Virus record (IMG/VR): IMGVR_UViG_3300003885_000010
Coordinates: 1-43,034 of that record
DNA length: 43,034 nucleotides
From: a virus
Reading direction: 5' to 3' (one strand)
Shown here: positions 1 to 43,034 of the stretch, piece by piece
How positions within the stretch are numbered: position 1 is the first letter of the stretch
Layout: each line of letters starts with the position of its first letter
The notes under the pieces: model-generated
What the model was told of the DNA's origin: nothing
What the model saw: the letters and a program-made list of their open reading frames with translations, nothing else
Databases searched by the model: none
Made by a program: the position numbers and the translations under genes

Positions 1-91
1 ACAGAGACTGGACTCACAGACTGCAAAAGTCTTTAAGAGCTTATCAAATCTCCAACGTGAGGCTGTCAAGCCTTTAGGTAACCTTAGCCTA
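1..91. repeat. Terminal direct repeat, left copy (contig closure)
   Basis: These 91 bases are identical to the last 91 bases of the window (42944-43034). A gene reading frame passes through both copies in phase, so this is the overlap left when a circular or circularly permuted molecule is assembled into a line. It is not evidence for the physical ends of the packaged DNA. The non-redundant genome is 42,943 bases. Confidence 0.95.
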
Positions 92-2881
92 CCTAAAAAC
101 AAACGTCGCTTTGAAGCCGTTGAGAAGGCTCTCAGGGAGGGGGATGAGTTTAAGAATCCTAACGGATCTAGAGGTAAACTGTTTGATGGTGACGAACTGA
201 AAGGTATTTATAACTTAGATGACGCTCAGATAGAGACGTACTTCCAAACTAACAGGCTTTACAATAACTTGTGGAGACTAAGGAACAGCACTAAGAGAGA
301 AGAGATGATAGCCTTTGGCTTCAAGAGAGTAAAGCTCCTTGATGCTGAGTCCTCTTTCGGTAAGAATTTTGAAACACCTCAAGCAGCTAAGAGTGCTCTA
401 GTCACAAACAAGGTGACTAACATCTTTGACGTAGCAGAGGACGCAGTACACAACAACATAACGGAAGCCTTCTTAGAAGAGCAGTACGCTGCAGGGAAGA
501 CTCTCGTTAAGCTTCCTGAGCCCTACCTAGTTGGAGGAGATAGAGGGAAATTCTCTCATGTCCTAGCAGAAGCTGATGGTGTGACAGAGCTTCCAGCTGT
601 AGTGCTTAACCGTAAGGTAGCGTATGTACCAAGAGTATCCAAGGATGGTTATTGGTTTGTTAAAGAGTTTGGTGACTCGATGCTCGACGGAGAAATGAGG
701 GCAGGACAACTTGTTAAGACGCTTAGGTACTTTGACAACAAGGCTGATGCTGAGTCCTACTTGCAGACTCTGATTCGCAAAGACGTAGATGACAAAGGTC
801 TAACAGAGGCACAGGCTACTACTAAGTACAAAGCATTAGAGGACAGAGAACAAGAAATAATCTCAACAGCCACAGGTAACTTCTCGCATGGTTCAGGTGG
901 TATGTACACAGGTGCAAGGGCAGATGATGGAATCCTGTTTGGTTTAGATGGCACTAAGGGTCAAAGACTCAACGCTTATGAAGCTCTGTCTCACAACATA
1001 GCTAATATTGCTAAGCTAGTACCTGTGAACCAGTGGAGATTAGGGCTAGAGCAACGCTGGATTAACTCCGCTAATGCCCTATTAGATGTGCCTATTAAGA
1101 ACTTCGGAGAACTTCCTGACAATATCAAGTCCACAAGGAAGGGAGAGTTTCTCAATAAGATGGCAGCTCAGGTACGTGATTGGCAAGGCTTCCCTTCTAG
1201 AGAAGAACAGCTGTACAACTCAGTCAACCAACGTATGTACGAGTGGTCACTAAAGAATAACTTCTCAGCCGGTGCTAAGATTACAGGTTGGATGAGGGGT
1301 AAAGACCCTATCTCGTCAGCAAGGGCAGCAGCCTTCCACAGTCTACTTGGCTGGTTTAATCCAGCTCAACTGTGGGTACAAGCACAAGGTATGTCTGTAG
1401 CAGTATCTATGAACTTAGGTAAAAACCTAACTAAGACATTAAGACACACCGCAGCACTAACTTGGCTTGGCCAGAACCCTATGAAGAATGCTAGGTACAA
1501 GCAAGCAGCTAGACTAGGAGGTATGGAGGAGAAAGAGCTGGTGGAGATGCAAGCTCTGTGGAAGAAGACAGGGTTTGAAGACTCTATCTTACAGACAGCA
1601 GATCACGCTGCTTCCATGAAAGGTCACGGCATAGCAATGGATGCCCTAAGTGATGTAGCTGACACAGGTCTTTTCTTCTACAGACACGGAGAGCTTCTGA
1701 ACAGACGCATGGCTTTCACCACAGCTCTTGATGAGTACAGAACAGTCAATAAGATTAGTGACATCTCTGACGAAGCTCTTAAGGGTATCATGGATAGAGC
1801 CAACAACTTGATGTTGAACATAACCAAAGCTAACAGAGCACAGTGGCAGAAAGGTGTACTCTCTCTACCTACACAGTTCTTTCAAGTGTCTGCTAAGGCA
1901 CTGGAGACTATGGTAGGGTTCAATGACAACCTCACAGGCATGGAAAGGTTCCGTGTCTTTGCTGGGCAGATAGCTTTATACGGTACAGCGGGTGTACCTT
2001 TAGTAAATCTTGGGGCAAACTACCTTAAGGAATATCTAGGAGTTACCCAAGAAGATATAGACAACAATCCAGTTCTTGTTAAATCTTGGAACGAGGGATT
2101 CTGGGGCTTTACTACCCTAGGTATCTTCGGTGTTGACGCACATTTATCCTCTAGAGGCTCCTTAGTCAAGGGTGTTACAGACTTCATGGACAACTGGATG
2201 TTCGCTGAGTCTACAGCAGCCACCAAACTACTAGGAGCCTTTGGTTCTACAGGTCAAAGATTCTGGGACTCCCTGTCTCAACAGATGAGACCCCTAGTCA
2301 TAGGTGCGTATCCAATAGACATCATTGATGTAGCTAAGATACCTCTGCTACCTTTCCTAGACTCTATCTCTACTTGGAGAAACACTGAGAAGGCTGTGTT
2401 TATGCAGTCAATAGACAAGATACTGGACAAGCACGGTAATGTGAATGTCGAGAGAGACTTTACTATAAGAGAGTCTCTCATGGCCTCTATAGGTTTCCAG
2501 TTATCAGATGAAACTCAGAGATACACTTTAGAAGAGAGGACACAACACGTTCTTGACGCTAATGAGAGAGTAGCAGACTTGATAATCATGAAGCTCAATG
2601 AAGTAGCTATAAGGGAGGCTACTGTAGGCATTGATGAGAAGTACATGCTAGGGATTGAGCAGTTCTACGCTGTAGTCTACGGTTCAGTAGAGTTTGACAG
2701 GCAAAGAGCTATAAGGAAGTCTGTTGAGTCTCGTCTTAAGAGAGACGATAAGCAGACCAGAGCTATCAAGAGGTATATAGATAAGATAAGAGACAACACA
2801 ACTAGTGGGCTAAGTCTGATGATGGACGGTCTTACAGGAACAAGAGTAATTAACTTGCTACCAGAGCAGGAAGAAGAGTAA
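1..2881 (+). CDS. Large internal virion protein, C-terminal two thirds (continues from 41550)
   Basis: The frame is open from base 2 and is the in-phase continuation of the gene that starts at 41550. Joined across the seam the protein is 1,424 residues, close in size to T7 gp16. That protein is an internal core component ejected into the cell to form the trans-envelope DNA channel. No enzymatic motif was recognised. Semi-hydrophobic helices lie near window codons for LLGWFNPAQLWVQAQG and RVFAGQIALYGTAGVPL, as in large ejection proteins of T7-like phages. The ATG at 269 would give an 870-residue product, but it is only an internal Met. The next gene starts 2 bases after the stop. The family is assigned by size, position and composition, not by a motif. 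Confidence 0.8.
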   Translation, partial: QRLDSQTAKVFKSLSNLQREAVKPLGNLSLPKNKRRFEAVEKALREGDEFKNPNGSRGKLFDGDELKGIYNLDDAQIETYFQTNRLYNNLWRLRNSTKREEMIAFGFKRVKLLDAESSFGKNFETPQAAKSALVTNKVTNIFDVAEDAVHNNITEAFLEEQYAAGKTLVKLPEPYLVGGDRGKFSHVLAEADGVTELPAVVLNRKVAYVPRVSKDGYWFVKEFGDSMLDGEMRAGQLVKTLRYFDNKADAESYLQTLIRKDVDDKGLTEAQATTKYKALEDREQEIISTATGNFSHGSGGMYTGARADDGILFGLDGTKGQRLNAYEALSHNIANIAKLVPVNQWRLGLEQRWINSANALLDVPIKNFGELPDNIKSTRKGEFLNKMAAQVRDWQGFPSREEQLYNSVNQRMYEWSLKNNFSAGAKITGWMRGKDPISSARAAAFHSLLGWFNPAQLWVQAQGMSVAVSMNLGKNLTKTLRHTAALTWLGQNPMKNARYKQAARLGGMEEKELVEMQALWKKTGFEDSILQTADHAASMKGHGIAMDALSDVADTGLFFYRHGELLNRRMAFTTALDEYRTVNKISDISDEALKGIMDRANNLMLNITKANRAQWQKGVLSLPTQFFQVSAKALETMVGFNDNLTGMERFRVFAGQIALYGTAGVPLVNLGANYLKEYLGVTQEDIDNNPVLVKSWNEGFWGFTTLGIFGVDAHLSSRGSLVKGVTDFMDNWMFAESTAATKLLGAFGSTGQRFWDSLSQQMRPLVIGAYPIDIIDVAKIPLLPFLDSISTWRNTEKAVFMQSIDKILDKHGNVNVERDFTIRESLMASIGFQLSDETQRYTLEERTQHVLDANERVADLIIMKLNEVAIREATVGIDEKYMLGIEQFYAVVYGSVEFDRQRAIRKSVESRLKRDDKQTRAIKRYIDKIRDNTTSGLSLMMDGLTGTRVINLLPEQEEE

Positions 2882-2882
2882 T

Positions 2883-4808
2883 ATGGCTACATTTCAAACA
2901 AGATCTGATGAAGTACAACAAACAGGCATAGGTAATCAACAGATTATCCAGAAGCAAGTGGCAAGCTTCTCAGGTGTCGCTAACGCCCTAGGTAATGCTG
3001 TCTCTGTAGGAGCTGATGCTGTTGCAGATGAAGTAGCACAGAGCAGAGCTAAAGATGTAGTTACAGCTGCTCAGAAAGGAATTGATACTCTAGAAGCAGA
3101 AAGAAAAGAGCGTCTTATAGCAGCTGAAGAAGCCTTAGCAGACAAGACAATCAGTGACGTAGCAAGAACATCAGCTCTAGTAGCTAGGAGGATGAACTCA
3201 GGCAAGATGACGAGAGATGCAGCTAGACTTGAAGTATCTAAGAGTGTAGTAGCTGCAATAGAGGAGCAACCTTTCCTAACACAACGTATACGTAAGGCAG
3301 CAGGTGCCCTGCTTGGTTTTGATCCTCAATCTGAGGGATTGAAACAGTTCTTCTCAGGTTTTGAGACAAGAGAGAGTCTTGCAGTTGGTACTAAAAAGAC
3401 TAAGAGACAACAGACTTCTGAGTTCTTACAGCAGAACTTAAATCTATCAGCTAAGTCTGTAGACACCTTGATGGCTCAGGCTGAGTTCTCTGGTCTACAG
3501 AAAGAGGCTAGAGGCAACGCTCTAGCTATAGGAAACATGCAGGTAGAAGAAGCTTTATCTGAGGCGAGCATAAACGACTCTCTAGGAGGTATGAATGATA
3601 TGCTTGCTACTGCTATACAAGCTAGTAACAAAGGTGAAGAGGTTAATGAGAACTTTTGGAAGACTCAGATAGACACACAAAGAGCAGCATTCGTAAGCTC
3701 CTTTACTCAAGAACTTAAAGACTCGGGCATCGTACCAACACCTGGAGTACTAGCTAAGGTTAACGAGACAGCTAGGGTAAGATACGATGACATGAGGGAA
3801 ATGATAAAAGGATTCGACTCTTCTTTCCTAAGACAGAAGAACTTAGACAGATTAGTCACACTACAGAAGTCTTTTGCAGCTGAAGCAATGCCTACCTTTA
3901 CCTTCTTGAACAATGTGTACGGTGAGAGAACAGCAGGAAGGATCATAGACTTGATGGAGCAAGCAGGAGGCAGTGCTGCACAACTCCGTACCCTTTTGTC
4001 TATATCTCCCGGTATGAAACCTTTAGCAAGTCTGCTAGAACAAGACCCTAAAGGCTTTAATAAGAGAATGGCTGAGACCTTAAAGAGGTTGTCTTCCCCC
4101 ACACAAGCTATGTCCTTAGAAGATGGCCCCATGTTAGATGCTATCCTTAGCTCTGTTGTCAAAGATGCTCCTCCTGAAGAGAGAGAATCAGTAATAGAGA
4201 TGTTAGACAACAAAGGTCTTCCTAACAAAGCCACCTCTCTCTTACTCAAAGCAGGTGCAGGTTCACGTACACCCAAAGAGAACAAGCGCATGAGAAGAGA
4301 GTGGGATTTAATGCAGACTACCACTGTACAAAGTATAGTTAATTTAATCACAGACTCTGATAGAGGCATATACGACAGGGTTGACGGCGTTTCTCTTAAC
4401 AAAGACGGCCTCACTCTCACCCTTGGTGACAGGGAACTCCTCACCCACCCTGCATTCTCTGACATAGAGAAGATAAACAAGTTCTTAACAGGAGCTGGGA
4501 AGACAGGTTGGGGTACAGTGCTAGGAATCAAAGATACATTGACCACTGCAAGAGCTCTGGCTGACACCATCAATAAAGAGGTTAAGGAGCGCAGGGATAA
4601 CGCCCCATCAAGAGTGCCTGTGACAAGGTTTAGCAAGAGCAGTAGAGACGCAGCTGCTATAGCTAACAAACCTCTATTCTCTGAGGCACAACTCAGTGGT
4701 ACACCTGCTGAGACTCCTACCTTTGATGCACAAGCTGCATTAGATGGAATGACTGATGAGCAGAAGCAAGCCTTAATAGATAAAGCTGCTAGGATCAGAG
4801 GGAGGTAA
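2883..4808 (+). CDS. Internal virion protein, 641 aa
   Basis: A long, Ala/Glu/Lys-rich, largely helical protein with no signal peptide or membrane segment. It starts one base after the preceding stop, with GAAGAAGAG just upstream, and is followed at once by the lysozyme gene. The position between the 1,424-residue core protein and the lysozyme suggests a second internal core or ejection protein, comparable in role to T7 gp15. The N-terminal 30 residues are Gln/Ser/Val rich (TGIGNQQIIQKQVASFSG), a type often seen at the start of such proteins. The function is inferred from position and composition only. A 320-codon open frame on the opposite strand (3707-4669) is a shadow. Confidence 0.7.
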   Translation: MATFQTRSDEVQQTGIGNQQIIQKQVASFSGVANALGNAVSVGADAVADEVAQSRAKDVVTAAQKGIDTLEAERKERLIAAEEALADKTISDVARTSALVARRMNSGKMTRDAARLEVSKSVVAAIEEQPFLTQRIRKAAGALLGFDPQSEGLKQFFSGFETRESLAVGTKKTKRQQTSEFLQQNLNLSAKSVDTLMAQAEFSGLQKEARGNALAIGNMQVEEALSEASINDSLGGMNDMLATAIQASNKGEEVNENFWKTQIDTQRAAFVSSFTQELKDSGIVPTPGVLAKVNETARVRYDDMREMIKGFDSSFLRQKNLDRLVTLQKSFAAEAMPTFTFLNNVYGERTAGRIIDLMEQAGGSAAQLRTLLSISPGMKPLASLLEQDPKGFNKRMAETLKRLSSPTQAMSLEDGPMLDAILSSVVKDAPPEERESVIEMLDNKGLPNKATSLLLKAGAGSRTPKENKRMRREWDLMQTTTVQSIVNLITDSDRGIYDRVDGVSLNKDGLTLTLGDRELLTHPAFSDIEKINKFLTGAGKTGWGTVLGIKDTLTTARALADTINKEVKERRDNAPSRVPVTRFSKSSRDAAAIANKPLFSEAQLSGTPAETPTFDAQAALDGMTDEQKQALIDKAARIRGR

Positions 4809-4810
4809 GG

Positions 4811-5683
4811 ATGACAACTCTTGTAGACTTACTGATAAACGTAGAGAATGCAGCAAAGAAAGGCTTTAAGAAAGGTCTGTGGTTGCCCCACAAATCTCTT
4901 GAAGGTGGAAACTCCACTATAGCTTATGGACATAAGCTTGATGACAAAGAGCAAGCAGGTAACTTTATCAGACTCCCTGACGGGACTAAGCATTCCCTAA
5001 AAGATGGAGGATTAACAGAAGAGCAAGCACAGCTACTACTAAGGTCAGATATACAAGAACATAAGATGGTTGCGAGACAACAATGGGATGAAGCTAACAG
5101 TTCTACTCCTTTCGAGGAACTGCCTCCTATGTATCAAGACACTCTAACAGAGATAGCCTTTAATATAGGGACGCTTAAGGGTAAGAGTGGTAAGAAGTTT
5201 AACTGGCCTAAGCTAGCCAAGGCTATCAAGGACAAGGATCTTGAAGAAGCTAAGAAAGAGATAAGCAGGAGCTTCAATGGTAAGAAATTATCAACTCGCA
5301 ATAAGCTTGTACGAGAGTTCATGGACAACCACGAAAGAACCTCAGAGTCCGCAGTGCAGGGAGACGTAGAGAGTTCTGTTAGAGAGAACATACAAGCTCA
5401 ACTTGGACAGGAAGCTGCCTTAGAGCTCACACAGGAGTCGTTGACTGCTGAGGAAGAAGATATCCTCCAACTGATGGAAAACCCTCCAGCCTTAGAGGAG
5501 CGCCTCTCAGAAGAAGAGGAGGCTATACTAAAGTTGCTGGAGGAGAGAGAAGGAAGACTAGCGAGAAAGGCTACTGTAGGTGAATTAAGTATGACATTGG
5601 ATGCACTAGAAGCAGATAGAGTTACAGAAGAGGAAGAGGAAAGGGTATTAGAAAATCTTTGGCTCTCAGGGGGTACCTCGTGA
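4811..5683 (+). CDS. Lysozyme-like peptidoglycan hydrolase with acidic C-terminal tail, 290 aa
   Basis: Residues 1-165 look like a phage (GH24-type) lysozyme. An early Glu (LLINVENAAKKG) is followed by LEGGNSTIAYGHKL, the Thr-x-x-Tyr-Gly-His segment of the active cleft, and then GGLTEEQAQLLL, a usual pattern in this family. From about residue 180 to 290 there is a Glu-rich, probably coiled-coil extension (AEEEDILQLMENPP, SEEEEAILKLLEE) not found in T4 lysozyme. The enzyme would cleave peptidoglycan, either as the endolysin or as a virion-borne wall hydrolase during entry. Its place directly after the internal virion genes allows the second reading. RBS is GGGAGG, 7 bases before ATG. The stop overlaps the next start (GTGA). 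Confidence 0.8.
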   Translation: MTTLVDLLINVENAAKKGFKKGLWLPHKSLEGGNSTIAYGHKLDDKEQAGNFIRLPDGTKHSLKDGGLTEEQAQLLLRSDIQEHKMVARQQWDEANSSTPFEELPPMYQDTLTEIAFNIGTLKGKSGKKFNWPKLAKAIKDKDLEEAKKEISRSFNGKKLSTRNKLVREFMDNHERTSESAVQGDVESSVRENIQAQLGQEAALELTQESLTAEEEDILQLMENPPALEERLSEEEEAILKLLEEREGRLARKATVGELSMTLDALEADRVTEEEEERVLENLWLSGGTS

Positions 5684-5961
5684 GCCTAGCCACAATAATA
5701 AAAGACACTAAGGGACAGAATGAAGTGGAAGAGACAATAAAGCTAAGAGAGTTAGAGATACAGACACAGTACGAATTAAAGTACCTAACCACTAGCTTCC
5801 AAGACCTAAGGGACTACGTTAAAGAAGCTCTCACTCTTGAAAATGATAAGTTTGGTGCTCTCAACAAGAAGGTTACTATCTTAACTTATATTATACTTGC
5901 ACAGTTAGCTGGCCTAGATATGGACAGACTGATAAGCCTCTTTAAGGTCATACCTCTGTGA
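5680..5961 (+). CDS. Small coiled-coil protein with C-terminal membrane segment, 93 aa
   Basis: The GTG at 5680 is chosen because AGGGGG lies 7 bases upstream and the start overlaps the lysozyme stop (GTGA). Residues about 8-60 are charged and helical (KLRELEIQTQYELKYL). Residues about 65-80 (VTILTYIILAQLAGL) form a likely transmembrane helix. This helix-then-membrane layout is like XhlA-type haemolysin/holin accessory proteins. With the lysozyme upstream and a multi-span membrane protein downstream it probably belongs to the lysis group. The family is not certain. Confidence 0.6.
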   Translation: MSLATIIKDTKGQNEVEETIKLRELEIQTQYELKYLTTSFQDLRDYVKEALTLENDKFGALNKKVTILTYIILAQLAGLDMDRLISLFKVIPL

Positions 5962-6422
5962 TATCAACAGGCTTAATAACATTCTTACTGTCTACTGTAG
6001 TGGGTGCTGTCTTTAAGCTGATAGCATCTAAGATGGACAACACTAGGTTGATAGAAGAAGCCAAGCTAAGAGCGCTGAATGCTCAAGCTGTTATTGTTGA
6101 TGACGCAAGAAGGTATGAGAACAAAGGTTTCCAGATAACAAGGAGAGTAATAGCCATATCAGCTACTCTCTCTATCTTGGTACTGCCTATAGTAGCACCT
6201 CTCATGTCTTACATGATGTACCCGGTAGAGCAAGACCTAGGTATGCACCTCAATGTAACCTTCTGCTACGATCTGATAGTATCAGGGTTCTGGCCCTTCA
6301 CTGACAGTATTACTGAGACCATATGCAATCCTATGAAGGGAGTTGTGATAACACCAGAGCACTGGAACATCATGAATAGTATCATAGGTCTATACTTTGG
6401 CACTGCAATAGCTAAACGATAG
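5958..6422 (+). CDS. Membrane protein, putative holin, 154 aa
   Basis: GTG start overlaps the preceding stop (GTGA). Three hydrophobic segments are visible: ISTGLITFLLSTVVGAVFKL at the N terminus, VIAISATLSILVLPIVAPLM near residues 60-80, and WNIMNSIIGLYFGTAIA at the C terminus. A charged cytoplasmic-type helix lies between the first two. It is the last gene of the rightward arm and follows the lysozyme, which is the usual setting of a holin. Marine podoviruses often carry a three-span protein of this size at the same place. The lysis role is inferred from context. Confidence 0.6.
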   Translation: MISTGLITFLLSTVVGAVFKLIASKMDNTRLIEEAKLRALNAQAVIVDDARRYENKGFQITRRVIAISATLSILVLPIVAPLMSYMMYPVEQDLGMHLNVTFCYDLIVSGFWPFTDSITETICNPMKGVVITPEHWNIMNSIIGLYFGTAIAKR

Positions 6423-6430
6423 ACATAAAA

Positions 6431-6464
6431 ATAGGGGAGTAGGTATTAGCTGACTCCCCTTTTC
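6431..6464. terminator. Bidirectional terminator where the two arms converge
   Basis: AGGGGAGT (6433-6440) and ACTCCCCT (6453-6460) form a perfect 8-bp stem with a 12-base loop. On the + strand it is followed by TTTC. On the - strand the left arm is followed by ATTTTTATG. It lies 10 bases past the stop of the last rightward gene and 16 bases past the stop of the last leftward gene, so it can end both transcripts. Confidence 0.85.
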
Positions 6465-6476
6465 TGTGCCTGCTGT

Positions 6477-6728
6477 TTAAGCTTCTAAAGGTGCAGCCTC
6501 TGCGACTTCAGCAGCAACTACTGCATTTCCAACTGCTAGGGTAGCAAGAGCAGACTCTAGGTCAACGCCTGTATCTTCACGTGCTTCTAGGTTAGCTGTA
6601 ATAGCCTTTACAGCTGCTTCTGTGTCTGTATAATTAGACAGTGTAGCTGCCATTGCTAATACAGCTTTTGAATCACCAGCAGTCAATGCTGTGACAAAAT
6701 CATTAGCGAACATTTCAAAATCAATCAT
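6477..6728 (-). CDS. Hypothetical acidic, alanine-rich protein, 83 aa
   Basis: Last gene of the leftward arm. It is Ala/Glu/Asp rich (VVAAEVAEAAPLEA at the C terminus) with no Cys and no membrane segment, and is predicted to be soluble and helical. Its ATG overlaps the stop region of the upstream gene. No family was recognised. Confidence 0.7.
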   Translation of the reverse strand: MIDFEMFANDFVTALTAGDSKAVLAMAATLSNYTDTEAAVKAITANLEAREDTGVDLESALATLAVGNAVVAAEVAEAAPLEA

Positions 6729-6958
6729 TATGTATTTTCCATATATAGTGTGTGTACTGCATCGTCATCGACACAGTCGTTAAAATTATCCCAAAGGTCA
6801 TAAGACTTTAAGATCTCTCCTTGCTCCTCGTCGTACTCATAATCCCTGCAAGCGTCTACTGCTCCTTTGATTAGCATCCATTCATACTCACCTAAAATTG
6901 TACGTCTTCCTTGTAAGCCATTCCCTAGGAAATTAGTTACTACTTTCTTTCTCGACAT
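6728..6958 (-). CDS. Hypothetical protein, 76 aa
   Basis: The ATG at 6958 is preferred over an in-frame TTG two codons earlier because GGAG lies 8 bases before it. The N terminus is basic (MSRKKVVTNFLGNGLQGRR) and the C-terminal half strongly acidic (YEYDEEQGE, NDCVDDDAV). It overlaps the upstream gene by about 25 bases and is probably translated from the same mRNA. No family was recognised. Confidence 0.7.
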   Translation of the reverse strand: MSRKKVVTNFLGNGLQGRRTILGEYEWMLIKGAVDACRDYEYDEEQGEILKSYDLWDNFNDCVDDDAVHTLYMENT

Positions 6959-7253
6959 AAGCAAACTCCTCTGTGCCTGTGTAAGCTCTCAACAACTCTC
7001 TCTGAGCACATAATGCCTTAGCTTTCTCTCTAAAATCGAACCTTAACTCTAGAGAATCCTTTCCACCTCTAAACTTTATGGTAAAATAGTAGTGAGAGAT
7101 GTTCATACCAAACATACTGACAGCTGATATGTGCTTTACGTCTGCCATGTCAAAACCTTCATTCATGAAGACACATGGTCTAGACTCATAATACTGTCCA
7201 GTGCATGGAGGAGGCGTCTGAAAGTGTACAACCTTCACTTCATCAAATGACAT
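6933..7253 (-). CDS. Hypothetical protein, 106 aa
   Basis: The ATG at 7253 (MSFDEVKVV) has AGAGGG 8 bases upstream and overlaps the end of the endonuclease gene by 11 bases. Longer starts would lie inside the endonuclease gene. The body looks like a compact beta-rich fold (SHYYFTIKFRGGKDSLELRF) with a helical C terminus. It sits in the recombination/nuclease block. No family was recognised. Confidence 0.75.
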   Translation of the reverse strand: MSFDEVKVVHFQTPPPCTGQYYESRPCVFMNEGFDMADVKHISAVSMFGMNISHYYFTIKFRGGKDSLELRFDFREKAKALCAQRELLRAYTGTEEFAYVEKESSN

Positions 7254-7695
7254 CAGTGTAACCCTCTTTCCTGCAATAGAATCTAAAGTTATTACTCTTA
7301 GCCCACTCACCATGTGATTGCTTAGTGCCATCCTTCCTCTTCTGAGCACCACACATAGGTTTACTTGCATCATAGAATATAAAGACTAACTCAGTGCCCT
7401 TAGGCAGGTGTTCTCTTATAGCTATGTACTTAGAAGCCTCATTCCTAGTACGGAACCTACCCTTGGCTTCTATATAGGTAGTCTTATCAACTTCAACCTT
7501 GATAAAATCAGGCTGGTAAGTGTGTGTGCTAGTGTAGTTTATACGTGGTGGATGGTGCATCCATGCACTGCCTAGGCTCTTATCTAACTCTACCTCGAAG
7601 GCTGAGTCATAACCTTTAGGAAGTTTCTTCTTCTTACTTGCCACGTACTTGCCCATCAGTGCTCGCAGCTTGCTCTTCTTTTTCTTTCTCTTCAT
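7243..7695 (-). CDS. Endonuclease I, T7 gp3-like Holliday-junction resolvase, 150 aa
   Basis: Matches the T7 endonuclease I family in length and active-site layout: FEVELDKSL (Glu), YQPDFI (Asp), then YIEAKGRF (Glu-x-Lys), the PD-(D/E)xK set. A Lys-rich N terminus (MKRKKKKSKLRALMGK) precedes the core. In T7 the enzyme resolves branched DNA and helps break down the host chromosome for nucleotide reuse. It overlaps the exonuclease gene upstream by about 60 bases, so the two nucleases are co-translated. Confidence 0.92.
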   Translation of the reverse strand: MKRKKKKSKLRALMGKYVASKKKKLPKGYDSAFEVELDKSLGSAWMHHPPRINYTSTHTYQPDFIKVEVDKTTYIEAKGRFRTRNEASKYIAIREHLPKGTELVFIFYDASKPMCGAQKRKDGTKQSHGEWAKSNNFRFYCRKEGYTDVI

Positions 7696-8500
7696 GCCGT
7701 GTCTCCTCCCACCTAACAGATAACCACATCAACTTATCTATAACTTCGTGATTGTCCTCAGTCCTAAGCATCCATAACAGCCGAGCATTCTCCTCTAAGA
7801 ACTTGCTGGCATAGCTTCCGAACCTAGAGTTATACTCCTTGAATACCAGCTCATACATATCTAACTCATCTTCAAGATTATCTAGTGCCCTCACACAGTT
7901 GGCTTTCTCACCCACACGATAGAGGCCAAGGATATTATCGGTAGCATCACCAGTAAGAAGCTGCTTATAAAAAAATCTGATACCATCTGTTTCATTAACA
8001 TACCACTTCCTTTCCTTTTGATTACCACAAGGCCAGCTGTAGTGCCATCCAGGTATCATGTGCAAGTCTTTATCCCTTGAGCATATGACTGTGTCCAGGG
8101 TCTCCTCAAAATCAGCTAGGCCATCAGAGAAATCTTCCTCAGACTTCTGGTAAGCCTGACTCTGCTCTATACCACACTTATCGTCTGCTTCCATACCATA
8201 GATAACCTCTGCATCATAGTTATCTACTAGGTGTTCGCGGATATCTTGCCAGTAGTGAGGTTTTTCTGTTGGTCTATGTCCTTTGTAGGGTAGTATAGTT
8301 GCAACTTCGTTTCTGAAATTTGATTTGGAATTAGTGAGGTAGAGAGAATGCTCGGTAGCCCCAACTGCATCAAGTATATATTCGATTCTTTCATCTACAA
8401 AACTCCTTACTATAGCCCAAGGCAATAAGCTGCCATCACCTAAGTCCTTCATAGCACCGAACTCATAGCAAACTATGTCTGCATCTACTAACGCTCTCAT
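7634..8500 (-). CDS. 5'-3' exonuclease, T7 gp6-like (FEN/PIN fold), 288 aa
   Basis: Starts MRALVDADIVCYEFG, the first metal-binding Asp strand of the family. Further acidic sites follow: YGMEADDKCG, VICSRDKDLHMIPG and LLTGDATDNILGL, the last being the helix-hairpin-helix entry typical of phage 5' nucleases. The ATG at 8500 is chosen over an upstream GTG because GGAAGG lies just before it. In T7 the homologous enzyme removes RNA primers and degrades host DNA. It neighbours endonuclease I downstream and an ssDNA-binding-like gene upstream, as expected for a replication/recombination block. The C-terminal 25 residues are Glu/Lys rich because they overlap the next gene. Confidence 0.9.
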   Translation of the reverse strand: MRALVDADIVCYEFGAMKDLGDGSLLPWAIVRSFVDERIEYILDAVGATEHSLYLTNSKSNFRNEVATILPYKGHRPTEKPHYWQDIREHLVDNYDAEVIYGMEADDKCGIEQSQAYQKSEEDFSDGLADFEETLDTVICSRDKDLHMIPGWHYSWPCGNQKERKWYVNETDGIRFFYKQLLTGDATDNILGLYRVGEKANCVRALDNLEDELDMYELVFKEYNSRFGSYASKFLEENARLLWMLRTEDNHEVIDKLMWLSVRWEETRHEEKEKEEQAASTDGQVRGK

Positions 8501-8547
8501 GTTGCCTTCCACTGTTTCTTCATTATGACCATCACTGACACATCAAT

Positions 8548-9063
8548 CTACATACCGAAGTTAACGGCTGCTCTTACTTGGTTCTGACGGTACTCTCCGA
8601 TCAACTCAAAGGTCTCATCTTCTCCATTCTCAAACTCATACATATAGGTATCAATATCAGGCATACCTATGTCCATACCAGTCATAGGCTTAGTGATAGA
8701 ACCTATGTTAGCGTAGGTGTCTTCACCTTTATGTGTATGTATAATCTCTATCATACAAGGAAGTGCCAATAACTCCTCCATGTGTACAGCCTCAGACTTA
8801 ACAGCCTTGATGTACTTCATCAACTTACCATCTGGGTTAGATGTTTGGTTGATAGGGAATGTCCACACCATACGTTGTTTTTGCTCACCCTCATGCTCTA
8901 TTGTCAGTGAAGGCAGTGTGAAACCAATAACTACTTGTGTCTTAACACCAAACTTAGTCTCTTGGTCTCCTAATTCAATTATACGGGCTACCCTAGCACT
9001 GTACAAACCTTCCTCAATCAACTCGTACTGAGGCTTATCTCTTTTCTGTGGATTAAAAGCCAT
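8548..9063 (-). CDS. Probable ssDNA-binding / replication accessory protein, 171 aa
   Basis: Begins MAFNPQKRDKPQYELIEEGL followed by YSARVARIIELGDQETKFG. A conserved phage family found next to replication and recombination genes has this opening, and is often annotated as ssDNA-binding or replication protein. The pattern fits an OB-type beta barrel with an acidic C-terminal region (YEFENGEDETFEL), as in phage SSB proteins. No catalytic residues are seen. Its ATG overlaps the stop of the upstream gene (TAATG). Its place between polymerase and exonuclease corresponds to T7 gp2.5. The assignment rests on recalled sequence style plus context. Confidence 0.6.
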   Translation of the reverse strand: MAFNPQKRDKPQYELIEEGLYSARVARIIELGDQETKFGVKTQVVIGFTLPSLTIEHEGEQKQRMVWTFPINQTSNPDGKLMKYIKAVKSEAVHMEELLALPCMIEIIHTHKGEDTYANIGSITKPMTGMDIGMPDIDTYMYEFENGEDETFELIGEYRQNQVRAAVNFGM

Positions 9064-9401
9064 TAGAAAGACACCTGTGATGCAAGAAGATCATCTGTCT
9101 CACCATCGTTTATCTGGTATGTAGCAACGTAGTTAGCTGAACTAACCCCTGACTCTACCTTGTTTAAGCTATTTACAAGAGAGCTAAGATCTACGAGTTT
9201 CTCTAAGGTTGCTGGTGATAGAGATAAACCTCCCCAATTTGATTTAAACCTGTGAACAGGGTTATGTGCGATGGTTAGATCGCCATCCCCCCAAGTAGGT
9301 GCCTTAACTATTAAGTTGTCTACGTGATAAGACCCTTCTTCTAGCTGCTTCATAATGTCTTTAGCTTCTTGATTAATCTCTGGGCTCTTGGTTTCTGTCA
9401 T
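9063..9401 (-). CDS. Hypothetical protein in replication block, 112 aa
   Basis: Start has AAGAG 6 bases upstream. Soluble protein of mixed composition. The middle segment (VKAPTWGDGDLTIAHNPVHR) contains Trp, Asp and His residues but no motif I can name. It lies between DNA polymerase and the ssDNA-binding-like gene with a stop/start overlap downstream, so a replication-linked role is possible but unproven. Confidence 0.7.
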   Translation of the reverse strand: MTETKSPEINQEAKDIMKQLEEGSYHVDNLIVKAPTWGDGDLTIAHNPVHRFKSNWGGLSLSPATLEKLVDLSSLVNSLNKVESGVSSANYVATYQINDGETDDLLASQVSF

Positions 9402-9421
9402 AATTTTTCTCTTAGTTTTAG

Positions 9422-10846
9422 TTAATGTGTTTCCATCCAGTTGCTTCCGATCTCAGCTGCACCCTTTATGATACATCTAGAACCTAACATAGTTCCAGCC
9501 TCTTCCATACTATCCTCCAGTATCTTCCCTACTTCCTTAGCTTGGTCTTCAATCACTATCATTTGGAACTCATCATGCTGCATAGTAGCAAACCTAGCAT
9601 CTAATCCTCTGCTCTTGATATTGTTGTAGGCTATCACCATGGAGTACTTCATAAGTACAGCTTCAAAGTTTTGTAAGAGGTAGCACAGTAGTATGTGTTC
9701 AGAGACTGCATATATCTTACGGTTGTCTATCCCTAGTATGTATCCATGCTTGCGCCAGAAGGTACCTAAGGCTTTGACTAAGGGGTCTATCATGGGTAAG
9801 GCTGAAGCGTACTTCTTTCTTGCTATCAATGCCTCAGCCTCAGTACAGCCTATCTGCTGGGCTGTCTTAGGTATACCAGCACCAAAGATGTAACCGTAGT
9901 ATATGTTCTTAGACGCATCCCTTGTTACATCAGCTATCTCTGCGTTCTTTTCGTGCAGATCTACATTAGGATCGTTGACTGTCACCATGAAATCAAGATC
10001 ATTCATGTAGTGAGCTAAGGCTCTAACCTGACACTGGTCACAATCAGCTCCTACTACTACATACTTGTGTGGTGCATAAAAGACCTTACGCATGGGCTTA
10101 TAGAAAGCCTTCTTCTTAGGAGCAGGAACATTAGCTATCTTACTGTGGGTCATTCGTCCAGTAGCAGCGCCAAGGGTATTAACGACACTAGGTACAGTGC
10201 CATCTTCTCTACAGTTTCTGAGAAAACCTTGGATCTGGTTTCTCTTGTGCGTAAGTCTGCGTCTCTTGGCAATAAGGATACCCGCTTCCCCGAGTTCCTC
10301 AAGATCTGCAAGACTTTCTTCCGTGAGTTTAGGCGACGTTTTAGTCTTGTTACCGTAGAAGTCCTTGACCTCTTTGCCTTGTTTATCCTTTTTATAATTC
10401 CATTCCTTCGGCTTCCAACCATTAGCTAACAACCATTCATTGACTTGCTTAGAAGAACCCAGATTAATAGGCACGAATTCGATACGGTTAAAAGGGCCAG
10501 AGATAACTCCGTACGCCAGTTGGGGCGTAGTTGATCCAACACTCTCATCCTTAATCTCTGATAACCAGTCAGAGCACTGTTTGGTATAATCCCCATTAAG
10601 TTTGTACACCTTAGTTACTGTTGTTCCTTTCTGCACTGGCCTAGGTGGTATGTGAGGCAGTACCTCTACATCTACCTCATCTATTCTAACTTGCAGTGCC
10701 CCTACCTGGCTGTTACACTCTTCAATATCAAGAGGGAAACCATCTTCTTCCATCTTTAGGCAGATGTGTTGTACGTCTAGCTCTAACTTAAGCGAATCAA
10801 CAACGTCTAAGCCGTTCGTAATAATCGGATATATTTCCTGCTTCAA
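9422..10846 (-). CDS. DNA polymerase, family A polymerase domain (split gene), 474 aa
   Basis: Carries the family A palm and fingers motifs. Motif A is VGADCDQCQVRALAHYM, motif B is TRDASKNIYYGYIFGAG, and motif C is MQHDEFQMIV with the catalytic His-Asp-Glu. T7 gp5 joins this to an N-terminal exonuclease. Here that domain is encoded by the overlapping upstream frame (10797-11324). The start is TTG at 10846, with AAAGGAG about 9 bases upstream and an in-frame stop two codons before, so it can be translated on its own. Motif A is unusual: the Glu of the common SxxE pattern is Gln and the Ser is Asp. The two parts probably act together as the replicative polymerase. Confidence 0.92.
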   Translation of the reverse strand: MKQEIYPIITNGLDVVDSLKLELDVQHICLKMEEDGFPLDIEECNSQVGALQVRIDEVDVEVLPHIPPRPVQKGTTVTKVYKLNGDYTKQCSDWLSEIKDESVGSTTPQLAYGVISGPFNRIEFVPINLGSSKQVNEWLLANGWKPKEWNYKKDKQGKEVKDFYGNKTKTSPKLTEESLADLEELGEAGILIAKRRRLTHKRNQIQGFLRNCREDGTVPSVVNTLGAATGRMTHSKIANVPAPKKKAFYKPMRKVFYAPHKYVVVGADCDQCQVRALAHYMNDLDFMVTVNDPNVDLHEKNAEIADVTRDASKNIYYGYIFGAGIPKTAQQIGCTEAEALIARKKYASALPMIDPLVKALGTFWRKHGYILGIDNRKIYAVSEHILLCYLLQNFEAVLMKYSMVIAYNNIKSRGLDARFATMQHDEFQMIVIEDQAKEVGKILEDSMEEAGTMLGSRCIIKGAAEIGSNWMETH

Positions 10847-11324
10847 TCTCTAACTCCTTTAGGACTAAGAGGTTTAGCTTCACATCACCTATACACCTCT
10901 CGCCCATGTCTTCTGACCACTGTGTCCAATCATCATGCTCTAACTTAGCGAGCCCTAGACGGTAGCCCCATGCCTCTAGGCTGTGTGTTGCCTTACCTTT
11001 GTACCCTTCTGGCAGAGGTCTCTTAGGATTAAGCATACGGCTGAACACTAGTGTGTCTAGTATGATCTGATTAGGGTTAGGTTCCCAACCCAGTAGCTTC
11101 TTGAATAGAGGTAGGTCAAACTTAATTATGTTATGACCTACCAAGACATCAGGTAAGGTTAGATAATTCAGGGCATCCTTAGCCCAACTCTCCCTTAGCC
11201 CGTCCTTGTGCCAGTAAAGGGAAGGCTTGTCTGGGAACTTAGAATTGAGCATAGCTACACACCACACCTTATCAGCTACCTCAAGGAAGCCATTAGCCTC
11301 ACTGTCAAAGATAGTTACTAGCAA
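10797..11324 (-). CDS. DNA polymerase 3'-5' exonuclease domain (split gene), 175 aa
   Basis: Resembles the N-terminal proofreading domain of T7 gp5. ExoI is TIFDSEANGF (the DxE pair), ExoII is VLVGHNIIKFDLPLFKK (NxxxFD), and CIGDVKLNLLVLKEL is the ExoIII-like Asp segment. The frame ends 50 bases inside the polymerase frame. Joining the two would need a +1 shift. The overlap contains CTT AGA C, similar in form to known +1 shift sites, but a separate ribosome site for the polymerase is also present. It overlaps the upstream gene by 7 bases. Confidence 0.88.
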   Translation of the reverse strand: MLVTIFDSEANGFLEVADKVWCVAMLNSKFPDKPSLYWHKDGLRESWAKDALNYLTLPDVLVGHNIIKFDLPLFKKLLGWEPNPNQIILDTLVFSRMLNPKRPLPEGYKGKATHSLEAWGYRLGLAKLEHDDWTQWSEDMGERCIGDVKLNLLVLKELEIEAGNISDYYERLRRC

Positions 11325-11692
11325 TTGTGGAAGTCTATATACGCATCATCACACGCTGAAGAGACATCTATTGGGTAGTTGTGCCCCTCTAAGGTTAAGT
11401 ACTTTATCTCTAAAGACTCTCTACTCCACCCATCAGTCGAGTTACCAGAAGTATAGCTGCATTCTTTGCCGTTTGGTGTGGTGTAAATAATGTACTCAAG
11501 AATCCCTCGTTTCTTCATATCTAGTACACGCAACTGGCCCTCAGTGTACTTAGGCTTCTCTAGCCCCTTAGCCTTATCTTCTAGTATTTCAGCAGCAGCA
11601 CGAAGACTCTCTGCTGTAACCTTTTTGCTCTCTGCTAAGCCCTTGAACTTCAAGTCGTAGAAATCAAAATCAACCCCATAGTTGCAACTCAT
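11318..11692 (-). CDS. Hypothetical protein, 124 aa
   Basis: The ATG is preceded by GGAG 8 bases upstream, at the very end of the phosphoesterase gene. The N-terminal half is helical (SKKVTAESLRAAAEILEDKA); the C-terminal half is beta-rich and acidic. It overlaps the exonuclease frame by 7 bases. No family was recognised. Confidence 0.7.
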   Translation of the reverse strand: MSCNYGVDFDFYDLKFKGLAESKKVTAESLRAAAEILEDKAKGLEKPKYTEGQLRVLDMKKRGILEYIIYTTPNGKECSYTSGNSTDGWSRESLEIKYLTLEGHNYPIDVSSACDDAYIDFHNC

Positions 11693-11693
11693 A

Positions 11694-12326
11694 TTATATC
11701 TCCAATGAATGCGGTTTGTTTGTTGGTTCGTAAGCCTCAGTACAAATAGAGGTGTTGACGTAGGTTGTGTCCCCTACTACCTGCTGCCCATAGCTACCGT
11801 GTATGTGTCCGAAGATGTGGTACGTAGGCTTAACCTCTGCTACCCTAGCTCTTAGGTCTTTACAACCGAAGTTAACTCTAGGGTCATCAGGTGCTATGTT
11901 ACTATCTAAGATACCATAGCAAGGGCCGTGTGTTATAAGTACATCGGTATCATCAGGGATCAAGTCCCACTTCTCCTTAAGCTTCTCACCTCTAGGCAGA
12001 TTGAATGCCCAGTTACAAAACTCAGGCTGCCAAGGTGCGCCATGAAACTTAACACCTTCTATAGTTATAGAGCTGTCTTCTAGGTACGTGGCCTTAGTGA
12101 CAAGAGCTTCCATCACCTTCCTGTTCTTTTCAAAACCTATGTCGTGATTACCTGCTACGTAAATCTTGTGCTTGTGAGGTAGCTGAGACAACCAAGCATT
12201 GAATGCCTCTACTTGGAAGACAGTCCCTGTACCTGTGAAGTCACCAGCTATAACAAGTACATCACCATCAGGTACATCTAGGTCATCGTACTGTGTATGT
12301 ATATCTGATAGCGTTATGATCTTCAT
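11694..12326 (-). CDS. Calcineurin-like metallophosphoesterase, 210 aa
   Basis: Shows the full two-metal phosphoesterase signature in order: SDIH near residue 8, AGDFTG near 28, GNHDIGFE near 60, THGPCYG near 130 and GHIHGSYG near 175. These residues bind two metal ions and hydrolyse phosphomono- or diesters; the substrate cannot be told from sequence. RBS is GAGGAGAG, 8 bases before the ATG. A second, unrelated enzyme of this fold is encoded on the other side of the primase-helicase gene. Roles in nucleotide turnover or in removing a signalling nucleotide are both possible. Confidence 0.88.
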   Translation of the reverse strand: MKIITLSDIHTQYDDLDVPDGDVLVIAGDFTGTGTVFQVEAFNAWLSQLPHKHKIYVAGNHDIGFEKNRKVMEALVTKATYLEDSSITIEGVKFHGAPWQPEFCNWAFNLPRGEKLKEKWDLIPDDTDVLITHGPCYGILDSNIAPDDPRVNFGCKDLRARVAEVKPTYHIFGHIHGSYGQQVVGDTTYVNTSICTEAYEPTNKPHSLEI

Positions 12327-12344
12327 GTTAAACTCTCCTCATTA

Positions 12345-12368
12345 TCTCTTTCTCTTTCTCTTTCTCTG
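12345..12368. repeat. Hexamer microsatellite (TCTCTT)x3.8
   Basis: Nearly four head-to-tail copies of TCTCTT in the 49-base gap between the primase-helicase stop and the phosphoesterase start. On the transcribed leftward mRNA this is a purine tract, GAGAAA repeats, just upstream of the phosphoesterase ribosome site. It may be a spare ribosome-binding or ribosomal-protein-binding tract, or simple slippage. Confidence 0.8.
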
Positions 12369-12375
12369 TCAGTCA

Positions 12376-14022
12376 TTAAAATCTCTCCATCAATCTAGTA
12401 GTTAAGGGATCATGGTAAAGAAAGAAACTTCCTACCTGCCCATACTCTCTGTCCTTAAGGAGAACCATCTTCCTTACATTCCTTTCATGCTCTGGTAGGT
12501 CAGGGTCTTTACTGCCTTCTAACCCCCAGATATGTGTAGACCACTTCATCATAGCCCTACTGCCTGTCATCTGTGACTCAAGTATCTTACCTCCTCTCTC
12601 ATGCATCTTACCTGTCTTAGGGGGATTAAGATGTGCGAAGTACCAGAAGGTGAAGTCTAGCTCCTGTGTCATAGCTGACATATCGGAGAAGATAGTGTTC
12701 AACATGTCATTAGCTTCTGAGGATGAGAGGTGCGCAACAATGGCTGTTATAGGGTCAAGGTACACTGTCTTACTCTTGTTAATGATAACACTGTGCCTTA
12801 TGTACTTCTTAATCTCTTCCCAGTCTCTACTACCCTTGTGCTTGTATAAGCTCACAAGTCCCTGTAGTGGCCCCAGTGCTGTCTTTATAATAGCAGGGGT
12901 GACGGCATCGCTTGGCCTGTGGAAGGGCTTACCGGCAACGAGAGAGGCCATCAGCCTGCCTGTGTTAGGGACACCTGACTCTAGGTCAAAAATAGTGGAG
13001 TGAGACTTATGTTCTATTGCATTATGTACAGCTAGATTATACTTGACAGATGTCTTACCCATACCTACACCAGCTGCCACTCCTATAATCTGTTGAGACT
13101 TTTCTCCATGTGTAAGCTTAGTCATGGACTTCCAAGGGTATGTCCTACCTGGTACAGGTACTGTACAGATTTCATCAGCCAGATCCCATATGTCTTCCAT
13201 ACCGTCTAACTTAAATTCAGCAGCAGAGAACTGGCACAGCTTAGACAGCTCAGTCCCTTTACCACTCTGTAGCATTTCATTAGCGTCCTTAACAGGCAGG
13301 GTCACTGTTCTAAGGTTAGGGTACAACCCAGCTACTTTGTCTACTGCTTCTCGCCCTGCCTTATCTGAATCAAAGACAAGGATGATCTCCCCTGCCCTGT
13401 CTATACCATCACACTTGCTTAGAGCAGCAACAGCACAACCAGTGCCATGAGGGAGAGCAACCACATTAGGTTCGGCGGATATACCACCACGACCCCAAGC
13501 ATCCTTGATAGCTTGGTACACAGACATAGCGTCAATGGCTGACTCACAGATGTACACCTTCTTGTACTTGCCCTTGGGCAGTAGGTGTGCCCCAAAGAGG
13601 TCAGCGTCTTTTACTCTGCCTTGGTTCCAGAATCTTTTTTCTTCGGCAAGTCTGACTTTATACCCTGTAAGAGAACCTTTGACGGTGTGATAAGGCATAA
13701 GGTAGCTGCCAATAGTATCACGATCGGTAGGACTACAACCAACCCTACAACCATACCTGACAAGAGTACCCTTTTTGAGCTTTCGCTTAGGCCAGCTCTT
13801 AATTTCACAAGAGGTAAATTCATTTAACACTTCCTTAAGTTCTTTATCTGTTATTGGTTTGCGTTCTACGGGCTTAATGTCTTTATCTTTCCAGTTATCC
13901 TTATGCCCACACCTGTTGCAGTAAGCACCACCATCCTCAAACAAGATTAGGTGGTTGCTTGTTGTGTCATTTCCTTTCTCTGCACATGATGGGCACTGTG
14001 TATCTCCTATGATGTCACTCAC
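12376..14022 (-). CDS. Primase-helicase, T7 gp4-like, 548 aa
   Basis: Domain order is as in T7 gp4. A four-Cys zinc ribbon lies at residues 10-38 (CPSC ... CNRCGH). A TOPRIM primase core follows with YICESAIDAMSV and ILVFDSDKAGREAV. The RecA-type helicase domain has Walker A GVGMGKTS near residue 325. Length is close to T7 gp4 (566). It primes lagging-strand synthesis and unwinds the fork with the split polymerase. GTG start overlaps the upstream stop (GAGTGAGTG), with AAGGGAG upstream. Flanked on both sides by metallophosphoesterase genes. Confidence 0.93.
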   Translation of the reverse strand: MSDIIGDTQCPSCAEKGNDTTSNHLILFEDGGAYCNRCGHKDNWKDKDIKPVERKPITDKELKEVLNEFTSCEIKSWPKRKLKKGTLVRYGCRVGCSPTDRDTIGSYLMPYHTVKGSLTGYKVRLAEEKRFWNQGRVKDADLFGAHLLPKGKYKKVYICESAIDAMSVYQAIKDAWGRGGISAEPNVVALPHGTGCAVAALSKCDGIDRAGEIILVFDSDKAGREAVDKVAGLYPNLRTVTLPVKDANEMLQSGKGTELSKLCQFSAAEFKLDGMEDIWDLADEICTVPVPGRTYPWKSMTKLTHGEKSQQIIGVAAGVGMGKTSVKYNLAVHNAIEHKSHSTIFDLESGVPNTGRLMASLVAGKPFHRPSDAVTPAIIKTALGPLQGLVSLYKHKGSRDWEEIKKYIRHSVIINKSKTVYLDPITAIVAHLSSSEANDMLNTIFSDMSAMTQELDFTFWYFAHLNPPKTGKMHERGGKILESQMTGSRAMMKWSTHIWGLEGSKDPDLPEHERNVRKMVLLKDREYGQVGSFFLYHDPLTTRLMERF

Positions 14023-14537
14023 TCACACACTCCCTTAAATTCACCAGCTTTTATAAGCTGAAAGTTAACAGGTCTACTCTGGCAGTTCTCAACACAAACA
14101 TTTATGTACCTACTATCAACCTCGTCATCCTTAAGCTTGACTGTGTTTTGATGTACATGCCCATGTATATTCTTCCTGCCCCTCAACTCGTCAGGGTGAA
14201 TAGGTGAGTGAGTTAGCCAGTATCCTTTGTACCTAACCATACCTAGAACATCTTCAAAGTACTTAGCGTACACATCTAGCTGTAAGCAATCGTGATTACC
14301 TCTGACTAGGATCTTCCTAGCAGGTATCTTATCGAGCATCTCCATCTTCTCTATCTCGAAGCAGACATCACCTAGTATATACAGGATATCTCTCTTACTA
14401 GAGCACACAGTAGCTATGCTATGTATCAACATAGCATCATGTTGTTCAGTAGTATCACCTAGCCTCAGGTCTCCACTGAAACCAAGGATGTTCTTGTGTC
14501 CTATATGAAGATCTGATATGAAGTATACATTACTCAT
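14019..14537 (-). CDS. Metallophosphoesterase, small form, 172 aa
   Basis: Signature motifs are FISDLHIGHKN, LGDVCFE, LVRGNHD, HSPIH and IHGHVH, all in the expected order. This is the compact phage/YfcE-like size class and not a duplicate of the 210-residue enzyme. The ATG at 14537 is chosen because GAGGAAG lies upstream; the longer frame starts inside the preceding gene. It overlaps the neighbours on both sides by a few bases, so it is co-expressed with the primase-helicase. The substrate is unknown. Confidence 0.87.
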   Translation of the reverse strand: MSNVYFISDLHIGHKNILGFSGDLRLGDTTEQHDAMLIHSIATVCSSKRDILYILGDVCFEIEKMEMLDKIPARKILVRGNHDCLQLDVYAKYFEDVLGMVRYKGYWLTHSPIHPDELRGRKNIHGHVHQNTVKLKDDEVDSRYINVCVENCQSRPVNFQLIKAGEFKGVCE

Positions 14538-14877
14538 CTCCATCTTCCTCGACAAAAGAGTCTGCGTATACCTCTGTATAAGCTCTTCTAAAGTCTGTCA
14601 ACTCCTTTATAAAAGTGTCTAGCTTGTCCAGCCTCTCAGTAACTTCTTCTTCTGTAGCAGCAAAGAAGCTTATATTTATAGTCGAGTTACAGTCTGTAAC
14701 TCTCAAGTTTGCCCGAACCTTCCCTTTGGCCTTTTTAAGGGACATCTCCATCTTCTCTGTAGCGCTCATCTCCCACCAATTCTCGGGTCTGTCTAGTCCT
14801 GTCTTAACATACCAACAAGCAGAACCAAACTCGTTCTCTTTCTCACCTAGGAATGCCTTACTAGATCTCTTCATCAT
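14530..14877 (-). CDS. Hypothetical protein, 115 aa
   Basis: GAGGGG lies just before tandem ATGs. The protein has a beta-type core (KVRANLRVTDCNSTINISFF) and a long C-terminal helix (EEEVTERLDKLDTFIKEL). The codons for RVTDCNS hold a perfect copy of the phage-wide palindrome. No family was recognised. First gene of the replication block, lying about 195 bases beyond the sigma gene and separated from it by a terminator. Confidence 0.7.
   Translation of the reverse strand: MMKRSSKAFLGEKENEFGSACWYVKTGLDRPENWWEMSATEKMEMSLKKAKGKVRANLRVTDCNSTINISFFAATEEEVTERLDKLDTFIKELTDFRRAYTEVYADSFVEEDGDE
14686..14700. promoter_or_regulatory. Palindrome site 1, GTTACAGTCTGTAAC
   Basis: Perfect 15-bp dyad, extendable to a 19-bp palindrome (GAGTTACAGTCTGTAACTC). 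It lies inside the coding sequence of the 115-residue protein, about 150 bases upstream of the small phosphoesterase start. Same element as sites 2-9; putative operator. Confidence 0.75.
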
Positions 14878-14962
14878 CTTTGCCCCTCATCCGTACGTAA
14901 CCTATCACCTGTCTATTAGTATACACATAGCCATGAGCTAAGTTGCAAAAAACTACAGACAA

Positions 14963-14998
14963 TAAAAAACCCAGACAGCATTACCTGTTTCTGGGTCA
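14963..14998 (-). terminator. Intrinsic terminator after the sigma factor gene
   Basis: On the - strand, ACCCAGA and TCTGGGT (14969-14975 and 14990-14996) pair, with an inner CAG/CTG, followed by six T. It lies about 75 bases past the sigma gene stop. It should separate the sigma transcript from the replication genes, at least in part. Confidence 0.85.
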
Positions 14999-15073
14999 TA
15001 ATCTTGTCACCTTTGCCCGATGGAACAGGGGCTCGTACCTTACATCAAGAACTCTTCTCAGGTGTTTCTTTTC

Positions 15074-15565
15074 TTATTGTAGCTCTTTGGCTATAAAATC
15101 TCTAGCTCTTTTTAGTCTGGACTTTACACAGCCCTCTGTTATACCAAGATGAGTAGCTATGTTCTTATACGTCATACCTTCTACTTCCCTTAGTGTGTAC
15201 ACATTCATGTACTTACTATCAAGCTTGTTGATTGATCCAACAAGTACAGCCTCAACTTCAGCTGCAATAAGAATATCCTTTGGGTCTGCTAGTAGCTCAG
15301 TATGTTCGTTGTCGTACACCTCACTTCTGTAAGATATAAAATTCTTCTGTGCTTTGTAGAAGTTCTTCAGCACGTTAAAGGTTATCTGATATAACCATGT
15401 AGACAAGGAATACTTGTTATCATAGTAAGCCGAGAAACGGTGTACTTTTATAAAGACTTCTTGTACTAGATCCTCAGCACTGTCTCTATCTTTAACCCTC
15501 CCCCTAATCATCGTTAGGAGTTTTGGTTGGTAGGTCTTATAGGTCTTGTCAAAATCAATAGACAT
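15074..15565 (-). CDS. ECF-type sigma-70 family factor, 163 aa
   Basis: Has the two domains of an extracytoplasmic-function (group 4) sigma factor and nothing else. Sigma-2 spans about residues 5-75, with the core-binding pattern AEDLVQEVFIKVHRF and the promoter-melting pattern LSTWLYQITFNVLKNF. Sigma-4 spans about 110-160, with TLREVEGMTYKNIATHLGIT and the recognition helix EGCVKSRLKRARDF. It would direct host core RNA polymerase to phage promoters. The ATG at 15565 is preferred over 15574 because AGGGGA lies 9 bases before it and the predicted leader is very short. No anti-sigma gene follows; a terminator does. No phage RNA polymerase gene exists in this closed genome. Confidence 0.92.
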   Translation of the reverse strand: MSIDFDKTYKTYQPKLLTMIRGRVKDRDSAEDLVQEVFIKVHRFSAYYDNKYSLSTWLYQITFNVLKNFYKAQKNFISYRSEVYDNEHTELLADPKDILIAAEVEAVLVGSINKLDSKYMNVYTLREVEGMTYKNIATHLGITEGCVKSRLKRARDFIAKELQ

Positions 15566-15584
15566 TATCAACATCCCCTATATG

Positions 15585-15620
15585 AGTATACAGAAAAAGC
15601 CCAATAAGTTTCAAAAATAA
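15585..15620 (-). promoter_or_regulatory. Promoter A, upstream of the sigma gene (candidate ECF promoter)
   Basis: On the - strand, TTATTTTTGAAACTT is followed by TGTATACT. The distance from TGAAAC to GTATAC is 16 bases. The same two boxes occur before the late arm (26073-26109), with 17 bases between. TGAAAC is the form of -35 box used by several ECF factors. It also reads as TTGAAA-18-TATACT for the housekeeping sigma, so both are possible. Transcription would start about 12 bases before the ATG at 15565. Confidence 0.65.
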
Positions 15621-15639
15621 ATTAAGAAACTACTGGGCT
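15594..15639 (-). terminator. Intrinsic terminator upstream of the sigma gene
   Basis: On the - strand a long stem, AGCCCAGTAGTTTC paired with GAAACTTATTGGGCT, encloses a 13-base AT loop and is followed by TTTTT. It ends transcripts from the small early genes upstream. The -35 box of promoter A is built from its loop and second arm, so termination and sigma gene initiation share the same bases. Confidence 0.85.
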
Positions 15640-15661
15640 AAGGCAGGACTCTTGTCATAGC

Positions 15662-15717
15662 TAGTAGAGTCTGACGAGATACCTGCATAATACCAAGTAC
15701 CTCATGCGACTCTACTA
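15662..15717. other. Nested hairpin
   Basis: TAGTAGAGTC (15662-15671) pairs perfectly with GACTCTACTA (15708-15717). Inside, GAG.TAC pairs with GTA.CTC around a 14-base loop. It lies between the 52-residue gene and the terminator before the sigma gene, in a stretch with no gene. It could be an mRNA 3'-end processing or protein-binding element. Confidence 0.55.
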
Positions 15718-15741
15718 CTCGCCAGATCACCTAAGCCGCTA

Positions 15742-15900
15742 CTAAAGTAGTGCGAATACTTCAGCGATCTCTGTTAACTCTGGCTTTATAACTACGCTGT
15801 ACAGCAGTGCTGCTTGATTAAGCATCAAGCGTACCGTATGAAATAACTCATTACTAAACGGTACTGTTACTGGGTGTAAGCTTAAGAATCCAATATTCAT
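15742..15900 (-). CDS. Hypothetical small protein, 52 aa
   Basis: The ATG lies 3 bases past the stop of the 94-residue membrane protein gene, so it is probably translationally coupled; its own ribosome site is weak (GAGTAACCTATG). Sequence begins MNIGFLSLHPVTVPFSNELF and contains a moderately hydrophobic helix (LMLNQAALLYSVVI). Two hairpins (GCTTGAT/ATCAAGC and GTACCGT/ACGGTAC) lie within its coding DNA. No family was recognised. Confidence 0.6.
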   Translation of the reverse strand: MNIGFLSLHPVTVPFSNELFHTVRLMLNQAALLYSVVIKPELTEIAEVFALL

Positions 15901-15903
15901 AGG

Positions 15904-16188
15904 TTACTCTGTCTTCGTGAAGAAGAGTGTTAAAAGCATGATACTGAGTACAGTACCTAAAGCCCACGATGCGTTAATAAGATATGCACCTTCAAGCTCC
16001 GAGTAGATACCATAAGCATTTACTGCTGTTAAGACTGTCATACCCGTATAGAGGATACGACGTTTAAAGATGCCAAGGGGTGTGGGACTGTATAGAACGA
16101 CAGCCCCGCCTTTGCCTTTGCTTCCTTTTGTTTTGACACCAATGTGTGTAACTTCGGCATTCTTTTCTAGTGTTTTTTGAGTGCTCAT
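15904..16188 (-). CDS. Small membrane protein, two spans, 94 aa
   Basis: Strong ribosome site AAGGAGG, 7 bases before ATG. The N-terminal 40 residues are Lys/Gly rich and hydrophilic (KTKGSKGKGGAVV). Two hydrophobic segments follow, about residues 45-62 (LYTGMTVLTAVNAYGIY) and 70-88 (INASWALGTVLSIMLLTLFF). It probably sits in the inner membrane. No family was recognised. It is placed just upstream of the sigma gene, but a terminator separates the two. Confidence 0.7.
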   Translation of the reverse strand: MSTQKTLEKNAEVTHIGVKTKGSKGKGGAVVLYSPTPLGIFKRRILYTGMTVLTAVNAYGIYSELEGAYLINASWALGTVLSIMLLTLFFTKTE

Positions 16189-16316
16189 AAGCGCCTCCTT
16201 ATCTGTTAAGATTAGTTGATCGGTTAGGTGCAGCTCAGGTGTTTCACGAATTAGAGTCCTTGTTGAGAGGGTACTCTCATCCCCACTCAGGTACTACAGA
16301 CAATTACAGTGCGATA

Positions 16317-16565
16317 TTAGTGTACTGTAGAGGAAATATCAACCCCCTTTAAACCACTACGATACCTAGGCATTACGTACTCGACATCATAACGTTCAGC
16401 GATGCCCCGTAATCCTTCGTAGTACTCATCATCAAAGATGCCTTTACGTACAGTTACCTCATGCTTGAGCCGTAACATATCAAAGTCAATCAACATGCAC
16501 ATATGCACAGGACTAAAAGAGGCTTGAGAATCAAACAGAATTTGCGAAGTTAATTCGTTATTCAT
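16317..16565 (-). CDS. Hypothetical protein, 82 aa
   Basis: The ATG at 16565 (MNNELTSQIL) has TTAGGAG 7 bases upstream; the longer frame lacks a ribosome site. Soluble, with a mixed alpha/beta look (DDEYYEGLRGIAERYDVEY). The gap to the next gene (16189-16316) shows only a short GAGAG/CTCTC hairpin. No family was recognised. Confidence 0.65.
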   Translation of the reverse strand: MNNELTSQILFDSQASFSPVHMCMLIDFDMLRLKHEVTVRKGIFDDEYYEGLRGIAERYDVEYVMPRYRSGLKGVDISSTVH

Positions 16566-16665
16566 TTTATTTCTCCTAACATTTGAAAAGAAAAGTACAG
16601 CTAGACTGTCCCAATCACGACCGATGCTACACGCCAACAGTTGATGGCATCACAGGTAGACGGCC

Positions 16666-16878
16666 TTACTTTATTGAGATAGTCTCCTTCCTTTCATACT
16701 GCCTGTCCATTACAGGATAGAGTGTCATGTGGTATGACAACTCCACCTTCCCTTCATTAGCGTCTAGTAGGTTGCCATTACATGGCACATCCTCCACCGC
16801 ACCCCTACCAGAGTGTCCTCTTGCACCGAACAACGCTTGCATGAAGATGATAACGATATTGAGTATATGTATACCCAT
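16666..16878 (-). CDS. Small protein with N-terminal membrane anchor, 70 aa
   Basis: AGAGGAG lies 8 bases before the ATG. Residues 3-19 (IHILNIVIIFMQALFGA) are hydrophobic, and the rest is polar with a basic end. The palindrome at 16910 lies 32 bases upstream of the start codon, a typical operator position. No family was recognised. Confidence 0.65.
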   Translation of the reverse strand: MGIHILNIVIIFMQALFGARGHSGRGAVEDVPCNGNLLDANEGKVELSYHMTLYPVMDRQYERKETISIK

Positions 16879-16909
16879 AAGGTTCTCCTCTCTATTGGTT
16901 TATGTTAAG

Positions 16910-16924
16910 GTTACAGTCTGTAAC
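16910..16924. promoter_or_regulatory. Palindrome site 2, GTTACAGTCTGTAAC
   Basis: Perfect dyad in the leader of the leftward 70-residue gene, 32 bases before its start codon. A CCTATC/GATAGG inverted repeat lies just beside it. Putative operator. Confidence 0.8.
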
Positions 16925-17142
16925 TTGCTTACTCCTATCATGTATGGATAGGTATAGCATCAATACTGCAACCACCTAGTCAAGTCTCTATTGAAGAGTG
17001 GAGACTTAGTACAACACTCACGGATTTGCAATCCGCCCTTGTATCACAGCATTACGGTTACATTACCTTCTGTGACCAAGCACCACTACCTCTGCCATTA
17101 CTTGTCACTGATTGTAGGTGACAATGGCATGGGTATTACGTT

Positions 17143-17184
17143 GGTATAACATAACCTACCTAATAAGATAGGTTATAGTATACC
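17143..17184 (-). other. 16-bp stem hairpin right after a stop codon
   Basis: GGTATAACATAACCTA (17143-17158) pairs with TAGGTTATAGTATACC (17169-17184), 14 of 16 positions matching, with a 10-base loop. It begins directly at the stop codon of the 75-residue gene on the - strand. No T-run follows, so RNA processing or mRNA end protection is more likely than simple termination. Confidence 0.6.
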
Positions 17185-17412
17185 TTACCTCCTAATATAT
17201 TCAATGAATTTCCAGTACTCTATCTGTAGGACAGCATGAAGGTGAGAGGATATTACACCACCGCCTAACACGTAGTCCACTAGCAACGCCGTCATAATAG
17301 CCACGAGTGTTGCTATAAACATCCTGTACAGTACTGTACCTACTGCTTTTATGGCAAATCCTATGCCAGTAAAAAGCAGGTCAATCTTCCTAAACAACGT
17401 CAGGGTTTTCAC
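17185..17412 (-). CDS. Small membrane protein, 75 aa
   Basis: GTG start with GGAG 7 bases upstream, overlapping the preceding gene by 23 bases. Hydrophobic stretch from about residue 12 to 50 (LLFTGIGFAIKAVGTVLY and MFIATLVAIMTALLVDYVLG), giving two membrane spans. No family was recognised. Confidence 0.65.
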   Translation of the reverse strand: MKTLTLFRKIDLLFTGIGFAIKAVGTVLYRMFIATLVAIMTALLVDYVLGGGVISSHLHAVLQIEYWKFIEYIRR

Positions 17413-17662
17413 TGGCAGGCTCCTTGTCTAGATAAGCTTTCAGACTACTAGCCATACGTTCTCTGGCCACTGTCTTACCATCTGCATATCCCTCAGCATA
17501 GGCGTTCTCTGTCGAACACGAGAGTTCGGCGTGTACTAGAGTAAGTTGGCTAACTGTTAACCTACAATCCTCTAGGATGCCTATGGTATCCTTACCTATC
17601 TCCTCCACTAAGATCAAACCTGTGTTGTTTGCAAAGTCTAAAACGACTCCAAAGGTTTTCAT
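17390..17662 (-). CDS. Hypothetical protein, 90 aa
   Basis: AGGAGGAA lies 7 bases before the ATG. Soluble; the C-terminal helix contains AYAEGYADGKTVARERM, a coiled-coil-like stretch. It overlaps the membrane-protein gene downstream. Its mRNA leader carries the nested CTTAAGG structure (17693-17786) and palindrome site 3. No family was recognised. Confidence 0.65.
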   Translation of the reverse strand: MKTFGVVLDFANNTGLILVEEIGKDTIGILEDCRLTVSQLTLVHAELSCSTENAYAEGYADGKTVARERMASSLKAYLDKEPASENPDVV

Positions 17663-17692
17663 TGGTGTTCCTCCTCTTAAGTTAACACCCGA

Positions 17693-17786
17693 GACAGCCT
17701 TAAGGCTCTATCGTCCGCTCACCACGGATACCCTTAAGGGCGTGGCCCTAGACGCATAACGCTTGACCACTGCTTAAGGCTGTGTC
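17693..17786 (-). ncRNA. Structured leader RNA with three CTTAAGG loops/arms
   Basis: Outer arms GACAGCCTTAAG (17693-17704) and CTTAAGGCTGTGTC (17773-17786) pair over 12 bases. Inside, CCACG (17722-17726) pairs with CGTGG (17741-17745) around the self-complementary CCCTTAAGGG. The left outer arm is also part of the palindrome AGCCTTAAGGCT. The three copies of CTTAAG could exchange partners or pair between two RNA molecules. It lies in the leader of the leftward 90-residue gene. No known riboswitch class was recognised. Confidence 0.45.
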
Positions 17787-17844
17787 AGTTATCAACTTGT
17801 CGTTCTGTTGATATGTCTACTAGTTCGGAGATCTTACTAGGTGA

Positions 17845-17859
17845 GTTACAGACTGTAAC
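17845..17859. promoter_or_regulatory. Palindrome site 3, GTTACAGACTGTAAC
   Basis: Perfect dyad directly next to the left arm of a TAGGTGA/TCACCTA inverted repeat, 183 bases upstream of the 90-residue gene. Putative operator. Confidence 0.8.
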
Positions 17860-18014
17860 CTCTGCTGTATCAATCACCTAACATCTCTTACTCCTGAGAG
17901 TGTACGTAACCTTTCGCATGAGGGGTAGAAAGCCTCAGAGGTTTCAAACTCCTGCTACTTATGGTCGATGGGGTGCACACACAGCAGTTAGACATAAAAC
18001 TATGGGACTAGCAG

Positions 18015-18452
18015 TTAGTGCAAGGTGTACTTGCTCTTTAAGAGTACATCAAGTAGAGTCACAGAGTTATTTTCTTTCCCATGATTCTCTTTCTCTTTCT
18101 TCTGCTTTTCCTTACCCTTGTTTTGGTTTCCATTCTTGTCATAGCCATCACGAATTGACTTGTACTTAACACCGACTCGCTTCTCAAGTATAGATGTATC
18201 CACTTGAGTCTCATAGTATGCTTCTGAGTTATCCAACAGGTACAACTGCAAAGTCTCTAGGTCATCACCCACGTTTTTAGAGGCTATCGTATTGAGATTT
18301 GACAGCTTCATGTATTTGGACTTAGCTTCCTGTAGTAGAAAATCAAGAGCACGTACCTCTTCAGAGAGGTTACGAAATGGTGCGTAACGAAGGGAATACC
18401 AAGGCTTATAAGTTGCCATTAGATCCCCATTGGTAATAGTACGCCTAAACAT
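18015..18452 (-). CDS. Hypothetical basic protein, 145 aa
   Basis: Very strong ribosome site (AGGAGGTGAT) just before the ATG at 18452. The N-terminal 100 residues look helical. Residues 110-135 are a Lys/Glu/Asn tract (NKGKEKQKKEKENHGKENN), a probable disordered nucleic-acid or protein contact. The strong ribosome site suggests high expression early in infection. No family was recognised. Confidence 0.75.
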   Translation of the reverse strand: MFRRTITNGDLMATYKPWYSLRYAPFRNLSEEVRALDFLLQEAKSKYMKLSNLNTIASKNVGDDLETLQLYLLDNSEAYYETQVDTSILEKRVGVKYKSIRDGYDKNGNQNKGKEKQKKEKENHGKENNSVTLLDVLLKSKYTLH

Positions 18453-18689
18453 ACATCACCTCCTACTAATTAGAATTGAATTAAAGGATTTGCTACACTG
18501 TAATTGTCTTACTGATTAACTAGCTGTGTATCCTGTATGGAGAGTATGTGCTTAGATGCACAGACACACAGGTGCAAGGGTCGCTTGCTTATTTCCACAG
18601 CATGGACTGTTCCGCTTCTATTGTTAGGCTTCACTAAGTACAGTCAACTTCTTCCTAGATGTTACACTCACTGTTTTCCTTTATCGACC

Positions 18690-18800
18690 TTAGCCTTTGG
18701 GCCTAGCCAGTGAGAGATTGTTGATTTTGCTTAGTTGTTTATGGCCCTCGCTAAGATCAACGGTCTTCGTGCCAATGTGGTTGGCTAAAATATTTATCAT
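18690..18800 (-). CDS. Doubtful small ORF, 36 aa (frame open to 18905)
   Basis: From the ATG at 18800 the product begins MINILANHIGTKTVDLSEGH. The same frame is open upstream for another 35 codons with protein-like composition (GNPYTYIIRIGHTSKAHSG), but no ATG and only a TTG at 18815. A short frame MRSALLWKERP with a +1 relation ends just where the upstream part begins, next to AGGAGAG. It could be a small gene, a shifted gene or a decayed one. Confidence 0.25.
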   Translation of the reverse strand: MINILANHIGTKTVDLSEGHKQLSKINNLSLARPKG

Positions 18801-18992
18801 GCGGTCTAGTACCAACTCCCTGCCGCTATGAGCTTTACTCGTGTGTCCTATTCTTATGATGTAGGTGTAAGGATTACCTACGGTCTCTCCTTCCAGAGCA
18901 AGGCACTACGCATACGTTGTATATAGCGGAGTGTTGTACCTTACCTGCTGTAAGTGGCGAGGTGCGCTGCGTCCTCTTAACCGGTGTAGAGG

Positions 18993-19007
18993 GTTACAGT
19001 CTGTAAC
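18993..19007. promoter_or_regulatory. Palindrome site 4, GTTACAGTCTGTAAC
   Basis: Perfect dyad in the non-coding stretch between the 591-residue gene (ends 19101) and the 145-residue gene. A CCTCT/AGAGG hairpin abuts it. Putative operator. Confidence 0.8.
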
Positions 19008-19100
19008 TTGTTAAAACATACAGCTCATAAAGAGCTATGGTGGTTTGTCTTCTTGTTGATAAAACTCAAGATACATTACGTACACCTGTTGTGTTGCGCT

Positions 19101-20876
19101 TTACTGGATACCACTATTGTGCTTACGCAATGCCGCTATAAGCAGACTAGCGTGATCTTTCTTTTTCTGAAGCGCTTCAATGCGCCTTGTTTTAGTAACC
19201 TGTTGCTTAGCCTTCAGTATAGCAAAGGCTTTGTCACGTTTAACAGCAAAGGGATTAACTTCTGTATTCATTACACCTACTGCTTTATCCAACAGTTTAA
19301 CTCCTTGTGCTAGGACTTTATAGGTGCCTGTCTTACGCAGCTCATGCTCGCGATACCCCTCCTTAGAAGTAGAAAGGTAAGCCTTGAGTACTGTTGCACG
19401 TTGTAGCAGTTTCTTCCAGTCGCCATCGTAGATAGGGGGAGCAATACGTGAGCCTAGCCCTTTCAATTCAGTGACTACAGTGGTGCTGTGGAGCAAGGCA
19501 ACGTTACACCCTATTCTACGCAGATCATTCACCTCTTGCATTACACGCAATGCTCGGCGAGGTTTCCTATATTCTGTGTTGTTAGCCCAACGTCTATACG
19601 TGCGACGTTCATCACTGACAACGATTCGTGTGTTGCATTCTTTATCGAAATGCTCTCGTACTTCACCCACTCTACGTGAATCATAGGGGCTAAGTCGAAC
19701 AAAGGCTTTCAAAGGGTCATCCCTAAACTGCACCTTAAACAGTTCAAACTGATTTGCAAGTGTTTTTACTGTGGCCTTGCTTGTTGCACTTGCGGTTTTA
19801 CTACGGTGTAAGTACATATCCCAATTCATGAGACTGATAGTACCCTCCGCATTTTCTAACTCTCTTTCAAGAGCTTTTATCTTAGTCCCTTGACACGGTG
19901 TGTCATTGCCCATCAAGACAAGGACTTCTTCCTTAAGCCCCGCATTCTCCTTCAAAAGCAAAGAGACTTCATAATCCTTACGAGAGCTTAAGACTGTTAC
20001 ACCCCTAGCTGTAGTGAAGGGCTTTGCTATAGCCTCCCAATCCACATGCCAAGCACCTGCTGAATAGTACGTGTACAACGTAACAATATCAGGCCAATCT
20101 TCCGGCTGAAAGTTATTGATATACCACTGGATGTCTTTGACAGCGGGTGTAAAGCCCGGGTCATTCCTATAGAACGAAGACATTGTGGTACCATCCATTG
20201 TACCATTAGGTAACTTAGGGGTTACAGTCTGTAACTTCTCCCTTACTGCTGGCGGATACATGCCACCTTTAAGGAAGTCAGAGATAGGTCGTCCACTAGG
20301 GGTTAGCCCCGTCTTCTCCTCTCTCTTTATACGCAAGTACTCAGTCCACGTAATTACCCCGTGTGACTGCGCTATGTTTGTAGGGCCAACGAACTTGCGA
20401 TCATCGTTAGCTGCTTTGGTTTTCTCAGTACGCTTACGTACCGGACAACCTTTAGCTTCCCACTCTGAAAGTGTTAAGCTCGTAGTGCTACCATGATGAC
20501 GTGTATCAAGAAGCGTTAACTCCCTGATAATATAAGCTGTTTCCTCTCCTTCACTTGGTGCCGCAGGATGTGAATCACCCCAATACCTCATCATGTTTAT
20601 TTCCCACTCTAACTCCTCGCTTTTGGAGCGCGTGGTTACAGTCTGTAACCTACCTTCTATAGGTATTACAGGTGCCTTTACCTTGTCCTGTTTTGGAGGC
20701 GGAACTAGGTATACATCCTCATTTAATAGAGGATCAATCAACCTGTTGTTTAGGGCAACAGTTTTTTTCTTGAATGGAGGTGGCTCAGGCCCAGTATCAG
20801 GGATAATGTGGCATATCTTGCCACTCCATAGAGTCTTGTAACGACTCACTTTCTTTTGGTGTGGTTTCCTCTTCAT
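19101..20876 (-). CDS. Large unknown early protein, 591 aa
   Basis: The ATG at 20876 (MKRKPHQKKVSR) has GAGGA 9 bases upstream. The longer frame to 20927 has none. It is by far the largest gene of the early region. The first 50 residues are basic and Pro rich (PEPPPFKKKTVALNNR). The middle contains aromatic segments (KDIQWYINNFQPEDWPDI), and a coiled-coil-like stretch (KIKALERELENAEGTIS) lies near residue 345. The C terminus is Lys/Arg rich (KRDKAFAILKAKQQVTKTRR), so nucleic-acid contact is plausible. Two copies of the palindrome lie in its coding DNA, both read as Leu-Gln-Thr-Val-Thr. No polymerase, nuclease or other enzyme motif was found. Confidence 0.7.
   Translation of the reverse strand: MKRKPHQKKVSRYKTLWSGKICHIIPDTGPEPPPFKKKTVALNNRLIDPLLNEDVYLVPPPKQDKVKAPVIPIEGRLQTVTTRSKSEELEWEINMMRYWGDSHPAAPSEGEETAYIIRELTLLDTRHHGSTTSLTLSEWEAKGCPVRKRTEKTKAANDDRKFVGPTNIAQSHGVITWTEYLRIKREEKTGLTPSGRPISDFLKGGMYPPAVREKLQTVTPKLPNGTMDGTTMSSFYRNDPGFTPAVKDIQWYINNFQPEDWPDIVTLYTYYSAGAWHVDWEAIAKPFTTARGVTVLSSRKDYEVSLLLKENAGLKEEVLVLMGNDTPCQGTKIKALERELENAEGTISLMNWDMYLHRSKTASATSKATVKTLANQFELFKVQFRDDPLKAFVRLSPYDSRRVGEVREHFDKECNTRIVVSDERRTYRRWANNTEYRKPRRALRVMQEVNDLRRIGCNVALLHSTTVVTELKGLGSRIAPPIYDGDWKKLLQRATVLKAYLSTSKEGYREHELRKTGTYKVLAQGVKLLDKAVGVMNTEVNPFAVKRDKAFAILKAKQQVTKTRRIEALQKKKDHASLLIAALRKHNSGIQ
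20221..20235. promoter_or_regulatory. Palindrome site 5, GTTACAGTCTGTAAC
   Basis: Perfect dyad inside the 591-residue gene, coding for Leu-Gln-Thr-Val-Thr (REKLQTVTPK). Same element as the intergenic copies. Confidence 0.75.
20635..20649. promoter_or_regulatory. Palindrome site 6, GTTACAGTCTGTAAC
   Basis: Perfect dyad inside the 591-residue gene, 414 bases from site 5 and in the same frame, so it again codes for Leu-Gln-Thr-Val-Thr (GRLQTVTTR). Confidence 0.75.
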
Positions 20877-20986
20877 TGCAAAGTCCTCAATTACGACCCT
20901 TGCAAGAGGATAGAGACTTCCTAACAAATCCCTATACTCTTACAAGGGACAGTAAATTAGTGAGAGCGAGTAGCCTATAACTCAAG

Positions 20987-21001
20987 GTTACAGACTGTAA
21001 C
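20987..21001. promoter_or_regulatory. Palindrome site 7, GTTACAGACTGTAAC
   Basis: Perfect dyad 110 bases upstream of the 591-residue gene. It lies within an outer inverted repeat, AGAGCGAG (20963-20970) and CTCGCTCT (21001-21008). On the - strand the site is followed by TTATAGG, a possible -10 box, so it may overlap a promoter. Confidence 0.8.
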
Positions 21002-21310
21002 TCGCTCTTACGCTTGTTACAACTAGCCTCATCCTGTAACTGGTACAGGGACTAGCCTTATTGTACCCTCTCTATGAGACTATGAACCGCCTCGTAAACC
21101 AGAAGCACAACGACGTATCCTTACACATGGCAAACCCTTTCACCATAGTCCTATGGTGTTGTATAGACAACCTATCTCTAGCAGACCGAGGCGCACGCCA
21201 TGCCCTCATAACACTAGCGCATTAAGTTTATGCTATCAGACTATCTTCATAGGCGATTGCTTTAGTGTCCTTTGTTTTGATTTTGCTAGCACATCGGGGC
21301 ATGATCACAC

Positions 21311-21325
21311 GTTACAGACTGTAAC
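21311..21325. promoter_or_regulatory. Palindrome site 8, GTTACAGACTGTAAC
   Basis: Perfect dyad in the hairpin-rich non-coding stretch, enclosed by CTAGCAC (21286-21292) and GTGCTAG (21352-21358). Confidence 0.8.
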
Positions 21326-21680
21326 CTCATACAAATAATGCTAGACTTTCAGTGCTAGACCATAACGCAATAAGGTGCGGCTGTTATGGTGGACGTGTAT
21401 GCCCTGTTAGGGCTGCTATAGTGTAATGCGATTCATGCTTAGCATGTACGCCACTAATAAAGACAAGCCTTTACCTTGTAAGGTGTAGCACTACAGCCAG
21501 AGGCTGCTAGTGTGCTGCTTATCTAGCTTACACGAACAATAAGAACCGCCTACAGCGGCATGGCCTGCATTTCAACACACCTTTATGACTCATAATACCC
21601 CACCCTTCTGCCTTAGATCGGCAGGTGTGGCATGATACTTCCTATAAAACAATAAGCACAACGCAACAAGCCTTAAGAGC

Positions 21681-21730
21681 ACAACAGGTTAAAAACTTGT
21701 AGCTAACAACAGGTTAACAACTTCTAGCTG
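21681..21730. repeat. Tandem repeat, 2 x 25 bases
   Basis: Two adjacent 25-base units (21681-21705 and 21706-21730), 22 of 25 positions alike, each beginning ACAACAGGTTAA and holding CTAGCTG or GTAGCTA near the end. They lie 19 bases past the stop of the 222-residue gene on the - strand. Confidence 0.8.
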
Positions 21731-21748
21731 CCAATAGGTAGCAAGGGC

Positions 21749-22417
21749 TTAGCTGGTGGCTGTTTTCACATGACTAAACTTACCCCCCACTTTTTGCAGC
21801 TTACCAATTGCCCCTTCCGCTCCCTGAATAACACGCAAGGCTTGGTCTTCAGGCAATTGAGCAAGGTGTTTAATTAAAATGCCTAGACGTGCCTTCAATT
21901 TGTCAGGCAGGTTGCTTGTTACAACTGAAATGGTTGACATATCCTTATTAGTGGACTTGGCAGTGCCCCCATCTTTCTTCTTACCGCTAACAGTACCACC
22001 AGCACTGTTACCACCGGTTACTTTATCGGCCGCCTTAATATACGATGTATACGTGTCGAACTTACGAGGGTCTACCCCATTTTTAATACCTCTGCGCAAG
22101 TTAGACTTACGCACCTTGTAGCTACCAACATACTTTGAAAAAGTCATGGTTAGATCGTTGGTTAACTCGATAACCTCAAGGAGTAGGTTGGCTTCCATTT
22201 CGCCAGTGGCTTTAAGAAAAGCCGTATCAATAGGGTAGACTTTGTTACCCTTTCCGTCAATCTTAGGGATAAATGCACTATCCCCTAACTCTAACACTTG
22301 CTCTTTTAGCAAAGCGAAGAAGTCTTCAGCAAGGCCACTTGCTTTAATTGCGTGGTCGAGATAAGAACGACCAACGCTATCATAGTGCGATACTTCTTTT
22401 TTTACTTCTACAGACAT
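21749..22417 (-). CDS. Hypothetical protein, 222 aa
   Basis: The ATG at 22417 (MSVEVKKEVSHYDSVG) has AAGGAG 7 bases upstream. Two helical parts are joined by a Gly/Ser/Thr/Lys-rich linker at about residues 120-150 (GGNSAGGTVSGKKKDGGTAK). The C-terminal part is helical and basic (LPDKLKARLGILIKHLAQL). The shape suggests a two-domain binding protein with a flexible linker. A terminator lies just upstream, so it probably has its own promoter or relies on read-through. No family was recognised. Confidence 0.75.
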   Translation of the reverse strand: MSVEVKKEVSHYDSVGRSYLDHAIKASGLAEDFFALLKEQVLELGDSAFIPKIDGKGNKVYPIDTAFLKATGEMEANLLLEVIELTNDLTMTFSKYVGSYKVRKSNLRRGIKNGVDPRKFDTYTSYIKAADKVTGGNSAGGTVSGKKKDGGTAKSTNKDMSTISVVTSNLPDKLKARLGILIKHLAQLPEDQALRVIQGAEGAIGKLQKVGGKFSHVKTATS

Positions 22418-22452
22418 AGTATTCTCCTTAATCTGTAAGAAAGATAAGTAAC

Positions 22453-22501
22453 AAAAAGGCACTAGGAATACCCACGTTTTAAGTAGGTATTATGTCGTGC
22501 C
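22453..22501 (-). terminator. Intrinsic terminator upstream of the 222-residue gene
   Basis: On the - strand GGCAC and GTGCC (22497-22501 and 22458-22462) pair, with inner AATACC/GGTATT, followed by TTTTTG. It ends the transcript of the lipoprotein and small-gene cluster. Confidence 0.8.
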
Positions 22502-22576
22502 CTCTTGTTACACCTGTATTATTAAGGCACCAGCTTACACCACACCTTAACATGCCTATACTCTTCTTTAGTATAG

Positions 22577-22623
22577 GGCTTGCCAATAGACACAGCTATA
22601 AAACTGTGCCTATCAGTCAAGCC
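22577..22623 (-). other. Nested hairpin directly after a stop codon
   Basis: GGCTTG (22577-22582) pairs with CAAGCC (22618-22623). Inside, ATAG.CACAG pairs with CTGTG.CTAT around an 8-base loop. A second hairpin, CCTATACT/AGTATAGG, is at 22555-22577. Together with the terminator at 22453 this forms a three-hairpin 3' end for the small-gene transcript. Confidence 0.55.
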
Positions 22624-22740
22624 TTATATGGAGACTTGTAGCACTATGGGGTAGGCCAACGCTAGTGCGCCACACAACAGTATAAGAACTGACAATAGCA
22701 GTGCGCTACGTATCGTCCCCCGTACTTTCAGCTTTTTCAT
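22624..22740 (-). CDS. Small membrane protein, 38 aa
   Basis: The ATG overlaps the stop of the 20-codon gene upstream (ATGA), and GAGGAAA lies before it. A basic N terminus (MKKLKVRGTIR) is followed by one membrane span (SALLLSVLILLCGALALAY). The layout is that of a single-pass inner-membrane peptide. No family was recognised. Confidence 0.55.
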   Translation of the reverse strand: MKKLKVRGTIRSALLLSVLILLCGALALAYPIVLQVSI

Positions 22741-22799
22741 TGGTGTGTTTCCTCACTCTTAGGAAAGGTAAACAACTCAAAGACTGCTTTATCAAGCAT
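22737..22799 (-). CDS. Very small ORF, 20 aa
   Basis: The product is MLDKAVFELFTFPKSEETHQ. TAGGAGAGG, which includes the stop codon of the lipoprotein gene, lies 7 bases before the ATG, and its stop overlaps the next ATG. The tight spacing suggests it is translated, either as a peptide or to couple its neighbours. Confidence 0.45.
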   Translation of the reverse strand: MLDKAVFELFTFPKSEETHQ

Positions 22800-22808
22800 T
22801 AGCCTCTC

Positions 22809-23033
22809 CTAGGGTGTGAGTTGTGCCAAAGTTTTATCGTCTTCAACCACCATTACTACAAGTACGGCCTCTTCTTCCTGAGGCAGTACTTCAGGCGGAC
22901 TACGTCCAAGGTTTTCTTGCTTATGTGCACTTAATTTTTCTAAGCCTGCCTCGAGTTGCTTATCTATACATCCTGTCAAGGGAGCACAGGCAACAACCAA
23001 CAGGCAGAGAAACGCCGTTGTATATTCTTTCAT
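22809..23033 (-). CDS. Putative lipoprotein, 74 aa
   Basis: The ATG at 23033 has AAGGTG 6 bases upstream. The N terminus is a lipoprotein signal: MKEYTTAFLCLLVVACAPLTGC, with hydrophobic core and lipobox Leu-Thr-Gly-Cys near residue 22. The mature part is short and acidic. A short phage lipoprotein recalls outer-membrane spanins or superinfection-exclusion lipoproteins. It lies in the early region, which favours exclusion over lysis. The single-span 38-residue protein is encoded nearby. The function is inferred. Confidence 0.65.
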   Translation of the reverse strand: MKEYTTAFLCLLVVACAPLTGCIDKQLEAGLEKLSAHKQENLGRSPPEVLPQEEEAVLVVMVVEDDKTLAQLTP

Positions 23034-23073
23034 AGTTAACACCTTTCTTTATTAGTGACTGAATTGCCACAAT

Positions 23074-23094
23074 ATAACAGCAACACGCTGTTAT
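23074..23094. other. Perfect 8-bp hairpin
   Basis: ATAACAGC and GCTGTTAT with a 5-base loop, about 40 bases upstream of the lipoprotein start in the leftward mRNA. No T-run follows, so it is not a clear terminator. Confidence 0.55.
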
Positions 23095-23160
23095 GGGTTG
23101 ATACTGTGCGCCTTAGCAAGGGATTCGACTCTTTCAGTACCAACCTATAACAAAATGTTA

Positions 23161-23463
23161 CTAAGCTGCCTTAAGTTGCAGACCTAGCGCCCTTTCAATT
23201 CTAAGCACGATAGAGGCTACTACATGGGCCTTCCCCCCATGCTCCTGTACTTGGTCAAGGAATCTTATGTCTTTCTTTAAGGCATTCTTCCATCCTTCAG
23301 ACTTCCTTATGTGCCATAGGTTAGTGCGTTGTTCTCCTCTCGAGTAGGCCATGTGACCTTGTTGAAAATGAGGAACAAATGCACCATCTACCAGTTGTCC
23401 ACTTGTATGTAAGCTGCGCTCCCTTGCAAGCTTACCCGAAATTGTCTTGTTGACCTTACTCAT
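23161..23463 (-). CDS. Hypothetical basic protein, 100 aa
   Basis: The ATG at 23463 (MSKVNKTISGKLARER) has GGAG 8 bases upstream. Rich in Lys, Arg and His throughout (HIRKSEGWKNALKKDIRFL), with a C-terminal helix (SIVLRIERALGLQL). A nucleic-acid-binding role is possible, and it is one candidate for the palindrome-binding factor, but no helix-turn-helix is clear. Confidence 0.65.
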   Translation of the reverse strand: MSKVNKTISGKLARERSLHTSGQLVDGAFVPHFQQGHMAYSRGEQRTNLWHIRKSEGWKNALKKDIRFLDQVQEHGGKAHVVASIVLRIERALGLQLKAA

Positions 23464-23507
23464 ACCCTTTACTCCAAGTTGAAGTGTGATTGTCTCATGT
23501 ACGAACA

Positions 23508-23681
23508 CTAACTAACAGTTACAATTTTGTAATCTCTTTTATCGTATGCACTGGCAAACAAAGGGCATTTACCTTGCACACGAACAGAAGTTAATCCGCT
23601 CTTCCAATAGATAGAGTACTTAATACTATCTATGGTGTAATGGGATGCGCTCTTGCTTCTTCTAAAATTACCTTTGAACAC
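23508..23681 (-). CDS. Hypothetical small basic protein, 57 aa
   Basis: GTG start at 23681 with AGGAG 8 bases upstream, overlapping the preceding gene by 14 bases. The product begins MFKGNFRRSKSASHYTIDSI and looks beta-rich (KYSIYWKSGLTSVRVQG), with a net positive charge. The ribosome site, overlap and composition support a real gene. No family was recognised. Confidence 0.6.
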   Translation of the reverse strand: MFKGNFRRSKSASHYTIDSIKYSIYWKSGLTSVRVQGKCPLFASAYDKRDYKIVTVS

Positions 23682-23856
23682 GGCATGTACTCCTAAGTTG
23701 ATTAATGATAGGCATAGTTTTACGTCTAGTCACCTTCACCTTATAGCCTAGCTTAGTATAATAATCTTGATAGTAGTCAGCATTAGTTTTGTCTCTGCCT
23801 ACTTGCATACGGCGCAACACCTTGTCCGCCTTGTTTGATATGGTTAAGAGGTACAT
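23668..23856 (-). CDS. Hypothetical basic protein, 62 aa
   Basis: The ATG at 23856 (MYLLTISNKADKVL) has GGAG 6 bases upstream and lies one base past the stop of the gene before it. Basic, with aromatic residues (DYYQDYYTKLGYKVKVTRRK). No family was recognised. Confidence 0.65.
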   Translation of the reverse strand: MYLLTISNKADKVLRRMQVGRDKTNADYYQDYYTKLGYKVKVTRRKTMPIINQLRSTCRVQR

Positions 23857-23857
23857 A

Positions 23858-24079
23858 CTAATCTCCATACCTTGCATTACAATGGCTCTTAGCTGCCTTG
23901 AGTGTCTTAAATTGTGGAAAATGGCTCTTAGGGGCATACAACCCTTTTTTAAAAGGTTGTACCAACCACAATAAACCTTCAGAGGGTTTGACCTTAGTTA
24001 TAAACAAAGTATCTACCTCCTCCCCAGAAATTTCTCTACAGGTATAAAAACCAGCTTGACCCTTTTTAAACTTTAACAT
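23858..24079 (-). CDS. Hypothetical protein, 73 aa
   Basis: AAAGGG lies 6 bases before the ATG. Starts MLKFKKGQAGFYTCREISGE. Probably a small beta fold with a basic C terminus (KTLKAAKSHCNARYGD). Tightly packed with the next gene. No family was recognised. Confidence 0.65.
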   Translation of the reverse strand: MLKFKKGQAGFYTCREISGEEVDTLFITKVKPSEGLLWLVQPFKKGLYAPKSHFPQFKTLKAAKSHCNARYGD

Positions 24080-24102
24080 AAATTACCCTTTCGTTGGTTG
24101 AT

Positions 24103-24144
24103 CTTAATAATAGAGCCACACAATAACACAGCCCTATTATTAAG
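24103..24144. other. 11-bp stem hairpin between early genes
   Basis: CTTAATAATAG (24103-24113) and CTATTATTAAG (24134-24144) pair perfectly around a 20-base loop that can itself form a GC/GC extension. It lies between the stop of the 94-residue gene and the start of the 73-residue gene. No long T-run follows on either strand. Confidence 0.6.
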
Positions 24145-24164
24145 TTCATTACCGTTTTGTCATG

Positions 24165-24449
24165 TTACTCCTCACAAAACTTTAGAAAATCTCCTAACTC
24201 TACAGGTGACTGATTACACAAGTAACCTAAACGAGACCACTTATCAGTTAACCTGACAGCTTCCTTCAGTGACACAGGCTCAGGGGTATGCCTTTCGTGC
24301 TCTATGTAGCGGTCAACGTCTGCTTTCTTTACACGCAACCTCTCTTGCTTTGTGTTTCTCCTTATAACAAAGAGGCTCCACTTACAGGCATACACCATGA
24401 ACAATAGCGGCTCTACTGTAGGTGTGCGGGGTATTATACGCTTACTCAC
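24165..24449 (-). CDS. Hypothetical basic protein, 94 aa
   Basis: The GTG at 24449 overlaps the stop of the previous gene by 8 bases. Longer frames would run deep into that gene. The N terminus includes a hydrophobic stretch (VEPLLFMVYACKWSLFVI) and the middle is Arg/Lys rich (RRNTKQERLRVKKADVDRY). No family was recognised. The start is less certain than for its neighbours. Confidence 0.55.
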   Translation of the reverse strand: MSKRIIPRTPTVEPLLFMVYACKWSLFVIRRNTKQERLRVKKADVDRYIEHERHTPEPVSLKEAVRLTDKWSRLGYLCNQSPVELGDFLKFCEE

Positions 24450-24684
24450 AGCAACCACCGTTGCACTCGGATAGGAAGTAAGACCTGGCTCTTTCCTTGC
24501 GCTCCACTGTGTCAGTAACAGCCTTGGCCTGTTTAATGCTCCAAGAAGGGAGCACACGAAGGGTGGCTATCCTGTTAAGCTCAGTCCAGTAGGCAAAACG
24601 TGCTGTACTTATGTCTACCACAAACCTCCTTTTATCACTGTGTTTGAGTAGATTACGATAGAACTGTTCATTAAACTCTCTCAT
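24442..24684 (-). CDS. Hypothetical protein, 80 aa
   Basis: AAGGAG lies 7 bases before the ATG, and the start overlaps the upstream stop (ATGA). The C terminus is Cys-rich (SECNGGCCE). Otherwise charged and helical. No family was recognised. Confidence 0.65.
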   Translation of the reverse strand: MREFNEQFYRNLLKHSDKRRFVVDISTARFAYWTELNRIATLRVLPSWSIKQAKAVTDTVERKERARSYFLSECNGGCCE

Positions 24685-25040
24685 GACATACTCCTTAAGT
24701 CTTTTTTGATTTCAGCAAGTAAGAAATGAGCAAGAGAAAAGCGACGCTTACCGTACCTAGTACGCTTATCCCATTTGTTATAATAACCGTAGTGATGACA
24801 GCCATTTCCTTCTATAGGAAAGAAACCCCTCTGGCTTTCTTTCTTTGGCCCCCAACGTCCTGTTATGCTAGAGACAAAACTATAGGGTCTGGGATTATTT
24901 TGAATATCTCCTAAACATAGGTAATGACACAAACCCGCACCATACCAAAGACCTTCTTGTTTAGCGGCTACCTTAACACCTTCATTAAGTAACACCCTTA
25001 ACTTCCTCACCATTTCTTCTTTCTCTGCTTTAGTAATCAT
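24681..25040 (-). CDS. Hypothetical protein, 119 aa
   Basis: The N terminus is helical and charged (MITKAEKEEMVRKLRVLL). The middle is rich in Gly, His, Tyr and Cys (GAGLCHYLCLGD, EGNGCHHYGYYNKWDKR), which could bind a metal. The ATG overlaps the stop of the small membrane ORF (ATGA). Part of a tightly packed leftward early operon. No family was recognised. Confidence 0.7.
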   Translation of the reverse strand: MITKAEKEEMVRKLRVLLNEGVKVAAKQEGLWYGAGLCHYLCLGDIQNNPRPYSFVSSITGRWGPKKESQRGFFPIEGNGCHHYGYYNKWDKRTRYGKRRFSLAHFLLAEIKKDLRSMS

Positions 25041-25153
25041 GTAACACCTCCACCTTCAACCAAAGGGTAAATAACAACAGCCAGTAGAACAACACTGGCA
25101 ACACCAGCAACAACGCTTAAGCCCACTATCAACAGCAAGTCTCTGATAAGCAT
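25037..25153 (-). CDS. Small single-span membrane protein, 38 aa
   Basis: GGAG lies 10 bases before the ATG at 25153, and the stop overlaps the next gene (ATGA). The product starts MLIRDLLLIVGLSVVAGV and is one long hydrophobic helix followed by a short polar end. The overlap and clear membrane helix support a real gene. Confidence 0.6.
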   Translation of the reverse strand: MLIRDLLLIVGLSVVAGVASVVLLAVVIYPLVEGGGVT

Positions 25154-25188
25154 AATCTCTAACTCCAATTAAATTGATAGCTATATAG

Positions 25189-25266
25189 CTAGAGGCTATC
25201 AATATCTATATTCCGCATAATATACATATCCGTATATTGATGCGCCCATATGTCCTTCTCAAGCAT
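25189..25266 (-). CDS. Very small ORF, 25 aa
   Basis: The product starts MLEKDIWAHQYTDMYIMRNI. AGGGAGG precedes the ATG, although very close to it. It lies 36 bases upstream of the small membrane gene. Translation is plausible, and the function is unknown. Confidence 0.4.
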   Translation of the reverse strand: MLEKDIWAHQYTDMYIMRNIDIDSL

Positions 25267-25323
25267 TACCTCCCTACTTAAGAGGCTACCGAATGAGTCG
25301 GATTTAGTTAGGTTAACCCATAA

Positions 25324-25563
25324 TCAATAGCCCATTGTATCTATCTTTGAAGTTACGTTTCTTCTCTCTACTACAGGTAGGTGGTTCCAAGCGTCCATAG
25401 CATTATCCCAAGCTTTTTCGCCAGGTCTGGTGCAATCCTTTTCTTGGTCTACTAGCTCGTTATACTTTGCATCGTACTTAATGAAGCGGTTAACACCTTT
25501 CTGGTGTTTCTTGCTTAAAGCAGTGATGCTAATAGAAGAAGAAGGTATGTTGTACGTTTGCAT
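25324..25563 (-). CDS. Hypothetical protein, first gene of the leftward arm, 79 aa
   Basis: GAGG lies 8 bases before the ATG. A Ser/Ile-rich N terminus is followed by a charged helical middle (KKHQKGVNRFIKYDAKYN). Being nearest the divergent control region it should be among the first genes expressed. The ninth palindrome lies 117 bases upstream. No family was recognised. Confidence 0.65.
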   Translation of the reverse strand: MQTYNIPSSSISITALSKKHQKGVNRFIKYDAKYNELVDQEKDCTRPGEKAWDNAMDAWNHLPVVERRNVTSKIDTMGY

Positions 25564-25679
25564 GGTATACGCCTCAAGTCAGTTAATTACACCTATATAC
25601 AATGCCAAGTCCATACCAACTATAAAAACACTGTATAAATCAATGGTTTACAACATACCACTGTACATCTAGACAGTAA

Positions 25680-25694
25680 GTTACAGACTGTAAT
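25680..25694. promoter_or_regulatory. Palindrome site 9, GTTACAGACTGTAAT
   Basis: One base differs from the perfect dyad. It lies 117 bases upstream of the first leftward gene, in the position of an operator for the whole early arm. Confidence 0.7.
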
Positions 25695-25711
25695 GAGTAG
25701 TAAGGTAACAA

Positions 25712-25744
25712 AGATTGTTACATTAGGTAGCAAGGTAACAATCT
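25712..25744. other. 10-bp stem hairpin with GGTAACA repeats
   Basis: AGATTGTTAC (25712-25721) and GTAACAATCT (25735-25744) pair perfectly around a 13-base loop. AGGTAACA occurs three times between 25703 and 25753. It may be an iteron-like or protein-binding cluster. Confidence 0.55.
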
Positions 25745-25935
25745 AGGTAACATAGTGATCTAGATGAGAATGATTCCTATTTAGGTATTAACTATGTGTA
25801 ATTAGGTATATATGTGGCATATAGTGTGCTTTATTTTGGTATGAGGGTTTTGTAGCAAATAACGTACCATATCCACCCTAATTACTAGGAGATTGCCCAT
25901 AATTAATATATATATCAGTGACATATTAATTGCAA

Positions 25936-25954
25936 GGGGGAAGGGGGGTTGGGG
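25936..25954 (+). other. G-rich tract
   Basis: GGGGG-AA-GGGGGG-TT-GGGG in otherwise AT-rich intergenic DNA. It could form a G-quadruplex on the + strand or act as a polymerase pause. Confidence 0.6.
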
Positions 25955-26009
25955 CCATGCTTTTACTGCATTCGAACCCAAAAAATTACCTATAAATAAT
26001 TTTTCGTAA

Positions 26010-26034
26010 TAGCCTTGCCCTAAATAAAGTTTCA
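26010..26034 (-). promoter_or_regulatory. Possible promoter C, leftward
   Basis: On the - strand TGAAACTT (26034-26027) repeats the -35 core of promoters A and B and shares the following TATTTAG with B. At the right distance there is only TATTAC, a weak match to GTATAC. It could be an early promoter or a chance copy. Confidence 0.3.
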
Positions 26035-26072
26035 GAATTTAGGCTAATTAGGACAATTAAATTTATTTTCAA

Positions 26073-26109
26073 TTATTTTTGAAACTTTTTATTTAGTTTT
26101 GTGTATACT
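26073..26109 (+). promoter_or_regulatory. Promoter B, late arm (candidate ECF promoter)
   Basis: TTATTTTTGAAACTT (26073-26087) and TGTATACT (26102-26109) are identical to the boxes before the sigma gene, with TGAAAC to GTATAC spaced by 17 bases. Transcription would start near 26116 and enter the structural genes after a leader of about 127 bases. No other promoter as good lies ahead of the late genes. Confidence 0.65.
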
Positions 26110-26153
26110 ATAGTGAGTCTAATTAAGAATAGGACTAATTAGGACTCATATAG
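26108..26153. promoter_or_regulatory. Large dyad over the late start site; half resembles a T7 promoter
   Basis: The left arm (26108-26125), read on the - strand, is TAATTAGACTCACTATAG. It matches the T7 promoter core at 16 of 18 positions. The right arm (26136-26153), on the + strand, is TAATTAGGACTCATATAG, the same sequence with one base gained and one lost. The two arms form an imperfect inverted repeat with a 10-base centre, overlapping the predicted start of promoter B. It is either an operator or a pair of opposed promoters. Confidence 0.5.
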
Positions 26154-26242
26154 AATTAAGTAACTTGTTCTCTTCGAGAACGGGATAGAAAAGAAAAGGA
26201 CGATATTGGACTCCTTACTAGAACATAAAGGTTATATAGAAC

Positions 26243-26608
26243 ATGGTTGACAATACAATATTAAATCTAGGTGTAGGTGGCGACACCATTGCTTCGGAAG
26301 ATAGAGGTTGTGTTAAGTATCAGAAGGCTCTGATAGAGACAAATGACTCTGGCTCTATTGACGCCTTTGGTAGACTAAGAATATCTAACCATGAAACTAT
26401 TTTTGACAGCTCTCTCTTAAATGGAAGTAACGATCCTCTATTCTGTGAGAACAAGCAAGTGTCTGGGACTTCCACGTCTCCCACTACTGTCACAGCTGAT
26501 AAGCCTTATACAGATCTAGCTAGTGACACGGCTTACCTACATTTATTTAATGATGCAGGAGTGCTAATAGACTCAGGCAGCAGCTTCTTAGTGGCGGAGG
26601 ATACCTAA
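26243..26608 (+). CDS. Virion structural protein, probable tail/fibre base protein, 121 aa
   Basis: Contains SGSIDAFGRLRISNHETIFD. The DAFGRLR(I/V)S segment recurs at the N terminus of phage tail and structural proteins, where a phrase such as LFDSK follows. First gene of the late arm. The ribosome site (AAAGG) is distant, so expression may be modest. It ends in a TAATG overlap with the next gene, suggesting the three tail genes are made together. Confidence 0.6.
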   Translation: MVDNTILNLGVGGDTIASEDRGCVKYQKALIETNDSGSIDAFGRLRISNHETIFDSSLLNGSNDPLFCENKQVSGTSTSPTTVTADKPYTDLASDTAYLHLFNDAGVLIDSGSSFLVAEDT

Positions 26609-28002
26609 TGGTAGTAGCTAATACTTCGCTAGAGTTCAGCATATCTACGACTTGGAACGGGTCATCTTTTGACTGGAGTCAGAGCTATACCGTTCCCACA
26701 GATGCAGACGTTTTAGTATTGCGAATAGTGGGTAGCGATAACGCCCCTGACTCCGTTCTGTATAACGGGTCGGCGTTAACTTTAAGAGCCTCACAGTCAG
26801 ACAGCAATGCTCAGGCAGCATACATTTATGATATAGATGTACCAGACGCAGGCGCGAACGACATAGTTTTGAACACAGGCGGATTTGCGAGAGGCTACTT
26901 AGTAGTAGTGACGGCGCTATCAAGTGTAGACCTTGCAGCTCCTCGTGGTACACCATTAAGTCAAGGCGGCTTTTTATCCTCAGTATCTCAAAATGTAACG
27001 ACACTTATAGGAGGGATGGTTCTTGATGTTTTAGGGCTGCAAGATGACCAAACGGCTACTGTAGGTGCAGGCCAGACGGAAGAAGTAACGGCCTCGGTTT
27101 CAGCCGCAGGACATATTGGATATGCCTCTAAAGAGGCTGCAACTGCAACTACAACTACAATGTCTTGGAGCGCTTCAGCAGGAGACTGGACGACGTTCGT
27201 AGCGCAACCGTACAACCCTGCCGCATCTGGCCCAGTAATAGACACAGAGCCCACCGAGCTAACCTTAGGTGTAGAAGACACAATAACAGTAAGCGGTGTA
27301 TCAGTAGCCCCAGACACAAGCGACACGATAACCAATGGCGCTGCAACGATAGCAATTACCAGCGTTACTGGGTCAGATCCTTACATACTGACATACACAC
27401 CTCAGATCACTCTACCGAAAAAGCTAAGTGCAGTAGGGTACGCGTGGACACTTAATCTAGACGCTGAAACTGTTGATACCTCAGTGCTGCCTCTTGACCC
27501 GCAGGTAGGTTATAGTTTTACAGACTTAACTTCGGTAGCTACAGCAGGGGACAGAATAACAGCCGTTCCAGACTTGTCAGCTAACGACCAGCTTGAACAC
27601 CAGATCTTCTTATACCAAGGTGGCTCACCAACCGATCATACTGTAGTTATTAACGCTGATGCTACATTTACGATCACTCAAGGCGCGCTACCAATAGTTG
27701 ACGGATCTTACACGTTTGAGGTAAGGGCTTGGAGTGCTTCGGTTAATCTATGGGGTACAGCAGCAGACCAAACAGTCACGTTTGGTGGAGGTACGTCTTC
27801 ATCTTTCTATTCTAACGAAGGTATGATAGCCTTCTTCAGAGCACAGACAGGACTGTCTACTTACTCTTTCAACGAACTAGCTATAGCCTACTACAACCAA
27901 GTAGGTGGTAATAGTTCACCACAGTTTAACGATGCCCTAAAGGCAGCACAGGATGCAATACCCTTTAAGGGCTTAGCACCTACAGATTGGAGAAACTTCT
28001 AA
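26608..28002 (+). CDS. Tail fibre/appendage protein with Ig-like repeats, 464 aa
   Basis: GGAGG lies 8 bases before the ATG. The N-terminal 200 residues are Ser/Thr/Ala/Val rich and beta-sandwich-like. A segment near 210-270 (TEPTELTLGVEDTITVSGVS) looks like an Ig-type domain. The last 70 residues (NEGMIAFFRAQTGLSTYSFN) form a helical C-terminal domain. Probably a virion surface or receptor-binding part. It overlaps the tailspike start by TAATG. Confidence 0.65.
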   Translation: MVVANTSLEFSISTTWNGSSFDWSQSYTVPTDADVLVLRIVGSDNAPDSVLYNGSALTLRASQSDSNAQAAYIYDIDVPDAGANDIVLNTGGFARGYLVVVTALSSVDLAAPRGTPLSQGGFLSSVSQNVTTLIGGMVLDVLGLQDDQTATVGAGQTEEVTASVSAAGHIGYASKEAATATTTTMSWSASAGDWTTFVAQPYNPAASGPVIDTEPTELTLGVEDTITVSGVSVAPDTSDTITNGAATIAITSVTGSDPYILTYTPQITLPKKLSAVGYAWTLNLDAETVDTSVLPLDPQVGYSFTDLTSVATAGDRITAVPDLSANDQLEHQIFLYQGGSPTDHTVVINADATFTITQGALPIVDGSYTFEVRAWSASVNLWGTAADQTVTFGGGTSSSFYSNEGMIAFFRAQTGLSTYSFNELAIAYYNQVGGNSSPQFNDALKAAQDAIPFKGLAPTDWRNF

Positions 28003-30317
28003 TGGGAGTTCAGGTTCAACTGCGCGACATCTTAGCTGGATTTCTTTCAGCTACGACACATACAGCTAACAATACCTTAGTAGAGACAGGGATGAACAAA
28101 GCCTTGGATCGTACAGGTACCATAGATAATTCTATGGAAGTTGATATAGACATGAGCGACAATAGTATTCTTAATGTAAGTATAGTAGAAGCAGAGACTT
28201 TACAACTAGCAGGAAATCTTGTAGCTCCTACAGACTTAGTTGTGACTACCTTACCTGTACAAACAGGGCACTCAGGAAAGCACTTAGAAACTAATGGCAC
28301 TGCTGCTTTTTGGGGATTGACTGATAACAAGAAGGAGCAAGTAAAGAACTTCAGTACGTTGGCCCTAGCTGTATCAGATACTACTGTATCTGAAGGAGAC
28401 TCTCTCAATATAGCACAGCGCACAGCAGGCAATGGTGGAGGGGCAATGTGGGACGTAGTCCTGAGTGCCACAGTCACCGAAAACACCTTTAATATTGTTC
28501 AGAGTGTGGGGGTTGGTACTTTGAGCTTAGTCCTTAGAACTGGAGGCACCCCAGACGCAATACAGGCCGGTGCGGTGGGCGATGGCGTAGCTAATGACAC
28601 GTCCGTGTTAGTGAGTATGCTAACTCAGTTCGGGATAGTAAGAATACCAGCAAGTAAAGATTGTTTAATAGCGTCCAATCTAGAAATCCCTAGCGATAAC
28701 TGCACGATCGTCGGTGATGGTATAAATAGTGGCAGTAAGATTTCCTTCAGTGGAGACAATCGTAGGATACACGCACCTTTTGATAATTTTACAATGCGCG
28801 ATCTAGAGGTTGATGGTAATAAGCCTAACGTTGGCTACGAGACAGTGAATAACACTGACTATGGTGTTAACATTGGCGACTCTGTTGCCTCCGTTATAAC
28901 CGGCTTTCTTTTTGACGGCGTTAGATTTAAAGACATAGGTCTTGACGGCATCCGTTTGCAGAACTGTAGTAATGTTCGCATTGAGGACAATTGTGAATTT
29001 ATAAATTGCAGGCGGTGGGGCGTTGTCATTATTCCTGATGCCTTTTCACAAGATGATATATATATCGGCGGTCACTATGATTCTTCTAATGGCAGCGGGC
29101 CTAGTGGTAAAGAGTTTCCGTTGGGAGCTGTAGACACTGAACCGAACGGCGGTCATCCCACGGTGAACTTAACTAATGTTCGGTATGGGAGAGTTTATTC
29201 AAATAGAGGGGAAGTAGCGATCCTCGATGTTGCAAATGACACTCTCGATGTAACTATGCATGGCGTTCATGTTGAGGATTCTTTTTTACGTATCACTAAT
29301 AACAAATTCAGCTTGGCTGATGTGACTATTTCAGGCGATGAGGGAGTGCTGAGAATAGACAACCTTGACTCTCTCGCCACAGAGCTTAGAGACATTGACG
29401 TTAGGTTTATCAACTCGGGGCGAGACGAAAAGTTTTTGGCAGGTGCAGAGAAACGAGCTAATTGGTTTAGAGCAGACTATGGTGATAGTTCGTCTTTTGG
29501 TGTATCCGCAAGCGTTGGTGGCACAGGATCAGTGGGACAAGTTGCTACTAATGTAGATGGTCATGACGTATCACTTACCAAAATGTCTTTAGCTGTTGGG
29601 GCCGGTAACGCTGTATTAACTCAGAGTTCAACTGCTAACATATCGGCAGGTGATCAAGTTTTCATGTATCTAGAAGTTGATAGAACAGATGGCAACACGT
29701 CAGGAACTCCATTTTTTAACATGAGAGTTGGCGCAGCTGGTGAGATATTCACGGTTCAAAAACTAATTGAGCAGGGCATTACAAAGATGGCTTTTGCTAT
29801 CAACGCCCCCGTAAATATTGTTACCCCTGCTATTTCCTTTGGCCTTACTGCTACGGCAGATGTGGCAATAGATGTGGTCGTGAGAAAATGCTTCTTGTTT
29901 GTTAACCCTGAAAAAATTGATAACTCAAGGATTATTATTAAACCTTTCTCTAAGATAGATAAATACACCGGCACCGGCACCGGCTTTGTTTCCAATCCGT
30001 CAGGAGACGTTTTCTACACAAGAGCAAACAATGTTGTCACACTGACAATTCCTTCAGGTGTTTTTTCGTCAACGAGCAACAGTACATCCTTCACAATTAC
30101 TGGAATGCCTCTTGAGATAAGACCGAAGGGGTCAAGAGTAGGCTTCGGAAGAGGTATTGATAATGGAGCTGGCTTGACGAACCCCATAACGCTAGAGGTA
30201 AGTACTGGCGGAGAGATAAGGATAAACGCTGATTCTTCAGGGGGTTCTTGGACTGCTTCAGGGACAAAAGGAGTATCTAACACTACGTTTAGTTATAATA
30301 TTGAGAGCAGTCAATAA
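28002..30317 (+). CDS. Tailspike protein with right-handed beta-helix, 771 aa
   Basis: The ATG at 28002 has GGAG 10 bases upstream; an in-frame TTG five codons earlier is less likely. Residues about 1-110 form the particle-binding part. QAGAVGDGVANDTSVLVSML, near residue 190, is the entry signature of pectate-lyase-type beta-helix spikes. The coils that follow repeat Asn/Gly/Asp turns (NCSNVRIEDNCEFINCRRWG). The C-terminal 200 residues are beta-rich. Such spikes bind and often cleave surface polysaccharide, so the protein probably sets the host range. The cleavage chemistry cannot be told from sequence. Confidence 0.8.
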   Translation: MGVQVQLRDILAGFLSATTHTANNTLVETGMNKALDRTGTIDNSMEVDIDMSDNSILNVSIVEAETLQLAGNLVAPTDLVVTTLPVQTGHSGKHLETNGTAAFWGLTDNKKEQVKNFSTLALAVSDTTVSEGDSLNIAQRTAGNGGGAMWDVVLSATVTENTFNIVQSVGVGTLSLVLRTGGTPDAIQAGAVGDGVANDTSVLVSMLTQFGIVRIPASKDCLIASNLEIPSDNCTIVGDGINSGSKISFSGDNRRIHAPFDNFTMRDLEVDGNKPNVGYETVNNTDYGVNIGDSVASVITGFLFDGVRFKDIGLDGIRLQNCSNVRIEDNCEFINCRRWGVVIIPDAFSQDDIYIGGHYDSSNGSGPSGKEFPLGAVDTEPNGGHPTVNLTNVRYGRVYSNRGEVAILDVANDTLDVTMHGVHVEDSFLRITNNKFSLADVTISGDEGVLRIDNLDSLATELRDIDVRFINSGRDEKFLAGAEKRANWFRADYGDSSSFGVSASVGGTGSVGQVATNVDGHDVSLTKMSLAVGAGNAVLTQSSTANISAGDQVFMYLEVDRTDGNTSGTPFFNMRVGAAGEIFTVQKLIEQGITKMAFAINAPVNIVTPAISFGLTATADVAIDVVVRKCFLFVNPEKIDNSRIIIKPFSKIDKYTGTGTGFVSNPSGDVFYTRANNVVTLTIPSGVFSSTSNSTSFTITGMPLEIRPKGSRVGFGRGIDNGAGLTNPITLEVSTGGEIRINADSSGGSWTASGTKGVSNTTFSYNIESSQ

Positions 30318-30344
30318 CAATTTCTCTTTACCTTTTCTGTTACC

Positions 30345-30364
30345 ATCTAAATCTACGTTTAGAT
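30345..30364 (+). terminator. Weak hairpin after the tailspike gene
   Basis: ATCTAAA and TTTAGAT pair with a 6-base loop, followed by CTTAAT instead of a T-run. It may reduce read-through from tail genes to terminase. Confidence 0.35.
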
Positions 30365-30390
30365 CTTAATCATTGTGGAGTGTTCTTTCA

Positions 30391-30918
30391 GTGACAAATT
30401 TTAAAAGCTCTCAGAACTCTTGGAAGACAAAGACACTCTTCTATGATATGTGTGGAGTAGCGGCAAGAGAGAAACATCAACCTCCCTTCACTCTCCATGA
30501 GATTGATATAACGAAGGAAGGTGTTGAGTACAAGTCTTTATATAAGATATACATGGCAGCTCTAGATGAGTATACCTTTGTGACAGAAACCTTAGGGTCT
30601 ATGTCTCATTGGGAGAAGCTACAGAAGTCTGTATGGTTTAGAGAAGGCTACAGACAGCACAGAGGTGTAGCAGCTTGGAAGGAAGACATGAGGCTAAGAG
30701 ATGAATCCCTAGCTAGAAAGGTTCTCCTTACAGCAGCTAAAGAAGGAGATGTCAGCGCGGCTAAGAAGCTGTTTGATATGACTAAGAAGCCTGCTGAGGC
30801 AAAGAGAGGCACCTTCGTAAAAGAAGAAGCTAAGAAAGAAGCTGTACAAAGAGTAGACGAGAAAGAGCTCTGGGAAGACACAGCTCTAAGACTGAATGTA
30901 GTTAAGATATACGACTAG
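30391..30918 (+). CDS. Probable terminase small subunit, 175 aa
   Basis: The GTG at 30391 has GGAG 10 bases upstream; a TTG at 30373 is the alternative. It lies directly before the large terminase gene. The sequence contains a middle helix-rich part (YKSLYKIYMAALDEYTFV) and a Lys/Glu-rich C-terminal part (GTFVKEEAKKEAVQRVDEKE), as is common for DNA-recognition subunits of terminases. The assignment is by position and shape; no motif is diagnostic. Confidence 0.65.
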   Translation: MTNFKSSQNSWKTKTLFYDMCGVAAREKHQPPFTLHEIDITKEGVEYKSLYKIYMAALDEYTFVTETLGSMSHWEKLQKSVWFREGYRQHRGVAAWKEDMRLRDESLARKVLLTAAKEGDVSAAKKLFDMTKKPAEAKRGTFVKEEAKKEAVQRVDEKELWEDTALRLNVVKIYD

Positions 30919-30926
30919 GAGTTTAA

Positions 30927-32513
30927 ATGTCTTCGCAAAGACTGACTAAAGAAGGTATAAGAAAGCAGTGTGAACAAGACCTTTGGTCTTTCGCCTTAAC
31001 AGTGAATCCTACGTATGTCTACGGTGATATTCACGAGAAGGTGTACAGATGGTTATCCTCACCCGAAGCCTTCTCAAGACAGCTCCTGTTGCTTCCTAGG
31101 GGGCATCTGAAGTCTCACTGTATAGCTACATGGTGTGCATGGATGATAACCAAGAAGCCTTGGATATCCATAGTCTATTTATCGGCTGGTGAGGATCTTG
31201 CAAAGGATCAGCTGTACGCCATAAAGAACATGATGACATCAGCTAGGTACAAGAAGCTTTGGCCCGACATGATAAAGGAAAGAGAAGGTGATAGGGATCA
31301 GTGGTCAGCTTACAGCTTCAATGTAGATCATCCTTCTAGAAAGGAAAGAGGCATACGAGATCACACAATCATTGTAAAGACAGTCAGAGCAAACTTCATT
31401 GGACTACACTGTGAAGCCTTAGTCTTTGATGATGTGGTTGTACCACGTAATGCTTATAGTGAAATAGGTAGAGCTGAAGTAGGTAAGGCACTGTCACAGT
31501 GTACATCTATACTGAACACAGGTGGTGTTATCAAAGCAGTAGGTACAAGGTACCATCCACAAGATGCTTACTTTGATATGATGAAAGCCCTGTATAAGAT
31601 ATGGGATGAAGTGGCAAGAGAGTTTGTAGATGAATCTCCTCTCTGGGAAGTCCTTGAAGAAGTAGTAGAAGATCAAGAAGACGGCACTGGAAACTTCTTA
31701 TGGCCTCGAATCAAGTCTCCTAAGGATGGAAATTGGTACGGGTTTGATGTACAAGAGCTAGAGATCATAAGATCTGATTACTTCTCTAAGGGAGAGCAAT
31801 CACAGTTCTACGCACAGTACTACAACAACCCTAACGACGAAACAACTAACATACTAGACAGGTCAAACTTCCAGTATTACGACCCTAAGTTCCTGAGCTC
31901 TAATATGGGATCAGTTGCCTACAAAGGTAAAGCGCTTAGAGTCTTCGCAGCAATGGATGTAGCTTGGACAGATGCCTCTGAATCAGGAGGCAAGACAGCA
32001 GATTATACGGCAATAGCTGTAGTAGGAGTAGATGAAGATAGCTACTACTACATCCTAGACCTAGACAGGTACAAGACTAACAGCTTCATCGTATACTACG
32101 ATAACATAATGAGACTTGCCAACAAGTGGCACTTCAAGAAAATAAAGATAGAAACAAACGCTGGTGGTAAACTGGTAAAGAATGAGATAGAAAGGTTAGC
32201 TAGAGAGAATGGCGGTCTTCTGTCAGTAGACAGCAAGTCACATACAGGGGTCAATGCTAAGTCTAAGATATTGCGACAGTATGCGATAGTTAATCCAAAG
32301 TACGAGCTGAAGTCTATCTTCCATAGAAGAGACGGTTTGACTTCAATCCTTGAGGAAGAGCTTATCTTAGAAAGACCACCACACGATGACCTCGCCGACG
32401 CCTTAGGCATGGCACTAGAAGATTGTAAACCACCTATGAAGAGACGCACGTACATGGACTCAGAACAGAAAGTTATAACTAACACCAGATTTGGTGGGAG
32501 AGGGGGGCGATAA
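30927..32513 (+). CDS. Terminase large subunit, 528 aa
   Basis: T7 gp19-like packaging ATPase-nuclease. The Walker A variant LLPRGHLKSH lies at residues 55-64, and Walker B ALVFDDVV near 155. The C-terminal RNase H-like nuclease has AAMDVAWTDASE near 345 and the final acidic segment RPPHDDLADALGMALED near 490. It pumps DNA into the prohead through the portal and cuts it. RBS is GGAG, 6 bases before ATG. The portal gene follows after 2 bases. Confidence 0.95.
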   Translation: MSSQRLTKEGIRKQCEQDLWSFALTVNPTYVYGDIHEKVYRWLSSPEAFSRQLLLLPRGHLKSHCIATWCAWMITKKPWISIVYLSAGEDLAKDQLYAIKNMMTSARYKKLWPDMIKEREGDRDQWSAYSFNVDHPSRKERGIRDHTIIVKTVRANFIGLHCEALVFDDVVVPRNAYSEIGRAEVGKALSQCTSILNTGGVIKAVGTRYHPQDAYFDMMKALYKIWDEVAREFVDESPLWEVLEEVVEDQEDGTGNFLWPRIKSPKDGNWYGFDVQELEIIRSDYFSKGEQSQFYAQYYNNPNDETTNILDRSNFQYYDPKFLSSNMGSVAYKGKALRVFAAMDVAWTDASESGGKTADYTAIAVVGVDEDSYYYILDLDRYKTNSFIVYYDNIMRLANKWHFKKIKIETNAGGKLVKNEIERLARENGGLLSVDSKSHTGVNAKSKILRQYAIVNPKYELKSIFHRRDGLTSILEEELILERPPHDDLADALGMALEDCKPPMKRRTYMDSEQKVITNTRFGGRGGR

Positions 32514-32515
32514 GT

Positions 32516-34309
32516 ATGGCTACTACAGGTGCTAATACAGCAGATTTCCAGAATGCATTAAGTTCAGAGGCTACCTTAGCAGGTAGTATCTTTAACTTAT
32601 GGACAGAGTGGAAGGGTGCAAGAAGCCTCGCAGAAGATAGATGGACAGAGACAAAGAAGTATGTCTACGCTACCTCCACAAGGGACACCACTAATGCAAA
32701 GAATGGTTGGAGCAATACAGTTAATCGTCCTAAGCTTTATCATATTTTTAATAACCTCTTGGTTAACACTGACGCTTCTCTTTTCCCTAATAGGGATTGG
32801 CTTGAGTTTTATGGTAATGACGATGAGTCCAACTCTAAAGAGAAAAGACAAGCGGCTCTAGCATACCTAAACACTAAGCACAGACTCTCTAACTTCAGAA
32901 AGACTATGCGTACATTAGAGAGTGATTGGATACTCTATGGGAATTGCTTTGCGGGTATAGAGTACGTTAACGAGTTCTCTATTAATCCTGTGACTGGTGA
33001 GAAGACACCAGCATTTGTCGGATCACGTCCTTATAGAATATCTCCATATGATATTGTCATGAACCCTAAGGCAGTAGACTTTGCACACTCTCCTAAGATT
33101 GTAAGGTCTTACACTACCATAGGTGAACTGGAGAGATCCTCGCAAGAGAATCCTTCACTAGGTTATGATGCCTCCGTTCTTCAAATGATGAAGGATGACA
33201 GGCTTAAGACAGAGAGCGCAGAGCTTGACGGTTCTAAGAACGACTCTTTTGTTCCTGATGGCTTTGGTGGTAACAGTCAATATTACAGATCAGGCCACAC
33301 TAAGTTGTATGAGTTCTACGGAGACATCTACGACATAGAAACAGACACCTTACTGCAGAACTATATGATTACTGTAGCAGATGGTATCCATGTCCTTCGT
33401 AAGGTCCAGCTAAACACATTCTCAGGTACACCAAATATCTACCAGGGTGTATGGAAAGAACGTCCCGATAACCTATGGGGCATGGGCCCACTGGATAACC
33501 TAGTAGGCTTACAGTATAGAATTAACCACCTAGAGAACGCTAAGTCTGATGCTTTTGATAACATGCTTGATCCAGACTTTGTCTTCATAGGGGATGTTGA
33601 GGTAGAGAAGGTAGGTGCTGCAACGTACTACCATGTATCTGAGTCAGGCAATGTAAAGACATTGGCACCTGACACTACAGTTCTTAACGCAGACTTCCAG
33701 ATAGCAAATCTTGAAGAAGCTATGGAGTTGTACGCTAATGCTCCGAGAGAAGCGCTAGGCATACGTAGCCCCGGTGAGAAGACGGCCTTCGAGGTCAGCA
33801 CTCTTACTAATGCAGCTAACAGGGGGTTTGAGTACCAGACAAGTATCTTCTCAGACTTCTTAGAAGACATAGTCAATGGTGAACTAGAGTCAGCTGTAGT
33901 AAACTTGCACACCTCAGACATAGTGTCTGTTGTAGATAACGACTTTGGAGTTGAAGAGTTTATAAGGATTACTAGAGAAGACCTGGTGTCCAACGGTAAG
34001 GTAGTACCTGTAGGCGCAAGAGAGTTTTCTAGAAAGCAACGTATCTCACAGCAGCTAGCAGCCTTCTACCAGACAGGTTTAGCAGACCCTGAAGTACAAC
34101 AACATTTCCCTGCTACTAAGATCGCATCCTTGTGGTCTGATCTCCTAGACTTTGAGGACTTGTATGAGCCCTATGGTCGTATACCAGAAAGACTAGAAGC
34201 AGCAAGCAGACAAGCAGTTGCTGAGAACATGTTAGCAGAGAGACAAATGATTGACCCATCAGGACTATCTGAAGATGATGAACAGACTGAAGAGATCCCT
34301 GCGGTTTGA
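32516..34309 (+). CDS. Portal (head-tail connector) protein, 597 aa
   Basis: Size and position fit a T7 gp8-type portal. Features seen in this family are an N-terminal helical region with repeated aromatic residues (LWTEWKGARSLAEDRWTETK), NLWGMGPLDNLVGLQYRINH near residue 325, and GIRSPGEKTAFEV near 420. It forms the twelve-part ring at the capsid vertex. The extreme C terminus is acidic (DPSGLSEDDEQTEEIPAV). Confidence 0.9.
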   Translation: MATTGANTADFQNALSSEATLAGSIFNLWTEWKGARSLAEDRWTETKKYVYATSTRDTTNAKNGWSNTVNRPKLYHIFNNLLVNTDASLFPNRDWLEFYGNDDESNSKEKRQAALAYLNTKHRLSNFRKTMRTLESDWILYGNCFAGIEYVNEFSINPVTGEKTPAFVGSRPYRISPYDIVMNPKAVDFAHSPKIVRSYTTIGELERSSQENPSLGYDASVLQMMKDDRLKTESAELDGSKNDSFVPDGFGGNSQYYRSGHTKLYEFYGDIYDIETDTLLQNYMITVADGIHVLRKVQLNTFSGTPNIYQGVWKERPDNLWGMGPLDNLVGLQYRINHLENAKSDAFDNMLDPDFVFIGDVEVEKVGAATYYHVSESGNVKTLAPDTTVLNADFQIANLEEAMELYANAPREALGIRSPGEKTAFEVSTLTNAANRGFEYQTSIFSDFLEDIVNGELESAVVNLHTSDIVSVVDNDFGVEEFIRITREDLVSNGKVVPVGAREFSRKQRISQQLAAFYQTGLADPEVQQHFPATKIASLWSDLLDFEDLYEPYGRIPERLEAASRQAVAENMLAERQMIDPSGLSEDDEQTEEIPAV

Positions 34310-34553
34310 CAGTAGGTTAGTCAGAGGCAGGAAAGAGGAAGAGAAGAAAAGAATTGAGGAAAGCTTTAACGCTGCTCCTACATACCTTAAAGCTTTAGCA
34401 GATAGACTAGAGAGTAAGGTAGAAGAATCAGTAATGAACGCAGAGAGTATGAATCAATACTTGGCACCTAATTGGGCACTGCGCCAATCTGACAGCAGAG
34501 GCTACCGACGAGCCTTACGAGAAGTACTAAGCACGTTCACTGAATACAAATAG
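34275..34553 (+). CDS. Hypothetical protein between portal and scaffold, 92 aa
   Basis: The ATG at 34275 lies inside the portal gene, overlapping it by 35 bases. The ribosome site is weak. The product is basic and helical (MMNRLKRSLRFDSRLVRG) and could be a small head-assembly factor. Its presence between portal and scaffold genes on the same strand supports it. No family was recognised. Confidence 0.6.
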   Translation: MMNRLKRSLRFDSRLVRGRKEEEKKRIEESFNAAPTYLKALADRLESKVEESVMNAESMNQYLAPNWALRQSDSRGYRRALREVLSTFTEYK

Positions 34554-34561
34554 GAACCACA

Positions 34562-35278
34562 ATGACCGACACATTTAACTCTGACCAAGAGAACCAAGGA
34601 ACAACTGAATCACAGCAACAGGGTACAGCTGACAAGTCTGGAACTGAATTGCTTGATGCGGGAAACAAACTTCAACAGCAAATAGATGTTATGCAAAAGC
34701 GTATGGGTGATAAAGACACACATATCTCTAGCGTAGAAAAAGAAAATCAAGCACTCAGAGAAAATCTAGCCGATATAAATGAGCGTTTGGATAAGATGGG
34801 AACTGTTGAGGAAGCTCTAGCAAGGATAGGCGAGAAGAACGAAAGTACTCAGGATACAGGTCTTGACGAAAATACTCTTAAGAGCGTTATGAAAGATGCT
34901 TTGCCCAGTTTACTGGCAGAGTCAGCAGCAGAAGTGCAAGCTTCAGTCAACTTCAAACAAGTAGCAGATGCTCTTGCCAATGCTTACGGCAAAGACAAAG
35001 CAGACGAAACTGTTGAACGTATAGCTAAAGAGAATGGCCTAGCCTTTGACGACATGGTCGCCTTAGCGAGGAAGTCTCCTAGTGCTGTAATGAAGATGGC
35101 TGGTATTACTACCGCACAAGCTGCACCATCACAAGGTACACACATCGGCTACAATGATGATTCTCAAAACAAAGAACAGAAGCTCGCGTATTTCTCTAAG
35201 CTCAAAAAAGATGATCCTAAAGAATACTACAAGCCTGAAGTTCAGAAAAAGTTTAGAGAAACTTGTTTATCTACTTAA
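34562..35278 (+). CDS. Scaffold (capsid assembly) protein, 238 aa
   Basis: AGGAA lies 7 bases before the ATG. Gln/Glu/Asp-rich, with a coiled-coil core (LQQQIDVMQKRMGDKDTHIS; ENQALRENLADINERLDKMG) and a basic C-terminal end, the usual pattern of T7 gp9-type scaffolds. It lies directly before the capsid gene. It would direct prohead assembly and then leave the particle. Confidence 0.85.
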   Translation: MTDTFNSDQENQGTTESQQQGTADKSGTELLDAGNKLQQQIDVMQKRMGDKDTHISSVEKENQALRENLADINERLDKMGTVEEALARIGEKNESTQDTGLDENTLKSVMKDALPSLLAESAAEVQASVNFKQVADALANAYGKDKADETVERIAKENGLAFDDMVALARKSPSAVMKMAGITTAQAAPSQGTHIGYNDDSQNKEQKLAYFSKLKKDDPKEYYKPEVQKKFRETCLST

Positions 35279-35290
35279 GGGTAATTTATA

Positions 35291-36298
35291 ATGGCTATTG
35301 ATAGCTCGTGGGGATCAACCCACTTACAACGTAGTGAGATTTTTCGACAAATGTTGAAAGAGATTCAACTACAAGACCTAGCAGCTCAACAGTGGGTCAA
35401 CTGGATTGGTGACATTCCAGGTGACAGCATTCGTACACAGTTAAAAGTTAACTCAATCAGTGAATTGGAAGTTGACAACTGGAACGAATCAGTACCACTA
35501 CCAGAGCGACGTATGGACACGGGTCAGTTCACTTTCAACATCGACCAATTTAAAGGTATTAAGGTACCTCTCACTGATCACTTCTTTGAGACTTCTTTCC
35601 AAGCTAATCAGATTTTAGCTGCTGTTCCTTCTAGGATGCAGCGTGCTCATGACGTTTACAAGGAAACAGAGATCTTCAAGTTGGCAAATGATCAAACATC
35701 TAATGATGCTAACGTTATCAACACCACTAAGCACCGTTTCGTTGCTTCTGGTGACGGTACCTCTGCACCAGCTGATTCTCTGACTCTTCAAGATTTTGCT
35801 TACGCTGGTTTGTCTCTTGACAAAGCACAAGCTCCTCGACAAGGCCGTATTGCTGTAGTAGATCCTATCACAGCATTCAACCTAAGTGTCAAGACTAACC
35901 TTGTTGATGTTTCTAACAACCCTCAATGGCAGGGTATCATTGAAACAGGTTTGCTGGATGGAACGGGTCTTCGTTTTATTCGTAGCATCTATGGTTTTGA
36001 TGTATATGTATCTGACTATCTTGACGTACTGACAGCTGATGAAGCTGCTCTAGTAACGTATAATGGTACAGCACCAGGCACAGCTGATATTACAGGTTTC
36101 ACCAGTAATGTCTTTATGTCTGTAGGCGGCGAATCAACACCTTTCATTGGTGCTATGGGTCGTGCTCCTCGTATGGTAAGCTGGAGAGATGAAGATATTG
36201 AAACGGAATTTCATCAACTAACTCAGTCTTTTGGTTTCGGTCTTTACCGTCCAGAGAACTTGGTCACCATCCATTCTAGCCCAACGGCTATTGCGTAA
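35291..36298 (+). CDS. Major capsid protein, 335 aa
   Basis: Expected position after the scaffold and length close to T7 gp10A. The N terminus (MAIDSSWGSTHLQRSEIFRQ) and phrases such as GMRFIRSIYGFDVYVSDYL-like near residue 230 suit an HK97-fold capsid of the T7 supergroup. Good ribosome site (AAGGGT). The gene and its neighbour are followed by a strong terminator, which would keep their transcript abundant. Confidence 0.88.
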   Translation: MAIDSSWGSTHLQRSEIFRQMLKEIQLQDLAAQQWVNWIGDIPGDSIRTQLKVNSISELEVDNWNESVPLPERRMDTGQFTFNIDQFKGIKVPLTDHFFETSFQANQILAAVPSRMQRAHDVYKETEIFKLANDQTSNDANVINTTKHRFVASGDGTSAPADSLTLQDFAYAGLSLDKAQAPRQGRIAVVDPITAFNLSVKTNLVDVSNNPQWQGIIETGLLDGTGLRFIRSIYGFDVYVSDYLDVLTADEAALVTYNGTAPGTADITGFTSNVFMSVGGESTPFIGAMGRAPRMVSWRDEDIETEFHQLTQSFGFGLYRPENLVTIHSSPTAIA

Positions 36299-36310
36299 AG
36301 GAGATATAAT

Positions 36311-36766
36311 ATGACTCGCGCAAACACTTGGTTAAACGAAGATGGCTTAAAGGTACCTTTCGGTACTTCTGATGGCATCCAAGCTGAAGCTGCAAGTATC
36401 CACACTAAGGGTACTGTTAAAGAGCTTAAGCTTGTAATCGACTTTTCTAATCTTCCAACTACTGGCACAGCAGTAGAAGGTGATAACTTACAGCTACCTT
36501 TAGGTGCTGCTATTATCTCTTCTATCTACACGCCAACTACTGTGTTTTCAGACGCAGTAGAGATCGGCACTATGACAGCTGCCGGTGTAGAAGTTGATAA
36601 GAATGGTCTGCACACTACTTCAGTCCTAGCTACAGGATCTACTAACGTAGGCTCTGGCTCACAGATTGGAGCTGTCCTAGCAGCTGACTACTATGTCACT
36701 GTACGGGCTACAACTACTACACCTACTACAGGTGCAGGTGAGTTGGTAGTTTCTTACTCTATCTAA
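36311..36766 (+). CDS. Probable capsid-associated (decoration) protein, 151 aa
   Basis: AAAGGAG lies 8 bases before the ATG. Thr/Ala/Val/Gly-rich and beta-like (AAIISSIYTPTTVFSDAVEI), ending in an Ile-terminated beta strand. It lies between the capsid gene and a terminator, so it is co-expressed at a high level. A head decoration or stabilising role is inferred. Confidence 0.6.
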   Translation: MTRANTWLNEDGLKVPFGTSDGIQAEAASIHTKGTVKELKLVIDFSNLPTTGTAVEGDNLQLPLGAAIISSIYTPTTVFSDAVEIGTMTAAGVEVDKNGLHTTSVLATGSTNVGSGSQIGAVLAADYYVTVRATTTTPTTGAGELVVSYSI

Positions 36767-36782
36767 AGATAGGTAAGTTTAT

Positions 36783-36816
36783 AGGGGAGGGAGGTTTCTC
36801 TTCTCCCCTTCTTTTT
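36783..36816 (+). terminator. Intrinsic terminator after the capsid genes
   Basis: AGGGGAG (36783-36789) pairs with CTCCCCT (36803-36809), followed by TCTTTTT. It is the same GGGGAG stem type as the convergent terminator. Downstream tail genes need read-through, giving more capsid than tail protein. Confidence 0.85.
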
Positions 36817-36830
36817 AAAGAGGTTACTGA

Positions 36831-37454
36831 ATGTCAGAACATACCGCACTCGTGAGCGCAAAGTGTCACGAACCAAAACACATAACAAACACTACTGTCG
36901 CTGACGCAGGCAAAGTAATCACAGCTGCTGCAACAAGTGGCACAAGCGAATTCCGGGCACTTACTCCAGAAGAAGTAGGTATACCTAACGTAATAGGAAG
37001 TATGGAAGTCAATGCTAGCACAGATGCTATCTCAGTATCAGCAGCAGTAGACTCCACACTGTACGACAAGACAGAGTACACACAGATACTGGCAGCTGAT
37101 ACAACTACTATAGCTCCTCTCCTTATAGGGGGTATGACCTTTGATTCAGTAAACAACGAACTTATTGTTCCTGTTGGAGGGTACTATGCTGTCACAGACT
37201 CCTGCACCATCACAGCAACAGGCGCTCATGCTGTAGTTGCTATAGCTAACACCCTAAATGGTGTTGTAACATCTGTTGTACAGGTAAGTAAGCACCACAT
37301 AGATGCCTCAACAGACCCTGTACGTATGTCAGGTACCTCTGTGTACCTTCTTCCTCTAGGCACCTCTGTAGGCTTCTCTATAAACTCAGACAAAGCTACA
37401 GACTACGTAGTACAAGACTATAGAATGACTATCCACCTTCTAAGAGAGATCTAA
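36831..37454 (+). CDS. Virion structural protein, 207 aa
   Basis: AGAGG lies 9 bases before the ATG, just past the terminator. Beta-rich (GGMTFDSVNNELIVPVGGYY; VAIANTLNGVVTSVVQVSKH), resembling C1q/TNF-like or jelly-roll folds used in head fibres and decoration proteins. It ends in a TAATG overlap with the tail adaptor gene. Confidence 0.6.
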   Translation: MSEHTALVSAKCHEPKHITNTTVADAGKVITAAATSGTSEFRALTPEEVGIPNVIGSMEVNASTDAISVSAAVDSTLYDKTEYTQILAADTTTIAPLLIGGMTFDSVNNELIVPVGGYYAVTDSCTITATGAHAVVAIANTLNGVVTSVVQVSKHHIDASTDPVRMSGTSVYLLPLGTSVGFSINSDKATDYVVQDYRMTIHLLREI

Positions 37455-38212
37455 TGAACAGGACACTCCTTTACACAGTGCAGAGAGTTCTAGAGAAGCT
37501 AGATCTAGACTCTGTGAACTCTATCAACGACTCTCAAGATGCTACGCTTGTAGCAAGAGAAGCTGAAGACACTTTCTATGATCTGTTAAGTAGGAATGAG
37601 TGGCCAGAGAGATTTGACCTACTAGAGATCGAGTCTGTTATAGACACAACTAATCCTACAGCTCTTAGGTTACCCGCTAATGTTCTAAACATATCTTCTG
37701 TTAGGTACGATGTTACAGGCCCTACTGACACAGAGAAAACTATAAAAGAATTAAAGTACTTGCCACCTGAAGACTTCTTAAAGATGATATATACTAGAAA
37801 GCCTGAGGACACAGAGATCTTTACTTCTGATTATAAGGACATACCTCTATACGTCTACAACGACAGGGCTCCAGAGTTCTACACTACCTTTGACAATGAG
37901 ATACTTGTCATGGACTCTTGGTTCTCTGCCTTAGAGGCAACCCTTGTAGGCAGTAAGACGATAGTAAGAGGCTCTTCAGTCCCTACCTTCTTGATGACAG
38001 ATGAATATATCATTGAGGTTGACACTGTAACTTACCCATTGTACTTAGCAGAAGTTGCAGCAGCTTCCTCGTACTACCTCAATGGTGCAACATCTCCTGA
38101 AGATGAGAGACGAAGGAACAGAGGCATAAGCAGACTTAGACGCACAGCTTTTAGAACAGATGTACAACTTAAACAGAATAGGTTTGGAAGAGATGGGAAT
38201 GGGAGAAGCTAA
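37454..38212 (+). CDS. Tail tubular protein A (gp11-like adaptor), 252 aa
   Basis: The N-terminal pattern of an early helix followed by EAEDTFYDLLSRNEWPERFD suits the T7 gp11 adaptor family, as do length, acidic composition and a C-terminal Arg-rich helix (RRRNRGISRLRRTAFRTD). It joins the portal to the tail nozzle. It is directly followed, with a TAATG overlap, by the nozzle gene, the same order as in T7. Confidence 0.85.
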   Translation: MNRTLLYTVQRVLEKLDLDSVNSINDSQDATLVAREAEDTFYDLLSRNEWPERFDLLEIESVIDTTNPTALRLPANVLNISSVRYDVTGPTDTEKTIKELKYLPPEDFLKMIYTRKPEDTEIFTSDYKDIPLYVYNDRAPEFYTTFDNEILVMDSWFSALEATLVGSKTIVRGSSVPTFLMTDEYIIEVDTVTYPLYLAEVAAASSYYLNGATSPEDERRRNRGISRLRRTAFRTDVQLKQNRFGRDGNGRS

Positions 38213-40629
38213 TGGCTGAACAAGTAGCCACTAAGGTCTATGCAAACTTCTCTGGAGGTTTGGTTACAGAGGGTAACTTACTCTCTTATCCTGAGTCAGC
38301 AGCGGCTGATATGGACAACCTTAACCTGAGACAGAATGGTTCTATAGCTAGAAGAGCGGGTCTTGCTCATGAAGGGACCAGCGATGGTATCTTTCCCCTA
38401 GTTGCAGCCCCTTTAGCTGAGACAGCTTTTGGGATGTACAACTGGGAGAATGTAGCAGGTGATTCTTCTATTAACATAACTGTTATACAAACAGGGGACA
38501 CTCTGCACTTTCACCATTCTGATGGGGATGTACTTAACCCAGCAAACAAAGCAGCTAACGACTACTTATTGACTAACACGGTGAGATCTTCATCCTCCTC
38601 TTCTCTTGGCAGGATTAAGGGCAAGGTGGCCTTTACAGATTTGGGGGGAAGGCTTTATATAGCTGGTAAGTTTATAGACCCTGCTATCATAGAGTACGAT
38701 ACATCTACATCCTCTAATCTTGTGGTAACCACTGTCTTTCTGAAAATGAGGGACTTTGATGTATGGGGGGAAGGGGAAGTACAAGACTTCCTATCTACAG
38801 AATACTCCGTAGCAGGAGAAAAGTCTCAACAGCTAATGCCCGGCAAACACAGCTACAACCTCATTAATCAAGGCTGGCCAAGTGATGAGAGCGTGACAGG
38901 AGGCCCTCTAGGAGGTCTTCCTATCTACTCTCACAAGCCTTCATACGCAGTGACAGCAGAAGGAGGAGGAGCGGTGTTCTCCGATCCTAAGAGGTATCTA
39001 CCCGGTTGGACTTTTAGTAAGATTAACAATTACCCAACAACAAACAACGACTACGTAAGTAATCTACATGGCGCTGGAACCAGTGTCGTAGAGCAAAAGG
39101 CGTACAACCCTTGGCTTCTCACTAATACCTTTACAAGCGGTTCATCCTCTCCTAGAGGTCATAACATCTTGCAGGCCCTGAATATTTACAAACAAGGCAC
39201 AGGGCACGGAGGCAGCATAGTCTTTGGTAGTCCTGACTACGATGCTTGGCAGGCATCAGGTCTCCCCTCTCAGGTAGAGGTAACTGATGCACTGACAAGA
39301 CCCGATTCTCTAGAGGCTTATGCAGGAAGAGTTTGGTATACAGGAGTAGAAGGGGATACTTTCTCAACTAATATATATTTCTCACAGATTATTAATAACA
39401 ATATTGTTCGAGCTGGAAAGTGCTACCAAGAGGCTGACCCAACAGCAGAGAGTATCAACGAGCTTGTAGCAACAGACGGAGGTGTTATCAGCATAGAGGG
39501 TATGGGTAAGGTTCGAGAGCTAGTAACCTTCGGATCCTCTCTTGTTGTTATAGCAGCTAACGGAGTATGGTCTATCTCAGGAACAGACGGTAACAGCTTC
39601 ACAGCTACCTCTTTCTCTGTCCAGAAACTTCCGAGTGAGGGGTCTATAAGTAAGGAGACTATCGTACAGTCAGGCTCCTCTGTCTTCTTCTGGGGAGAGT
39701 CCTCTATATACGCCTTAGCTACAAACGAAGTAGGTGCTGTCCTCGTTCAGGATATCTCTGAGGCGTCTATACAGACTCTCTATCAGAGTATTTCATTATT
39801 CAGTAGAGAGAATGCTTTCTCTATCTATGATGAGGGCTCTAGGAAGGTACTGTGGTTCTATGCAGACTCAGCCGACATATCCTTTACAGACTTTCCTGGC
39901 AAGGCTTATAATAAAGTCTTGTACTTAGACCTGGCTCTCAACGCTTACGGTAAGTATACACTAGAGCTGGATATAACTCACCTTCCTTTATCAGTTGTTA
40001 ATGTAGGGACAACAGATTTAGTAACCCTAGTAGATCCTATCTATGATGTGGAACCTGTTGAGGTTACAGACTCAGGTGTCCCTGTAGTAGATACACTGAC
40101 ATTCACTATACCTGACAAGAGCTCTCTAAGACTGCTAACTTTTGATACAGCAACCTCTGACTATACTATGTCAACCTTCACAGATGTTGATACATTCTCA
40201 GATTGGGGTAACAATTACATAAGCTACCTAGAGACAGGCTTTGACTCTCTTGAAGACATCATTAAAAAGGCTAAGAGAGCACCTCTTTCCCAGTTCCACT
40301 TCAGTAGGACTGAAGATGGATTTGTAATCAACCCAGATGACCCAGAAGGAGAAGAACTTATCTTTAGTAAACCTTCAGGGTGTCTTGTCTCCTACGTATG
40401 GGACTGGGGAGACAACTACGGTAACCAGTTTCAGGCTTATAAGTACTTAAGGAACTATACACCAGTAGATGTGGACGATCCTCTTGATTATAACAGAGAT
40501 GTTATCTCTACTAGGCACAGACTTAGGGGTAGAGGCACATCAGTAGGTTTTAGATTTGAATCAGAAGAAGGTAAAGACATGCAGTTGTTAGGTTACGGCA
40601 TCTTATTTGCAAATAGAGGCAGAGTATGA
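38212..40629 (+). CDS. Tail tubular protein B (gp12-like nozzle), 805 aa
   Basis: Size and position match T7 gp12 (794 residues). The opening (VYANFSGGLVTEGNLLSYPE) and NLNLRQNGSIARRAGLAHEG are family hallmarks: the protein begins by describing a beta-propeller with an Arg-Arg-Pro/Ala-Gly turn. FGSSLVVIAANGVWSISGTD near residue 445 belongs to the propeller blades. It forms the tail tube tip through which DNA leaves. Confidence 0.88.
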   Translation: MAEQVATKVYANFSGGLVTEGNLLSYPESAAADMDNLNLRQNGSIARRAGLAHEGTSDGIFPLVAAPLAETAFGMYNWENVAGDSSINITVIQTGDTLHFHHSDGDVLNPANKAANDYLLTNTVRSSSSSSLGRIKGKVAFTDLGGRLYIAGKFIDPAIIEYDTSTSSNLVVTTVFLKMRDFDVWGEGEVQDFLSTEYSVAGEKSQQLMPGKHSYNLINQGWPSDESVTGGPLGGLPIYSHKPSYAVTAEGGGAVFSDPKRYLPGWTFSKINNYPTTNNDYVSNLHGAGTSVVEQKAYNPWLLTNTFTSGSSSPRGHNILQALNIYKQGTGHGGSIVFGSPDYDAWQASGLPSQVEVTDALTRPDSLEAYAGRVWYTGVEGDTFSTNIYFSQIINNNIVRAGKCYQEADPTAESINELVATDGGVISIEGMGKVRELVTFGSSLVVIAANGVWSISGTDGNSFTATSFSVQKLPSEGSISKETIVQSGSSVFFWGESSIYALATNEVGAVLVQDISEASIQTLYQSISLFSRENAFSIYDEGSRKVLWFYADSADISFTDFPGKAYNKVLYLDLALNAYGKYTLELDITHLPLSVVNVGTTDLVTLVDPIYDVEPVEVTDSGVPVVDTLTFTIPDKSSLRLLTFDTATSDYTMSTFTDVDTFSDWGNNYISYLETGFDSLEDIIKKAKRAPLSQFHFSRTEDGFVINPDDPEGEELIFSKPSGCLVSYVWDWGDNYGNQFQAYKYLRNYTPVDVDDPLDYNRDVISTRHRLRGRGTSVGFRFESEEGKDMQLLGYGILFANRGRV

Positions 40630-41084
40630 ATATCGAGTATAACGTAGAGACCCTAGACGAGTGTCTTGAGGAAATGAAGCCCTTACTGCTTTCTCATTAT
40701 GAAGAAGTGGCAATGTACCAAGACAAGGTGAAGTTTAATCCAGACTATGACAAGTACTATGCACTTGAAGCAGCTGAAGCCTTGCACATAGTCACAGTGA
40801 GAGAAGGGAATACCTTAATAGGCTACTTTGTCTCTCTGATAATGCCTCATATGCACTACAAAGATAACAACTATGCTGTTAATGACATCCTCTACATACA
40901 TGAAGACTACAGAAAGAGTAAAGTAGGTCTTGATATGTTCCTCTTTGCAGAAGAATGTCTCAAGGTGCAAGGTGTAGACGTTCTCTGCATACATATGAAG
41001 ACTGCTATACCTTTCGACTCACTGTGCGAGGGACTCGGATATGATTATGCAGAAAGAAACTACACTAAGTACATAGGGGACTAA
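40626..41084 (+). CDS. GNAT-fold protein, T7 gp13-position, 152 aa
   Basis: Start overlaps the nozzle stop (ATGA). Has the GNAT pattern: a central VREGNTLIGYFVSLI strand pair, then AVNDILYIHEDYRKSKVG, which corresponds to the acetyl-CoA loop region, and a late Phe-Glu-Gly-Leu-Gly-Tyr-type end (CEGLGYDYAERNYTKYI). Proteins of this fold are common between the nozzle and internal virion genes of T7-like phages. Whether it acetylates a substrate or is structural is unknown. Confidence 0.8.
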   Translation: MNIEYNVETLDECLEEMKPLLLSHYEEVAMYQDKVKFNPDYDKYYALEAAEALHIVTVREGNTLIGYFVSLIMPHMHYKDNNYAVNDILYIHEDYRKSKVGLDMFLFAEECLKVQGVDVLCIHMKTAIPFDSLCEGLGYDYAERNYTKYIGD

Positions 41085-41085
41085 G

Positions 41086-41541
41086 ATGGGTGTTACAGCT
41101 GTTACATCTGTTCTGGGTGGTCTCTCTCTAGGGACTGCTATACAAGGACAAAGAGAACAAAGAAAAGCTAGCAAAAAGTCTGAAAGACTACAGGCACAAG
41201 CCAATGCAGTAGAGACTGCAAGAGCAAGTGTGAACAGATCTCGTGCTAGACGACAGGCTATTGCTAAGTCACGTATCATACAAGCACAGAACACAGCAGG
41301 TGCCATAGCATCAGGTACAGCAGGATCTTCTGCCTTTGCTGGTTCTCAAGCCTCTGTAGGTTCATCTCTAAGCTCAAGTCTAGCAGCAGAGAACAGGGCC
41401 TTTAGCTCTGGCCAACAGACATTCGGACTAAGACAGCGAGCTTCCTTTACAGAAGCGGCTGGTAGACGTAGAGCAGACGCCTTCGGTTCAGTCTCTAGTT
41501 TATTCGGTCAGGGTGCTGCAATAGCCCCTAGCTTTAAGTAA
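41086..41541 (+). CDS. Internal virion protein, gp14-like, 151 aa
   Basis: AGGGGA precedes the ATG. A short hydrophobic N terminus (VTSVLGGLSLGTAIQG) is followed by a long Ala/Arg/Gln helix (ERLQAQANAVETARASVNRS) and a Ser/Ala/Gly-rich C-terminal part. This is the usual composition of T7 gp14-like core proteins, which insert in the outer membrane during DNA ejection. It is followed 8 bases later by the giant core protein gene. Confidence 0.75.
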   Translation: MGVTAVTSVLGGLSLGTAIQGQREQRKASKKSERLQAQANAVETARASVNRSRARRQAIAKSRIIQAQNTAGAIASGTAGSSAFAGSQASVGSSLSSSLAAENRAFSSGQQTFGLRQRASFTEAAGRRRADAFGSVSSLFGQGAAIAPSFK

Positions 41542-41549
41542 GGAAAGTC

Positions 41550-43034
41550 ATGCATATTGAAGATACAGCAATACCAGAGATTGAAGACAAGATACTTGAC
41601 AAGGAGATACCTGATCTTCCCAGACTCAGTAATAAACCTATAGCTATAGATAATCTACAAGCTCTTAAGGCTGCCTACATTGAAAATTACAATACAGGTG
41701 TGCCTGTAGCAGAGTCTTACCAGCAGCATAGAGGTGAGCTTAATATAGAGTCTTCCCTACAGCAGTTGACTAATGATAAGGTTGCTCTGGACAATACAGC
41801 TCTATCTGAAGAGTTTGAAGAACAACTCAGTGATGACCCTAGAGTCTTTACAGAGACAGCTCCTCTAGTTGTAGAGATGCAAGAAGAGAATATCGCTAAG
41901 TCCTCTGATACAGACAGACAATTCATAGATGCTGTAGCTTCACCTACTGCCAGTCCTGAAGTCAAGGCAGCAGCAACTAATCAAGTTAAGTTATACCAGA
42001 TCCTCCAGTCCTCTCTGAGTAAGTACTCTAAGGGAGACATGGTTGCAGATTTCTTCTGGGGCATTGTCCCATTCGTAAGTACAGGAAGAGAGCTAGGTCT
42101 CCTTGGCTCAGTCTTTGGTAATGAAGAGGCTATGCAGGAACTTGTGCTAGAGTTTAAGTCTAAGACCTTTGAAGAACAACAAGAGATGTTCCCTGCTTTA
42201 TCGCTAGAACTACTAGAAGGCTTAGGGCCTGTAGCCGGTGGTGATGCGCTAACTAAGTTCATTACCCCAGGTGGTGATGAAGAACTAGGAGCCTTCTCTA
42301 ACTGGTGGAAGCTTATAGATGCAGCTGATATAGCCACACTAGGAACAACAGTGGTACTTAAAGCTACAGCAGTAGTTAAAGGATTCAATATACCTAAGCT
42401 GATAAAGAGTGTAGAGAATACAGAGGGCTCAGCTGACGCAGTAGTAGCTGCTCTAGTCAGTGACGAGGCAGCTGAAGCTATGCACATAAAGAAAGACACA
42501 GCCTTCGGTGATGCTGTAGCCTTCGATACCTCAGCTGAGGATCTTGGACATACCCGAGGTGTATCCTCCGATGTTCAAAAAAACATCTCTAAGTTCTTTG
42601 ACGAAGCAGACCAGACTGTAGAAGACATAATGACAGGTAATGGCTACCTGAAAGAAGGTATCCTTAATACAGTAGAACGTGCTGCTAAAGAACTAGAGGC
42701 AATGAATAAGCTGTCAGCCGCTAAGCATGAAGACATCACTATTACAGGAAGAACAGAGAATACTACCAGATTTAGTTATCGAGTAGCTGAGGAAGGAGAC
42801 TTGTCAGAGGAAGTGTACATTTTAGATATGACCCTTAATGATGTAGGTCAATGGGATCAAGACCAACTGTCTGTTTTATCAGAGTTCCTTGCTAGTCCTT
42901 CTGTATTTGCTAAAGGACTTGCCCGTCTAGATGTCAATACAGCACAGAGACTGGACTCACAGACTGCAAAAGTCTTTAAGAGCTTATCAAATCTCCAACG
43001 TGAGGCTGTCAAGCCTTTAGGTAACCTTAGCCTA
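41550..43034 (+). CDS. Large internal virion protein, N-terminal part (continues at base 92 / 2881)
   Basis: ATG at 41550 with AAGGAAAG upstream. The frame runs off the window end and continues without a break from base 92 to 2881 through the 91-base overlap, giving 1,424 residues in total. This part is acidic and helical, with a hydrophobic segment near residue 160 (MVADFFWGIVPFVSTGRELG) and another near 270 (ADIATLGTTVVLKATAVVKG). It is probably the main ejected core protein, like T7 gp16. No transglycosylase motif was recognised; the separate lysozyme gene may supply wall cutting. Confidence 0.85.
   Translation, partial: MHIEDTAIPEIEDKILDKEIPDLPRLSNKPIAIDNLQALKAAYIENYNTGVPVAESYQQHRGELNIESSLQQLTNDKVALDNTALSEEFEEQLSDDPRVFTETAPLVVEMQEENIAKSSDTDRQFIDAVASPTASPEVKAAATNQVKLYQILQSSLSKYSKGDMVADFFWGIVPFVSTGRELGLLGSVFGNEEAMQELVLEFKSKTFEEQQEMFPALSLELLEGLGPVAGGDALTKFITPGGDEELGAFSNWWKLIDAADIATLGTTVVLKATAVVKGFNIPKLIKSVENTEGSADAVVAALVSDEAAEAMHIKKDTAFGDAVAFDTSAEDLGHTRGVSSDVQKNISKFFDEADQTVEDIMTGNGYLKEGILNTVERAAKELEAMNKLSAAKHEDITITGRTENTTRFSYRVAEEGDLSEEVYILDMTLNDVGQWDQDQLSVLSEFLASPSVFAKGLARLDVNTAQRLDSQTAKVFKSLSNLQREAVKPLGNLSL
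42944..43034. repeat. Terminal direct repeat, right copy (contig closure)
   Basis: Exact repeat of bases 1-91. See the left copy. Confidence 0.95.

Follow-up and report, generated by a model that had tools for sequence, protein, structure and literature searches.

An ECF sigma factor gene and its putative promoters in a Zobellviridae-like phage

Described phage sigma factors and the layout of the window

Phage sigma factors that take the host core RNA polymerase to middle and late promoters have been proven for phiEco32 (gp36) and 7-11 (gp47) (PMC8948821). The Zobellviridae, the kin of SIO1, VpV262 and ICP2, are T7-like phages that lack the polymerase of T7, whose transcription "is regulated differently", and most members carry short terminal repeats of 74-138 bp (PMC9960094). 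The hallmark of ECF factors is AAC at -35 and CGT at -10, and the -35 boxes of known ECFs include ATTGAAACCTTT for SigW and GGAACTT for RpoE (PMC8103513), GGAACTT being the box of sigmaE (PMC8103513, PMC1804206, PMC4890791).

The window, by which we mean the whole stretch of 43,034 nucleotides that was analysed, is laid out as follows, the assignment of the leftward genes of unknown function as early being inferred from their position.

6477..14877, minus strand: replication operon, downstream of the site named P-mid below
15742..25563, minus strand: leftward early genes of unknown function, mostly without family match, upstream of the terminator at the site named P-ecf below
26243..41541, plus strand: late arm with fibres, terminase, portal, scaffold, capsid and tail genes
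269-6422, plus strand: late arm continued across the closed ends, with internal virion proteins and lysozyme

The replication operon comprises a phrog_12065 gene, phosphoesterases, primase/helicase, an RNase H-like gene, DNA polymerase A, a phrog_862 gene and an endonuclease. The window terminase is closest to Zobellviridae records, the genome measures 43 kb, and the window shows the Zobellviridae traits: structural genes of the T7 supergroup, a replication module on the other strand, a 91 bp repeat and no RNA polymerase. On such sequence traits we call the lineage Zobellviridae-like, no formal taxonomy having been run. The direct terminal repeat supports the initial annotation, which had described the genome as closed and lacking a phage RNA polymerase gene. 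The latter statement holds for single-subunit enzymes, none of which was found in the window using PF00940 while the T7 control was detected. No other kind of RNA polymerase was recovered in Pfam/PHROG scans of the larger proteins of the window.

By analogy, the circuit proposed below would work like those of phiEco32 and 7-11, though with another type of factor, other promoter letters and a different gene order. Both are podophages without RNA polymerase in which the early and late arms are opposed and sigma sites lie before the middle and late genes, as they do in the window; 7-11 also has bipartite sites with N16 and a hairpin ahead of its sigma gene. However, these phages have C3 prolate heads and larger genomes and belong to another lineage, of which the window is not a member. 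Their promoter letters are different (tAATGTAtA; GTAAtg-16-aCTA), gp36 is devoid of region 4, no site matching the 7-11 sigma consensus has been found ahead of the 7-11 sigma gene itself, and no gp79-like sigma-70 inhibitor was recognised in the window.

Small proteins of the sigma-70 family are also encoded by Zobellviridae isolates, which belong to the same broad group as the window.

L161 (GP100), 3138-3626, plus strand: sigma gene, annotated merely "Phage protein"
L164 (Klyazma), 2912-3391, minus strand: sigma gene
L162 (KZY1), 3337-3816, plus strand: sigma gene
L163 (1.264.O), 2885-3444, minus strand: sigma gene, split into two annotated genes
L137 (CW02), 10226-10711, plus strand: sigma gene (gp21)

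In these isolates the gene lies between primase/helicase and DNA polymerase and the sequences are strongly diverged, whereas the ECF gene of the window precedes the primase and has a promoter-like site of its own. No promoters for the isolate factors were found in the literature examined. ECF-type factors had initially been considered unusual in phages of this kind, which is only partly right, since sigma-factor genes were already annotated in CW02, KZY1, 1.264.O and Klyazma and since phiEco32 and 7-11 offer a precedent. The "sigma-W" genes of crAss-like phages are likewise phage-borne, ECF-like and about 30% identical, but they belong to phages of about 100 kb from another lineage.

The ECF gene, its three sites and the adjoining terminators

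The features around the ECF gene and at the start of the late arm are listed below.

15074..15565, minus strand: ECF sigma factor gene, with an ORF open to an ATG at 15574
15593..15639, minus strand: intrinsic terminator, hairpin 15598-15639 followed by TTTTT (-22.4 kcal/mol, z -4.0)
14962..14997, minus strand: intrinsic terminator 3' of the ECF gene, immediately before P-mid (-20.2 kcal/mol, z -3.8, T6 tail)
15585..15617, minus strand: P-ecf, TTTTTGAAACTT-N13-TGTATACT, with the start codon at 15565 located 20 bp downstream
14918..14951, minus strand: P-mid, TTTTTGCAACTT-N14-TGTATACT, ahead of the replication operon
26076..26109, plus strand: P-late, TTTTTGAAACTT-N14-TGTATACT, with the first late gene 133 bp downstream

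Pfam recovered Sigma70_r2 (1.7e-13, residues 12-77) and Sigma70_r4_2 (1.4e-13, residues 115-159) in the ECF ORF and no other domain, which bears out its initial description as a two-domain ECF sigma factor. The coordinates then given to the gene are also sensible, a GGGG ribosome site being better suited to the start at 15565 than to the ORF start at 15574. The protein fits the group 4 criterion (sigma2 and sigma4 only, linker <50 residues), exceeds the NCBIfam threshold for the sigma70-ECF superfamily, and has SigH, E. coli sigmaE and B. subtilis SigW as PDB relatives. It shares with RpoE and SigW the restriction to sigma2 and sigma4, and the -35 boxes of the window are similar to theirs (GGAACTT and TTGAAAC). 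It differs from these factors in having no recognisable anti-sigma partner and in presumably serving a phage programme, and the -10 of the window, TGTATACT, differs from the TCAAA/GTCAAA type of sigmaE. A co-transcribed anti-sigma factor is frequent among ECF factors without being universal; no anti-sigma family was found among the genes neighbouring the ECF gene, where small unknown genes remain.

The string TTATTTTTGAAACTT occurs exactly at 15606-15620 (minus strand) and 26073-26087 (plus strand) and is followed each time by TGTATACT, confirming the pair of boxes that had been proposed at 15585-15620 (minus) and 26073-26109 (plus). P-mid is a third site, overlooked at that time, located between the terminator that follows the ECF gene and the gene starting at 14877, the first of the replication operon. 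The spacing from AAC to TGTATACT is 15 in P-ecf and 16 in both P-late and P-mid. Using a leave-one-phage-out matrix, trained solely on sites from other phages, P-ecf and P-late were the joint top sites of the window (25.3 each, at 15617 minus and 26076 plus) and P-mid ranked third (24.5, at 14951 minus). The next-best site scored 14.9, and the highest score in 600 randomised Markov genomes was 20.7; as a two-part site the motif far exceeds chance expectation. The long -35 string taken alone was rejected as evidence: it is AT-rich, and its 5 matches at <=3 mismatches, for 1.9 expected, were equalled in 6 of 100 shuffles.

The -35 box of P-ecf sits in the 3' arm of the terminator hairpin at 15593..15639, which the initial annotation did not mention, so that its conservation may be partly structural. 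Two relatives carrying an ECF gene, G004 and G005, likewise have a hairpin overlapping or abutting the -35 box of the ECF promoter. A strong hairpin is absent at P-late (z -0.1), and a hairpin constraint therefore cannot explain the shared box. Since terminators precede both the ECF gene and P-mid, early leftward transcription probably halts ahead of the ECF gene, and the ECF-type promoters, judged from these positions, would probably restart leftward transcription past the terminators.

Around the -35 of the late promoter, a dyad (CTAAATAAAGTTTC ... GAAACTTTTTATTTAG, window 26020-26095) was also noticed, the -35 box recurring there, weakly and in inverted orientation, at 26027-26041 (minus strand).

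Related phages with and without an ECF gene

The initial annotation had proposed to look in related phages for the gene and the box pair. Both were found in G004 (IMGVR_UViG_3300008255_000181, with the late-arm start on L005) and G005 (IMGVR_UViG_3300032212_000060), whose ECF proteins are 42% and 47% identical to that of the window, respectively, and whose boxes occupy the three positions seen in the window.

G004, upstream of the ECF gene: GGGAACTT...CGTATAGT
G004, downstream of the ECF gene: CGAAACTT...CGTACAAT
G004, upstream of the late arm: GCAACCT...CGTATACT
G005, upstream of the ECF gene: GGGGAACTT...TGTATAGT
G005, downstream of the ECF gene: AAGGAACCT...TGTATAAT
G005, upstream of the late arm: GGGAACCT...TGTATAAT

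The spacing is constant within each phage (17, 17, 17 in G004; 16, 16, 16 in G005). When ECF and late sites were the sole training set, the top two sites in both phages were again the ECF and late ones, the third sites being weak by matrix. In the more distant carriers, the interval between the ECF gene and the primase contains two sites in L087, which share CGTATGTA, and two in L089, and the fragment L083 has one box 3' of the ECF gene. Counterparts of P-mid are thus present in G004, G005, L083, L087 and L089. A target-type site directly 5' of the ECF gene occurs in the window, G004, G005 and G026 and was not seen in L087 or L089.

In G026, whose ECF is 29% identical, GGAAC sites with TC at -10 were found at all three places (CGTCTAAA, TATCCAAA and GATCTTAC), as if promoters and factor had changed together. 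These sites were aligned by eye and were not the top sites in the scan across phages, and represent weaker evidence. With respect to the ECF hallmark letters, AAC is present in all aligned sites and TGT/CGT at the -10 of the window clade, from which G026 departs; that the window factor uses the AAC-type sites is inferred. By both terminase (100/100) and primase (100/99) the ECF carriers group as a single clade, and the position of the ECF gene before the primase is kept among them.

Further sequences resembling the box, at the end of polA and after the primase in G004, G005 and L083, were set aside as lying within coding sequence. The one at the polA end, which tracks conserved protein letters, falls in the conserved last codons of the DNA polymerase (AGTxLGSRCIIKG) at L083:5746 (plus), G004:5504 (plus), G005:30884 (minus) and G026:30363 (minus), and in G026 it shifts to the G026-type -10. 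It probably reflects a coding constraint, a hidden promoter for the next genes not being excluded.

A different box, GGAACTT/TTGAACTT-N14-TGTCTAAT, is found at or near the start of the late arm in sister phages in which no sigma gene could be detected, four of them near full length as judged by size (G018, G036, G037, G039) and four partial (G020, G022, G023, L079).

G036, 45411, minus strand: sigmaE-type site
G022, 10746, plus strand: sigmaE-type site
L079, 264, plus strand: sigmaE-type site

Leave-one-out scans ranked this site first, apart from G018, whose late site came second, and G037/G039, where the late-start site is second to another on the late strand and a second sigmaE-type site lies inside the late arm. 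Its -35 letters match the sigmaE box GGAACTT, and its -10 matches GTCTAA-type sigmaE boxes. No hidden sigma gene was found in G018, G036, G037 and G039 with Pfam r2/r4_2 or with HMMs built from ECF and Zobellviridae sigmas. Apparent sigma matches in G031 and G032 were rejected, as they resemble a terminase-type helix-turn-helix protein and an HNH endonuclease, respectively. Neither box type exceeded chance in ICP2, SIO1, VpV262 and CW02. As the simplest reading, the comparison suggests that the sister phages use host sigmaE for their late arm; a phage factor that escaped recognition remains possible, and several of the records are incomplete.

The -10 is GTATA in the window clade and GTCTAA in the sister phages, and the change accompanies possession of an own ECF. 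It is possible, though we put it forward only tentatively, that the late genes were first under host sigmaE, as they would still be in the sister phages, and that the window clade then captured an ECF, shifting the -10 from TGTCTAAT to TGTATACT. If true, the capture together with the shift freed late transcription from the host envelope-stress response.

Proposed circuit and alternative readings

The gene family, the sites, their positions, their conservation across phages and the lack of a gene for a single-subunit RNA polymerase are observed. With these elements, we consider it likely that host sigma-70 makes the early genes and that the phage ECF, with the host core, drives itself, replication and the virion genes. 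The factor would join the host core RNA polymerase and direct it to three TTG(A/C)AACTT-N13/14-TGTATACT promoters, those of its own gene, the replication operon and the virion arm. The early leftward genes would presumably be read by the host sigma-70 polymerase, mostly stopping at the terminator just before the ECF gene, and the first sigma molecules may come from read-through or from weak sigma-70 use of P-ecf. The factor would then feed back on its own gene and turn on the middle and late genes. The protein's recognition of the sites, the temporal order and the start-up route are inferred, in the absence of transcription, binding or genetic data. A switch from host-made early transcription to an ECF boosting itself and the late arm had been suggested initially; comparative evidence favours it and adds one target, the replication operon, the mechanism remaining an inference. 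Counting against the circuit, no sign of autoregulation was seen in L087/L089, and if transcription began some 7 nt past the -10, the ECF gene of the window would have only a very short leader. No clear sigma-70 early promoter was identified in 25.56-26.11 kb.

Alternatively, host sigma-70 could use the sites as ordinary promoters in which the spacer is long, with the ECF acting elsewhere, for instance on host genes. TATACT and TTGAAA are sigma-70-like, P-ecf being also a fair sigma-70 promoter (TTGAAA-N18-TATACT, 10/12) and P-late reaching 10/12 with a spacer of 19. However, what is conserved in the relatives is xAAC and GTATA at fixed spacing, their would-be hexamers (TTGGGA, TTGCAA, TTGGGG, spacers 20-21) do not make fair sigma-70 promoters, and relatives without an ECF gene show a different -10, TGTCTAAT, so that we regard this explanation as unlikely. 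We give no more credit to the sites being read mainly by a host RpoE/sigmaE-type ECF, which the phage factor would supplement, or replace under some conditions. This proposal draws on the GGAACTT-N14-TGTCTAAT sites of the sister phages and their RpoE-type -35, but the GTATA of the window clade is tied to owning an ECF, and the window sites do not stand out when scanned with a sigmaE-type matrix.

Least credible is that the 15.6 kb string would be a mere terminator arm and the 26.1 kb match an AT-rich coincidence. The former does lie inside a strong hairpin and the string alone is not significant, but the two-part site recurs at a third place and in relatives, far beyond chance, and the late copy is outside any strong hairpin; the box as terminator arm only was rejected on these grounds. 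The preferred reading, the phage ECF acting at its own gene, replication operon and virion arm, bears on the timing of late transcription in Zobellviridae, which was left open: one clade now has a testable circuit of three promoters and a factor. Host sigmaE use is a second testable prediction, for the sister phages, and the phages form a natural series in which the sigma factor seems to vary in step with its promoters.

Ahead of the early genes, Fur-box-like inverted repeats were observed in G004 (TGAGAATGATTATCA) and G026 (TGAGAATCATTCTCA), located in these relatives near 2470 of L005 and at the end of L110, and a degraded copy is present in the window at about 25765-25785.
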